Assembly (NCBI GenBank): GCA_020152595.1
Contig: JAIGNY010004485.1
Coordinates: forward strand, 288,501 to 352,500
Direction of reading: 5' to 3'
DNA length: 64,000 bases
From: Chiridota heheva
Taxonomy: Eukaryota; Echinodermata; Holothuroidea; Apodida; Chiridotidae
Shown here: piece after piece, positions 1 to 64,000 of the stretch
How positions within the stretch are numbered: the stretch's first letter is position 1
Layout of the letters: every line of letters begins with the position of its first letter
Made by a program: the position numbers and the translations under genes
The notes under the pieces: generated by a model
What the model was told of the DNA's origin: nothing
Database searches by the model: none
Seen by the model: only the letters and a program-made list of their open reading frames with translations

Positions 1-79
1 GCCCTTGTTTAAACAAAATTTAGTGTTACAATATAGGATCCTATTAAAGCTAATGCCCTTGCTGCTTTGTTTGTACAAT

Positions 80-490
80 AATTAGTCCGTGAGCTATGGG
101 GTTGGTGGATCCCATTTTTGCGCAGCAAACTTTTCAACTTTTTTGGGTTCAGGCATGTAGTCTGGGGGTCATGAATTACTTTGCTAGACCTCTCATGGTT
201 AGCTGGGCTCCAGAATGGGTTTTTTTCCTTCTAAACAAACATCTTTTAGAGTATAATAGGCCAAAATGTGATTTGAAGGTAGCATTGGAAGAAATCAATT
301 TTATATCATTTTGTTAGATCGAGATATGTCTGTGGATGATATCTCATTTTTTCAAACCTCTCAATACATTAAGTGAGCCCTCAAATGGGAGTCAATTTTT
401 ATGTAGTATGTCATAAAGTAGAATATGAACTTAACTAAAGGGCAGAAATTCAATTTTATCACATAGTCATTTGAGGTGATTACATTTTCC
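80..490 (+). repeat. Left copy of a ~400-bp inverted repeat
   Basis: This segment matches the reverse complement of 5875-6290 along its whole length. Shared blocks include AAGTGAGCCCTCAAATGGG on this strand, a GGTAGCA(C/T)TGGAAGAAATCA block, and GTGATTACATTTTCCTT at the inner end. The copies are diverged by substitutions and small indels. They may be terminal repeats of one old element or two independent copies of a dispersed family. Confidence 0.75.
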
Positions 491-544
491 TTATCAAGAC
501 AGACCATCCCTCCTTCTCAAAAGACTGCCCCACCTGGTTTCACC

Positions 545-2640
545 TCACCTCTTCTAGACTCTTCAGGCCTCCTGGCCCATAAGGCTGCAGTGCACTCTCT
601 CCACTGGACTTGTTATTTGCAACTTGTCTGGCTTCTGTTCACGAGCTCCATCCCATCACACTCCTCTCCTTCTCGACTGTCCTTCTCGAGGTCGTTCTAG
701 GACGACCAACTTTCCTTCTCCCCTCTGATTTCCACATCATAGCTGTCACACAGTGCTTAATAGTGTTCATACGCATCACATGACCAATCTACCTCCATCT
801 TCTTTTTACTGCAGTGCTGATTTTGTCATGTTTACTCATTCTCAGTATTTCATCATTAGATATTACATATGGCCATCTGATCTTCAAAATTCTCCTGTAA
901 CATTTGAACATAAATGTATGCAGCTTTTATTATATCTGTTACATTAAGGCCATCTGATCTTCAAAATTCTCCTGTAACATTTGAACATAAATGTACCCAG
1001 CTTTTTATTATGTGCTACATTTACTCTCCATGTTTCGCAACCATACAAGAGTACAGACTTAACAAGAGAGTTAAACAGTCATATTTTTGTATATATTGAG
1101 AATGTGCTTGAGTTTAAATATCTTATTTAATTTCATAAATGCTACTCTTGCTTTAGGGATCCTGTTTTGGATATCTTCCTCACCATCACCTTGTAAGCTT
1201 ACTGTTGCACTAAGGTACCTGAACTTGTTTACTTCATTTAGTTGTTGGTTACTGATGTAAACTTTGTTTGCACATTTGCTGTAAATTTTCATGAGCTCTG
1301 TCTTATCCTTATTAATTCTTAGCCCAGTTTTTGCAGCATACTGATGAGCCTGGTCACTTTGGTTTGAATGTGTTGATATGTTGATGAAAGTAGAGTGATA
1401 TCATCAGCAAAATATAAGTCCTCAAGGGTTGACAAGAACTTCCATCTAATTCCATTCCTGTTATTATCAGTCGTTTTCCTCATCACCCAGTCTACCACCA
1501 TCAGAAAAAGGAACCCTGACATTACATCACCATGCTTTACACCACTTTTGACTTGAAACCATTTAGATTTCACACCATCATTTATAACTGCACATTCACT
1601 GTCTTCATATAACGCTTTAATCAAACATATTATCTTTTGTGGAATACCATAGGCTGCTATTATTTTTCAGAGGCTTTCTATGTGCACTGATTCAGACGCC
1701 TTCTCGAAGTCAACAAAGGCGATATATATGGTTGACTGCTATTCAATTACCTGTTCTAGAATGTTGCGCAGGATGAAAATTTGCTCGGCGGTACTCCTTC
1801 CTCTTCTAAATACAGCCTGTTCATCTCTCATCTTACTGTCAACACCGTTTCTAATTCTGTCAATTAAAACTCTTCCAAATATTTTGCTTGGTATGGATGT
1901 TAAGGTTATTCCGCACCAGTTATCGCATACAGAAGTATTGCCTTTCTTAGGTATTTTTGTTATCAGTCCTTGCTTCTATGATTTTGGTATAACTTCTTTT
2001 TCCCATACAATTCTGAACAGCTCTTCACACCATAATACTGATGTGCATATATCAGCTTTTAACAACTCGGCAATTATATTATCCTTGCCTGCAGCTTTGT
2101 TATTTTTTAGCTTCATCAATGTCCCTTTTATTTCACTTCTTGTAATATAACTGGTACTGATTTTGTCTATTTTAGGGTCACATGTTATGTTAGGAACTGG
2201 AAAAACAGGATCTGGTCCATTCAGCCTTGAAATGCTCTTTCCACCTCTCTCTTTTTTCTTTTTCATCAGTTAATAGACTCCCGTCCTTGTCTCTTATAGC
2301 ACTCCCAACCGTGGTCCTTTCATTGCAAATTGTTTTGCTTATCTTGTAAAGCTCTCTCATTCTGCCATTACTAGCTGCTTCCTCTGCAGATGCTTATCTC
2401 TCCTTAAGCTTTTCTTCACATCTTTGTCTTTTTCAGCATACTTAGCTCTCATAATATCTTTATTTCTAATTGACTTGGCATTCTCAATCTTAAACTTCAG
2501 CTGTTTTTCTCCTCATCACATTTCCAACTTTCTCTGCTGATCCATGGCTTTTGGCCCTTCTTTTTATACTCAAGGACCTTTTTAGCAGTCCCATTGTATA
2601 CCTCTTCAAATGTCTGTCACTTACTCTCAACTTTCACCTG
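545..2640 (-). mobile_element. Degenerate RTE-like non-LTR retrotransposon (LINE), minus strand
   Basis: Read on the minus strand, 2266-1976 gives LMKLKNNKAAGKDNIIAELL, the start of a LINE reverse transcriptase. Positions 1624-1319 give FQVKSGVKHGDVMSGFLFL and the catalytic LYFADDITLLSS near 1400-1411. Positions 870-590 give the typical C-terminal tail (WPDVISN, then RWR..IGHVMRMN, then RRTVEKE). Sequence between 2600 and 2270 fits the linker between endonuclease and RT. Frameshifts and stops break it into pieces, so it is dead. Assignment to the RTE group rests on recalled motif similarity. Confidence 0.75.
871..1012. repeat. Tandem duplication of ~77 bp
   Basis: The block GGCCATCTGATCTTCAAAAT plus about 45 following bases occurs at about 871 and again at 948. 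It lies inside the C-terminal part of the minus-strand LINE and has duplicated a piece of that coding remnant. Confidence 0.8.
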
Positions 2641-3359
2641 GCTTCAGAAAAAGCAAATAACCAAACTAAAAACCCTTAATCCCAACATCACTACCCAGAG
2701 GCCAGGAATCAATTTCTTGCTTCCCTCCACACTAAATCTTCTTACTCAAGCGCAGTCTTCTCTAATAGCAATACCTTCCCCCCTAACACAACTAAAACTG
2801 ATTCACATACCCAAACCGACCTCACCTGGCTCTCACCTGGCTCTTCTTACCCAGTTCTAAGCCCATCACCATTGCCAACAACCCAACCACACCCATTACC
2901 CAAACCACTTTCATCACCACCACTTCTCTCCCCAACCTTCCTTCCTCCTCTAAGACTCCCGCCATCCCCTACCGAAAAGTTTTTCTTTAAGTCTACCCGC
3001 ACCCGACACCTGAATTAATCCTGAAAACTCGGGTATGACAATTACCAACCCGACTTCCTGTTCAGTGTATTATGTTTCCACTCCCAAACAATGATTGTTT
3101 ATCTGCCATTCCCATGCAAGCCACAGTCAAGTAGCCCAAGGCTATTTGTGTGTATAAGATTACACAAAGCCAAAGCTGAATAATCAAGGCACTTTTGTGA
3201 TTGAAATCACGCATCGTGTTAAATGTCTTTGTGAAAGAAGTTTGTTTTCAGTCTGGTGATGAAAATAACTATGTATCATAATAATGTGCATTAACTAAGA
3301 AAGATTGATGGACCATTTCTCCTATGGAAAGATATGGCTTCATGCATTAACCAGAGACT

Positions 3360-4430
3360 AAACTGGTTCTTGAGACAACAGAATCCTCTTCCCTCACCAA
3401 AGCCGCTTCCGGAAACGTCACAATACCCTAGACCAGTTAATTACGCTTGACACCACTATCCGGGAATCCTTTGCAAAAAGGAGCACCTCATTGCCATTTT
3501 TTTGACCTCGAGAAAGCTTTCAACACTACTTGGAAATACGGCATTATCCGCAAACTTTATACCATTGGCCTCAAAGGCCACCTCCCCATCTTTATTCAAA
3601 GCTTCCTCTCACCCAGGCAGTTCCAAGTTCGTATTGGCCACACCCTCTCCAACCCCAACCCCCAAGAAGAGGGCATCTCCCAGGGCAGGATCCTCTCCCC
3701 CACTCTCTTCAACCTGAGCATTAACGACATCGCGGACAACCTTGGCCCCAACATCAAACATGCCCTCTACGTGGATGACTTCACCATCAACTTCACCATC
3801 TTCTACTCCTCCCCTAGCTTTTCTCTTGTCGAAAATAGGCTCCAACTTAGCCACAACCAGCTGCAAGACTGGTGCAACAATAACGGTTTTAAATTCTTCA
3901 AAGACAAGACAGTCTTCATGCACTTCTGTCATTTCAACAACCCCCACCCCAACCCGAACCTGGTGCTCAATGGCAATCGCATCCTTAAAGTTGAACACTA
4001 AGTTTCTGGGTTTAACTCTAGACCCCAAGCTCTCCTACAAGCAATCAAACCCACCATCAACAACCTCTCTCGTGTCGACAATGTTCATGTTACTCGTCTT
4101 AGAATAGGTCACACCCACCTCACTCACTCCCACCTCCTTATTGGCTCCCTCTGCAACAATTGCCATTGCACCCTCACATTCCATCACATTCTCCTTGCTT
4201 GCCCCCTGTATAACCTTTATAGAGCTTCCCTTGCTCTCCACAACTTAATTGCCGAGTTCTTTTTTTCTTCACCCATGCACACTCTCTCTCGATCCCAGCT
4301 TTCTGACTTTTAGTTCTTTTATTTCTCTCAATCTCTTCCTGTTTTCTTTCCTTCCTACCTCTAGAATGATCTAACTTCTCAGGCACAATCTGACCTTCGT
4401 TGTCAAGCCCTAATCAAACAAACAAACAAA
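3360..4430 (+). mobile_element. Degenerate Jockey/I-like LINE reverse transcriptase fragment, plus strand
   Basis: The plus strand encodes FFDLEKAFNTTWKYGIIRKL, then EGISQGRILSPTLFNLSIND and the RT active site as ALYVDDFTINF at about 3762-3795. Further on are NNGFKFFKDKTVFMHF and FLGLTLDPKLSY, and after a deletion RIGHTHLTHSHLL with a Cys/His-rich end (4095-4230). The sequence ends in a CAAA-type tail at about 4410-4430. Frameshifts occur near 3485 and 4000. The C-rich stretch from about 2640 to 3000 may be its 5' part but is too degraded to assign. Confidence 0.75.
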
Positions 4431-4439
4431 CAATCTACC

Positions 4440-5275
4440 TTTGAGGCGCGATAGGAGGTTCGCTATCATATTGGGCTCCCTGGGCAGGTGACAGCCTTGT
4501 ATAGGGTTACCTTGTAGGCCATGCAACACTCCAACAGTTTAATGAGGAACCGCAGGTCCTTGGTCCATTGGTGATTGATGTAGGCAACTACCGTTTTGTT
4601 GTCTGAACAAATCAACTTGGATTTGTGTCACTAATGCGCCGAAGTGCTGCAACATTTTGATGTGCCTTTGGCTCCACTTAACCTTGGTCAAGGTTTGCTC
4701 CCCAGCCACAGTCCGTCACCATAGTAACCAATGGGATAGGTCTATGGATTTGATGACTGACTGGAAAAGTGGGATGGGTAGAGAAATTCCTTGTCAATGG
4801 CATGAAACTAGATCCCTCATGCAAAACCGATAACAAGGCACACTAGATACCCAGGAACACCAGTCACGCTCTCACGTGTGACACTGGGTTTCCCAAAATT
4901 AAGTCTGCCCGATCTGGATGGCTAATTGCTATTCTCTGATTGGCCCAGGAATGTCTAAAACCACTCAAGTAAGTGAGGGGTCTGAGTACCATGCTAGGTC
5001 TGACTTCTGCTGAAAGACCACTCTATCCTGAATGGCGGATAATGTAGAGGGTCTGGACGGTCATCTACCACCTACTATTAGCCAGTTGTTAAGGTACATA
5101 AAGATCATGATGTCGTTGTTCCTTAGGGATGCAGCAAACACTCATCACCCTCGTGAAATGGGGAGCCATGGAGAGACCGAATGGCGGAGCTCTAAGGTGT
5201 TATTTTGGCCCTCAAAGAGGAATGCTAGAAAACGCCTATGGTCCCAGTGGATTGGGATGTGAAGAATAGAGATCT
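4440..5275 (-). mobile_element. DIRS-like retrotransposon RT/RNase H fragment, minus strand
   Basis: On the minus strand 5275-5180 reads IPIHWDHRRFLAFLFEGQ-like sequence, then FMYLNNWLIVGGR at 5106-5068, and QQKSDLAW downstream. RNase H follows: SDNKTVVAYINHQ near 4600 and PNMIANLLSRLKGR near 4450. This order and these motifs are those of DIRS1-like elements. The active site usually reads YLDDW; here it is YLNNW at 5082-5096. Many stops and frameshifts are present. No tyrosine recombinase is visible. Confidence 0.65.
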
Positions 5276-5874
5276 ATGAATGGAATGATGGGTCTCCACT
5301 TTGAAGTGTTCTGGCCTGATGAACTTGTTCTAGGGTCACAGATTCAAGAAAAGACATCAATATAAAAGATACCTTAGTCGTTATACTAAAATGAATGGCC
5401 ATTGAAGCAAATTTGTACATGTGTGACGTTTTGTTAAAACATCCCCATTCGGGGTCTCAGGTACTCTGCTAAAATCCAACCCAGTTATTTTCTTCTAATG
5501 TTACAATTATAGTTAAACACTTAGTACAAACCTATCTACATTAGGTGATGTTTTAGTTAACATTCCCTGTTTCAGGGCTCAGCTAATCAACTACAAAGAA
5601 ACCCCATTTGAGAGCTTAACTACTCACCTGGGAAGTCTACCAAAATGAGTTGGATCCACATACATACATGTATCATGAAGTCAAGGTGTGAAACTGTAGT
5701 ACACAGAAGTATAAGCCCGTTTAGGTAGTTGGTTCAAAGACAGGTACAGTATATTGGCTTTACTGCAGTTCGTGCAACAGAATGTATCATGCATAATGCA
5801 TTAGCTTCATTCTGGGGTTATAAGCTACTCTCCCAAGGGGGCTAGATATACAATTTATGATACTTAAACTATCT
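5276..5874. other. No gene seen; degenerate repeat sequence
   Basis: No open frame or splice-bounded exon is evident. The stretch contains loose copies of a module also found in the flanking inverted repeat, so it is probably old mobile-element sequence. Confidence 0.5.
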
Positions 5875-6290
5875 GGACAAGGAAAATGTAATCACCTTAA
5901 ATGACTTTCCAACAAATTTAAATTTCTGCCCCATAGTTCACTTCATATTTTATTTTATGACATACTTCATCAAAATTGACCCCCATTTGAGGGCTCACTT
6001 CATAGATTGAGAGGTCTGAAAACTGATATATTATCTACAGACATAACTTGATCTAAAAAAATGATCTAAAATTGATTTCTTCCAGTGCTACCTTCAAGCT
6101 AAATTTTAGCCCCTACCTCAACCCTATTAATAAATGATGTTTGCTTAGAAAAACCCTCATTCTGGGGCCCAGCTACCCTACTGAGAGGTCCCACAGACAT
6201 GCCTAAACCCAAAATAGTTGAAAAAGTTTGGTGTGCAAAAATGGGATCGATAAGCCATTTTCAGGTCCTTAAGCTCATGGACTAAATATT
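5875..6290 (-). repeat. Right copy of the ~400-bp inverted repeat
   Basis: This is the inverted partner of 80-490. On this strand it shows GACCCCCATTTGAGGGCTCA and CCCTCATTCTGGGGCCCAGC. Similar shorter modules (a 'CCCATT..GGG.CTCA..TAC' pattern) recur between 5440 and 5870, suggesting the element has internal sub-repeats. Confidence 0.75.
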
Positions 6291-6705
6291 AAATATAAAC
6301 ATTTTTGACAGTCAATGAAAATCAATGATACTGCATGCAGATAATTATTTATGATGAAGCTAATGATATAAGTTGTACTAGCCTATATTTCAAAAAAATA
6401 TTTTCATCACTTTCATGGCCTCTTAAATAAATTTTTACTTGTCTGAACAGGCGTTGTCTCTTTACGATTTCCTTGCCCTTATTACACAATGTGGAAAAAT
6501 TACTTGTCCCTGTTATCCTGGCAGGGAATTTTTTTGACTTGCAAAGAAACAATGATGAAACGTGAAGCAGTTCAAGCCAAGAAAGCATGAATTGGCTCAA
6601 ACATTTCCAAAAGCATCCCAAAGGGCAGAGAAATCTTGTCAAAGGGTGTCTTTGTATCATTCATTAAAAAATGATATAACCATGTCTTTGAAATACTCTT
6701 TACAG
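6291..6705 (+). other. Intron sequence before the first visible exon
   Basis: AT-rich sequence with no recognisable repeat or exon, ending in the acceptor at 6705. Confidence 0.5.
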
Positions 6706-6887
6706 CACTATCTGCTAGTGATGGCACAGCCCTTCTGAATGGCAATTATCGCATTGACGTGTCAAAATATTTCATAGCTGTTGGAACTCTATGCTCCTAT
6801 CGAAGAACCCCGATTCAAGATGGGACACATACACACCTTGAGATGATGAGCTGTAGAGGCCCTATCAATGACACTTTAGTAGTCAGA
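6706..6887 (+). CDS. Exon: ADAMTS spacer domain, second half
   Basis: The acceptor is a TTTACAG at 6705 and the donor is AGA|GTAAGT at 6888. The exon enters with two bases of a split codon and leaves in phase 0. It reads LSASDGTALLNGNYRIDVSK and then an AVGTLCSYRRTP segment. The NGN(W/Y)xID motif followed by GT..(Y/F)xYxRP is characteristic of the spacer of ADAMTSL4/THSD4-type proteins, a beta-sandwich module. The preceding spacer exon is not in the window. Confidence 0.85.
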
Positions 6888-9800
6888 GTAAGTTTGAAAA
6901 GTTAAATCCATCTAAACCATTAGGCCCTATGGCCAGTTGGTACTTATCCACGTTACCATGGCACAAGCAGATGGGAGCACATGACTTCCCATTGACGGGA
7001 TGCCATTCCATCACAGATTAAGTCCCCACCAATGATGGTACTTATTTTACAGCTGAGTGGACTGGAGCAAGTAGAGTAAAGTGTCTTGCTCAAGGACACA
7101 ATGCAGTGTTTAGATAGGAATTGAACTCGGTACCTTTTGCATATGAGCAAGACTCCTTAACCACTGAGCCACTGCACCTCTATCAGAGTCAGAGAAAGTA
7201 GTGACAGAAAAGATTAAAATTGTCAAGAATGGTCCAATTAAATGCCACACCCCGCTCTGCAATCTTGGACAAAATGACATTTCAATGCTTTTCTACTCTA
7301 TTATTTAAACATAACATTTGAACACTTACAGTAGCCCCTTCCCCAATTCCATCATTTTATGTCTCCAAGTGATTAATTGATTTAATGTAAAGGAACAGAA
7401 TCTTTGAAGAATGTACCAAAGCTAAAGCTAAATCCATCCAAGCCATTAGGCTCATAGAGCTGGTGCTCTTATCCCGGTTTCAATGGCACAAGCGGATGAG
7501 AGTTCCTGACACCCCCAGGAAAGGATGCCAGTCCATCACAGATTAACATCCCCAGCAGTGCTGGTACTCATTTTACAGCTGAGTGGACTGAAGCAAATAG
7601 AGTAAAGTGTCTTGCTCAAAGACACACTGCAGCACTCACGACAGAAATCGAACACGGTACCTTTCAAATACAAGCATGACTCCTTAGCCACTGAGCCACT
7701 TCACCTCAAATGTACCAAAACTTGCTGATAATTAGCACAGACAGTAAAGGGGCATTAGGTGGGGTGGAGTTGGGTGTCTCAACAATTTTTTTCTCAAGAT
7801 GATAGATGGGTCATTGTTGCAATTAATATTGTAAACTTTAAATTATTCAAGGAAGGCAAGAAAGGATACAACAAATTCTAGAAAAGATACTTTAAATTAA
7901 GTCATTAAAGAAAAGATGAAAATCGTGAAGATGCAAAGTAAAATGTCAATAAGTCAAGGAAAAGGTGATTTGCAAAGGGATGCTACTGGTGATAGTTCAA
8001 AAAAGAAAATTAAGCCGACCCAAATGCACAAAGTTTTTTTCTGAAGCAGCTTTCTCTTCAAGATGCTGTTTATAATTGTTGTTCTCATTTCATTTCCCTC
8101 AGATCTTGACAAGACGGCATTCACCAACATCTATAGTTTATGAATACAGTGTACCTTTGTATCGTGCTCCTTCAATTGTTACAGAGACGACAGCGCCAAC
8201 ATCCACACATTCAGTTCCACTTTCCACAAAGCTTTCAAATTTAAAAAGTGGAGACTTACATTCAGCTATTAGCCAATCACATCCACAAACCTGGAATACA
8301 TTCCAAACAAGTACTTACAGAACTACCCCTCCTGTCATTCGTAGTCCGTCAACTTTGGATTATTTCTCAGATGAAAGACCATCGATCAAGAAATCCAGCC
8401 TAAGGCAAACAGATGAAGTAGTCACAGACTTATACCGTAATGTGGAAACAAGAGTACCGCAGTTATTAGATTATGGAAGGGAAGTTGGAATTACCAAAAG
8501 AACATCTGATACAGATCTTGCCCAATATTCGTTAGAACTTGAATTTTTAAAGAAATTGCCATTTCTACTTTCTTCGTCCTCCTTTACTACAATTCAACCA
8601 TCCTTCAAGAAGCAAAAGCCTTCCTTTTCTGATCTGGTGCAAGATTTTGAACTTGATGATTCAATTTCTAGCTTTATGGCTGGCCTCTCTGAAGAAACAG
8701 ATTATTTTATGTTTTGGTATAGTCAAGATTCTGAGAGCGTAAGAAAAAACAACCCAGATTTGAATACAAATTCAAATTTTCAGTCTGAAGTAATGGAAAC
8801 ATCTGGATTTGAAAATGTAAATAAACAGTTTCTGAGAGAGGAAAATCTTCTCACCCCACCATCAATTAGAACAACGAAACCCAAAGAGGTGTTTTTACCA
8901 GACATGGAAGAAGGCCACACAGACCATAGCAGGGATATTACATTTGAATCTCCTATTAAACATATGTTTCCTGAATTATTCCAAGGACTTTCATCTGGTT
9001 TTGAATTTGCAGGTAATTCACAAATTATCTTGTACTTCTTTTGAAAGCATGAAGCAGCATATTTTTTCTTTCTTCATATTTCTTATAAAATAAAACTTGA
9101 TGTCTAAAATTTATAGGGATAGAATTAACGAGACAGTAAAGTAGCAAAGACGTTTAATCATGAAGGGGGAAGTAATTATTTCACATGTTGGTGTCAATGT
9201 TTCTTTTGGTGTTTATTTTCACCTTGCAGAAGGGTTTAAAGCTCAACTGTCTGCTCATGGGACATCTGAAGTATGCATTATAAATCAAAATGTAATTTTC
9301 TGATATTTATGTAGAAGAAAGCATGAAAGACAAGAACATTTAAACTTTTAAAAGTAAATGGACAGGATTATATATTCACCACAAGACTATAAATTCTTAA
9401 CAGAATAGTCTTTGAATTACAGTAAAAAGTACCTTAGTTTCTGAGTACTGGCTAATCATAGTTTGAAGAATTTTCAGTGTATGTAAAACTTGTGATGTAA
9501 TTCTTTAAATTTCTGTGCTAAATTTCAGGCACTTAAAGTCATCACACTATTTTCTCTTGCTAAGTTTAAATTGATCATATTCAACTGCTCCAATTCAAGT
9601 TACAATGATGAAGATTTGAAAAGCAATTTACTTAATATAAGAAAATTCAAAAGTTCTTTCTTTCTGATGTCACAAATTTATATACAATTTTGCATAATTT
9701 ATTATAGATTGGCCTTAAAATTCAAAATCATGTGAAATGTTTAATTTTTAATCAATTTAGATGACACTTTTTCATTTTCAGGTTTCATAATCTATTTTCT

Positions 9801-12800
9801 TGTATTTAAGCTCAAGAGGTCACAATTTTCCATAGATCATCTCTAATGTAAAAGAATAAATGAAAGACATAAAAGCCAAATCTAAAGGTATGGTTGCCGA
9901 CCAGTACACCACAAAAATGTCTTGTTTGGTATTAAATTCATCATTTTTTGGTAGGCTTTTCACATTTTTGAGGTTGTTGTATAACAGATCTTTACATTTT
10001 ATTATAGATATGAAAATTCAATTAACTGTAACTTAACAAATTCTTTAAATTTTTGCTGAAATATTTAACGTTTCTTCTGGCATTTACGTAACATTTTCTC
10101 AGTCAAGAAGTACATACCGCTCTCAATGCTTGCCACTCTTGTTCATGCTTTTATTAGTTTGAGACTTGATTTTTGTAATAGCTTATTTGTTGGTTTACCA
10201 AATTATCAAATTCAACATCTCCAGAAAATTCAAAACCATGCTGCTCGTCTGCTTTCATCCTGCACGAAATTAGACCATATCACTCCAATTCTGTTTAACC
10301 TTCATTGGCTACCTATTCAGTTTAGAATAAAATTCAAAATTCTCATGTTCGCCCATAAATCTGTCTATAAATCCGGACCTTCTTACTTACATTTAAAAGT
10401 TTTTAACCCAATTCGTTTTACCAGACAGTCAACTGCTCCAACTCTTGTTTTACCAAAATTTAATTCTAAATCTGCTGGTCAAATATCTTATTCTGTTGCT
10501 GCCTGTACCTTGTGGAATAATTTACCCGTTCAATTACGTGCAATTCACTGTTACAATGTTTTTAAATCTCAAGTGAAAACCCACCTTTTTAAATGTGCTT
10601 ATAATCTTTAGTCTTTGTTTTATGTATTGATTCATTGTGTATACTTATTTTAGGTATTTCAGTAATTTGTACTTTTACTTTATTTGTTTTACTTTATTTG
10701 TTTATATTTCTTATTCAGCATGTTCAGCTTTTAATCTTTAGTTTAGCCTATGAATTATGTATTGATTAATTGCGTATTTATATTTTAGGTATTTCAATTT
10801 TTTGCTTTTAAATTTCTAGCTTTATACTTCATTTGTTTCATATATCTTATCATTTACTTTACTTACTGATCCGCGGTCTTGACGATTTAGTTCAATGGGG
10901 CGCGTTATAAATATATGTGTATTATTATTTATTATTATTATTCCCTAAACAAAGCAAGTAGCAAATAAGTGCTTTAGTTAACCTGCGGCAATCAAGTGTG
11001 AATAGAAAGTTGTGACTAGATCAATTACGTTGAAGATTTGACGTGGGTATATTATGGACAGTAGAGTAGAGTTTGTTATAAAGAATTGTTTATGCATATA
11101 GCTGCAAAACCAGTTTTTACCAATGTAAGTGTTTAGATCAAGCAAAATTCTTCTGTTCTTTGTAGAACATTCAGGGCCCTCAAACGAAAGCCGTGTTATC
11201 ATGGAGGAACAACCCCCACCTAGTTATAACATATCACAGCCCAAATCAGAGGAGTACTCAGCGGCTTACATCCATGGCGTCATGGACAATCAGATACCAA
11301 AATATGTAGTGGATGACATATGGCAGGTGCCAACTGAGTCGACCCCACAACCAGTTGCTGCAACTACGGTGGTTCGCTCCTCTAGCAAAATATCAACAAC
11401 TGCAGGTGAGATAAAGACATCATCTGTTGCCACGAGTAGACAAGCAGGAAATGACATCATTGATTTGGTCCGTTCTATACCGGCATCTGTAACAGAAACT
11501 TACAACAATGTTATACCAAATGTTGCTCAGGTTCGGACTGTAACTCATGCAATGATTGCAAAGAATACTGTTTCTGATTCACAATCTGAAAGTAAGACAA
11601 GGCTTCCTCAGCCAGCTGAGTCTCGTACCACTCCAAAAGCTAGAAATACATTTACAAAGCCAACAGTGGTTGGTAGAGCTTCTCCAGGGAATCAGGTTAC
11701 ATCAACTGTGAGTAGTAAAGGTTTTCACCCAGCACAGAACTGTCATCAACAAATTGACATCTGATGAAACATTCTCTTCTAGTGAAGTGCAATCACCACC
11801 AAGTTTATCTTTACCCAAAACATCATCAACAAATACAGCAACATCTCTTAAACCAACATCAGTATTGATAACATTACCAGTGCCTAAAACATTATCACAG
11901 AAATCGATATCATCTACCAAAGCAAAATCATCTTTTAGACCATTATCATCATCAAGACCATCAACATTGTCCAAAACAGCATCATTAGCCAGAGCAACAT
12001 CATCAACAATCAGAATATCATCACTCAACACAACTGCACCATCACCTGTACCAACTGTGCCAGTTAAACCCTCATCTTCCAAATCTCCCACAAGTCCCCC
12101 TTTAGTACTAAAGCAAGGTGATGGTTCAGTTTTATCAGCATCTACAGGCAGGACAGTCATGATCACAGATGGTACAACCACCATTAAAACATCAACAACT
12201 TTGGTGCCGACAACCAGTCCAACAACTTCTTTACAAACAACTTCGTTACCAACTACTACTTTGCAAGGAACCACTCACAAAACAACAACAACTAGAACGC
12301 AGACTGAATCAAGAGAGGTAGAAAGCAATGAGGCGGAACTTTATTTTTGGAAAGTGACTGATTACGCTCCTTGCAGTTCCACTTGTGAAAGAGGTAAGAA
12401 CTACTTCTTTAATGTTCTTTTCATGTGTTTTCTTGAGAAATGACTGGAGGATAATAATAATGATAATAATAATAATACATTTTTATATAGTGCATTATAC
12501 CAAACGGTCTCAATGCGCTTTACATAAACAAATATAACATGAGAAAACCTTAAGATACAAACAGTAAGAGAACAAAAAACCATACTTAAAAAAGATACAA
12601 GCAGGATAAAGTTACAAGGTCCAATGAGGGGAACTCATGAAAAGGTGTGTTTTCAATACACTCTTAAAAATATCTAAAGTAGGGGCATTTCTGATGTAGA
12701 TTGGGAGAATGTTCCAGAGTTTGGGGGCTGCAGATTGAAAAGAACGTTCACCGTAAGTCTTGGTGTTAATTTTTGGCGGCTTTAGGAGAATAGCACTGTT

Positions 12801-15800
12801 AGATCTGAGTGAGCGAGTTGGTAATTGTAACGTGATTAAGTTGGAAATATAATTTGGAGCAAGACCATGGATGGCTTTGTATGTGAGGGTGAGAAGCTTG
12901 TAGTTTATTCTTTCACATATAGGAAGCCAATGAAGTTGGTGGAGGTTGGGTTTAATGTGAGATTTTTTACTTGTGAGAGTAACTAATCTGGCAGCAGTGT
13001 TTTGAATGCGCTGAAGCTTTGAGATTTGTTGAGAAGGAAGTCCAAATAAGATACTGTTGCAACAATCAAGTCTGGATGATACAAATGCGTGAATAAGTGT
13101 CTCAGTCGACTTTTGATCAAGATATTTACGAATTTGGCTGATTTTTCTGTGGCAAGTGAAGCGGAGCGGCATATATTATTTACATGTGGCAACAGTGTAA
13201 GCTTATCATCAAAAATAACACCCAGGTCTTTAACCAGGATGCTTGAAGAGAGAGTAAAGTGAAGTTTGTAAAGGGATTAAGAACGAAATTACATTTGGAT
13301 TTTAAACGGTGTAGTAGATGCAAATGGGAAGTGTGGTAGCTCAGTGGTATCAGACTCCTACACTAAGCATACTGGGCTTGATTTCTACCATGCTGTATTC
13401 TTCAGCAAGACACTTCATTTCTGATTGACTCAGTCCATTCAACTTTGAAATTAGGGCTAGCTTGATGGGGAGTAATAGCCTGCAATGAACTAGTGTCATG
13501 TCCAGGCTGAGCCAAGTACTCTCATGCCCCAAGGAAACCAGGGATAAGCACTGGCCTAAAGGCTTGAAAGAATTTAACTAAACTGGAATTATGAGATGCA
13601 AAGCAAGCCCAACAATAACATAAATTTGATGTGTTATACTGCCAACAAATGGATTATTTCTGTTTGTTTCTGATCATCAGTTGGTTAATTTTGTAATTGA
13701 ATGTAATCTCCTCTATTCTCTTCCTTTAACACTGGTTTAGGGCGATTGAAAACATGTTGAATATGTATTATAAAAACTTCTGATAATATTGTAGGTATAT
13801 GCAATTATTTGATCTCTTGAAATATGTCTATATTATAAAACTTCAAATTTTATTAACCTTTTTCCTTCTCTGAAAGGAGTTCAAAGAGAATATGCATACT
13901 GCTATGGAAGGCAAGAAGGGGCTACTGTTGATGATTCTAATTGCAATCCAGCAACAAAACCTAATGTTGTTCCTCGGCATTGTGCTAGCAAGTCATGCAA
14001 AGCAAGGTAAGAAGTCATGCAAAGTAAGGTAAAATGTCATTCAAAGCAAGTAAGTTGTCATGCAATGCAAGGTAAAATGTCATGCAAAGTAAACGAGATC
14101 TCATCACAGCAAGTAAGGTGTCATGCAAAACAAGCTAAGATGTCATGCAAAGTAAGGAAAAAAGTCATGCAAAGCAAGGTAAAATGTCATGCAATGTAAG
14201 TTAAGATGTCATGCAAGCTGAGGAAAGATGTTATGCAAAGTAAGGAAAAAGTCATGCAAAGCAAGATAAGATGTCATGCAAAGTAAGGTAAAATGATAAG
14301 ATGTCATGCAAAGTAAGGTAAAATGTCACGCAAAGTAAGGTAAAATGTCATGCAAAGCAAGAAAGATGTCATGCAAAGTAAGGTAAAATAACATGCAAAG
14401 TAAGGTAAAATGTCATGCAAAGTAAGGTAAAATGTCATGCAAAGCAAGAAATATTTCATGCAAAGTAAGGTAAAATATCATGCAAAGTAAGGTAAAATGT
14501 CATGCAAAGCAAGAAAGATTCATGCAAAGTAAGGTAAAATGTCATGCAAAGCAAGAAAGATTCATGCAAAGTGAGGAAAGATGTCATGCAAAGCAAGAAA
14601 AGTCATGCAAATGCAAGATAAATGTCATGCAAAGTAAATGTAAAATGTCATGCAAAGTAAATAAGATATCATATAAAGGAGTAAGATGTCATGCAAAGCA
14701 AGAAATATGTCATGCAAATTTAGGTAAGGTAAAATGTCATGCAAAGCAAGAAAGATGTCATGCAAAGTAAGTAAAATGTCATGCAAAGCAAGAAAGATGT
14801 CATGCAAAGTAAGTAAAATGTCATGCAAAGCAAGAAAGATGTCATGCAAAGTAAGAAAGATGTCATGCAAAGTAAGGTAAAATGCCATGCAAAGCAAGTA
14901 AGATATCATGTAAAGTGAGTAAGATGTCATGCAAAGCAAGAAATATGTCATGCAAATGTAAGTAAGGGTAAAATGTCATGCAAAGTAAGGTAAAATGTCA
15001 TGCAAAGCAAGTAAGATGTTATGCAAAGTAGGGTAGAATGTCATGCAAAGTAAGGTAAAATGTCATGCAAAGCAAGTATAAAGATGTCATGCAAAGCAAG
15101 GTAAGATGTTATGCAAATCAAGGTAAGATGTGATGTAAAAGTAAGGTAAGATGTCATGCAAAGCAATGCGTAGCAAGTGTAAAAGTCATGCAAAGCAAGG
15201 TAAGAAGTCATGTAAACTAAGGTATAAAAGTCCTGTAAACCAATCATAGGAAGGATCATGTATACGTATGCTTGTTTGTTTACATGATCTTCCCTTACAG
15301 GCTCCCTTATGGAGTATTCATAGCAAGCATTAGCAGATACTGGCAACAGCAAATGCTAGTCTTGTGTTCTAAATACAGAAAGCTTTATATCCATGATTTC
15401 AAACTGCAGTTTGGAAACTGCAATCCAGAAAACTAGACAACAATTTCAAACCTACGAGCTCATTGATGGAAGGTGTACTGTACCACTGATCCACCACATG
15501 TAGGACTTATTCAAGATAAAGGTATGATTGATCAGAATACCATTTTAAAGCTTAATTCATGCAAACAAGTACTTTTCTCTTTTACATTTAAAAACTACTT
15601 TCTAGGTGGGAGATTGGTGAGTGGAGCCAATGCTCAGTAACGTGTGGGAGAGGTTTACAATTTCGTACAATATCTTGCTGGCAAATGGTTGAAGTGGGTC
15701 ATGACCGCTACGTTCATGACAACTTGTGCAAAGAGCCTAAGCCTTCGCATGAATCTCAAGGTTGTGAAATGAAGCCATGTGGAAGCCCAAAATGGCAAGT

Positions 15801-18800
15801 TGGACAGTGGTCAACAGTGAGTATTGTACTGCATGGGATGTGAAAACTTCACTTTCATCTCATAATCAATATTATACTCTCTTCTCCTTTAATTTTGATA
15901 ACTCCTTCACTACTACCCGATGTTTCTCTTTCTACACCTTTTAGTTTGCTTTATTTGATAATATACCATTTGATCCTTTAGGTCATGGTGCTAAACCACT
16001 CTAGCACTATATAACCTTCACTTTTGACATGCAGACAAAGCTCTTCCATCAGTTGTCGTTAGACAAGTGTAACATTAGGATATAATATTTTTAGAATGGG
16101 ATTATTATTACACTAACGTTACAGTCCAATGCTCAAAGTCATATGTTACTACAGTATAGCCTCCTAGACATAGTATCCTTTATCGGCTGAAAATATCAAG
16201 CTTTAAGTTTAACGTAGGCTCAATAATTTAGTTGCTGTCGTACGTACTGTACCAAGGCCTGATGCCTGCAGAAGTTACAAACACATGAACACACAATGAA
16301 AATTCGAGAGCACTTAGCGAATGAAGAACATTTCATTGAGATTAAATCCATGAAAAAACGGATCGCATCATTTGATTGTGGACGAAATGGCCAAAGATTA
16401 TCACAAAAGACTCTCACTTTTGGGTTGAGAGCTCCTTTAACACGATAGAGTATATTCTTTCAAGGTTCATACCCCTATTTACATATAAAGTGAGTATATT
16501 TGGATACCTTCAAGTATATTTGTCACTTTAGACACACTATAGATAGTTTTTACAATCATATCTGCAGACATTAAAAGTGCATGTGCATGTTTTCTCTCTG
16601 CATATATTGTAATATTTGAAGAGGTCACAAAATATGATTTAAAGGCATATTTCTAAATAACATAAAATATTGTTGTCAATAATACTCTTCCACCATATTT
16701 TGGAATAATTCAGCCACCGGTAATTCAGCCAATTATAAAATATGACCAATTTTTCAATGTAATAAAAAAGATTAAAAGAGCAAAAAGAAAGACAAGACTT
16801 GTGCAACTTTGGCCATCTTATATTGCTTATTTGAAAACATTTTTGAAGCTTCTTGGAAGAGTAGGGGTGACAACCTGTCTCTCCTTTACCCTTGTAGCCA
16901 TAATTTGGTTCTGTTCTGTTGCATCATTTTTGCACTTTTTCTCTTTGGCTAGTGCTCAGCAGACTGTGGGGATGGAGTGCAAACACGAGATGTATACTGC
17001 ACTGGCTTAAACGAGTCTCAGTGTGATCCAGAGACCAGGCCAAACGGCCGGCAACACTGCAACATTGCTGCTTGTCTGGAGCGTTGGATTGCTGGACCAT
17101 GGAGCAATGTGAGTTCTTTATCAAATTGCTTGTGGAAGCCTGTATAATTTCATCAGACTTGGGTTCGATTCCCACTCTGGGTACCATGTTGCATTGTTAG
17201 GAAATGAGTACCAGCTTGCTGTGGAGTTAGCTTAAGATGGACTAGTGTACCCTCAAAGAGGAGTCAAGTACTCTCATCGGCTTACACCCTAGAAATTAGA
17301 GATAAGCACTGTCCATAATGGACCTATGTGGCTTGCAAGCTTTAGCTTTAAATTAATACATGAACACATAGTCAGTAGGTGCAGAAATGGGTAGAACAGG
17401 ATTGTTGTTGTCGTCCCAATTTTCAAATCCTTTTTTCTTATTATCCATATATTACAGTCACTATAAATCATTACATCTCCAACCCTACCTGCAAGAGGTT
17501 GAGCATGCTATCTTTTCAAAGATTGCATTAAATTCGACTGTCTTCCTGCCCTGTTACGCTACTTAGACTAATTGAGCCTAAAGCATGATGAGGGTAGCAT
17601 TTGAGGTAACTGTCAGACATCATTCCTACCCAAGTCGGGTAAGCTCTAATATAATATGTAGACCTATAGGCAATACAGTTGGAGAATACAACATCTACAA
17701 AATGTCAATACATGGTGAAATTAGTGAATTGTTTGCCCTGACTGAGCTGAAAATGTAATAATTCAGTGAAGGTTAACCTCCGTGGAGGTCTGCCTCGGTG
17801 GAGGTCTGCCTCGGTGGAGGTCTGCCTAGGTGGAGGTCTGCCTCGGTGGAGGTCTGCCTCGGTGGAGGTCTGCCTCGGTGGAGGTCTGCCTCGATGGAGG
17901 TCTGCCTCGGTGGAGGTCTGCCTCGGTGGAGGTCTGCCTCGGTGGAGGTCTGCCTCGGTGGAGGTCTGCCTCGGTGGAGGTCTGCCTCGGTGGAGGTCTG
18001 CCTCGGTGGAGGTCTGCCTCGGTGGAGGTCTGCCTAGGTGGAGGTCTGCCTCGGTGGAGGTCTGCCTCGGTGGAGGTCTGCCTCGTGTGGAGGTCTGCCT
18101 CGGTGGAGGTCTGCCTCGGTGGAGGTCTGCCTCGGTGGAGGTCTGCCTCGGTGGAGGTCTGCCTCGGTGGAGGTCTGCCTCGGTGGAGGTCTGCCTCGGT
18201 GGAGGTCTGCCTCGGTGGAGGTCTGCCTCGGTGGAGGTCTGCCTCGGTGGAGGTCTGCCTCGGTGGAGGTCTGCCTCGGTGGAGGTCTGCCTCGGTGGAG
18301 GTCTGCCTCGGTGGAGGTCTGCCTCGGTGGAGGTCTGCCTCGGTGGAGGTCTGCCTCGGTGGAGGTCTGCCTCGGTGGAGGTCTGCCTCGGTGGAGGTCT
18401 GCCTTAAGAGAACTGAAAGAAGCTTTAAACTTGGTTGAGAGTGAACGAGAGGCAGGTTTTAGAGGTGTAAATTGAGCGGTGATAAATCAGAAATGAAGGG
18501 ATGGGTGAGAATGTAGGGCAGGTGGAGGTAGGGGTTGGATGGTGTAGGAGCAAGTGGATAAGGGGTGGTGAGATACTAACAAAGGGTATATATGACATGT
18601 TTGTAACATGGTCAGGGTATTTGATTTGTACTGCTCTTGTGGGAAATGTTTCCATTCTGATTTTAATGACTTGAAGCATTAATTCTCTTTTTACCCCAGT
18701 GCCAAAGTAACTGTGGGATTCGGGTGAGGCGCGTGGATTGCTACAGACAGAGCAGACTCATACCAGAAAGCAATTGTGCTGGACAAACAAAGCCATTGTC

Positions 18801-21800
18801 GAATCAATTGTGTGGAAGTACTTGCAGTGCAAAATGGGTAGCACAGGAGTGGGGAGTCGTAAGTATGAATCTTTAACCTAGAAAGACTCTAGGGTCTATG
18901 GATGTCTGCAGATTAACAGTAAAACTCTTCCAAATTAAGTTATTAAGTAAATGAAGTATTTTCATTTTTGGCGAATGGCTGATCAAATGTCTAAAACTTT
19001 GGATGTATGTGGAATTTGTGATGTTCAGTAGTTTGCAGTAGGAGATCAGTAAGTTTTACTTAATACTATCAATTTCTTTTTTCAAATATACCATTTTCTG
19101 ACATCTGAAGGTCTGTACCGTTTATGTTGAATAAACCTGCTTTCCTTCAAACTGTTAATGCGAATGATGAAAACCCTGCAGGGATGAAGGGTTGTTCAAA
19201 TAATGCTATCATAAATTTTCATGTTTTTGTAGAAGTATCAATATTGGTCAATGAGATTATTTGCTGTTTTCATGAATTATGATCAATATGAAAGAAATTT
19301 AACTAGTGTTGCCTAATTAATTATTTTGTAATAATCCTCTAACAATTAAAAAAATGATCATTAATGAAAATATTCTTAAGGGTTTTACAGTACACAAACA
19401 TTTTCCTTTGTTGTGCACTTCAGTGTGAAGGACAATGTGGCCGTAGTTTCCGTAGAAGAACAACCTCTTGCCAGTCGATGAGAAACGGGGTAATGAGAGA
19501 GGAACCAACAACAGCATGCAGGGGACAGCATGAACCACCGAAACAATCAGGGTGCGCTCTTGGAAGATGTGGAGGCTACCAAGGGAGATGGCTTTCCTCT
19601 GGTTGGGGTCAAGTAAGAGAAGATTTATGTTGCCATGATTTGTTATGTGGATTGATAAGAAAGAGGATAATTAAAGAAAGAAATTGGTGGAAAAACTAAT
19701 GTTGCTATTGTATTCCATTTAGAAGTTATCGTATTTGAAAGTTTTACAGAACTTAGCTAAATAAGATATTGAAGTAGTTTCACTAACCATTTTGTTTTTT
19801 TGTAAAGTCGTTTTTCATACAATATTAACTTGCTTGACCTCCTCACTATTCTTTAAAGTGTTTTTCTGGACTTTTTGACCTTATTTTATTTATAAAAAAA
19901 TTGTGGAGTGGCCTGTTGAAGAAACACATTTATCAACAGGCCTGTCAGCAGGCAATTTATTTCAAAAAGTAGACTTCTATGATTTGAGAATGTTGTACGT
20001 TTGTAATAACTCTTATCTTTGGATGTCATTTCACGGCAACAGGAAGCGTCCTCTTTTTGGGGCATTTTAACCCTCGTTGGACAGGGACTGGAAAGGGGAC
20101 TTGCAGTTTCATCTGATAATGAGTTTTGTGACCTTCTTGGACAGGGATTTGTGCTTTGCTTGATTTCTGTCTGGCATGGTTTAATCCTTGTTAGAATGAA
20201 ACCTGTAATTCACCCAGTTTCAGTCTGACAATGGTTAATAGTAACCCTTGAACCTTGTTAGACAGGGACTGTTAAGGGGACCTGCACTTCACTAATTTTG
20301 GTCTGAAAATGGTTAATAGTAACTCTTGTCTGACCAGAAACATGACCTGTATTTCACTCAGTTTCAAAAAGTATAACATTTCAAGTTGATGCAAGTCAAA
20401 TACAGTCTATGTGTGTGTGTAGGATCAAGTTGACTGCTACATACTAAATTTTAATATATGTAGATTTTCTATGTTGAGCTGTATTTTGTATTAATGATAT
20501 ATGAGCAGATGCTGTTGTTTGAAGCATATTGCACTAAAGATGTTCAAAAGTTATTTATCAATTTAATTGATCTCGTTTATTAGTGCTCAGTGACTTGTGG
20601 TACTGGATACAAGACTAGACGAGTTAATTGCTATAGAAATGGCAGACGAACACAGGGATGCAATCAGTCAGCTAAACCACCTCATATGCAGACTTGCAGC
20701 TTGCCTGCCTGTCCTCAACCAGTACCAGGTATGTTAAACTACATTAGAAATGAATTGCTACTGTATATTATTGCTGTCAGGTTTTGCTAGAAGGGGTTGA
20801 GGCTGTATCGTCTCCACTAGGGGCCTAAAATTGAGAAACCTCTGCCACCACTAAGAATCTTATGTCTTCACTTATGTTTGTGTGCCTTTATTTGTGTTTG
20901 TCCTTTATGTCTATGGTAAAATCTCTAAAAAATATTATGATGATTTTAGGTTAAATGTATAATCATTCTTCATTGGACACATAGACAATTGGATTCTGGG
21001 TAAGATTTTAGTGAGAGAAGGTTGGAAAGTATAAGCAAGATGTTGAGCTGAATATATGCCGAGCTGAATATATGCCGATATGAATATATGCCGATATGAA
21101 TATATGCCGATATGAATATATGCAGATATGAATATATGCAAATATGAATATATGCAAATATGAATATATGCAGATATGAATATATGCAGATATGAATATA
21201 TGCAGATATGAATATATGCAGATATGAATATATGCAGATATGAATATATGCAGATATGAATATATGCAGATATGAATATATGCCGATATGAATATATGCA
21301 GATATGAATATATGCAGATATGAATATATGCAGATATGAATATATGCCGATATGAATATATGCAAATATGAATATATGCAGATATGAATATATGCAGATA
21401 TGAATATATGCAGATATGAATATATGCAGATATGAATATATGCAGATATGAATATATGCCGATATGAATATATGCCGATATGAATATATGCCGATATAAA
21501 TATATATGCCGATATAAATATATATGCCGATATGAATGTGAAATTATACTTCTGCATAAATGTGCAATGCAACAAGGATATCATTGCTATTTCTGACAAA
21601 CTTTCAAAGTACATCATTTGTACTTACTGTGTAAAATTTCACTTTCCAAGCAGAAATCCTTATGTGATTGTAGCTTGTGTGGTGATTAATTGACCTATTT
21701 TGAAGCGTTTTTATCCTTAATCAACCAGGGGTTTGAAAAATGCAAGTCAAATTTTTTAATTTTTATTTATTTAAATTTTTGACAACTTTCCTTTCATTAC

Positions 21801-24800
21801 AAGTTTGGTTTTAATGGAAGCTATGATATTGATCTTTTGAGTAATGAAAGCAAAATTTGGAGAGAACAAAATTCAATTTTTTACCATTGAACTAGTGTTG
21901 TAGCATATCTTCCCCCTTCCCCCTTTTCCCTCCTTTTCAAATGAGAACATGTTCCTACGCCTCTGCCTACCTATGGTGAATGCCGCAAAAAAAGCAGTAA
22001 ATGTCTGAAGATTCCAGACCAATAATGTTGTGGAATCTTGCAGCAAGATAACCGATTTGTTAGTAAAGGCAAAACACTCACTTGCACCAATGCTCTTCAA
22101 TGGATGGCATTAGAAATATGCATATTTTTTTTGAACAGTCAAACCTGAAAGTGAAATAATTCCTATAGATGGTCACTTAAGATTTGTATTTGTTTTGCTA
22201 TTCACCTGATTTTTTTACAATCTCACTGTCAACCCTAGGTGTCACTTGCTCTGTGAGGCACATCAAGTGTAAACATTAAGCGTCGTCTCTAGGTGTCACT
22301 AGCTCTGTAAGGCACATTAAGTGTAAACATTAAGCATCATCCTAGGTGACACTAGCTCTGTAAGGCACATCAAGTGTAAACATTAAGCGTCATCCCTAGG
22401 TGTCACTAGCTCTGTAAGGCACACCAAGCACATCAAGTGTAAACTTTAAGCGTCATCCCTAGGTGTCACTTGCTCTGTGAGGCACATCAAGTGTAAACAC
22501 TAAGCGTCATCCCTGGGTGTCACTAGCTCTGTAAGGCACATCAAGTGTAAACATTAAGCGTCATCCCTAGGTGTCACTAGCTCTGTAAGACACATCAAGT
22601 GTAAACTTTAAGCCTCATCCTAGGTGTCACTAGCTCTGTAAGGCACATCAAGTGTAAACATTAAGCATCATCCCTAGGTGTCACTAGCTCTGTAAGGCAC
22701 ACCAAGCACATCAAGTGTAAACATTAAGCGTCATTCCTAGGTGTCGCTAGCTCTGTGAGGCACATCAAGTGTAAACACTAAGCGTCATCCCTGGGTGTCA
22801 CTAGCTCTGTAAGGCACATCAAGTGTAAACATTAAGCGTCATCCCTAGGTGTCACTAGCTCTGTAAGGCACATCAAGTGTAAACACTAAGCATCATCCCT
22901 GGGTGTCACTAGCTCTGTAAGGCACATCAAGTGTAAACATTAAGCGTCATCCTAAGTGTCACTAGCTCTGTAAGACACATCAAGTGTAAACTTTAAGCCT
23001 CATCCCTAGGTGTCACTAGCTCTGTAAGGCACACCAAGCACATCAAGTGTAAACATTAAGCGTCATCCCTAGGTGTCACTAGCTCTGTAAGGCACATCAA
23101 GTGTAAACATTAAGCGTCATCCCTAGGTGTCACTAGCTCTGTAAGGCACATCAAGTGTAAACATTAAGCCTCTTTCCCTGAAAAGCACTGTGTAACATTC
23201 TTCTCAAACTGAATTTGCTCAACCTTGGCATAGAGTATATTGTCATTACATATATCAGTGCACTGATTTTTTAGTGATGTGATTGCATTTATATAGCACG
23301 CACAATGTACTTTTAAAAAAGAACAAGAAAAGTATACTTATTATTTCTTCATGTCTCTGCAGAAAGGAATTTATTTTGTATATCATTTTGAATTTATTTT
23401 GTATATATCATCATATACATACTGGAAATAAGTTTTTGTGTGAAGTTTGTATTCATCTGAAACAAAACACTTAACATGTTTATTTGCATTTTGGGGATTG
23501 GGGGTGGGGCAGGAGGGATGGGGGAAGACTTAAAATTCATGTGTAATTGTCTTGAGTTTTGTTAAAACCTTCAGTTTAATTTTAGTTTGTGATTGGGATG
23601 TGATTTTGCAATTAATATGCTGGTAGTGTACTTTACCAGTTTATTGATGATCTAGATTTGTTTGTGTTCAAAAAGAAATCAGTTCTGATCATTTGTTGTG
23701 TTTTAAGGTGCCTATGTTATAATTTAAAACAATGAATTCATATCACAAAAACAAACATTTCTTACAAAAATAAATTGGCATGATTTGTTATATTTCTAGC
23801 CTCAAAAGTGTTATTTCAAATTTACAAGAAATTTAAGGTTTGTTAGGTTTTGTAACGATTGCCAAATTTGATTGATCTTTTCTTATTTAAAAGTCTTCTC
23901 TCATTTTTAAAGCACTGAAACATATTTTTCCTGAGGGCACTAGGTAGGTGTCAAATACCTTACATTCACTTTAAGACACAAACTTGTACAATATGCCAAA
24001 CTTGAGAGTTCAAGTGAATTGGGGTTACATTGTTAAAACAATCTAGGACAGTGTTGACTTTTCTAGAAGACAAATAAAATGATTTATAGGTGCCTAAAAT
24101 GGTAGAGAAACTGAGCTGATTACATCAAGGTAGCTTGCACTTAAGTATTGGTTTTCATGGGGTTTATTATGGATGTAATTTGTAACTCAAAAGCATTTTC
24201 CCATGATGTTTTATGTGGATTTGTATGAAAGAGAAAAACTATCCTAAAATCTTACTCTGTTTAGTAGAAGGATGTAGAAGGATGCAAAAGAGAAAGACTA
24301 CTCCGCATGTTAATAGAAAGAGGAGATCACATGTAGGCCATTTTCACTGAGCATATCACATGTTGGCCATTCTCACTGAGCAGATCACATGTTGGCCATT
24401 CTCACTGAGCAGATCGCATGTTGGCCATTTTCACTGAGCAGATCACATGTTGGCCATTCTCACTGAGCAGATTACATGTAGGCCATTCTCACTGAGCAGA
24501 TCACATGTTGGCCATTCTCACTGAGCAGATCACATGTTGGCCATTCTCACTGAGCAGATCACATGTAGGCCATTCTCACTGAGCAGATCACATGTTGGCC
24601 ATTCTCACTGAGCAGATCACATAATAATAATATTATGTATACTTATATAGCGCACAATCACAACAAAGTTTCAATGTGCTTTACACTTAACATAATAAGA
24701 TAACAGGTTAAGTTCCTAAGCAAATAAACCAATGACAGTCTAATTACCTAAATTAAAAGCACTACGAAAAAATAATGTCTTTACTGACTTCTTAAATGAA

Positions 24801-27800
24801 TTGATATTTGGGCTCCCCTTGACATGATAGGGCAGGGCATTCCAGAGAACTGGCACAGCATAAGCAAACATTCTCTCACCAAACCTTTTGTTAACACGAG
24901 GGACAGCCAATAAATTTGCTGACGCAGAACGAAGGGAGCGACTGGGACAATAAAGGGAAACCAAATCAATAAGATAATGAGGTGCATTGCCTATCAGACA
25001 CTTAAAGATAAAACATAAAACTTTGAATTTAATCCTATAGACTACAGGGAGCCAATATAAATTCTGTAAGATAGGGTGATATGGGCACGGCGAGGTGACT
25101 TAGAGACAATCCTGGCAGCCCTGTTTTGAACAAGTTGAGGTTTACGCAGTGTACTATCAGGAATGCCAGCCAGAAGGGAATCAGCATAGCCTAACTGCGA
25201 TAATACAAGAGATACCATGAGTTTGGCACATGTATCATCATTAAGATAGTACCTTATTTTCAAAATCGAGCGTAAATGAAAATAAGCCGACTTTACAACT
25301 TTGTTTACATGATGGGCCATTGACATGTTAGAGTCAAAAATGGCTCCTAATGTCTTAACTTTCACAGACGGTAGAATGGCCTTATCCCCAACAACTACAC
25401 TGGGGTGAAAACGTTTAACATGGTCACTAGAAGAGGGAGAAGTGATTACTATGAACTCACTGGAAGCATGTAAATACTAAACAAAAGGGGTCCTAAGACC
25501 GAACCCTGAGGGACACCTGTCACAAGATGGCCAGGATTAGAACACACACCATTGATACGCGTACTTTGTTGCCGGTCTATTAGGTAGAAACGCATCCATT
25601 GCAGAACAAGACCAGAAATACGACATCTTGACCGCAACCTGTCTAATAACATTTGATGATTGATAGTATCAAATGCAGAGCTAAGATCAATCAAGACCTG
25701 TAATACACCCTCACCCCTGTCCAGGACAGAGTCAATGTCATTCTTTACTCTGAGAAGAGCAGTTTCTGTGCTATGGTTTGGTCGGTAAGCACTCTGGAAT
25801 GGATCCAACAGATTTTGGTTGATCAGGAATGTCATTATTTGTTTTGCAATGATCTTTTCAAAAATTTAGAAAACAAATGGCATGTTGGAGATAGGTCTGT
25901 AATTCTTGAGTTGCCCAGGATCAAGACAATTCTCTTTCAGTATTGGAGTAACAACTGCATTTTTTGAGCATTCGGGTACAACTCCGCTCGCAAGTGAATC
26001 ATTAATAGAATCCTGTAAAATTGGAATGACCTTGTCAAGAATAACATCTTCCTTAAGCAGCCATACTGGTATAGGATCCAACGAGGGAGATTTGGAAGGG
26101 GCTTTCAAGATAGTCTCCTGCGGATCACTCTGAGAAATTAAATGAAAACTTGTGAGTCTTGCATCCTCAAGCAAAAATCATTGGTTGGGGGTTCAGAATC
26201 CAATGTAACTGATGGTAGAGATTCACAAAGTTTAGCAATCTTTTCCTGAAAAAAGTTGGCAAATCTATTGGCAAGATCTTTTGCATCATCAAATTCAGGA
26301 AGATGCACTTTCTGGCTATGGGTAAGCATATTTGTCAGTCTAAACCTATCCCTTGGAGTGGCATCTTAAAAGATTTTTGATAATATGCTCATTTGGCGAT
26401 ATTAATGGTTTTCACAATCAGACGGCATTGAAAATGGTACATCTGTTTGTCAAGTTCAAGACCAGACTTCAGCCATTTTCTTTCCAGTTGCCTTCTCTTT
26501 TTCCTCTCATTGTGCACATCAGTAGTGTACCAGGGATTACTTCTGGGGCGACGTGATTTGGAAATAACTTCTGGGGCATGATCATCAGAGACTTTTGCAA
26601 GTACTGCATTATATGCATCAAAATGCTTATCACTTGTTATAGCAAGAACCTCAGCAATATCACTTGCAAAGTGTTCCGGATTAACTTTCCTAAATTTGCG
26701 GACATATTATGGAATGGCTTAAGATGTGGGCCTTTCCATATAAAGGGTACACATCACGGGATAGTGGTCACACTGTTCATGTAATTTGAACAGAAACATT
26801 GTTAACCAGACTGCTGTTCTGCCGTGTAATAATAAGATCCAATGTGTGACCTAGCTTGTGAGTGGGGGAAGTCACATGTTGAACCAAGCTCATGGATTCC
26901 AGAATAGAATTGAATTGTCTGGCATCCTTATTTGTAGGATCATCAAGGTGCAAATTGAAATATCCAGTGATTAACAGTTCTTCAGTAGAAAGAATAAATT
27001 CACTAAGACATTTTTCAAATTCCTCAAGAAATTCAGTTGTAGTGAAATTATTAGGAGATGATGGTGGTGGCCTGTAAATAATGAGGCAATTTAGAGATTG
27101 ATCCCTTTTGAGAACTGTTTGTAAATGTTCAAAAGTTCTAAACTTCATCAGTGCTCTGCATTTTTTAATATTTAAGGTATGCCTATGCAGCAAGCAGATC
27201 ACATGTAGGCCATTCTCACTTTGTGGAAAGAGACTTATTTGTAAACAATTATTTTGCAGTATAGGAATATTTGGAAGTTATGTCGTCATAGATTTTGTAT
27301 TGTATACTTGCATACATTTCTTTGCTGTTCCAGGGAGAATGCCAGAACTTGGTATACTGACAGTCAGCGCTTAATTCATAGTCCATTTTGGAATGACCGG
27401 CACAAAACTAGTTTGTACAAATGTACACTGCAGCAGTTTGTTATGCTATGGTGTATTGTGCAAATCCCATCTTTCCCTCTGGGGAGGTGTCCTCATTTAC
27501 CACATTGATGGGATATGGAATCCCTAATATGTGGTATATCACAAGTTTTGAAAAGTTTGGTACCTGTTAAATATAATGAAAATGTACCCCCCTTTTAAAG
27601 GAGAAAATTATGGCAGTTGTATGAAACCTGTATGAAATATTAGTGGATGTTGTAATTACAATTAATAAATAGTAACTGTTTCCAGCTTTCTGATTGGCTT
27701 AAAGGTGGTCTCGAATACATTCGAGACCAGCAAGATGTACATTAGGGGAATAATGATGATCAATTTTGTCCATATATTAACACCCTTATTAAGCATAATA

Positions 27801-30800
27801 AATGTACATCATCCTGGGTCCCAAATGGCACAATTGTAGATTTGTAGTTACTCTGTTTGGCTAATTGATGGTCTGGAATACGTTTGAGAACAGACTGACC
27901 TGTGTGGCAGTTCATGATATATGTGCCCCTTGGAAAAATATTGGCCTACATTGGCAAAATAATGAAAAGTATATCCAAGGATATACAACGAAATATAAGA
28001 AAATGAATGAGAAAAATAAACCAACCACAAAATTCTAGCCACAACAATCATGACTCTCATGAGTCTCAATCAACAGCTCTGGCTTTGATTCAAGAACAGT
28101 CTTTTATAGAAACCATTCTTAATTAATTTATAAAAAGCTAAAATGAGGATTATTAGATTATTTGCCACCCTTCCTCTACTGATCAGAACAGAAATTTAAA
28201 AGCCTTGCAAAGTCAATATTTGGCCCCCAAGTGGTTAAATGCTTTAACGTTTACTGACACTGTTATCAAAAATACCTCAAATTGTAGATATGTAACACTA
28301 TGCATTTGTATTTAATAGTCTGACAGCCCGCCGTGCATACACTGTGCATGTATCAAAACGTTACAGAATGTATTGTTAGCCTAGCCTATTTTGGTCACAA
28401 AACAAATGAGCAACCAACTAACGTTAGCCAATTAAACCTAAATTCAACATCGCAAACTTTCTACATTTCTTCAAAAGAGGCCTAAAAATAAACCTACATT
28501 TATCATTCGAGTCTTACCTTGATTACTAATTCATCTGTGGCTGTTTATACTTTTCCAAGACCTTGTTTTTCAACTTTGTTCTAAATGTTCAGAGTGCTAG
28601 TCTTGTTTCACGATACAGTTTTAATTGTCTGTCAAAACTTGCTAACCTATGACCTGCCCATTTTAATGTATTTCTTTATTATTGTTTGGAAACAATGAAC
28701 AGCTTCTTGCAGTTGTACGAAAGTAATATGAAAAAGACGCTGAGAACAAATATGTGTTTTGTTTCATTAAGTTTGGCGAGTAACTTTAATCTGTACGGTC
28801 AGATCTTTGACTGGTCAGTTGGTCGTTGCAACAAAAAATTAAGAAACGTTTAACTAAATGATGTCACATTTAGTGTTAGAATATTAAAAGTGATCAAAAT
28901 AAATTGCCTTTTTTTTTCAATAATTTAACCTAAAAAATTAGATATTTATGAATGGTGATAAAAGCGAGGGTAGCCGGTCTCAAATGATATTTAAGACCGT
29001 GGATGATGTCAATGGTAGGGCCAGCAGACCTTGGCTATCGCCTCGATCCACTCAAACCCTGCGATGATGTCATCCTTGGGTTTTAAATGGCATTTGAGAC
29101 CGGCCACCCTTGCATGTATCCCCTAAGTAATTTGTTCCCATAATTATCTTTTCTGCCATATAGGTTGATTGTTCAGTGGCATGCCTGGAAAGTATGCAGC
29201 GTGGGGACACATTATTTCCTGAAATAATCTTTGCTCAAATAAAGAAAAACCATTTTTTGAAGATATGCTTTATAATGTTGTTCATTCATAATCGTTTGTC
29301 ATCTAATTACAAGATATTCAGCTATGGTAATTGCTTGCAAAGACCTCTTATGTCTCACAGAACATTCTTATTCTTTAAGTTCCTTTTCTTTAAAGGTGTT
29401 TTTATTGAAAGAAATGGTGACATTTCATGAAAGCAGACTGTAATAATTTAATATCTAGATATAATTGCCTCAAACTAGTCTCTTACATGTATTACCCACT
29501 GTTATTTATCATCTTACATTATGCACAAAAAGCTGTTATGATATAAGCAATTAATTGAATCAACTTTAATGTGTTGTACAGTGTATCTTTAATATGCGTT
29601 GCATATAACCAAGGTCACTTTAAATCTTTATCACAAAATTGTACTTGACCCACAAAATAAAAGTATTTATATTTCTGAAGATATTTAGCCATTTATTAGA
29701 AAAGTTGTGTTTGTGATCTACTGCATGCCTCATTATCAGTGTACATAGATAAACTAAGTATATCTTTATTTGCATATAGAATAATGCAAGAAAATTATGA
29801 ATAATGAAGGAAAATAATACTTGAAGAAAATTGTTGCTTATTTGATCTCCTGTGAGACGAGAGATCATCTTAACTGTAGTACTTGCTTAGAGGTATTAAA
29901 GACTTACATATTTCAAGCAGCACTTGAACAATATGAGAACACTGATTTGTTACTGTTGTTGATTATGTCACCCATATCATACTTGTAAAGGCAAGTAAAA
30001 GTAAATGGGATAGCATTGAGATCACACCAATGTGTGTAACAAAGATTTTGAATATTATATGGTTGAGGATAGGTTTCCTTGAAAACCAGCTCAAGTTAAA
30101 GAAAAGTACTGTAGCTTCATAATATCTTTATGCAGCTATGAAGTTATGTAGCTATGAGTTGAGCTATGAGTTGAGGCTTCTGAGCTTATGTCAAGGTTTT
30201 TTCTTTCAAACTTTGTCAAATATGCAAATTGTTTGATTTATGTAGCACAAATTATGCAGATTACACATTTCACTTGGGATGATATCATTTTGATCCGAAA
30301 ATAATACATGTTTATCCTATATGATCAAGGACATAATAGTCATGAAGGTGTTCATAATCATGTCAAGGAGACATTGAGGCCTAAAATAAAATTGTTTGTT
30401 TGCCCTCCTCCGCCACCCCTAACTCACTGAAAAATAGTGGCGACATTTAAAAAGTTTTTTTTTGTTTTTGTTAAATCCCTACGTTTCGTAAAAATTCCTA
30501 CAAAATGGTGCGGCAACCACTTTTGCATTGCCATATTACCCTTCGTGTAGGGAGAAACTGTTTTGGCAAATACGAGCCACGTGATGCAATGTAATTGATC
30601 ATGTGATCATTCTTTCTCCCCTCTGCTCCATGTGCTTCAAAACTGAATGGAATTTAATGAAAGAGAAAAAATGTCAGTCGGCAGTGGGGTAATTATCTTT
30701 AGTGGTGTTCTTGTGTTGAGTGATGGCTATTATGTCGGTCGGCAGTGTGGTAACTATGTTTAGTGGTGTTCTTGTGTTGAGTGATTGCTATTATGTCGGT

Positions 30801-33800
30801 CGGCAGTGTGGTAACTATGTTTAGTGGTGTTGTTGTGTTGAGTGATTGCTATTATGTCAGTCGGCAGTGTGGTTACTATGTTTAGCGGTGTTCTTGTGTT
30901 GAGTGATTGCTATTATGTCAGTCGGCAGTGTGGTAACTATGTTTAGCGGTGTTCTTGTGTTGAGTGATTGCTATTATGTCAGTCGGCAGTGTGGTAACTA
31001 TGTTTAGTAGTGTTCTTGTGTTGAGTGATGGCTATGTTTAGTGGTGTTGTTGTGTTGGAGGAGTCGGTCGGCAGTGTGGTAACTATGTTTATGTTTAGTG
31101 GTGTTCTTGTGTTGAGTGATTGCTATTATGTCGGTCGGCAGTGTGGTAACTATGTTTAGTAGTGTTCTTGTGTTGAGTGATTGCTATTATGTCGCCGGCA
31201 GTGTGGTAATTCTGTTTAGTGGTGTTCTTGTGTAGTGATTGCTATTATGTCAGTTTGCTATTATGTCAGTCGGCAGTGTGGTAACTATGTTTAGTGGTGT
31301 TCTTTGTTGTGTTGTCAGTGAGTTGCTATGTTTAGTAGTGTTCTTGTGTTGAGTGATTGCTATTATGTGAGTCGGCAGTGTGGTAACTATGTTTAGTAGT
31401 GTTCTTGTGTTGAGTGATTGCTATTATGTCGGTCGGCAGTGTGGTAACTATGTTTAGTAGTGTTCTTGTGTTGAGTGATTGCTATTATGTCAGTCGGCAG
31501 TGTGGTAACTATGTTTAGTGGTGTTCTTGTGTTGAGTGATTGCTATTATCGGTCGGCAGTGTGGTAACTATGTTTAGTGGTGTTCTTGTGTTGAGTGTCG
31601 GTCGGCAGTGTGGTAACTATGTTTAGTGGTGTTCTTGTGTTGAGTGATTGCTATTATGTCGGTCGGCAGTGTGGTAACTATGTTTAGTAGTGTTCTTGTG
31701 TTGAGTGATTGCTATTATGTCGATTCGGCAGTGTGGTAATTCTGTTTAGTGGTGTTCTTGTGTTGAGTGATTGCTATTATGTCGGTCGGCAGTGTGGTAA
31801 CTATGTTTAGTGGTGTTCTTGTGTTGAGTGATTGCCATTATGTCGATTCGGCAGTGTGGTAACTATGTTTAGCGGTGTTCTTGTGTTGAGTGATTGCCAT
31901 TATGTCGGCAGTGTGGTAACTATGTTTAGTGGTGTTCTTGTGTTTGGCTTCGGTCGGCAGTGGTAACTATGTTTAGTGGTGTTGTTGTGTTGAGTGATTG
32001 CTATTATGTCGGTCGGCAGTGTGGTAACTATGTTTAGTGGTGTTCTTGTGTTGAGTGATTGCTATTATGTCGGTCAGTGGTAACTATGTTTAGTAGTGTT
32101 CTTGTGTTGAGTGATTGCTATTATGTCGGTCGGCAGTGTGGTAATTCTGTTTAGTGGTGTTCTTGTGTCGAGTGATTGCTATTATGTCGGTCGGCAGTTT
32201 GCTATTATGTCAGTCGGCAGTGTGGTAACTATGTTTAGTGGTGTTCTTGTGTTGAGTGATTGCTATTATGTCAGTCGGCAGTGTGGTAACTATGTTTAGT
32301 AGTGTTCTTGTGTTGAGTGATTGCTATTATGTCGGTCGGCAGTGTGGTAACTATGTTTAGTGGTGTTCTTGTGTTGAGTGATTGCTATTATGTCGGTCGG
32401 CAGTGTGGTAACTATGTTTAGTGGTGTTCTTGTGTTGAGTGATTGCTATTATGTCGGTCAGCAGTGTGGTAACTATGTTTAGCAGTGTTCTTGTGTTGAG
32501 TGATTGCTATTATGTCGGTCGGCAGTGTGGTAACTATGTTTAGTGGTGTTCTTGTGTTGAGTGATTGCTATTATGTCAGTCGGCAGTGTGGTAACTATGT
32601 TTAGTGGTGTTCTTGTGTTGAGTGATTGCTATTATGTCGGTCGGCAGTGTGGTAACTATGTTTAGTGGTGTTCTTGTGTTGGTGATTGCTATTATGTCGG
32701 TCGGCAGTGTGGTAACTATGTTTAGCGGTGTTCTTGTGTTGAGTGATTGCCATTATTATTCGGCAGTGTGGTTACTATGTTTAGCGGTGTTCTTGTGTTG
32801 AGTGGTGCTATTATGTCAGTCGGCAGTGTGGTAACTATGTTTAGCGGTGTTCTTGTGTTGAGTGATTGCTATTATGTCAGTCGGCAGTGTGGTAACTATG
32901 TTTAGCGGTGTTCTTGTGTTGAGTGATTGCTATTATGTCGGTCGGCAGTGTGGTAACTATGTTTAGCGGTGTTCTTGTGTTGAGTGATTGCTATTATGTC
33001 GGTCGGCAGTGTGGTAACTATGTTTAGTAGTGTTCTTGTGTTGAGTGATTGCTATTATGTCAGTCGGCAGTGTGGTAACTATGTTTAGTAGTGTTCTTGT
33101 GTTGAGTGATTGCTATTATGTCAGTCGGCAGTGTGGTAACTATGTTTAGTGGTGTTCTTGTGTTGCGTGATTGCTATTATGTCGGTCGGCAGTGTGGTAA
33201 CTATGTTTAGCGGTGTTCTTGTGTTGAGTGATTGCTATTATGTCAGTCGGCAGTGTGGTAACTATGTTTAGTGGTGTTCTTGTGTTGAGTGATTGCCATT
33301 ATGTCGGTCGGCAGTGTGGTAACTATGTTTAGTAGTGTTCTTGTGTTGAGTGATTGCTATTATGTCAGTCGGCAGTGTGGTTACTATGTTTAGCGGTGTT
33401 CTTGTGTTGAGTGATTGCTATTATGTCAGTCGGCAGTGTGGTAACTATGTTTAGCGGTGTTCTTGTGTTGAGTGATTGCTATTATGTCAGTCGGCAGTGT
33501 GGTAACTATGTTTAGTAGTGTTCTTGTGTTGAGTGATGGCTATTATGTCGGTCGGCAGTGGTAACTATGTTTAGTGGTGTTGTTGTGTTGAGTGATTGCT
33601 ATTATGTCGGTCGGCAGTGTGGTAACTATGTTTAGCGGTGTTCTTGTGTTGAGTGATTGCTATTATGTCGGTCGGCAGTGTGGTAACTATGTTTAGTAGT
33701 GTTCTTGTGTTGAGTGATTGCTATTATGTCGGTCGGCAGTGTGGTAATTCTGTTTAGTGGTGTTCTTGTGTTGATTGTTGAGTCGGTCGGCAGGTTGCTA

Positions 33801-36800
33801 TTATGTCAGTCGGCAGTGTGGTAACTATGTTTAGTGGTGTTCTTGTGTTGAGTGATTGCTATTATGTCAGTCGGCAGTGTGGTAACTATGTTTAGTAGTG
33901 TTCTTGTGTTGAGTGATTGCTATTATGTCGATTCGGCAGTGTGGTAACTATGTTTAGTGGTGTTCTTGTGTTGAGTGATTGCTATTATGTCGGTCGGCAG
34001 TGTGGTAACTATGTTTAGTGGTGTTCTTGTGTTGAGTGATTGCTATTATGTCGGTCGGCAGTGTGGTAACTATGTTTAGTAGTGTTCTTGTGTTGAGTGA
34101 TTGCTATTATGTCGGCCGGCAGTGTGGTAACCTATGTTTAGTGGTGTTCTTGTGTTGAGTGATTGTTCTTGTAACTATGTTTTAGTGGTGTTCTTGTTGA
34201 TGATTGCTATTATGTCGGTCAGCGCAGTGTGGTAACTATGTTTAGTGGTGTTCTTGTGTTGAGTGATTGCTATTATGTCAGTCGGCAGTGTGGTAACTAT
34301 GTTTAGTGGTGTTCTTGTGTTGAGTGATTGCTATTATGTCGGTCGGCAGTGTGGTAACTATGTTTAGTGGTGTTCTTGTGTTGAGTGATTGCTATTATGT
34401 CGGTCAGCAGTGTGGTAACTATGTTTAGCGGTGTTCTTGTGTTGAGTGATTGCCATTATGTCGGTCGGCAGTGTGGTAACTATGTTTAGCGGTGTTCTTG
34501 TGTTGAGTGATTGCTATTATGTCGGTCGGCAGTGTGGTAACTATGTTTAGCGGTGTTCTTGTGTTGAGTGATTGCTATTATGTCAGTCGGCAGTGTGGTA
34601 ACTATGTTTAGTAGTGTTCTTGTGTTGAGTGATTGCTATTATGTCGGTCGGCAGTGTGGTAACTATGTTTAGTAGTGTTCTTGTGTTGAGTGATTGCTAT
34701 TATGTCGGTCGGCAGTGTGGTAACTATGTTTAGTAGTGTTCTTGTGTTGAGTGATTGCTATTATGTCGAGTCGGCAGTGTGGTAACTATGTTTAGTAGTG
34801 TTCTTGTGTTGAGTGATTGCTATTATGTCGGTCGGCAGTGTGGTAACTATGTTTAGTGGTGTTCTTGTGTTGAGTGATTGCTATTATGTCGAGTCGGCAG
34901 TGTGGTAACTATGTTTAGTGGTGTTCTTGTGTTGAGTGATTGCTATTATGTCAGTCGGCAGTGTGGTAACTATGTTTAGTGGTGTTCTTGTGTTGAGTGA
35001 TTGCTATTATGTCAGTCGGCAGTGTGGTAACTATGTTTAGTAGTGTTCTTGTGTTGGTGATTGCTATTATGTCAGTCGGCAGTGTGGTTACTATGTTTAG
35101 CGGTGTTCTTGTGTTGAGTGATTGCTATTATGTCGGTCGGCAGTGTGGTAACTATGTTTAGCAGTGTTCTTGTGTTGAGTGATTGCTATTATGTCAGTCG
35201 GCAGTGTGGTAACTATGTTTAGTAGTGTTCTTGTGTTGAGTGATTGCTATTATGTCAGTCGGCAGTGTGGTACTATGTTTAGCAGTGTTCTTGTGTTGAG
35301 TGATTGCTTTATGTGGTGGCAGTGTGGTTACTATGTTTAGTGGTGTTCTTGTGTTGAGTGATTGCTATTATGTCGGGTCGGCAGTGTGGTAACTATGTTT
35401 AGTGGTGTTCTTGTGTTGAGTGATTGCTATTATGTCGGTCGGCAGTGTGGTAACTATGTTTAGTAGTGTTCTTGTGTTGAGTGATTGCTATTATGTCGGT
35501 CGGCAGTGTGGTAACTATGTTTAGTAGTGTTCTTGTGTTGAGTGATTGCTATTATGTCAGTCGGCAGTGTGGTAACTATGTTTAGTGGTGTTCTTGTGTT
35601 GAGTGATTGCTATTATGTCGGTCGGCAGTGTGGTAACTATGTTTAGTGGTGTTCTTGTGTTGAGTGATTGCTATTATGTCGGTCGGCAGTGTGGTAACTA
35701 TGTTTAGTGGTGTTCTTGTGTTGAGTGATTGCTATTATGTCGGTCGGCAGTGTGGTAACTATGTTTAGTGGTGTTCTTGTGTTGAGTGATTGCTATTATG
35801 TCGGTCGGCAGTGTGGTAACTATGTTTAGTGGTGTTCTTGTGTTGAGTGATTGCTATTATGTCGGATTCGGCAGTGTGGTAACTATGTTTAGTGGTGTTC
35901 TTGTGTTGAGTGATTGCTATTATGTCGGTCGGCAGTGTGGTAACTATGTTTAGTAGTGTTCTTGTGTTGAGTGATTGCTATTATGTCGGTCGGCAGTGTG
36001 GTAACTATGTTTAGTAGTGTTCTTGTGTTGAGTGATTGCGATTATTATGTGTGGGTCGGCAGTGTGGTAACTATGTTTAGTAGTGTTCTTGTGTTGAGTG
36101 ATTGCCATTATGTCGGTCGGCAGTGTGGTAACTATGTTTAGCGGTGTTCTTGTGTTGAGTGATTGCTATTATGTCGGTCGGCAGTGTGGTAACTATGTTT
36201 AGTGGTGTTCTTGTGTTGAGTGATTGCCATTATGTCGGTCGGCAGTGTGGTAACTATGTTTAGTGGTGTTCTTGTGTTGAGTGATTGCTATTAACTTCAT
36301 TTGCTGATGTATACATAAAATGATAGTTGATGAAGACGATATCCATACAGAGGTCCAAATTGCAAAAAGAATAAATTTTTTCTGCCCGCCCCTCTCTTTT
36401 TTTTACAAGAAAGGGTAAACAAACAAGTTTTTTCAGGCCTTATACAGTTCTGTTTGTTGTGTTGGCCATTCATTGTGAATTTCCAATGCTTGCAGATGCT
36501 TATTTGGCTTTACAGCTATATATTTAATTAACTTGACAATATCCCCAATCTTTGTACAGCCATAGCTCAGAATATATGAAATTGTTTTACAAAATGTAAA
36601 GACTGTACCACTCTATTTGTAGAATCTGTTCAACACACTGTATGATTATAACAAATATTTGTGAGGTGCCCTTAGTCCCCAAACTGTTCTACCTCATAGC
36701 GTACAATATCATTCATTTTGGCCAATGAGAATATGACATCAATACCACAACAAAGATATTTGCCATATTTACATTCATTATCTCAACTTCTTCTCCATTT

Positions 36801-36934
36801 TGTTTTTCTTTCTTCCCATTACAGTGTGTAACGAGATAAAGAGGGGCCATTGTCGCATGGTGCAGCAAGCAAACCTGTGCCATTACCCAAGATACAAGAA
36901 ACAATGCTGCCAGACCTGCGCCTCTGGGAATTAA
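6706..36934 (+). CDS. ADAMTS-like protein, ADAMTSL4/THSD4 (ADAMTSL6) type, 3' part of gene (10 exons)
   Basis: This is a spliced gene joined from 6706-6887, 8103-9012, 11166-12393, 13877-14006, 15606-15816, 16953-17108, 18700-18858, 19424-19612, 20584-20728 and 36825-36934. All visible junctions have GT-AG ends and compatible phases. The product is about 1,138 residues as seen: second half of the ADAMTS spacer, a Ser/Thr-rich linker, six six-cysteine TSRs and a six-cysteine PLAC domain. The spacer motif LNGNYRID and the TSR motif WEIGEWSQC match the layout of human THSD4 and ADAMTSL4 (spacer, six TSRs, PLAC), recalled from knowledge of the family. That family consists of secreted, non-proteolytic matrix proteins that bind fibrillin microfibrils; the same role here is inferred. 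No catalytic domain is visible, but upstream exons are missing, so an ADAMTS protease with similar ancillary domains is the main alternative. The long linker is unusual for the family. One net extra base disrupts the frame in the third exon. Confidence 0.88.
6894..7186 (-). mobile_element. tRNA-derived SINE, copy 1
   Basis: On the minus strand the head at about 7180 reads GGCTCAGTGGTTAAGG (Pol III A box) and about 35 nt later CGAGTTCAATTCC (degenerate B box). The body is shared with the copy at 7421-7708. It is flanked by a 13-bp target duplication with one mismatch: AGTCAGAGTAAGT at 6881-6893 and AGTCAGAGAAAGT at 7187-7199. The left duplicate is the end of the spacer exon and its splice donor. 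Confidence 0.8.
7421..7708 (-). mobile_element. tRNA-derived SINE, copy 2
   Basis: Same family and orientation as copy 1, with A box GGCTCAGTGG and B box GTGTTCGATTTC on the minus strand. A perfect 11-bp target-site duplication, AATGTACCAAA, lies at 7410-7420 and 7709-7719. The 3' tail repeats GCTTTA-like units. Shared body motifs include TACAGCTGAGTGGACTG and AGAGTAAAGTGTCTTGCTCA. Confidence 0.85.
7720..8102 (+). other. Intron sequence, nothing recognised
   Basis: Purine-rich and AT-rich sequence with no repeat or exon that I can support. Confidence 0.4.
8103..9012 (+). CDS. Exon: end of spacer and start of long linker
   Basis: The acceptor TTTCCCTCAG ends at 8102 and the donor CAG|GTAATT is at 9013, phase 0 in and phase 1 out. 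The first residues, ILTRRHSPTSIVYEYSVP, complete the spacer at the place where THSD4 has a VHYEYVI strand. The remaining 280 or so residues are rich in Ser, Thr, Pro and acidic residues, have no cysteines or recognisable fold, and are probably disordered and O-glycosylated. The open frame continues past the donor for 10 codons, but the donor consensus and the phase match to the next exon support the exon end. Confidence 0.8.
9013..10089 (+). other. Intron sequence, nothing recognised
   Basis: AT-rich sequence with no long open frame and no repeat I can name. Confidence 0.4.
10090..10943 (+). mobile_element. CR1-like LINE, 3' fragment, plus strand
   Basis: Positions 10126-10611 encode 161 residues of the conserved C-terminal region after the RT: SLRLDFCNSLFVGLPNYQI, then IQNHAARLL and ITPILFNLHWLPI, then LWNNLPVQLRA and FKSQVKTHLF, then a stop. 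The sequence ends at 10943 in an ATT-rich microsatellite, the usual 3' tail of CR1-like elements. It is 5' truncated and inserted in the linker intron. Confidence 0.85.
11166..12393 (+). CDS. Exon: Ser/Thr-rich linker and start of first post-spacer TSR (frame-disrupted)
   Basis: The acceptor TTCTTCTGTTCTTTGTAG ends at 11165 and the donor AGAG|GTAAGA is at 12394. The phase-1 entry completes a GAA codon. The exon reads in one frame to a stop at 11762-11764, while the frame that ends in the TSR is open only from 11712, so there is one net extra base between them, most simply in AAAGGTTTT at 11717-11725. The second half is mucin-like, with strings such as TTSLQTTSLPTTTLQGTT. The end gives WKVTDYAPCSSTCERG, the start of a TSR with the C-x3-C core but without the usual glycine after the second cysteine. 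A strong CAG|GTGAG at 11405/11406 could be an alternative donor. Sequencing error, a pseudogenising indel or an unseen small intron are all possible. Confidence 0.7.
12449..13290 (-). mobile_element. CR1-like LINE, 3' fragment, minus strand
   Basis: Minus-strand sequence 13250-12612 encodes VKDLGVIFDDKLT, then after a frame change LIHAFVSSRLDCCNSILFGL, LQRIQNTAARLV, HLHWLPI-like HQLHWLPICERI and LWNILPIYIRNA. The 3' end on the plus strand is an AATAAT-rich tract at 12450-12477 followed by TTTTATATAGTGC, a tail also seen in the element at 24623. It is 5' truncated. Confidence 0.85.
13325..13593 (+). mobile_element. tRNA-derived SINE, copy 3
   Basis: The plus strand begins with GTGGTAGCTCAGTGGTATCA (A box) and has GGGCTTGATTTCTACC (decayed B box) about 35 nt on. 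The 3' body has AAGTACTCTCATG and GGGATAAGCACTGGCC. A 9-bp duplication, AGATGCAAA, flanks it at 13316-13324 and 13594-13602. Confidence 0.75.
13877..14006 (+). CDS. Exon: remainder of TSR 1
   Basis: The acceptor is CTGAAAG at 13876 and the donor CAAG|GTAAGA is at 14007; phase 1 in, phase 2 out. It reads GVQREYAYCYGRQEGATVDD, then SNCNPATKPNVVPRHC and ASKSCKA. With the two cysteines of the previous exon this makes a complete six-cysteine TSR. The end of the exon and its donor are the source or a copy of the tandem repeat that fills the following intron. Confidence 0.85.
13984..15240 (+). repeat. Minisatellite, ~22-bp unit, derived from an exon end plus 5' splice site
   Basis: About 55 units of the form GTCATGCAAAG(C/T)AAGGTAA(A/G)AT follow directly on the exon that ends at 14006. 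The first unit is the coding end of that exon plus its donor. The last intact unit, at 15183-15212, matches the exon junction (13990-14019) over about 30 bases, including CAAG|GTAAGAAG. Units vary by losing one G or a few bases. Open frames on both strands here (14480-14770 plus, 14625-14951 and 15041-15352 minus) are repeat artefacts. Confidence 0.95.
15241..15605 (+). other. Intron sequence, nothing recognised
   Basis: Unique-looking intron sequence leading to the acceptor at 15605. Confidence 0.4.
15606..15816 (+). CDS. Exon: TSR 2 and Trp segment of TSR 3
   Basis: The acceptor TACTTTCTAG ends at 15605 and the donor ACA|GTGAGT is at 15817; phase 2 in, phase 0 out. The exon encodes WEIGEWSQCSVTCGRG and four more cysteines, ending CEMKPC, then SPKWQVGQWST, the tryptophan strand of the next TSR. 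CSVTCG fits the C-x2-S/T-C-G O-fucosylation consensus, and W-x-x-C is the usual C-mannosylation context. This TSR is the closest match to the second post-spacer TSR of THSD4. Confidence 0.9.
15817..16952 (+). other. Intron sequence, nothing recognised
   Basis: AT-rich intron between TSR exons. The open frame running through 16801-17010 crosses the acceptor in the wrong frame and is not coding. Confidence 0.4.
16953..17108 (+). CDS. Exon: core of TSR 3 and Trp segment of TSR 4
   Basis: The acceptor TTTGGCTAG ends at 16952 and the donor AAT|GTGAGT is at 17109; the exon is 156 nt, phase 0 at both ends. It reads CSADCGDGVQTRDVYC with six cysteines in total, then ERWIAGPWSN, the start of the next TSR. 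The O-fucosylation position holds Asp, so that consensus is absent. Confidence 0.9.
17130..17355 (+). mobile_element. tRNA-derived SINE, copy 4 (5' damaged)
   Basis: A clear B box, GGGTTCGATTCCCAC, lies at 17161-17175. The downstream body shares AAGTACTCTCAT and AGATAAGCACTGTCC with the SINE at 13325. The A box is not recognisable. The 3' end is a CTTTAGCTTTA tail. Confidence 0.65.
17356..17775 (+). other. Intron sequence, nothing recognised
   Basis: No repeat or exon that I can support before the 16-bp array. Confidence 0.4.
17776..18404 (+). repeat. Minisatellite, 16-bp unit GGTGGAGGTCTGCCTC
   Basis: About 39 near-identical copies with only a few variants (CTAGGTGG, CTCGATGG, CTCGTGTGG). 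Because 16 is not a multiple of 3 and no stop is present, all three plus frames give the same cyclic 16-residue peptide, which explains the long open frames. Each unit can pair CCTC with GAGG across GGTG. The first unit, ACCTCCGTGGAGGT, is a better palindrome. Confidence 0.97.
18700..18858 (+). CDS. Exon: core of TSR 4 and Trp segment of TSR 5
   Basis: The acceptor TTTTTACCCCAG ends at 18699 and the donor GTC|GTAAGT is at 18859; 159 nt, phase 0 at both ends. It reads CQSNCGIRVRRVDCYR and three more cysteines, ending in STCSAKWVAQEWGV. Six cysteines are present. Asn sits at the O-fucosylation position. Confidence 0.9.
18859..19423 (+). other. Intron sequence, nothing recognised
   Basis: AT-rich intron between the TSR 4 and TSR 5 exons. 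Confidence 0.4.
19424..19612 (+). CDS. Exon: core of TSR 5 and Trp segment of TSR 6
   Basis: The acceptor GTGCACTTCAG ends at 19423 and the donor CAA|GTAAGA is at 19613; 189 nt, phase 0 at both ends. It reads CEGQCGRSFRRRTTSC, then ACRGQHEPPKQSGC and ALGRC, and finishes with GRWLSSGWGQ. All six TSR cysteines are present. The open frame runs beyond the donor, but this is read-through into the intron. Confidence 0.9.
20060..20370 (+). repeat. Degenerate tandem repeat, ~80-90-bp unit, ~4 copies
   Basis: Recurring blocks TTGGACAGGGA or TTAGACAGGGACTG, GGGGACCTGCA and GTCTGA(C/A)AATGGTTAATAG follow in the same order. The copies are diverged and the array lies in the intron before the last TSR exon. 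The sequence between 19613 and 20060 shows nothing else. Confidence 0.6.
20584..20728 (+). CDS. Exon: core of TSR 6
   Basis: The acceptor TCGTTTATTAG ends at 20583 and the donor CCAG|GTATGT is at 20729; phase 0 in, phase 1 out. It reads CSVTCGTGYKTRRVNCYR, then GCNQSAKPPHMQTC and SLPAC. The six cysteines are complete and the CSVTCG O-fucosylation consensus is kept. It is followed by a 16.1-kb intron. Confidence 0.9.
21045..21540 (-). repeat. Minisatellite, 16-bp unit GATATGAATATATGCA
   Basis: About 30 copies with the last bases varying between GCA, GCC and GCAA. It is open in all minus frames, giving a cyclic HIFISAYIHICIYSYL-type peptide, so the 215-residue open frame here is an artefact. 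It lies in the 16.1-kb last intron. Confidence 0.95.
21541..22229 (+). other. Intron sequence, nothing recognised
   Basis: No repeat or exon is supported between two minisatellites. Confidence 0.4.
22230..23170 (+). repeat. Minisatellite, 54-bp unit
   Basis: About 17 copies of a unit containing CCTAGGTGTCACTAGCTCTG, then TAAGGCACATCAAGTGTAAA and CATTAAGCGTCAT. Some copies carry an extra CACCAAG-type insertion of 10 bp in the middle. It sits in the last intron. Confidence 0.95.
23171..24321 (+). other. Intron sequence, nothing recognised
   Basis: AT-rich sequence without supported features. Confidence 0.4.
24322..24622 (+). repeat. Minisatellite, 29-bp unit, interrupted by a LINE
   Basis: About ten copies of AGCAGATCACATGTTGGCCA plus TTCTCACTG. 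The array stops after AGCAGATCACAT and resumes, in register, at 27193-27220 on the far side of the LINE. It is a direct tandem array without spacers and so not a CRISPR. Confidence 0.95.
24623..27192 (-). mobile_element. CR1-like LINE, minus strand, 5' truncated and internally deleted
   Basis: Minus-strand reading gives an APE-type endonuclease end (ITGYFNLHLDDPTNKDARQF, then HTLDLIITR at about 26830), a linker with LKNYRPISNMPFV (25870-25920) and RT blocks FQSAYRPNHSTETALLRV, LIDLSSAFDTINHQMLLDRL and VTGVPQGSVLGPLLFSIYML. The next conserved block should contain YADD but is missing; sequence resumes at SEFIVITSPSSSD and continues with VKTLGAIFDSNM, LVQNRAARIV and VLWNALPYHV. The 3' tail is AATAATAATATTATG at 24622-24636. 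It is flanked by AGCAGATCACAT at 24611-24622 and 27193-27204, a likely 12-bp target-site duplication. Confidence 0.9.
27205..28969 (+). other. Intron sequence with one more 29-bp-repeat remnant; otherwise nothing recognised
   Basis: The first 20 or so bases finish the 29-bp repeat unit. At 27690-27735 and 27850-27900 there are two diverged copies of a block with GATTGGCTTAAAGGTGGTCT, the first including the palindrome TCTCGAATACATTCGAGA. No exon is seen. Confidence 0.45.
28968..29110. mobile_element. MITE-like foldback element
   Basis: The left end, AGGGTAGCCGGTCTCAAATG followed by ATATTTAAGACC, matches the reverse complement of the right end, where GGTTTTAAATGGCATTTGAG is followed by ACCGGCCACCCTT. 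The terminal inverted repeats are about 32 bp with a few mismatches and enclose about 75 bp. No target duplication was identified. Confidence 0.55.
29111..30671 (+). other. Intron sequence, nothing recognised
   Basis: AT-rich; short open frames have no recognisable similarity or flanking splice sites. Confidence 0.4.
30672..36292 (+). repeat. Large intronic satellite, 61-bp unit, ~90 copies
   Basis: The unit contains GTCGGTCGGCAGTGTGGTAA, then CTATGTTTAGTGGTGTTCTT and GTGTTGAGTGATTGCTATTA. The period of 61 bp holds over 5.6 kb, with occasional truncated, fused or extended units (near 31050, 31240, 32190, 33780, 34150). Recurrent variants are GTCGGT/GTCAGT and TTTAGCGGT/TTTAGTGGT/TTTAGTAGT/TTTAGCAGT. 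The plus strand is poor in C and rich in G and T. It lies wholly inside the last intron. Confidence 0.97.
36293..36824 (+). other. End of last intron, nothing recognised
   Basis: AT-rich sequence ending in a long pyrimidine tract and the acceptor of the PLAC exon. Confidence 0.5.
36825..36934 (+). CDS. Terminal exon: PLAC domain and stop codon
   Basis: The acceptor TCTTCCCATTACAG ends at 36824; phase 1 entry makes a Val codon with the previous exon. The exon reads VCNEIKRGHCRMVQQANLC and HYPRYKKQCCQTC, then ASGN and TAA at 36932-36934. The spacing C-x7-C-x8-C-x8-CC-x2-C is that of the PLAC domain, which ends papilin, several ADAMTS proteins and ADAMTSL4/THSD4. Confidence 0.92.
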
Positions 36935-37620
36935 TGTAACTCATGCTTTACAAAATTTCATATTTAAAACAATTTTTTTAACTTTTTAATGTACCTCTAA
37001 TCATTTCTGCATATTGTTTTGCATAGAAATTAACGTACATCAGTATTAAGTTTTTGCTATTTTTAAATATCTGCACTATGCAAATTGGTAGAAGTTATCA
37101 GTGTACTGAAAATTGTAAGGATTATTGTAACTGTTGATGTACTAGTGGAAAGTACATGGCATTAGTTGTACTTAGGAATCAGGCAACAATTAGGTATTCT
37201 CTAAGAATTTACAAAATCACTGTTTGGGAAGATTCTTCAAATAAAACAAGTATAAAATGCACTTATATTACACCCTTTGCTACTTCCCTATCATTTAAGT
37301 AGGAAGGAGTGAACTTTGAGGCTTCTTGCTCTGTAATAATAATGGAGGGAGAGGTTTTCAACTTGGAGCACAAGCCTCAAAGTACTTATTCTTCTCACCC
37401 TAAATCAATAAATTCAAACTGAAGGAAGTCTTTTAAAGTACAAAGATATAGGATATTATCAAAAGTCGATTAAGAAGTGTTAATTTAACCATAAAAAGTT
37501 ATCTGTCAGTTTTGGGAGAACATTTTTTGAATTGCAGCTCTGATCGTAATCAGAGATCTACATGTGAACACGTGAATTTGATTATATTTTTTTCTTCCAA
37601 GCTGCAGACTATGATATTGT
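36935..37620 (+). other. 3' untranslated region and downstream flank of the ADAMTSL-like gene
   Basis: AT-rich sequence follows the stop. AATAAA polyadenylation hexamers occur at 37240-37245 and 37407-37412; either could end the transcript. No other coding signal is seen before the 39-bp repeats begin at about 37630. Confidence 0.5.
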
Positions 37621-37629
37621 TTGTTTAGA

Positions 37630-38062
37630 ATTGTTCTGTGGCTATCGGTTGTAAGGGGAACATTTCCCCTTGTTTTGTGGCTATCAGTTGTAGGGGGAAC
37701 ATTTCCCCTTGTTCTGTGGCTATCAGTTGTAGGGGGAACATTTCCCCTTGTTCTGTGGCTATCAGATGTAGGGGGAACATTTCCCCTTGTTCTGTGGCTA
37801 TCAGTTGTAGGGGGAATATTTCTCTTTGTTTTGTGGCTATCAGTTGTAGGGGGAACATTTCCCTTGTTCTGTGGCTATCACTTGTAGGGAAAACATTTCA
37901 CTTTGTTCTGTGGCTATCAGTTGTAGGGAGAACATGTCGTCTTGTTCTGTGGCTATCACTTTGTAGGGGGAACATTTCCTCTTGTTCTGTGGCTATCAGT
38001 TGTAGGGGGAACATTTCCCCTTGTTCTGTGGCTATCAGTTGTAGGGGGAACATTTCTTCTTG
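37630..38062 (+). repeat. Minisatellite, 39-bp unit, downstream of the gene
   Basis: About 11 copies of TTGTTCTGTGGCTATCAGTT followed by GTAGGGGGAACATTTCCCC. Thirteen-codon periodicity leaves frames open on both strands (143 and 88 residues plus, 77 minus). Each unit has a hairpin, GGGGAACATTTCCCC. It starts about 700 bp after the stop codon. Confidence 0.95.
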
Positions 38063-38126
38063 CAATTAATGCTATTTGAGCACCCCACTGAAAAAGTGAT
38101 ATCAAGATGCCAATATCTTTTTATTC

Positions 38127-38300
38127 GGTTGCAATGCACCTTTATAAATGCTCCAGGGCGCACAAGGAGCCTTAATTTTCCATGGATGGTTTTACCACCA
38201 AAAGAACATCGATTACGGTTGCAATGTACCTTTATATATGCTCGAGGGCACATGAGGTGCCTTAAATTTCCTTGGATTGTTTTACCAAGAGAACATTGAT
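38127..38300 (+). repeat. Two diverged tandem copies of a ~90-bp block
   Basis: GGTTGCAATGCACCTTTATA at 38127 recurs as GGTTGCAATGTACCTTTATA at 38217, and both copies continue with CTTAAATTTCC-like and GGTTTTACCA-like blocks in the same order. Confidence 0.75.
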
Positions 38301-38819
38301 TATCAGAACTTCTTATTAACTGACTTAAGTTCAGACCAGGTACAAAATTAACTATACTTTGATTCTTTCTCACCAAATAAGCATTATATCAAATTTGTCA
38401 TTGATTTCATATTTAGTAATGAGATATCTGTTTAACGGTTTGGTTCATCCTAGATTGCTAATTCTTTTCACTATAGAGAAACATAAAGCTAATGAAAGTT
38501 TTTATATTTGTGTTTTTAGATGTAACTCAAATCATCTTATAACAGCAGCTATTATTTCTTAGTTTTCTTTTCTTAATTTATAGTAGTAGTTATTGTTCAA
38601 AAATTTCATCCATGCATTTGTATACATATATGGTGATCTTATGTATATGCCAATAGTGATTAAATTAGTTTATCATACAGCTTGCTTGTTGTGTTTTATT
38701 ATATAAATACTTCTATACTCTTATCATTATCCCCGCTGTTCACTTGAGAATAGAATGAATGGAAGTAATGGCTCTAAAGTGCTGGTTGCAGTGATGTGTT
38801 GTTATATTCACTAATTGGT
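38301..38819. other. No gene seen
   Basis: AT-rich intergenic sequence. Confidence 0.4.
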
Positions 38820-39052
38820 AGTGGCGTAGCCAGGATTTCCAAATTGGTAGAGCAAGTAAAACAACAGGATATAAAATATGGGTAGCCAGGATTTCCATAT
38901 TGGTGGGGCAAGTAAAAGAAATAAACCGACAGGATATAAGATATGGCCCCTGCCGACAAACAGTAATAAATCTGAATCATTAAAAATGGAATATTGAGGA
39001 AGAGTAATGGTGGGGCTGTCTCCCCCTCTGCCCACCCTTTGGATACGCCACT
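38820..39052. mobile_element. MITE-like element with AGTGGCGTA termini
   Basis: It starts with AGTGGCGTAGCCAGGATTTC and ends with GGATACGCCACT, so the termini are inverted repeats of about 12 bp with one mismatch. A block of about 60 bp containing GTAGCCAGGATTTCCA is tandemly duplicated at the left end. It has no coding capacity. Confidence 0.6.
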
Positions 39053-42000
39053 GCTAATCAGTGTGCAGTTTATAAGCCTTGCTGCATGAAAGAAATAGAT
39101 GAATTTGTGGCTGAAGTTGTCATCAGCTGATACAGTTGCATTGTGGGTTGTTGCCCAGGTTCACTCACTGAGTCAGCATGTTATTGTAGTCTCCCATCAA
39201 TGGTACATGCAGTTAATCAGCATTAACTGAGGACGTTTATTGACATTGACATCAAAATCCAGTTGGACACTGCTCCCACCCATTTAACTGGCTGAACATT
39301 TGAAATCTTCATGTTGACAATAAGATTTACCCCTCTGTTCCCCCTCCCTCCCTGCCACATCTTGAACAAAAATCGTTGCCACTAGCTGCTCCTAAGCTTA
39401 GAAAAGTGACAATAAAATCTTCAAATTTTTCAAATGCACAATTTTATTGAGCTAGTAAGTTTAAGTGAGAAATCAAAAATATCTCATGTTAGAATAATAT
39501 TTACAACATGATTTCAAAGTGAAACACCAACATAAAAAGTTTTCATTTTGTGAGTGAGGCTGCAGTCAAAAAATATACAAATCATTTGTTTAGCTTTCAC
39601 CAAACGCCTACCTAAAGCACGAAGCACCATTGCAACTAAAATGGCAAAGGGAAATATCAAAGAAATTATGTACAATATATCGATCTGTGAAAACAGTGGT
39701 AAATTTTTTACATTTAACAATTTTCTTCACACACTTTGTACAAGTATTAACAAACATTAATATATCAAGTTCAATGAATAAAACACTTACAACAAATAAA
39801 AATGATCTTAGAAGGTGTCAAAAGGCAAAAAAAAATTTACTTTTGGGTGCTTTCCAAAATATTAATGGGTTTGACAAGAAGTTTTACAGACAAAATATTT
39901 TGAAAGTGTTTAGATTTGATCAATATGTCCTAGTATTACCATAGACACTCATAAACATATTAGGAGGGGGAACCCCTCCACACTTGGGGTTACCCCAGCA
40001 ACTGAGGAGCCCCGTTATTCAATAAATATGAAAAGTTCACACATACTGCTATAAAATAGGTCCCATTATGTTGAAAAGTTGATCCAAAGTCGAAAGTTGC
40101 AAAAATAGGCACATGCATAATTCAGCCACAAATAGAGAAAATTATGGCAAACGGTTGACCCACATGCAATATTAGCGATATGGAAAAAGTTGTTTCAAAT
40201 AATCTCTCCCCTACGGCACCCACAAAATTTGGCAACTTATGTAACACTGAGTGTTACAATAACATCCATGGGACAATATTTGAATACTAATTAAAATATT
40301 TGCAGCAGTTACTGATAGCACTTCAGCAAAATAATTAAAATTAGTTCTTTCAAAACCCTCTAATGTGAAGTTGGTGACAATCACTATATCATCGGTGCTA
40401 GTATGGCATAACTATGTACTACTATTTTTGTAAAAGATTTCAATGTAATGTACTATCATGTAGTATATTCAGCAGCAACAGCTATAGTATTCTGTGAGAT
40501 ATCAAGTAGTTTGGTGTACCAAGCAGTAGTGCAGCTAGCATGCAAAAAAGGGGTAGGGCATATCCAAAATGTTTGCAACTTGGTCTTGAAGATGTTGCTA
40601 TCCTTTCTGTTTTTAATATGTATCTGATCAAAGGTACTAAACATTTTAGCCCCAAAAATTCTCCCCTTAGAAAGGTTGATTTGATGGGGTGGTTGCTATG
40701 GCTACACGCTTGATGCCAAATAAGTGAGTAATTTTGTGTAAGTGCTTTTGTTTGTTTGTTTGTTTGATGAGGTCTTAACGGCACCACGATATGGATACAG
40801 TACACTGTAGGATGGCTTCTTGTTAATAAAATACGCCAGTAATAATTCTGAGTATTTAAAACAATGTAGAACTATTAGATGTTAGATGTAATATATCCAA
40901 TACTAGGTATAAGTATTTTGTTTGTTTGTTTATGCAATCAGAACAGTTAATACCAATGGCTTCTCCCTGACACTATGTATCCTTATTTTTCTGACAATTT
41001 AAAATATGTTGTAACCATGGGTTGTCCCTCCTTCCATACCTCATTGCATATATTTAAATTTCCTAAAATTCATTCCCCGTTTGTGGAGGCTTTAAACCAA
41101 CCACCCCCATATGGGAAATTCTTAAAACTTTAAATTCATTTTTTCATCATAAATGAAATATTTTCAAGACAGTGGGGAAACAATATAACTGTCATAGTGC
41201 TTGATATACATCCCTACACCCATTTCGAAGAGTTATTCACATTCATTTACGTTAAACATATTCACGTGATGTCCAAACAACAACAGATTTGATTAAGCAA
41301 GATCCATTGTGCACGATTATAAATACATGATTGAATCAATCGATAATGAATACAATATCATATAAAATATTGATAAATTACTTTCTTTAAAAATTAATTT
41401 GAATACATGATGAATACAATTATACCCGACAACTACACAGCTGCAGTGCACCACAATGAAAGACCACGTTCAAGATATTTCATCTTAAAAACTTTTCTAA
41501 CAAAGATTCCAGAACGATTTCAATATACTTTTTAAATAGATAAGATAAATTTACTCTAATACAATTTTCTACAAGTTCAGAGAATGCAAAGACACTAGAG
41601 CAAGTCAAGGAGAGGACAGTTTCCTATCTTCGGGCAAAGGGCAACTATTACATCATACAAAATTATGTAATGTCCAACATACCAAACTAGTGGGTATCCG
41701 AGTTTATTTAATCTGAGGTTGCCCCAAATATCTTAATTGATGCAACAAAAGATTTATGGAAATTTAAAGGAAAACTTTAAACCATCATCGGTTGTTAAGG
41801 GGGCGCGAATAATATATATATATATGTCGCTATGGGTCCCATGGACTCGAGCGCCAAATGTCCACAGCCCAAAATTTCTTGAATCATAAGCAACATGTTC
41901 TCACATCAGGGATTTGATATCCACACGTCCCTCATTAACACATAAGTGTAGGAACTGGGGCATGTTCCCCCTCACTTTCCCGAAAAATTACTAAAGCACC

Positions 42001-43324
42001 CCATTTAAAAATGAAGTACCCCTCAACTACTGTCCCAATAGCGGAAACTGGCGACTTATGTCAGTGCCATGTATGGGAGGAATGTGTCACTTTGTTCATT
42101 TGATCTCATTTGTTATCTACAGATTGGGATGGGCGTATGACTTTGGAAGTGCCCCCTAAGAGGTCATATCCCTACCCCCACCCCCCTCCCCCACACACGC
42201 ACACTTTTTGAAAGCGTCATACACCCCTGTATTAGCATTGATTCAATTAAGAACACAGTTGTTCTGCTTTGTATAATGGATATGTCACAGGAAGTGCCTT
42301 CCTTTCAATTGTGCCTCTGTCCCTAAGAATTGGCCCCTACCCCATGCTCCAGTGTCCGTGTATAACAAACTAAAATGCGATATTGCACACGATCTACAAA
42401 CTGATGCTTAATGTCTGTTTGTGATAAAAGTGGGATTCCTGCCGGAGAAGTGCCACATTGCTTCCTTGTTCTGACCACATGCTTGCATTGCTATTTACTT
42501 CTAGAAGTAAATAGAATTCATCAGCAATTAAGTTGCATTAACAAAAAACATGTAGGATAGAATAGGCACGAACTACTGAACAACAATCAAATAGCGATCA
42601 GCACTGTTTAATATAGGGTATACTGTGATAACAGCCATAGCATCCCGGGGGTCCTTCCAATCAATTTTAGAGGGTTTTGATTTTGATTTATACCATCTAA
42701 CAAATTGTAGAAATTCATTTTTAAACTTCGCTAACGGTACAGTACAATAGTAAATTATGCAAGTTCACAAGCCACGACTTGATGCAATTGGGGTTTTAAA
42801 GTCCATTTAGAAATAAGCATCACCCTTCCCTCATTCCGGAAAAGATCTTTTGGTACTTGTAACTTTTTGGCAGTACAAAGGAGTACATAATAATGCAGTA
42901 ACAGTAGGCCTACATGGCTACGGACGGATCATCCTTGACAGTTTTTTCTTTCTTCTTTTGTACGAGTCCTTTAGTTCAGGCATTAAAAGCTTTGACTCAG
43001 CAACGTGGAGCTCTTTAAGTTGGGGAAACTTGAAAGTTTAAGCAAAATGAAATGGATGAACAACGGTTTAATAAACGTACCGTAGTTTACAACATCAAAC
43101 AAATGTAAAAATAGGTGAAAAACACTAATCTCCCAACTGATGTGCATATATATAACTGATAATTTAACAACTTCTGAAACTAAGTTCTTTCAAATTCAAC
43201 CGAGTATTTTCAAGTATTAAGATATTGGAAATTTTTTGGGTTTAGCCAAGTCAGACTTGGAGAGAGCCTCAAAGCCTCTTCTGTATAACCCTGGATATAA
43301 ATTATCAACTTATAATTGTAAGAC
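39053..43324. other. 4.3-kb stretch without a supported gene
   Basis: AT-rich sequence. A minus-strand open frame at 39514-39720 has one hydrophobic segment (discussed as a finding). There is a short ATAT microsatellite at about 41812-41824. The other open frames are short and unconvincing. Confidence 0.4.
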
Positions 43325-44093
43325 AATGTTTTGCTGACTATAATATAAGAGCATCCCCACCGTATCCTCTTCAATGTTTTGCTGACTATAATATAAGAGC
43401 AACCCCACCGTATCCTCTTCAATGTTTTGCTGACTATAATATAAGAGTAACCCCACTGTATCCTCTTCAATATTTTGCTGACTATAATATAAGAGTAACC
43501 CCACTGTATCCTCTTCAATGTTTTGCTGACTATAATATAAGAGTCATCCTCCCTATAATAGCATCCCTCTTCAATGTTTTGCTGACTATAATATAAGAGT
43601 AACCCCACCGTATCCTCTTCAATGTTTTGCTGACTATAATATAAGAGTAATAATATCCTCTTCAATGTTTTGCTGACTATAATAGCATCCCCACCGTATC
43701 CTCTTCAATGTTTTGCTGACTATAATATAAGAGTAACCCCACCGTATCCTCTTCAATGTTTTGCTGACTATAATATAAGAGCATCCCCACCGTATCCTCT
43801 TCAATATTTTGCTGACTATAATATAAGAGTAACCCCACTGTATCCTCTTCAATGTTTTGCTGACTATAATATAAGAGTAACCCCACCGTATCCTCTTCAA
43901 TGTTTTGCTGACTATAATATAAGAGTAACCCCACCGTATCCTCTTCAATGTTTTGCTGACTATAATATAAGAGTCACCCCACCGTATCCTCTTCAATACT
44001 TTGCTGACTATAATATAAGAGCAATCCCACCGTATCCTCTTTAATGTTTTGCTGACTATAACATAAGAGTAACCCCACCATATCCTTTTCAAT
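43325..44093. repeat. Minisatellite, 48-bp unit
   Basis: About 15 copies of AATGTTTTGCTGACTATAAT, then ATAAGAGTAACCCCACCGTA and TCCTCTTC. Two shortened units lie near 43545-43570 and 43650-43690. Sixteen-codon periodicity keeps plus and minus frames open (204 and 151 residues minus, 124 plus), so these are artefacts. Confidence 0.95.
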
Positions 44094-44875
44094 TCCTGAA
44101 AACTTAAATTATTTTCTGAAAGAAATGTAAAATCCAGTTCAAGTTTAGTTTTTTCGATAACAGTTAATTCTGTGTGCATGAATTTGCACTGAGCATTGTG
44201 GCACTTCTTTCTATCTTTCCCAAAAACAAATTCATGATAAAAAAACATCTCTACTGAGCGCCTATATACATGTCACTCATGAAATTCAATGAAAGTAGTC
44301 ATTACTGTTGGTATTTCTGCAAACATGATGGTATGTACATAGCACGACTTTTAATGAGGCATTTTAATTGGAAACGTTATAGAAACAACTGGAATTAGTG
44401 TATAATGCAACGTTTAAAGGTGTATAAATACAACAGTGATAATTTTAATATATCGATCTCTGCTAGTATGTGCGAATCAAATTTAAAATGGTTTTACTAT
44501 AATTTATGTACAAATATGATCATATAAATCTAGGCTGATTTGTATCTTATCCACTATTCAATTAAAACTGAATCATCTGTTGATACGAGATTGAAATAAA
44601 ACACATCATGTCACGTCCTCTTCCAGGACTTACAAAAGTTGTTTGAAATTTTAAGCAAAGAGTAAAACCTGATTTCTTATACTTTAAAATGAAAGATCTG
44701 CTCCCTCAGACTATTTTAAAATAAAATCCCCACTGAAGCTCATGATTTCCCGGGAATGAGCAAGACATGCGCAGAGGGTACTTAAGATACCAGGCCCCGG
44801 ACAGGAGGGGGGGGGGGCAATGCATAAAAGGAACCTTTTCGATAAAGTGTTGACTCTTTATGCCCCCAGTCAATT
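44094..44875. other. No gene seen
   Basis: AT-rich intergenic sequence, with a run of about 11 G near 44807. Confidence 0.4.
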
Positions 44876-45140
44876 TTGCATTCTTTTTATAAATTTTGCC
44901 TTGTTTTCGGAAATTTCCTTCATTTCGGACAATTTTCAGAACATGAAATTTTTCCTTCTTTTTTTCTTTCAATTTCCAGAATAATTTTTATTATTGGAAA
45001 ATTTTGCTCATTTTCGTTAATTTTTTGGGGTTCCGGACAATTTTCTTCGATTTTTAAAACATTTTCTTCCATTTTTGTGACATTTTCTTTCCTTTTCTTT
45101 TTTCATTTTTTTCTTCTTCAATTTCCAGGATAATTTTCGT
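44876..45140. repeat. Degenerate TTTTC-rich repeat
   Basis: Loosely repeated units such as CGGACAATTTTC, TTCCATTTTTGTGACATTTT and AATTTCCAG follow one another. A related stretch lies at about 57510-57700. The 85-residue Phe-rich open frame is low complexity. Confidence 0.6.
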
Positions 45141-45148
45141 TATTTCCG

Positions 45149-45222
45149 TGCCAGAGATAAATTACTTGAGCATATCCCTGGTTATGCAACCAGGGATATG
45201 CTCAAGTAATTTATCTCTGGCA
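45149..45222. repeat. Perfect inverted repeat, 35-bp arms, 4-nt loop
   Basis: The left arm 45149-45183 starts TGCCAGAGATAAATTACTTG, and the right arm 45188-45222 is its exact reverse complement. The loop is ATGC (45184-45187). Downstream to about 45302 two partial units repeat CCAGGGATATTAGCTTAAGT with a weaker inverted ATATCCCTGG. Confidence 0.97.
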
Positions 45223-45302
45223 TAACCAGGGATATTAGCTTAAGTAAGATATCCCTGGCATAACAAGGGATATTAGCTTAAGTAACATATCCCTCGCATA
45301 AC

Positions 45303-48189
45303 ACTGCTTTAATGCAGCTGTTGTTGGTAATTGCGCATAACTACACCGTGCATATTTCTGAAGTGTCGAGCTGATCCGTGAAAAACATATTCACCAGGGG
45401 ATTGCCGACTTGAAAGTGTAAATATGAGAAAACAAAACGCTTTCTCAGAAAGAAAATGCTATCAAACTCGACAAGTTTGTTGATTGGAAACTTTGTTTCT
45501 TTTTTAGTGATGATTTCATCGCAGACTATGAAAAAACAAAACAATGCTAAATCAATCTAATGTTTTATACTGTTCAAACAGGGTTTAAAGAAAATTCGAA
45601 AAGTTGCCACAAATTTGGTCTCATCAAAATAAAAGCTTTCTAGTACCAAGCATTTTAAGGCTTTCACACAAATCATATTTCCTCATGGATTCCTGTAGGC
45701 CGGACGGTGATAGATTATAATATTTTAACGTCACGTCTATGGAAACCATACTTCTTGTGGATATATTTCTACATGGAAAGCTCTCTCACCTGAAGTTCGC
45801 TCTGTAAACAACCTATTGACGATCGCGGGTTGGGCCCGAGAGGGGGAGAACGATCTACAATATATTTTGGCTGTACGTTACTTTTCCATCTGTTCGAATT
45901 ATAACTTTTTTGTTCGGTCCCTAACAAGGGTCCGGTGTTTCAAAATTTTGCCCCGGCCCCTGAGCTTGAAAAGCAGAGGCTATAGCTGTAGGCCTAAGGT
46001 TCCCTACCAACAAAAACGTTCCTATATTTCCTAGATTTACCAAATTAGTGTCGGCACAGAAACTCACAAAAAGGCTTGTATTAGATTCTAACAGGAAGAA
46101 CTGTGTACTTATGACTAATGCGAGAGAGTAAACAGGATTGGAATTTATTGGAAATCTATAACTTCCCGGATGCTAGAACAATTGCATTATCACGGAAGAC
46201 CAAGAAAACAATCAATCAGTATGCCTAATGTCTCCGATGACTTAGGCAGACCACTCCATGGCTGCACTTAATTGTGGTGGGCCTATAGTATGGGATTATA
46301 CTCGAATCTATTTTGTTTCCTTATGTATGTTTTAGAGCGTATACATTACCAGAGCAATACTATTCTCAATATTCTTCAGGAGAGTGAAGGAACTAAATTT
46401 TCCGAATTGATGTACATTTCAGATTCGTGATCTAAACTTTATCCCATTTGTTCCATGCAGGGTCATAGATATTCCCGAATCGTGGTCCTACAACCTCAAT
46501 CTAAAACTATACAATTTTGAGTAAACAAACCCTGTTAGGTTAGGTTAAGTTACAATTTTTCTCAAAAATAAATATTGCTGTGAAAAATAATCTGAGATTC
46601 TGTTTTTTCTCCATACAATCATAGATATGAAAAATATTACGGTGACTACAGATTAATCAAGAATTATTCACAATAATAATCAAGACGATTATGACAAGGC
46701 AAACATTTTGAAAGACAATAAGGTTCAAGTCAGGAATTCTCTGACATAATGAACATATAAACATTGCAAGGGATGCATTATTGCGTCTAATATGTGGATA
46801 CACGCTTCCCCAGTTCTAAAGCAATTCTTGAATCTGATTGCCAAGGAATAGGATTGAGCAGGCTATTTCACACGGTGTTTTTTAGCCGTTCAATCAGTTT
46901 TCATACTGACTGATTAATAGTCCAAATGTAGCCTCCTTCCCGCCCTTTCAAACCTGTTAACCACTAGCTATTTCTAACTTGTAACAAACTTGATTTCTAA
47001 TAAATGATAACTTACTTAAGGCGGTGAATGAATGAATTAGGTTATTTTAAAAGGTTGTTTACAGCCGTTTTATGTTGACTGAAAAAAGGATTCCAAATGT
47101 AATCCACTCCTTCAAGCCATGTATTATCTGACTGAAAACAAACTTGTGCATTTTACCTTTGACCTTTTCAATACGCCTTCAGATGAATAAGAACATACTT
47201 CATTACCAACTCATCCATCATTTCGGTATACTAAGTTGTACTTAGTATGGGTGGGATTTGCCTACCAAAAGTATAAGTGTGTGTGGGGAGGGAGGGGGGG
47301 GGGAATCAAAAGTGGGGGGAACCACAAAATCATGCTAAGATGCATAAAGTTACCATACAAAAGATGCATACAATTGTTACAATACAAAATATACGGAAAG
47401 AAGTGGGGGAAAGTGCCCCTTTACGCCCTCAAATCCCGCATATGCTTGCTGACATCAGTGCCATGGTAAGCATTTTTGTCGTGAAAACAAAACCGTCAGA
47501 TTGTCGGACCAGGGACTCGGACTGAAGTTTCTTCTAAAGCTTTCAGCAGGGAGTCAGGGACGCACGATTTGTTCCTCGTGACGTCACAAGCTTTTCATTA
47601 GGCTCATCTGCAGTAAGGCTACACCTCCATTGAATGATATTGCATTGCGTCTTCTTGGTCTCCCTGCAGAGAAAAACAGAAGAAGAAAAAACATTTTGTG
47701 AAAGAAATTCTCGACAACGATCAATTTCACAAATGCAAAAACTGAAAGAAGTAAGTATGTGAAGCATGACGTCAACTCCATTTGAGTAGACACCAACTAC
47801 TTATAAACAAATCTGGTAATGGTAAGCAAGCTCATATCATATGAAAAAGGGTAATAAAAGAAACAAGATGGTGACAAAAATAATCAAATACCTTTTCAGG
47901 AGATATCTCAATTCTATTTCATCTGCTGATGTAAGGAACAACATGCATGTTATGACATCGCATCCTCACATTTCTCACAAACATCTTAAAGTATTCCATT
48001 CTATTTTCCTACGATTTTTGTAGTTTACAACCATTGGCTATCGGGACAATTTAACTAATTTCGATACAAATATATGACAAATTGAAGAAAATAAAACCGC
48101 TCGTCTACAATACGACTTTCTATACCAGTCATTTTTATTCAAATTTACTGCAACTTAACCTTAACCTTCAAGGAAAAAAATACAATAAC
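45303..48189. other. 2.9-kb stretch without a confident gene
   Basis: No known repeat or protein similarity is recognised. The only item of note is a possible 81-nt exon at 47670-47750. Confidence 0.4.
47670..47750 (+). other. Possible isolated exon (81 nt)
   Basis: A pyrimidine-rich acceptor, TTGGTCTCCCTGCAG, ends at 47669 and a strong donor, GAA|GTAAGT, follows 47750. Between them all 27 codons are open in phase 0, starting RKTEEEKTFCERNSRQ and ending QMQKLKE, a charged coiled-coil-like segment. No partner exon was found, so this could be chance. Confidence 0.25.
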
Positions 48190-48848
48190 GAAGCTACCGA
48201 CAAGCAGAAGCTACCGACAAGCAGAAGCTACCGACAAGCAGAAGCTACCGACAAGCAGAAGCTACCGACAAGCAGAAGCTACCGACAAGCAGAAGCTACC
48301 GACAAGCAGAAGCTACCGACAACAGAAGCTACCGAGAAGCTACCGACAAGCAGAAGCTACCGACAAGCGACAAGCAGAAGCTACCGACAAGCAGAAGCTA
48401 CCGACAAGCAGAAGCTACCGACAAGCAGAAGCAGAAGCTACCGACAAGCAGAAGCTACCGACAAGCAGAAGCTACCGACAAGCAGAAGCTACCGACAGCT
48501 AGCAGAAGCTACCGACAAGCAGAAGCTACCGACAAGCAGAAGCTACCGACAAGCAGAAGCTACCGACAAGCAGAAAGCAGAAGCTACCGACAAGCAGAAG
48601 CTACCGACAAGCAGAAGCTACCCGAAGCTACCGACAAGCAGAAGCTACCGACAAGCAGAAGCTACCGACAAGCAGAAGCTACCGACAAGCAGAAGCTACC
48701 GACAAGCAGAAGCTACCGACAAGCAGAAGCTACCGACAAGCAGAAGCTACCGACAAGCAGAAGCTACCGACAAGCAGAAGCTACCGACAAGCAGAAGCTA
48801 CCGACAAGCAGAAGCTACCGACAAGCAGAAGCTACCGCCAAGCAAAAG
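48190..48848 (+). repeat. Minisatellite, 17-bp unit GAAGCTACCGACAAGCA
   Basis: About 38 copies, some shortened (near 48325, 48365, 48500, 48570 and 48620). The unit has no stop in any plus frame and 17 is not a multiple of 3, so a 257-residue open frame (48082-48855) arises with a cyclic EATDKQKLPTSRSYRQA peptide. I do not regard it as a gene. Confidence 0.97.
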
Positions 48849-49727
48849 CTTTTAAATCTCCCTTGCTAATTTGATAACTCAACCCGTCAACCGACTTTTT
48901 GCCAATTAGCTTGATCCAACATTTAACTGTTAAAAAGATCTGTTGTTAAATTATAAAACAAAATGACAGTAACACTAACTGACTAAGGAAAGGGGGGGGG
49001 GCACCCCACCAAGCCTGAAACGGCCCCCATTAAGCTGTTAAGTGTCATAAAAATGTAATGTAAATCGCAAGATTCTTTTGCGGTCTATCTGGTCCCATTT
49101 AATTGTTTACGAATTCATTCCGTGCCAACAAAAGTGCGCATGTTTCCTCAGAAACATAACTTGCAAATAGACTTGGTGTCTTTCCAGAATTATGCTACAG
49201 TTTACTATATGACCTACAATTCACTCTTTTCATTGAATGTTTGAACTTGTGCGTAATAACACACACTGTTATTGTGACTTAACTTTTCAATTTAAGCCCG
49301 TAATTATTGTTTGGATGATCAATAGATATCAAATAAAGAAGCATTCTTTTTCACCCCAAAGTTAAATGTCGTATGCGATTTCTCACGAAACTGCCACATA
49401 CCTATTTACTTTATGATCGTATGACGAATAAACTTCACGCAACAGCGTAAAGTGTTTTGAAATTATTTGTAGTCGTATATTTTGTATATTATTTGACAAA
49501 CAGCTGATTATTCTGTTAAATGCTAACAATAAATACAAGTTTATATTACATATCCGAATAACTACATCTTTGGCAGTTGGCATATTTTAAAGTGTGTTAC
49601 TGTATTTTTTTTTTATCAGTTCATAAAAGACAAAATAAAAATTGACGAATTAAAATATTCTTATAAAAGTTAAATTGAAATACGCATGGGATATGGCACC
49701 CTATCATCACATGATACCACCAAACTA
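48849..49727. other. No gene seen
   Basis: AT-rich intergenic sequence with a run of G near 48990. Confidence 0.4.
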
Positions 49728-52700
49728 ATATCGTCCCTCCCCTTTGACCTGCACTGAGCACTTTAAAGATATGATAAAATGGTTAGTATTCAAGTATTGC
49801 TGTCTGATAGAACAGTCCCCTGCACCTACAAATTTGTCTATAGATGATTACAACCCAATTCTAAACTTCTCTTACGAAATATCCTTTTACTATTCCTGTT
49901 TCTGTCTGTTAACTGATTTGTAAAATGCATGGCAGCCATCAAAACTGCCTCCTCGCTCTCTACCTTTTCAGCAGCGGATTAATTTTTAACTTTCGTTCCG
50001 CGCTGCTACTTCAGATGGCAGAGGCAAGTCTAAGAAATAAACACTCAGGATGACTGTTAGTTGTAATAGAAATTGGGGAGTTTCCCGAAAGGTAATGACC
50101 GATGACGCTCTGGACTTGGGAGTCGCTTTTATGACAGAGATAAGTTCATAATATTTGGAGCAGGTTCTTGACTTATTCCCGATGAAAGGAATTTCTCTCA
50201 TGAATCTAAGTTCCGAATTTTTGGTTTGACCACGCTTGAGTTGAGTCTGAGTACGTGGTGATATGATTCAGGTTTTCAAATTTCTATCTCGTGGTGATGC
50301 TTTGACGATGACGACTTCTTCTTCTCCTCCTCCTCCTGTTGTTGTTTTCAGCAAATCCTCATGTGACACGTGGTAACTGATTGAAGTTGACCAAAGTGTT
50401 CTCACGTATTGATGTTCGGCGTTTCAGTTTTCGCAAAGAGTTGTTAATGAGAGCCAGGAATGGTTTTCCCTAGTGGGTGGTTAGTTCCAATTCCGTTCAC
50501 AATTTCAAAGTCAATATTGATACATTCTTTACTAACTGCGCGTCTTTAATATTGTGTATTTTTCTGTATTTTCTTTTGTGATGGTAATGTTAATTTGGAT
50601 GTTTTATGGGGAACTAAACCTTCTTATTCTGTCATCTCGTTATGTTATTCACAAAAGCTTTATCAGTTTAGTCAAACTTGAACTATGCTTTCTGCATTGT
50701 TTGTTTGCCCCAACTGAACGCCATATTCAGCCTATGCAAACGATTTTTAAGCATACCAACTCAATTATCTTGACGTACCATCTTATAACAAATATTTGTT
50801 AAATGTTACACTGAACTATATAAACATGTATATTTGCTCATGGTAACTGCAATAGGTATGATCGTATGTATGAATAGAAAAACATGATCACTATCATAAA
50901 ATGAGTCACAAGAAAAGACCGCATTGCAAACTACAGACTGGAGTCAGGTAATATGCTAACACGGCTAATGCGATGCGTAATTTTCGTTAATGATGAATTT
51001 CAAACTTATGGCATAAAATTCAAGAAATTTCTATAATAACCATAGGCCTAGTTGACGATTCATCTAGATATGAAATCAGCAGTCATGGCAGCATGGGTGT
51101 AGTGTAGATATAATGTTTAAGGTTTTTATGGATAACAACAACAACTTCAACTTAGATGGAAGAAAATAGCCACAAACAATGAACAAAATCATCAAAATTT
51201 AATAAGAAGGAGAAATTATTTAGATACAATATAGTACAAAAATCATGTTGATTTGTTATTCCTACCTGCAGGAGAAATTCACATTTAAGGTTCAAAAAAT
51301 GCCTATAAACGAATAGGAAAAGGTTTAGTATGACATCACAACAAAACACATTCTCCCACAAAGTTGATGTATTTCCTTAAAATCTATCATCTTTTTTATT
51401 AGCAAAACCTGCTACAAAAATAAATTGATAATGTTCGGTATTTATCTACATTGCCAAATATACCCTACTTCAGTTACTTTTGGAATTTTTTCTAATCATA
51501 CAGAAACAACCAATTAACATTCAAAGAAATACATAAACATTTGCAATGGAATTGCCTCTATGACAACATCAAACACGATTTCATCATACTGTACAAAAAC
51601 TTTAAAATGCTATTGGGAAATCTTTAAAAATCCATCTCCTTAACGGAATATGATGTAAACCTGATTTTTGTACCAGCTTGGCTCTAAAAGTATACTCTTT
51701 TAAATAAAATCTTACAAAAAAAAAAAAAAAAAAACATGGGGTAGTTCCTTTAAGTATAAAGCATTGTAGGGAAATAGCTAACAGGGTCATGATAGCTCTG
51801 TGACTTTTGACCTTGTGACCTCATAAGTTTACGGACACAAGGTATCATGTGCCAAGGTATCATGGTACAACATAAGGTTGGCAGAGGTCTTGCCACTTTT
51901 GGAGTTTAAAAATGCCATTAATTACCCTTCCAAAAATAAGGGGGTAAATGACTAAAAGCGGTCACTAGTTCTGTGGCATTTCACCACTTGACCCCAAATT
52001 TACAGGACAAAAGTTCATGTACTAGGGTATCATGGTACACCATAGGGTTGGTACAGATATTGCCCTCTTGGAGTTTAAAGTATTACTATATTGTACAAAT
52101 TACCACATAAATAATTACCCCCTAAAATCGCATATTTGACCATTAATTTTAACCACCAAAACAACATCTGAATTTTTTTGGCATTTATCTTACCTATTAT
52201 TTGACACCACCCAAACTCAGATCACTCTTACGATTCCAATACTATGGGGGGGGAGGAGATGGGGGGCTAAAAGAGGTCACTAGCTCTGTGACCTTTGAAC
52301 TTTTCACCTCAGAGTGTATAGGTCTTGCACTTTCGGAATTTAAAGTTGCACAAAAATGTACTAATTAGTACATAATTACCCCCTAAAATGAGCGAGGGGA
52401 GGGAGGAAGCGAGGGGGAGGGAGGGAGGAAAGGAGGGAGGGAAGAAAGGAGGGAGGAAGGGAGGGAGGGAGGAAGGGAGGGGGAGGGAAGAAGGGAGGGA
52501 GGAGGAAGGAGGGGGGAGGAGGAAGGAGGGGGAGGGAGAGGGGAGGGATGGATAAAGGGAGGAAGGAATGGGAGGAAGAGAGGAAGGAGGGACGGAGGGG
52601 AGGAAACGAGGGAAGGAGATAGAGGGAGGGGGGAGGGGGGGAGGGAGGAGGGGAGGGGAGGGGGAGGAAGGGGGGAGGAGCGAGGGGAGAAAGGGGAGAG

Positions 52701-52945
52701 GGAGGGGATGGAAAGGGAGGGAGGGGGAGGGGAGGGAAGGATGGAAGGAGGGATTCTTTAGCTTTTAACAGGTTTTTTAAACCTAATTTATAGCGCAAAT
52801 GAGCTATCAACTACAAAAGTTATACCCCAATTGGATTACACATTGGGAGAAATCCCCAAACGGGATATCAAGCTCGATTAGCCTATGTGCCAGACGGTAT
52901 TTTGACGCTCCCGCCGATTAAAACACAGCTTTATTTTAATCGTAT
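49728..52945. repeat. 3.2-kb tandem duplication, copy 1
   Basis: The copy begins ATATCGTCCCTCCCC and repeats from 52946 with offsets of 3218 (left) rising to about 3225 (right) owing to small indels. It contains no recognised gene. Its small minus-strand open frame (49986-50201, 71 residues) is identical in both copies. The right part has diverged sub-repeats with CACTAGCTCTGTGACC and GGTATCATGGTACA (51770-52360), then a polypurine tract. Confidence 0.97.
52389..52753 (+). repeat. Polypurine GGGAGGAA tract, copy 1
   Basis: About 365 nt almost wholly G and A on the plus strand, with runs of GGAGGGAGG. It gives Pro/Ser/Leu-rich minus and Gly/Arg/Glu-rich plus open frames, which are low complexity. 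Confidence 0.95.
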
Positions 52946-55900
52946 ATATCGTCCCTCCCCTTTGACCTGCACTGAGCACTTTAAAGATATGATAAAATGG
53001 TTAGTATTCAAGTATTGCTGTCTGATAGAACAGTCCCCTGCACCTACAAATTTGTCTATAGATGATTACAACCCAATTCTAAACTTCTCTTACGAAATAT
53101 CCTTTTACTATTCCTGTTTCTGTCTGTTAACTGATTTGTAAAATGCATGGCAGCCATCAAAACTGCCTCCTCGCTCTCTACCTTTTCAGCAGCGGATTAA
53201 TTTTTAACTTTCGTTCCGCGCTGCTACTTCAGATGGCAGAGGCAAGTCTAAGAAATAAACACTCAGGATGACTGTTAGTTGTAATAGAAATTGGGGAGTT
53301 TCCCGAAAGGTAATGACCGATGACGCTCTGGACTTGGGAGTCGCTTTTATGACAGAGATAAGTTCATAATATTTGGAGCAGGTTCTTGACTTATTCCCGA
53401 TGAAAGGAATTTCTCTCATGAATCTAAGTTCCGAATTTTTGGTTTGACCACGCTTGAGTTGAGTCTGAGTACGTGGTGATATGATTCAGGTTTTCAAATT
53501 TCTATCTCGTGGTGATGCTTTGACGATGACGACTTCTTCTTCTCCTCCTCCTCCTGTTGTTGTTTTCAGCAAATCCTCATGTGACACGTGGTAACTGATT
53601 GAAGTTGACCAAAGTGTTCTCACGTATTGATGTTCGGCGTTTCAGTTTTCGCAAAGAGTTGTTAATGAGAGCCAGGAATGGTTTTCCCTAGTGGGTGGTT
53701 AGTTCCAATTCCGTTCACAATTTCAAAGTCAATATTGATACATTCTTTACTAACTGCGCGTCTTTAATATTGTGTATTTTTCTGTATTTTTCTTTTGTGA
53801 TGGTAATGTTAATTTGGATGTTTTATGGGGGAACTAAACCTTCTTATTCTGTCATCTCGTTATGTTATTCACAAAAGCTTTATCAGTTTAGTCAAACTTG
53901 AACTATGCTTTCTGCATTGTTTGTTTGCCCCAACTGAACGCCATATTCAGCCTATGCAAACGATTTTTAAGCATACCAACTCAATTATCTTGACGTACCA
54001 TCTTATAACAAATATTTGTTAAATGTTACACTGAACTATATAAACATGTATATTTGCTCATGGTAACTGCAATAGGTATGATCGTATGTATGAATAGAAA
54101 AACATGATCACTATCATAAAATGAGTCACAAGAAAAGACCGCATTGCAAACTACAGACTGGAGTCAGGTAATATGCTAACACGGCTAATGCGATGCGTAA
54201 TTTTCGTTAATGATGAATTTCAAACTTATGGCATAAAATTCAAGAAATTTCTATAATAACCATAGGCCTAGTTGACGATTCATCTAGATATGAAATCAGC
54301 AGTCATGGCAGCATGGGTGTAGTGTAGATATAATGTTTAAGGTTTTTATGGATAACAACAACAACTTCAACTTAGATGGAAGAAAATAGCCACAAACAAT
54401 GAACAAAATCATCAAAATTTAATAAGAAGGAGAAATTATTTAGATACAATATAGTACAAAAATCATGTTGATTTGTTATTCCTACCTGCAGGAGAAATTC
54501 ACATTTAAGGTTCACAAAAAATGCCTATAAACGAATAGGAAAAGGTTTAGTATGACATCACAACAAAACACATTCTCCCACAAAGTTGATGTATTTCCTT
54601 AAAATCTATCATCTTTTTTTTATTAGCAAAACCTGCTACAAAAATAAATTGATAATGTTCGGTATTTATCTACATTGCCAAATATACCCTACTTCAGTTA
54701 CTTTTGGAATTTTTTTTCTAATCATACAGAAACAACCAATTAACATTCAAAGAAATACATAAACATTTGCAATGGAATTGCCTCTATGACAACATCAAAC
54801 ACGATTTCATCATACTGTACAAAAACTTTAAAATGCTATTGGGAAATCTTTAAAAATCCATCTCCTTAACGGAATATGATGTAAACCTGATTTTTGTACC
54901 AGCTTGGCTCTAAAAGTATACTCTTTTAAATAAAATCTTACAAAAAAAAAAAAACATGGGGTAGTTCCTTTAAGTATAAAGCATTGTAGGGAAATAGCTA
55001 ACAGGGTCATGATAGCTCTGTGACTTTTGACCTTGTGACCTCATAAGTTTACGGACACAAGGTATCATGTGCCAAGGTATCATGGTACAACATAAGGTTG
55101 GCAGAGGTCTTGCCACTTTTGGAGTTTAAAAATGCCATTAATTACCATTCCAAAAATAAGGGGGTAAATGACTAAAAGCGGTCACTAGTTCTGTGGCATT
55201 TCACCACTTGACCCCAAATTTACAGGACAAAAGTTCATGTACTAGGGTATCATGGTACACCATAGGGTTGGTACAGATATTGCCCTCTTGGAGTTTAAAG
55301 TATTACTATATTGTACAAATTACCACATAAATAATTACCCCCTAAAATCGCATATTTGACCATTAATTTTAACCACCAAAACAACATCTGAATTTTTTTG
55401 GCATTTATCTTACCCTATTATTTGACACCACCCAAACTCAGATCACTCTTACGATTCCAATACTATGGGGGTAGGAGAGAGGGGGGGCTAAAAAGAGGTC
55501 ACTAGCTCTGTGACCTTTGAACTTTTCACCTCAGAGTGTATAGGTCTTGCACTTTCGGAATTTAAAGTTGCACAAAAATGTACTAATTAGTACATAATTA
55601 CCCCCTAAAATGAGCGAGGGGAGGGAGGAAGCGAGGGGGGAGGGAGGGAGGAAAGGAGGGAGGGGGAAGAAAGGAGGGAGGAAGGGAGGGAGGGAGGAAG
55701 GGAGGGAGGGAAGAGGGAGGGAGGAGGAGGGAGGGAGGGAGAAGGAGGGGAGGGAGAGGGAGGGATGGATAAAGGGAGGAAGGAATGGAGGAAGAGAGGA
55801 AGGAGGGACGGAGGGGAGGAAACGAGGGAAGGAGATAGAGGGAGGGGGAAGGAGGGGGAGGGAGGGAGAAGGAGGGGGAGGGAGGGAGGAAAGGGGAGGG

Positions 55901-56174
55901 AGCGAGGGGGAGAAAGGGAGAGAGGGAGGGGATGGAAAGGGAGGGAGGGGGAGGGGGAGGGAAGGATGGAAGGAGGGATTCTTTAGCTTTTAACAGGTTT
56001 TTTAAACCTAATTTATAGCGCAAATGAGCTATCAACTACAAAAGTTATACCCCAATTGGATTACACATTGGGAGAAATCCCCAAACGGGATATCAAGCTT
56101 GATTAGCCTATGTGCCAGACGGTATTTTGACGCTCCCGCCGATTAAAACACAGCTTTATTTTAATCGTATATAT
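52946..56174. repeat. 3.2-kb tandem duplication, copy 2
   Basis: Near-identical to copy 1. Visible differences are mostly in homopolymer runs (A run at 51716-51734 versus 54942-54953) and in the polypurine tract, plus rare substitutions such as ATTACCCTTCC versus ATTACCATTCC. The copy ends CGTATATAT before unique sequence TCGGTGG. Confidence 0.97.
55612..55977 (+). repeat. Polypurine GGGAGGAA tract, copy 2
   Basis: The counterpart of 52389-52753 in the second duplicate, with similar ends but many internal length differences. Confidence 0.95.
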
Positions 56175-58043
56175 TCGGTGGTATTTCCCGAGCCAATGTT
56201 ATTGTATATGCTATTTTCCTGCGGATTCCGCCTAGTGAAATCCGAGTATTTGAAACATTTTTAGTGAATTTTGGAATGCAGAATTCGTTAAAACTATGCA
56301 ACAATATGACCTGTTATTGGATCAACATTTCGATCTATTTAAAGCAAACATAACAACACAGCAAAATATCCAAATAACGCTTAGGATATGATAACCGCTG
56401 CAAAAACCGGAACGTATCCGGGAGAGAACCTCGCTCTTAAGTTAGTCATCGCATAAGCTCAAATCCCTTTAAGGGATGTTAAGTTAAAAAAAATAAGCTT
56501 CATTTGACCTGTGACCTTTGTACCCTAAACCCTTGGGAGACAAATGTTCAGGGCCAGGGGTACCCGTCCACCAATTTTGGTTCATGTGTGTATTACAGTT
56601 TTTGAGTTGTTTTAAGTGACACAAAATTATTTTTTGCACTGACGCACGCACGCACACATACACACACCCGGACAGACGCAAAAATCACCAAATTTTGTCC
56701 CGTTCCAAAACTTATGACCCCTAACCCCTAATAAGAGGCATATGAGACCCCCTGGTGGGCCCCACCAGCTCACATAATATCAAGTGGGTGGTCATGTAGA
56801 ATAGGATGTATAGGCAGTTATTTGCCTACACAGCAAAGTGACTTCAGTATATCTCATCCTCACATATATGTGGGTGATGGGATAAAAACCAATGAAGTTC
56901 CTTAATTGTGTTAACTCATTCTTTTTCAATCTTTCCTTTCACCAGCTTTACTTAAATGGGAGTAGCTGAATATGACCAAGAGGTTTTCAGATGGACCATC
57001 CATACTCTCCATCATGATAAAACAGTTTGTTGATTTTCAGTGACTAAAATCTAGGACGGAAATTTCAAGAATTACATTAAAGATTTCAGGAGTTTGAGCC
57101 GTCTTCTCTTAAACTAGATAACAGACAATAGTCAGATAGTCCCAATTCCAAAAATTCGCGGGGTGTATACTATACAGATGCACAGACTTTAACGGTTAGG
57201 CTAAAACGAAATTTTGAGAAGAAGTTAGTAATTATCTGACTCTGTCTTGAAAATAAATATATCACCTTAATATAGTCTGTAATCTTAATATTCACATAGG
57301 TATATGGGATCCGATGGTAATGTAAATCATTCAAGCATATTTATGGGATGAATCTGATTTCATAATTCGGACAAGTTTGGATAGATAAGCTATCCTGTTT
57401 TCCATTATCATTTGGACCCAACAAACCCATGCATTTGTCTCCTGTGAAATTATTCCGGCTCGACATAATTTCTAACAAAACTATCAAGGGAGGCTCACCA
57501 AGAGAGGGCCAATGTTCGGGATATTTCCTTCATTTTTCGGGCAGGTTTTTCCATTTTGGGAAATTTTAGCGCATTTTTGGCCAATTTTCCGTTAATTTTC
57601 TTCCATTTTGTGAACTTTAATTAATTTCCAGGCACTTTCCTTCGATTTTCGGAACATTTTCTTCCACTTCATCACACTCAATTGATTTGATAGAAATTTC
57701 ATCATTTTCGGAGGGGTTCCCCCCTCCCAAGTCAGGTCAATTTTTAACAAGGGGAATCAGCCCCACTGACCCCCCTTCCAGCCCCCCCCCCCTTGGAAAT
57801 CAACCCTGCCAGTCACATCGGAAGCGGCAGAGCTAGGGAGGGCCTCAGTTTGGAGGTTTCGCTTCCCCGCCATCCCCTTAAATTCCTTTTTGAGGCAAAT
57901 CCAAATAACATTTAACAGTTTTAAGCAAGATTATAAAAAGATCTTAAGATGCCAAATCTTTATCTATAAATTGTTTACAAAAATAGGGGCCTATTTCAGA
58001 GTTTAACCCCCTACTTTAAAAGATTATACAGCGACGTTGCATG
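56175..58043. other. No gene seen; dispersed-repeat-like sequence
   Basis: At 56490-56760 is a repeat-like block with TTTGACCTGTGACCTTTG and an alternating GACGCACGCACGCACACA stretch. At 57510-57700 is a TTTTCC-rich stretch related to 44876-45140, followed by long C runs at about 57781. No coding region is supported. Confidence 0.5.
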
Positions 58044-59526
58044 GCCTTCGAGATACCAAACAGCCAGAATGCTTACATCGATTATAAACTAGCCTTCGGG
58101 ATACCAGCCAGCCAGAATGCTTACATCGATTATAAACTAGCCTTCGGGATACCAGCCAGCCAGAATGCTTACATCGATTAAAAACTAGCCCTCGGGATAC
58201 CAGACAGCCAGAATGCTTACATCGATTATATACTAGCCTTCGAGATACCAGACAGCCAGAATGCTTACATTAATTATATACTATCCTTCGAGATACCAGA
58301 CAGCCAGAATGCTTACATCAATTATATACTATCCTTCGAGATACCAGACAGCCAGAATGCTTACATCGATTATATACCAGCCTTCGAGATACCAAACAGC
58401 CAGAATGCTTACATCAATTATATACTAGCCTTCGAGATACCAGACAGCCAGAATGCTTACATCAATTCTATACTAGCCTTCGAGATACCAGACAGCCATA
58501 ATGCTTACATCAATTATATACTATCCTTCGAGATACCAGACAGCCAGAATGCTTACATCGATTATATACTAGCCTTCGAGATACCAGACAGCCAGAATGC
58601 TTACATCAATTATATACTATCCTTCGAGATACCAGACAGCCAGAATGCTTACATACTAGCCTTCGAGATACCAGACAGCCAGAATGCTTACATCAATTAT
58701 ATACCAGCCTTCGAGATACCAGACAGCCAGAATGCTTACATCGATTATATACTAGCCTTCGAAATACCAGACAGCCAGAATGCTTACATCGATTATATAC
58801 TAGCCTTTGAGATACCAGCCAGCCAGAATGCTTAAATCGATTATATACTAGCCTTCGAGATACCAGACAGCCAGAATGCTTACATCAATTATATACTAGC
58901 CTTCGAGATACCAGACAGCCAGAATGCTTACATCGATTATGAGATACCAGCCAGCCAGAATGCCTACATCGATTATATACTAGCCTTCGAGATACCAGAC
59001 AGCCAGAATGCTTACATCGATTATATACTAGCCTTCGAGATACCAGACAGCCAGAATGCTTACATCAATTATATACTATCCTTCGAGATACCAGACAGCC
59101 AGAATGCTTACATACTATCCTTCGAGATACCAGACAGCCAGAATGCTTACATACTAGCCTTCGAGATACTAGACAGCCAGAATGCTTACATCAATTATAT
59201 ACCAGCCTTCGAGATACCAGACAGCCAGAATGCTTACATCGATTATATACTAGCCTTCGAAATACCAGACAGCCAGAATGCTTACATCGATTATATACTA
59301 GCCTTTGAGATACCAGCCAGCCAGAATGCTTAAATCGATTATATACTAGCCTTCGAGATACCAGACAGCCAGAATGCTTACATCAATTATATACTAGCCT
59401 TCGAGATACCAGACAGCCAGAATGCTTACATCGATTATGAGATACCAGCCAGCCAGAATGCCTACATCGATTATATACTAGCCTTCGAGATACCAGACAG
59501 CTAGAATGCTTACATCGATTATATAC
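58044..59526. repeat. Minisatellite, 48-bp unit, with higher-order duplication
   Basis: About 31 copies of CCTTCGAGATACCAGACAGC, then CAGAATGCTTACATCGATTA and TATACTAG. Shortened units join GAATGCTTACAT directly to ACTAGCC or ACTATCC. A block with the same ordered variants (CGAAATACC, TTAAATCGA, GATTATGAGATACC) occurs at about 58660-59000 and again about 498 bp later. Confidence 0.95.
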
Positions 59527-62500
59527 AAATTTGATTATATATCATAGTATATATTCATGATTTGACAATGAACTGCCTTCATTTTAATCTACTTCCGCTG
59601 TCTACCCCGTATACGCAGTGCTTCTGTATTTCCAAAAATCATTTCCTGAAATTAATAAGTCACTAAATTGCCTGAAATTCAGTTACTATTTCCAGAAATT
59701 TAGTTAGGACTACTAAACCATGAAATACAAATAAATACGAAATAACGCTTCCTAAATTCAAATATGGCTTACAAATCTAATTTCCTCGTTCTTTTCTTAT
59801 TATTCTTATTCACAATCCAAACTTTTCCAGAAAGAACAAAAGAGCTTATTACCAATTTAACATGCACATTATGTTGCCCCGATATTCCCCTTAATTTCAC
59901 ATTTTTTCATCTCTCAAAAAATATCCCGAAAACATATAGATTTCCCGAACTTCCGATTATTTCCTTGGAAGCCAAGAATACGAATCCAAGCACGAAAATA
60001 TCAACACATTGTAACTCTGAAAAGCAGATTCAAGTTCACATGTGTTTATTGACCTTAACGCGCCAATATGGGATCATCTCTAAGTAACAGGGTCAGTAGG
60101 AGTTAATATAGGGTATCCTCTACAGAGATAAGCGTAATTTTAGCGTTTGTATAACTTTTTAATAGGTCACTTTGCGCCATCGGATACATTTTATGTCAAT
60201 ATCGTAAAGAAATATCCCCGGCCCCACGTACAAGACTTGTCGCATAACAATGCACGGCGCAGACGACGAGAATTAGTATGCAAAATGCGACGATAATTAG
60301 TATGCAAAATGAGCGTCGTGATTCACATTCGTCGGACTTCATTTCTAGACTACAACGACTTCATTATTATGACATACATCAACTGTCTTTAAACTACTAA
60401 CGTTGTAAATTTTTGGCAAACAGGTTAACATTAATAAGTCAGGGACCTGCCAGTGTTGAGAAGAAATATCTAAAAATAAACAACCTCAATTTTAAATGGT
60501 AGGAAATTATTCCAAACAGTTAGGGTTTAAAAGAAGTGTATCTTCAGATCTGATCATGGGCTTAAGAAGGGAAACCACCAAGAAAATTATTTGACACGTC
60601 ACCAGTAAGTCTGATACACACTAGTTATGTCACTTCCTTGGATTGGCTTATCCATATTTGTGTAAATATTTTAACCAATCAGAAACGTTCAATTATATTG
60701 TGTATTTCTATCCAACTCTCCATGTTCACACGATAACCGGCCTTTATATCATGAAAAAGTAATAGAAAAAGTCTTACATTGGCAGGTTTAAGGATCCTTC
60801 TTTCAACATTGTGCAAAGGGGTGATATGAGGGTCTGTAATAGGCCTATATCGAATTTTCTTATTATTCAAACAATTTACTGTCATAGCTTGTCAAATTGG
60901 CACAAGTAGTATAAGATTCAATAGGGTGGGGCATAAGCATATTCGTCCCCTAAAATCATTCGGGGGCATGCACTCTTCTCACACCAAAACAGTCTACGCC
61001 TATGCTTACTTCTGTATGTTCGTGTAATGCCCCAGGGTAATGCCATGTATCTTCATGAGCTTTCAGAGAAAATGCTTTCAAATTAGGATATCTTTATGAA
61101 AGTAATAAATAATCCAATTTCATCTTTTTTTAATAATTGTGGAACGCTCAACTGCTCAAGAATCCTTCACATTTCACAAATTGTAAACTGAAGCTCTCTA
61201 GCTTTGGCATCATACAAAATATTCAATATGAAGCTGCCAGACTCAGGACTCAGAAAATTAAAGTAGTCATGATTAAAAACATATCGCACGAATACCCCCG
61301 AGACCTCAGAACAATACGTGTTATAGAATTTGAAAATTAATCAACTGGCTCAGTTTTCTTTCACGCATCTGAACAGAAGAATCAAGTCACGAAGAAAACA
61401 CAACCAGACCCCTAGCTTTGCTGTATTACAGCCTTGCCCCTCCGTGGGCCCGCCCTGCCCCTCCGTGGGTCCGCCCTGCCCTCTGAGGTCCGCCCTGCCC
61501 CTCATGAGAAAAAAAATATTCAAAAATGTTTTTTTTATTATATAAACTCAATAATCTTAAATAACCTCATAAATGATTACCTTACATGGATACAGAACAC
61601 AACATGATAGCATAGTAATCAATTGTCCTGTTTGGCTCATGAATGGTCCTTATCAATCAGGATAGTTTCATTCTGAGGTATGATTATAGCTAAGTATGTA
61701 GTATGTATCTTTATGTTAAAATAGCGGAGGAATCGCATAAAGTGATGCAAACACATCAATTGATTTGAATACTTCACGCAGGGAAAATTAAGTTAGCGAT
61801 ATGAGTCAGGGGGAAGTTACTTTCTTGACAACCCCGCCCATGCATGACTCATTTGTTGTCTAAGATATACATGGCCACACTAGCGGGCGTGGGGAGGATT
61901 TGGCCTCCACGGGAATGCTTCCCCAAGAAAATTTGTACAGCCAAATTAAGTCTAGTTGATGTTAATTTGTATAGTTCCACCTCTTTTCCCAACATTCTTT
62001 TGTGACGCGGCCACTTTTAGCAAAATTTCTTTAACATGATTTGAAAAGTATATCTTGATCACAATAAAGCTTTATGATTTACGTAAATTTCAAAGATATA
62101 TGACCAATTTCCTTATTTGATTGCTTTGTATTTAACCTCTGCCACACGTTGTGCAAACAATCCAAAATTGTTGGTCAAATAGAACTCAGCAACTCAAACT
62201 GCATAGAGTTTAGAGCAGCACTGAATTGAAAGCTGTTTCTCTACTTATGGTTTATTTCTGTGTGGGTTTCCAAACACCATTATAGAATTATGCATGTCAA
62301 CAAACTTAAACTGTAACTGCAAGAAAATATGCTGTTAAACATCTGTACATGCAAAAATCAAAATATTTACATCAAAATCGGTTAGAATTTTCAGTCCTCG
62401 TAGAATTTCATAACTTTTAAAATAAATGCAAATTTCAAATTTAATTTGTGACATCAGAAAGAGAAACACTTGTTCTCTTCAATCCGTCACCAACATTTTC

Positions 62501-62971
62501 TCAATGAAATAGGACCAGTTGAATAATGCTGTTAAAGAAATTTGGAATTTTCATCAATCAAATACTAGCATAGAAGAAAACCTAAACGGAATAAGAATTT
62601 GAACCTTTAAGATCTTAAGACCATATAGATCATTAAATACATGATACATTTAATCTGTTTAGGCCCGTTATCATTTAATCCAAGTTGACCTTATAACTTT
62701 TATTTGCGCTGCAACCGTTATGTAATCACACAAACCCGGGGAACTATCAATAAGAAACAAACATGACGGACACTAATAGGAAGTGTTTTGTAACTAGGCA
62801 CATTATGGCCTATTGAAGTTAAATTATATAGACAGGTAGAATAAACAAGCTGAATTGTTTTACCATTCCTGTAATACCATGTCGATAGCAATAAATCCTG
62901 GTAAATTTGGTTGAAAATGTATCATTAAAGAGGTTTCATTTGTTATTTTTATGTTTCAAGTGTGCAAATTT
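59527..62971. other. 3.4-kb stretch without a supported gene
   Basis: AT-rich sequence. There is a 20-bp tandem duplication with AATTAGTATGCAAAATG at about 60270-60311 and a short CGCCCTGCCCCTC repeat at 61434-61504. An open frame at 59764-60087 is discussed under rejected items. Confidence 0.4.
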
Positions 62972-64000
62972 GTGTACTAGTTCCGTGCTATGACCAGGCA
63001 TATTGATCTTGTGTACCAGTTCCCTGTTGACCAGGCATATTGGTCTTGTGTACCAGTTCCCTGCTATGATCAGGCATATTGATTTTGTGTAACAGTTCCC
63101 TGCTATGACCAGGCATATTTATCTTGTGTACCAGTTCCGTGCTATGACCAGGCACATTGATCTTGTGTACCAGTTCCCTGTTATGACCAAGCATATTGAT
63201 CTTGTGTACCGGTTCCCTGCTATGACCAGGCATATTTATCTTGTGTACCAGTTCCCTGCTATGACCAGGCATATTTATCTTGTGTACCAGTTCCCTGCTA
63301 TGACCAGGCATATTGATCTTGTGTACCAGTACCCTGCTATGACCAGGCATATTGATTTTGTGTAAAAGTTCCCTGCTATGACCAGGCATATTTATCTTGT
63401 GTACCAGTTCCGTGCTATGACCAGGCACATTGATCTTGTGTACCAGTTCCCTGTTATGACCAAGCATATCTATCTTGTGTACCAGTTCCCTGCTATGACC
63501 AGGCATATTGATCTTGTGTACCAGTTCCCTGCTATGACCAGGCATATTGATTTTGTGTACCAGTACCCTGTTATGACCAGGCACATTGATCTTGTGTACC
63601 AGTTCCCTGCTATAACCAGGCATATTGATCTTGTGTACCAGTTCCCTGTTATGACCAGGTATATTGATCTTGTGTACCAGTTCCCTGCTATGACCAGGCA
63701 TATTGATCTTGTGTACCAGTTCCCTGTTATGACCAAGCATATTAATCTTGTGTACCAGTTCCCTGCTATGACCAGGCATATTTATCTTGTGTACCAGTTC
63801 CCTGCTATGACCAGGCATATTGATCTTGTGTACCAGTTCCCTGTTATGACCAAGCATATTAATCTTGTGTACCAGTTCCCTGCTATGACCAAGCATATTA
63901 ATCTTGTGTACCAGTTCCCTGCTATGACCAGGCATATTGATCTTGTGTAACAGTTCCCTGCTATGACCAGGCATATTGATATTGTGTACCAGTTCCCTGC
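62972..64000. repeat. Minisatellite, 39-bp unit, running off the window end
   Basis: About 26 copies of TATGACCAGGCATATTGATC followed by TTGTGTACCAGTTCCCTGC. Thirteen-codon periodicity without stops gives a 328-residue minus frame (MPGHSRELVHKIN repeats) and plus frames, so coding cannot be inferred. A block of seven units recurs: the variant order at 63105 is seen again at 63378, 273 bp later. Confidence 0.96.

Follow-up and report, generated by a model that had tools for sequence, protein, structure and literature searches.

How a minisatellite of some 56 units came to begin at the 5′ splice site of a coding exon, in units that resemble the end of that exon joined to its own donor, is the question raised by this locus, together with what so many donor-like sequences in one intron might do to splicing. 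The window, by which we mean the whole stretch of 64,000 nucleotides analysed, covers positions 288501-352500 of contig C3622 in a 1.1-Gb assembly whose genes point to an animal. We conclude that the array is very probably a splice-junction minisatellite (a "mirage"), a short duplication of the exon/intron boundary that was expanded by slippage or unequal exchange, is spliced out and is largely neutral.

The host gene and the exons around the array

The array lies in a gene of ADAMTS-like type, which codes for thrombospondin type-1 repeats (TSR) and runs on the + strand of the window. The exons and donor that matter here are as follows (a slash marks the boundary).

12345..12393, + strand: end of the preceding exon, with the start of a TSR (WKVTDYAPCSSTCERG); donor GAG/GTAAGA, phase 1, placed from sequence and joined frame
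13877..14006, + strand: exon B (GVQREYAYC...SCKAR); the repeat unit takes its exonic half from the last 15–17 bases
14007..14012, + strand: putative authentic donor of exon B, AAG/GTAAGA, assigned from the frame and the R/W join
15606..15816, + strand: exon C (WEIGEWSQCSVTCGRG...WQVGQWST), preceded by the acceptor AG of 15604-15605; donor predicted as ACA/GTGAGT
16953..17108, + strand: TSR exon following exon C (CSADCGDGVQTRDVYC...WSN), placed by joined frame; locus L042 of the census below

The exon ending at 12393 gives a partial match to the Pfam family TSP1_ADAMTS (E 0.011, under the family cut-off). Exon B ends at 14006 with GCAAG/GTAAGA in phase 2, and its reading frame joins that at 15606 as R/W. 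The joined protein of exons B and C matches TSP1_ADAMTS at 6.4e-14, the best stretch being within exon C. On a donor matrix the exon B donor scores 6.09 bits, and its pairing with U1 is −9.5 kcal/mol.

Two other elements were noted by eye in this region. Between the array and exon C there is a good acceptor-like sequence (TCCCTTACAG, 15291-15300), followed by some 44 codons of open frame up to a TAG. At about 17160-17190, GGGTTCGATTCCCAC...ACCA looks like the T arm and end of a tRNA, and is perhaps a tRNA-derived SINE.

A minisatellite built from an exon/intron boundary

The array and its last intact unit were delimited as follows.

13990..15230, + strand: mirage array of about 56 units of about 22 bp; edges approximate, TRF taking the last partial unit to 15243
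15183..15212, + strand: last intact unit, identical at 30/30 bases to the junction at 13990-14019; holds a decoy donor at 15200

TRF reports a 22-bp unit at 13992-15163 (53.5 copies, 77% matches) and a further segment at 15172-15243, while the count of 56 comes from a hand-anchored split running from 13991 to about 15230. In this split the ancestral-type unit consists of the last 15–17 bases of exon B followed by the donor GTAAGAA, so that the tandem units cross the exon B/intron boundary and take in both exonic bases and donor. Both terminal copies have the AAGTCATG...GTAAGAAGTCATG form, and other variants occupy the middle of the array. The first-pass annotation had equated the 22-bp unit with the TSR exon end plus its own donor, and had seen about 30 bases of likeness between the last intact unit and the junction; the unit split and the alignment bear out both. 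It had the array start at the real junction, as it does, although near 13990 rather than at 13984. Its suggestion that the array grew out of the junction has good support in the inclusion of exonic bases and in the ancestral-type unit at both ends, as well as in similar arrays at other junctions of this genome (see below), and we regard such growth as the probable origin.

Could an unrelated satellite have landed beside the exon, the match being due to chance or to gene conversion into the exon? The window is certainly rich in minisatellites, with 15 tandem arrays making up 14,522 of its 64,000 bases (22.7%), the largest of them at 30671-36293 (61-bp unit, 92 copies). Against such an arrival stand the 30/30 bases that the last intact unit shares with the junction, the exon end itself, which codes for the end of a TSR and joins TSR sequence in frame, and the junction 20-mer GTCATGCAAAGCAAGGTAAG, which occurs nowhere else in the assembly: it has three exact matches in 1.1 Gb, all three at the array locus, and the array is thus not a dispersed repeat. 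We consider this explanation extremely improbable.

A search of the window with Rfam at gathering thresholds gave no matches. Elsewhere in the window, the unit of a 29-bp array of about 10 copies (24320-24622) is identical over up to 28/28 bases to 27193-27220, which is part of a nearby frame judged LINE-like by eye; since the unit matches a stretch in this frame, that array may also have been seeded by coding sequence. The neighbouring segments 49986-52764 and 53204-55989 each carry one identical 93-aa frame and similar GGGA-rich arrays, which suggests a tandem duplication of about 3.2 kb.

Tandem duplication of AG/GT has also been modelled as a route to new introns (the Rogers model), and the array might be an intermediate in the making of a new intron or exon. 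Each ancestral-type copy does contain AG/GT, the model has been proposed for amphioxus mirages (PMC3087553), and a case of intron gain by tandem duplication is reported in potato (PMC4974935). Duplication across an intron/exon boundary is common to the potato case and to our locus; here, however, nothing points to a new intron between copies. The acceptor of the present intron (15604-15605) lies about 360 bp beyond the array and is part of no copy, so that the two splice sites do not both derive from copies, and the exon frame runs into a stop within the first array unit. Intron gain is accordingly a highly unlikely reading, though less so than a satellite of foreign origin.

Donor-like sites within the array

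The splice signal is present in many, though not all, of the repeat copies. The first-pass annotation had counted about twenty AAG/GTAA copies, and AAGGTAA does occur 21 times in 13992-15240, the real site included; the full AAG/GTAAGA occurs five times, again with the real site. It had also spoken of dozens of donor-like sites, which holds, as 32 sites in 14013-15240 score at least 2 bits compared with a mean of 7.2 in shuffled sequence (0/200 shuffles reach 32), and eight score at least 4 bits against a mean of 2.4 (1/200 shuffles reach 8). The implied equal strength of the units does not hold. Among 120 GT sites in 14004-15250, 52 score 0 or more and 33 at least 2 bits, while only five, one of them the real donor, reach 6.09; the scoring of all copies, which had been proposed as a check, thus places most of them below the real donor, and the array units are not equal donors. 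The strongest copies, besides that at 15200 in the last intact unit, are these.

14724..14729, + strand: strong decoy donor TAG/GTAAGG, 5.75 bits, inside unit u34, at +717
15101..15106, + strand: decoy donor identical to the real donor
15123..15128, + strand: decoy donor identical to the real donor
15146..15151, + strand: decoy donor identical to the real donor

The four decoys equal to the real donor (15101, 15123, 15146 and 15200) lie 1,094 to 1,193 bases downstream of it. The commonest other sites are AAA/GTAAGG (16 copies, 3.16 bits) and AAG/GTAAAA (16 copies, 1.57 bits). Exons C and D of this gene have predicted donors of no more than 2.74 and 2.91 bits, so the weaker array sites are not to be called dead.

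These counts bear on the proposal that productive splicing is lowered by downstream array donors, either through their use or through their binding of U1. Sites of at least 3 bits are far denser in the array than in the rest of the window (23.5 and 0.77 per kb, respectively), and the 16 AAA/GTAAGG copies outscore the donors predicted for exons C and D. Use of a downstream copy would read AGG TAA, with an in-frame stop starting at intron base 2, confirming the earlier statement that it would add an in-frame TAA; each such misuse would mean an immediate stop codon. Repeat-unit donors are moreover used in human IFI6 (PMC4526556). However, most array copies score below the real donor, the first 1.09 kb contains a single site within 0.5 bit of it (that at +717), and amphioxus mirages are reported to be accurately spliced (PMC3087553 and PMC3902484). 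Leaky or decoyed splicing is in our judgement improbable, if less so than intron gain. The array may make splicing error-prone or may act as a decoy for U1, as the first-pass annotation proposed.

Junction arrays at other TSR exons

Searching the assembly with PF19030 gave at least 94 TSR matches, exon B itself not among them. Flanks were read for 73 of the 94, and eight matches were set aside as one coding 168-bp repeat on contig C1784, leaving 65 exons whose donors were predicted as the best-scoring nearby site. These eight (L015, L017, L019, L021, L022, L024, L025 and L029) lie at C1784:214055-215389, where the 168-bp-period repeat sits in an open frame of 521 aa and is perhaps a recent amplification of a coding domain.

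Among the 65 exons a script found three donor-side arrays and one acceptor-side array that include exonic bases (4/130 junctions). The loci, one of which was added by eye after being missed by the script (L030), are listed here.

L038, donor mirage: 63-bp unit, 19 copies, ACTACTCAAATTCA/GTGAGT
L047, donor mirage: 83-bp unit, 6 copies, the first ~70 bases of the unit being exon
L027/L030, paralog pair, less clear: 19-bp unit, 3–4 exonic bases, ambiguous donor
L073, acceptor mirage, C2883:320772-320915, − strand: 43-bp unit, 21 copies, ...CTGTGCAG/TGCTCAA

In L038, GTGAGT is intact in 19/19 copies (18/18 decoys), with base −1 changed in two. In L047, CAG/GTAAGA is intact in 6/6 aligned copies (5/5 decoys); the locus holds 11 copies of it, counting the real donor, and a second 83-bp array follows the first. 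The copies in L073 comprise the polypyrimidine tract, the AG and the first exon bases, and the AG is kept in 21/21.

As a null, 115,799 random points were drawn from the same loci, and 1.1% per junction side lay within a terminal unit of an array; 65 exons should therefore give about 0.7 donor and about 0.7 acceptor matches. The Poisson probability, worked out by hand, is about 0.035 for the donor side and about 0.06 overall. The number of mirages is thus roughly what a genome with such array coverage (17% of the census loci) would give, with a possible mild enrichment on the donor side.

Arrays at seven further loci (L040, L053, L056, L061, L065, L069 and L084) adjoin a splice site but lack exonic bases, and were not counted as mirages; six of them, all but L061, stop about 10–60 bp from the TSR splice site.

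Uneven decay of the donor motif

Within the window array the donor part of the unit has changed far more than the exonic part, which a neutral account explains weakly. Across 55 units, changes affect 37.7% of the sites in the donor core (−1, +1, +2 and +5), compared with 4.4% for 12 exon columns, an average that leaves out the highly variable column C11 and counts −1 as donor core. The aligned core is intact in 0/49 of units u2-u50 against 4/6 of u51-u56, and Fisher's test of u2-u13 against u51-u56 gives p 0.005, although the units are not independent. Damage has arisen by several routes (+1 changed to A, C or T, or deleted; +2 changed to A; +5 changed to A), and in L030 an A stands at +1 in 6/10 decoy rows, the column count of seven including one misaligned intact copy. 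Such a pattern could arise if selection had disabled array donors near the exon and left the distal ones. In a simulation of neutral growth 0/2120 kept runs, out of 7200, matched the observation, but the runs were conditioned on low change in the exonic part, and the result overstates the case for selection.

Other observations count against selection. When the 22 columns are treated as exchangeable, the summed change gives p 0.037 and 0.053, and the number of units hit gives p 0.04–0.10 for cores of three and four columns and 0.11–0.29 for +1 and +2 alone. The non-core columns C11 and +7 (A31) are equally or more variable, GTAAGG donors have arisen by a C-to-T change in many of these units, and u34 contains AG/GTAAG while being scored as changed by the alignment. 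The decoys of L038 all retain GTGAGT and the aligned decoys of L047 all retain CAG/GTAAGA. The excess decay of donors in the window array is therefore suggestive but weak, and because the column test is weak and the donors of L038 and L047 are intact, we retain selective purging as a low-probability rival, the least improbable of those considered, and do not claim it. A broader conjecture, in which junction minisatellites recur at donor and acceptor ends throughout the genome, perhaps beyond lancelets, and decoys near the exon decay faster with age than the neighbouring bases derived from the exon, seems to us a shade less probable again. Were such age-dependent decay real, selection on splice-site choice would have left in these arrays a natural, clocked record.

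Proposed origin and significance

From the order of the units and the ancestral form at both edges, we infer that the splice-junction minisatellite began with a short tandem duplication across the exon B/intron boundary. The AAG at 13990-13992, which is repeated after the donor, may have primed this first duplication. Slippage or unequal exchange would then have extended the copies into the intron over about 1.2 kb, while coding constraint held the outermost copy in the exon. The first copy, at 14007, is probably the functional donor in view of its position and strength, the rest of the array being presumably removed with the intron, and the whole would be a largely neutral by-product of a minisatellite-dense genome. 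The count of donor-side arrays (3/65 against about 0.7 expected) leaves room for seeding directed to junctions.

Mirages set many equal or graded copies of a real splice site beside that site in a natural gene, and can thus serve to test what part strength, distance and the position of the first copy play in donor choice. The four further loci, one a less clear paralog pair, all in one domain family, suggest that a genome rich in minisatellites could yield a sizeable collection of mirages.

Comparison with known systems

Arrays of this kind are familiar from amphioxus. PMC3087553 describes minisatellite-like tandem duplications of exon/intron boundaries, there named "mirages", in the globins BflGb6 and BflGb9 and in Adh3, with AG/GT in many copies and a length that differs between alleles. 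According to the same paper, Adh3 data and globin RT-PCR point to regular splicing without sign of interference, although its authors allow that mirage copies could act as cryptic sites. Further amphioxus mirages, in TnC and PGBD5, appear in PMC3902484.

In human IFI6/6-16, downstream repeat units serve as donors (PMC4526556), the minisatellite being referenced to Turri 1995 in an entry of PMC2572611. That gene and ours have in common repeat units at an exon end which can act as donors there. Isoforms from the downstream IFI6 donors are said to keep the frame open, whereas downstream use at our locus would meet the stop at intron base 2. Our literature search on boundary minisatellites recognised IFI6 as the sole case outside amphioxus, which is no claim of absence elsewhere; for the earthworm metallothionein, the available portion of PMC12783039 describes intronic minisatellites and no boundary-spanning unit.

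The closest likeness is thus to amphioxus. Both systems have mirages on donor and acceptor sides and edge copies that are the least homogenised, and the 22-bp unit falls in the Adh3 range of 10–72 bp. Our array, with about 56 units, differs in size from those of two BflGb6 haplotypes, which have 6 and 3 (PMC3087553). The mirages reported in the papers cited here all come from cephalochordates. Searches of the present assembly for a GFP-family protein and for COX1 gave no matches, a result that for GFP does not amount to absence. The boundary array is real, was aptly described in the first-pass annotation, and adds to the known class of amphioxus-type mirages.
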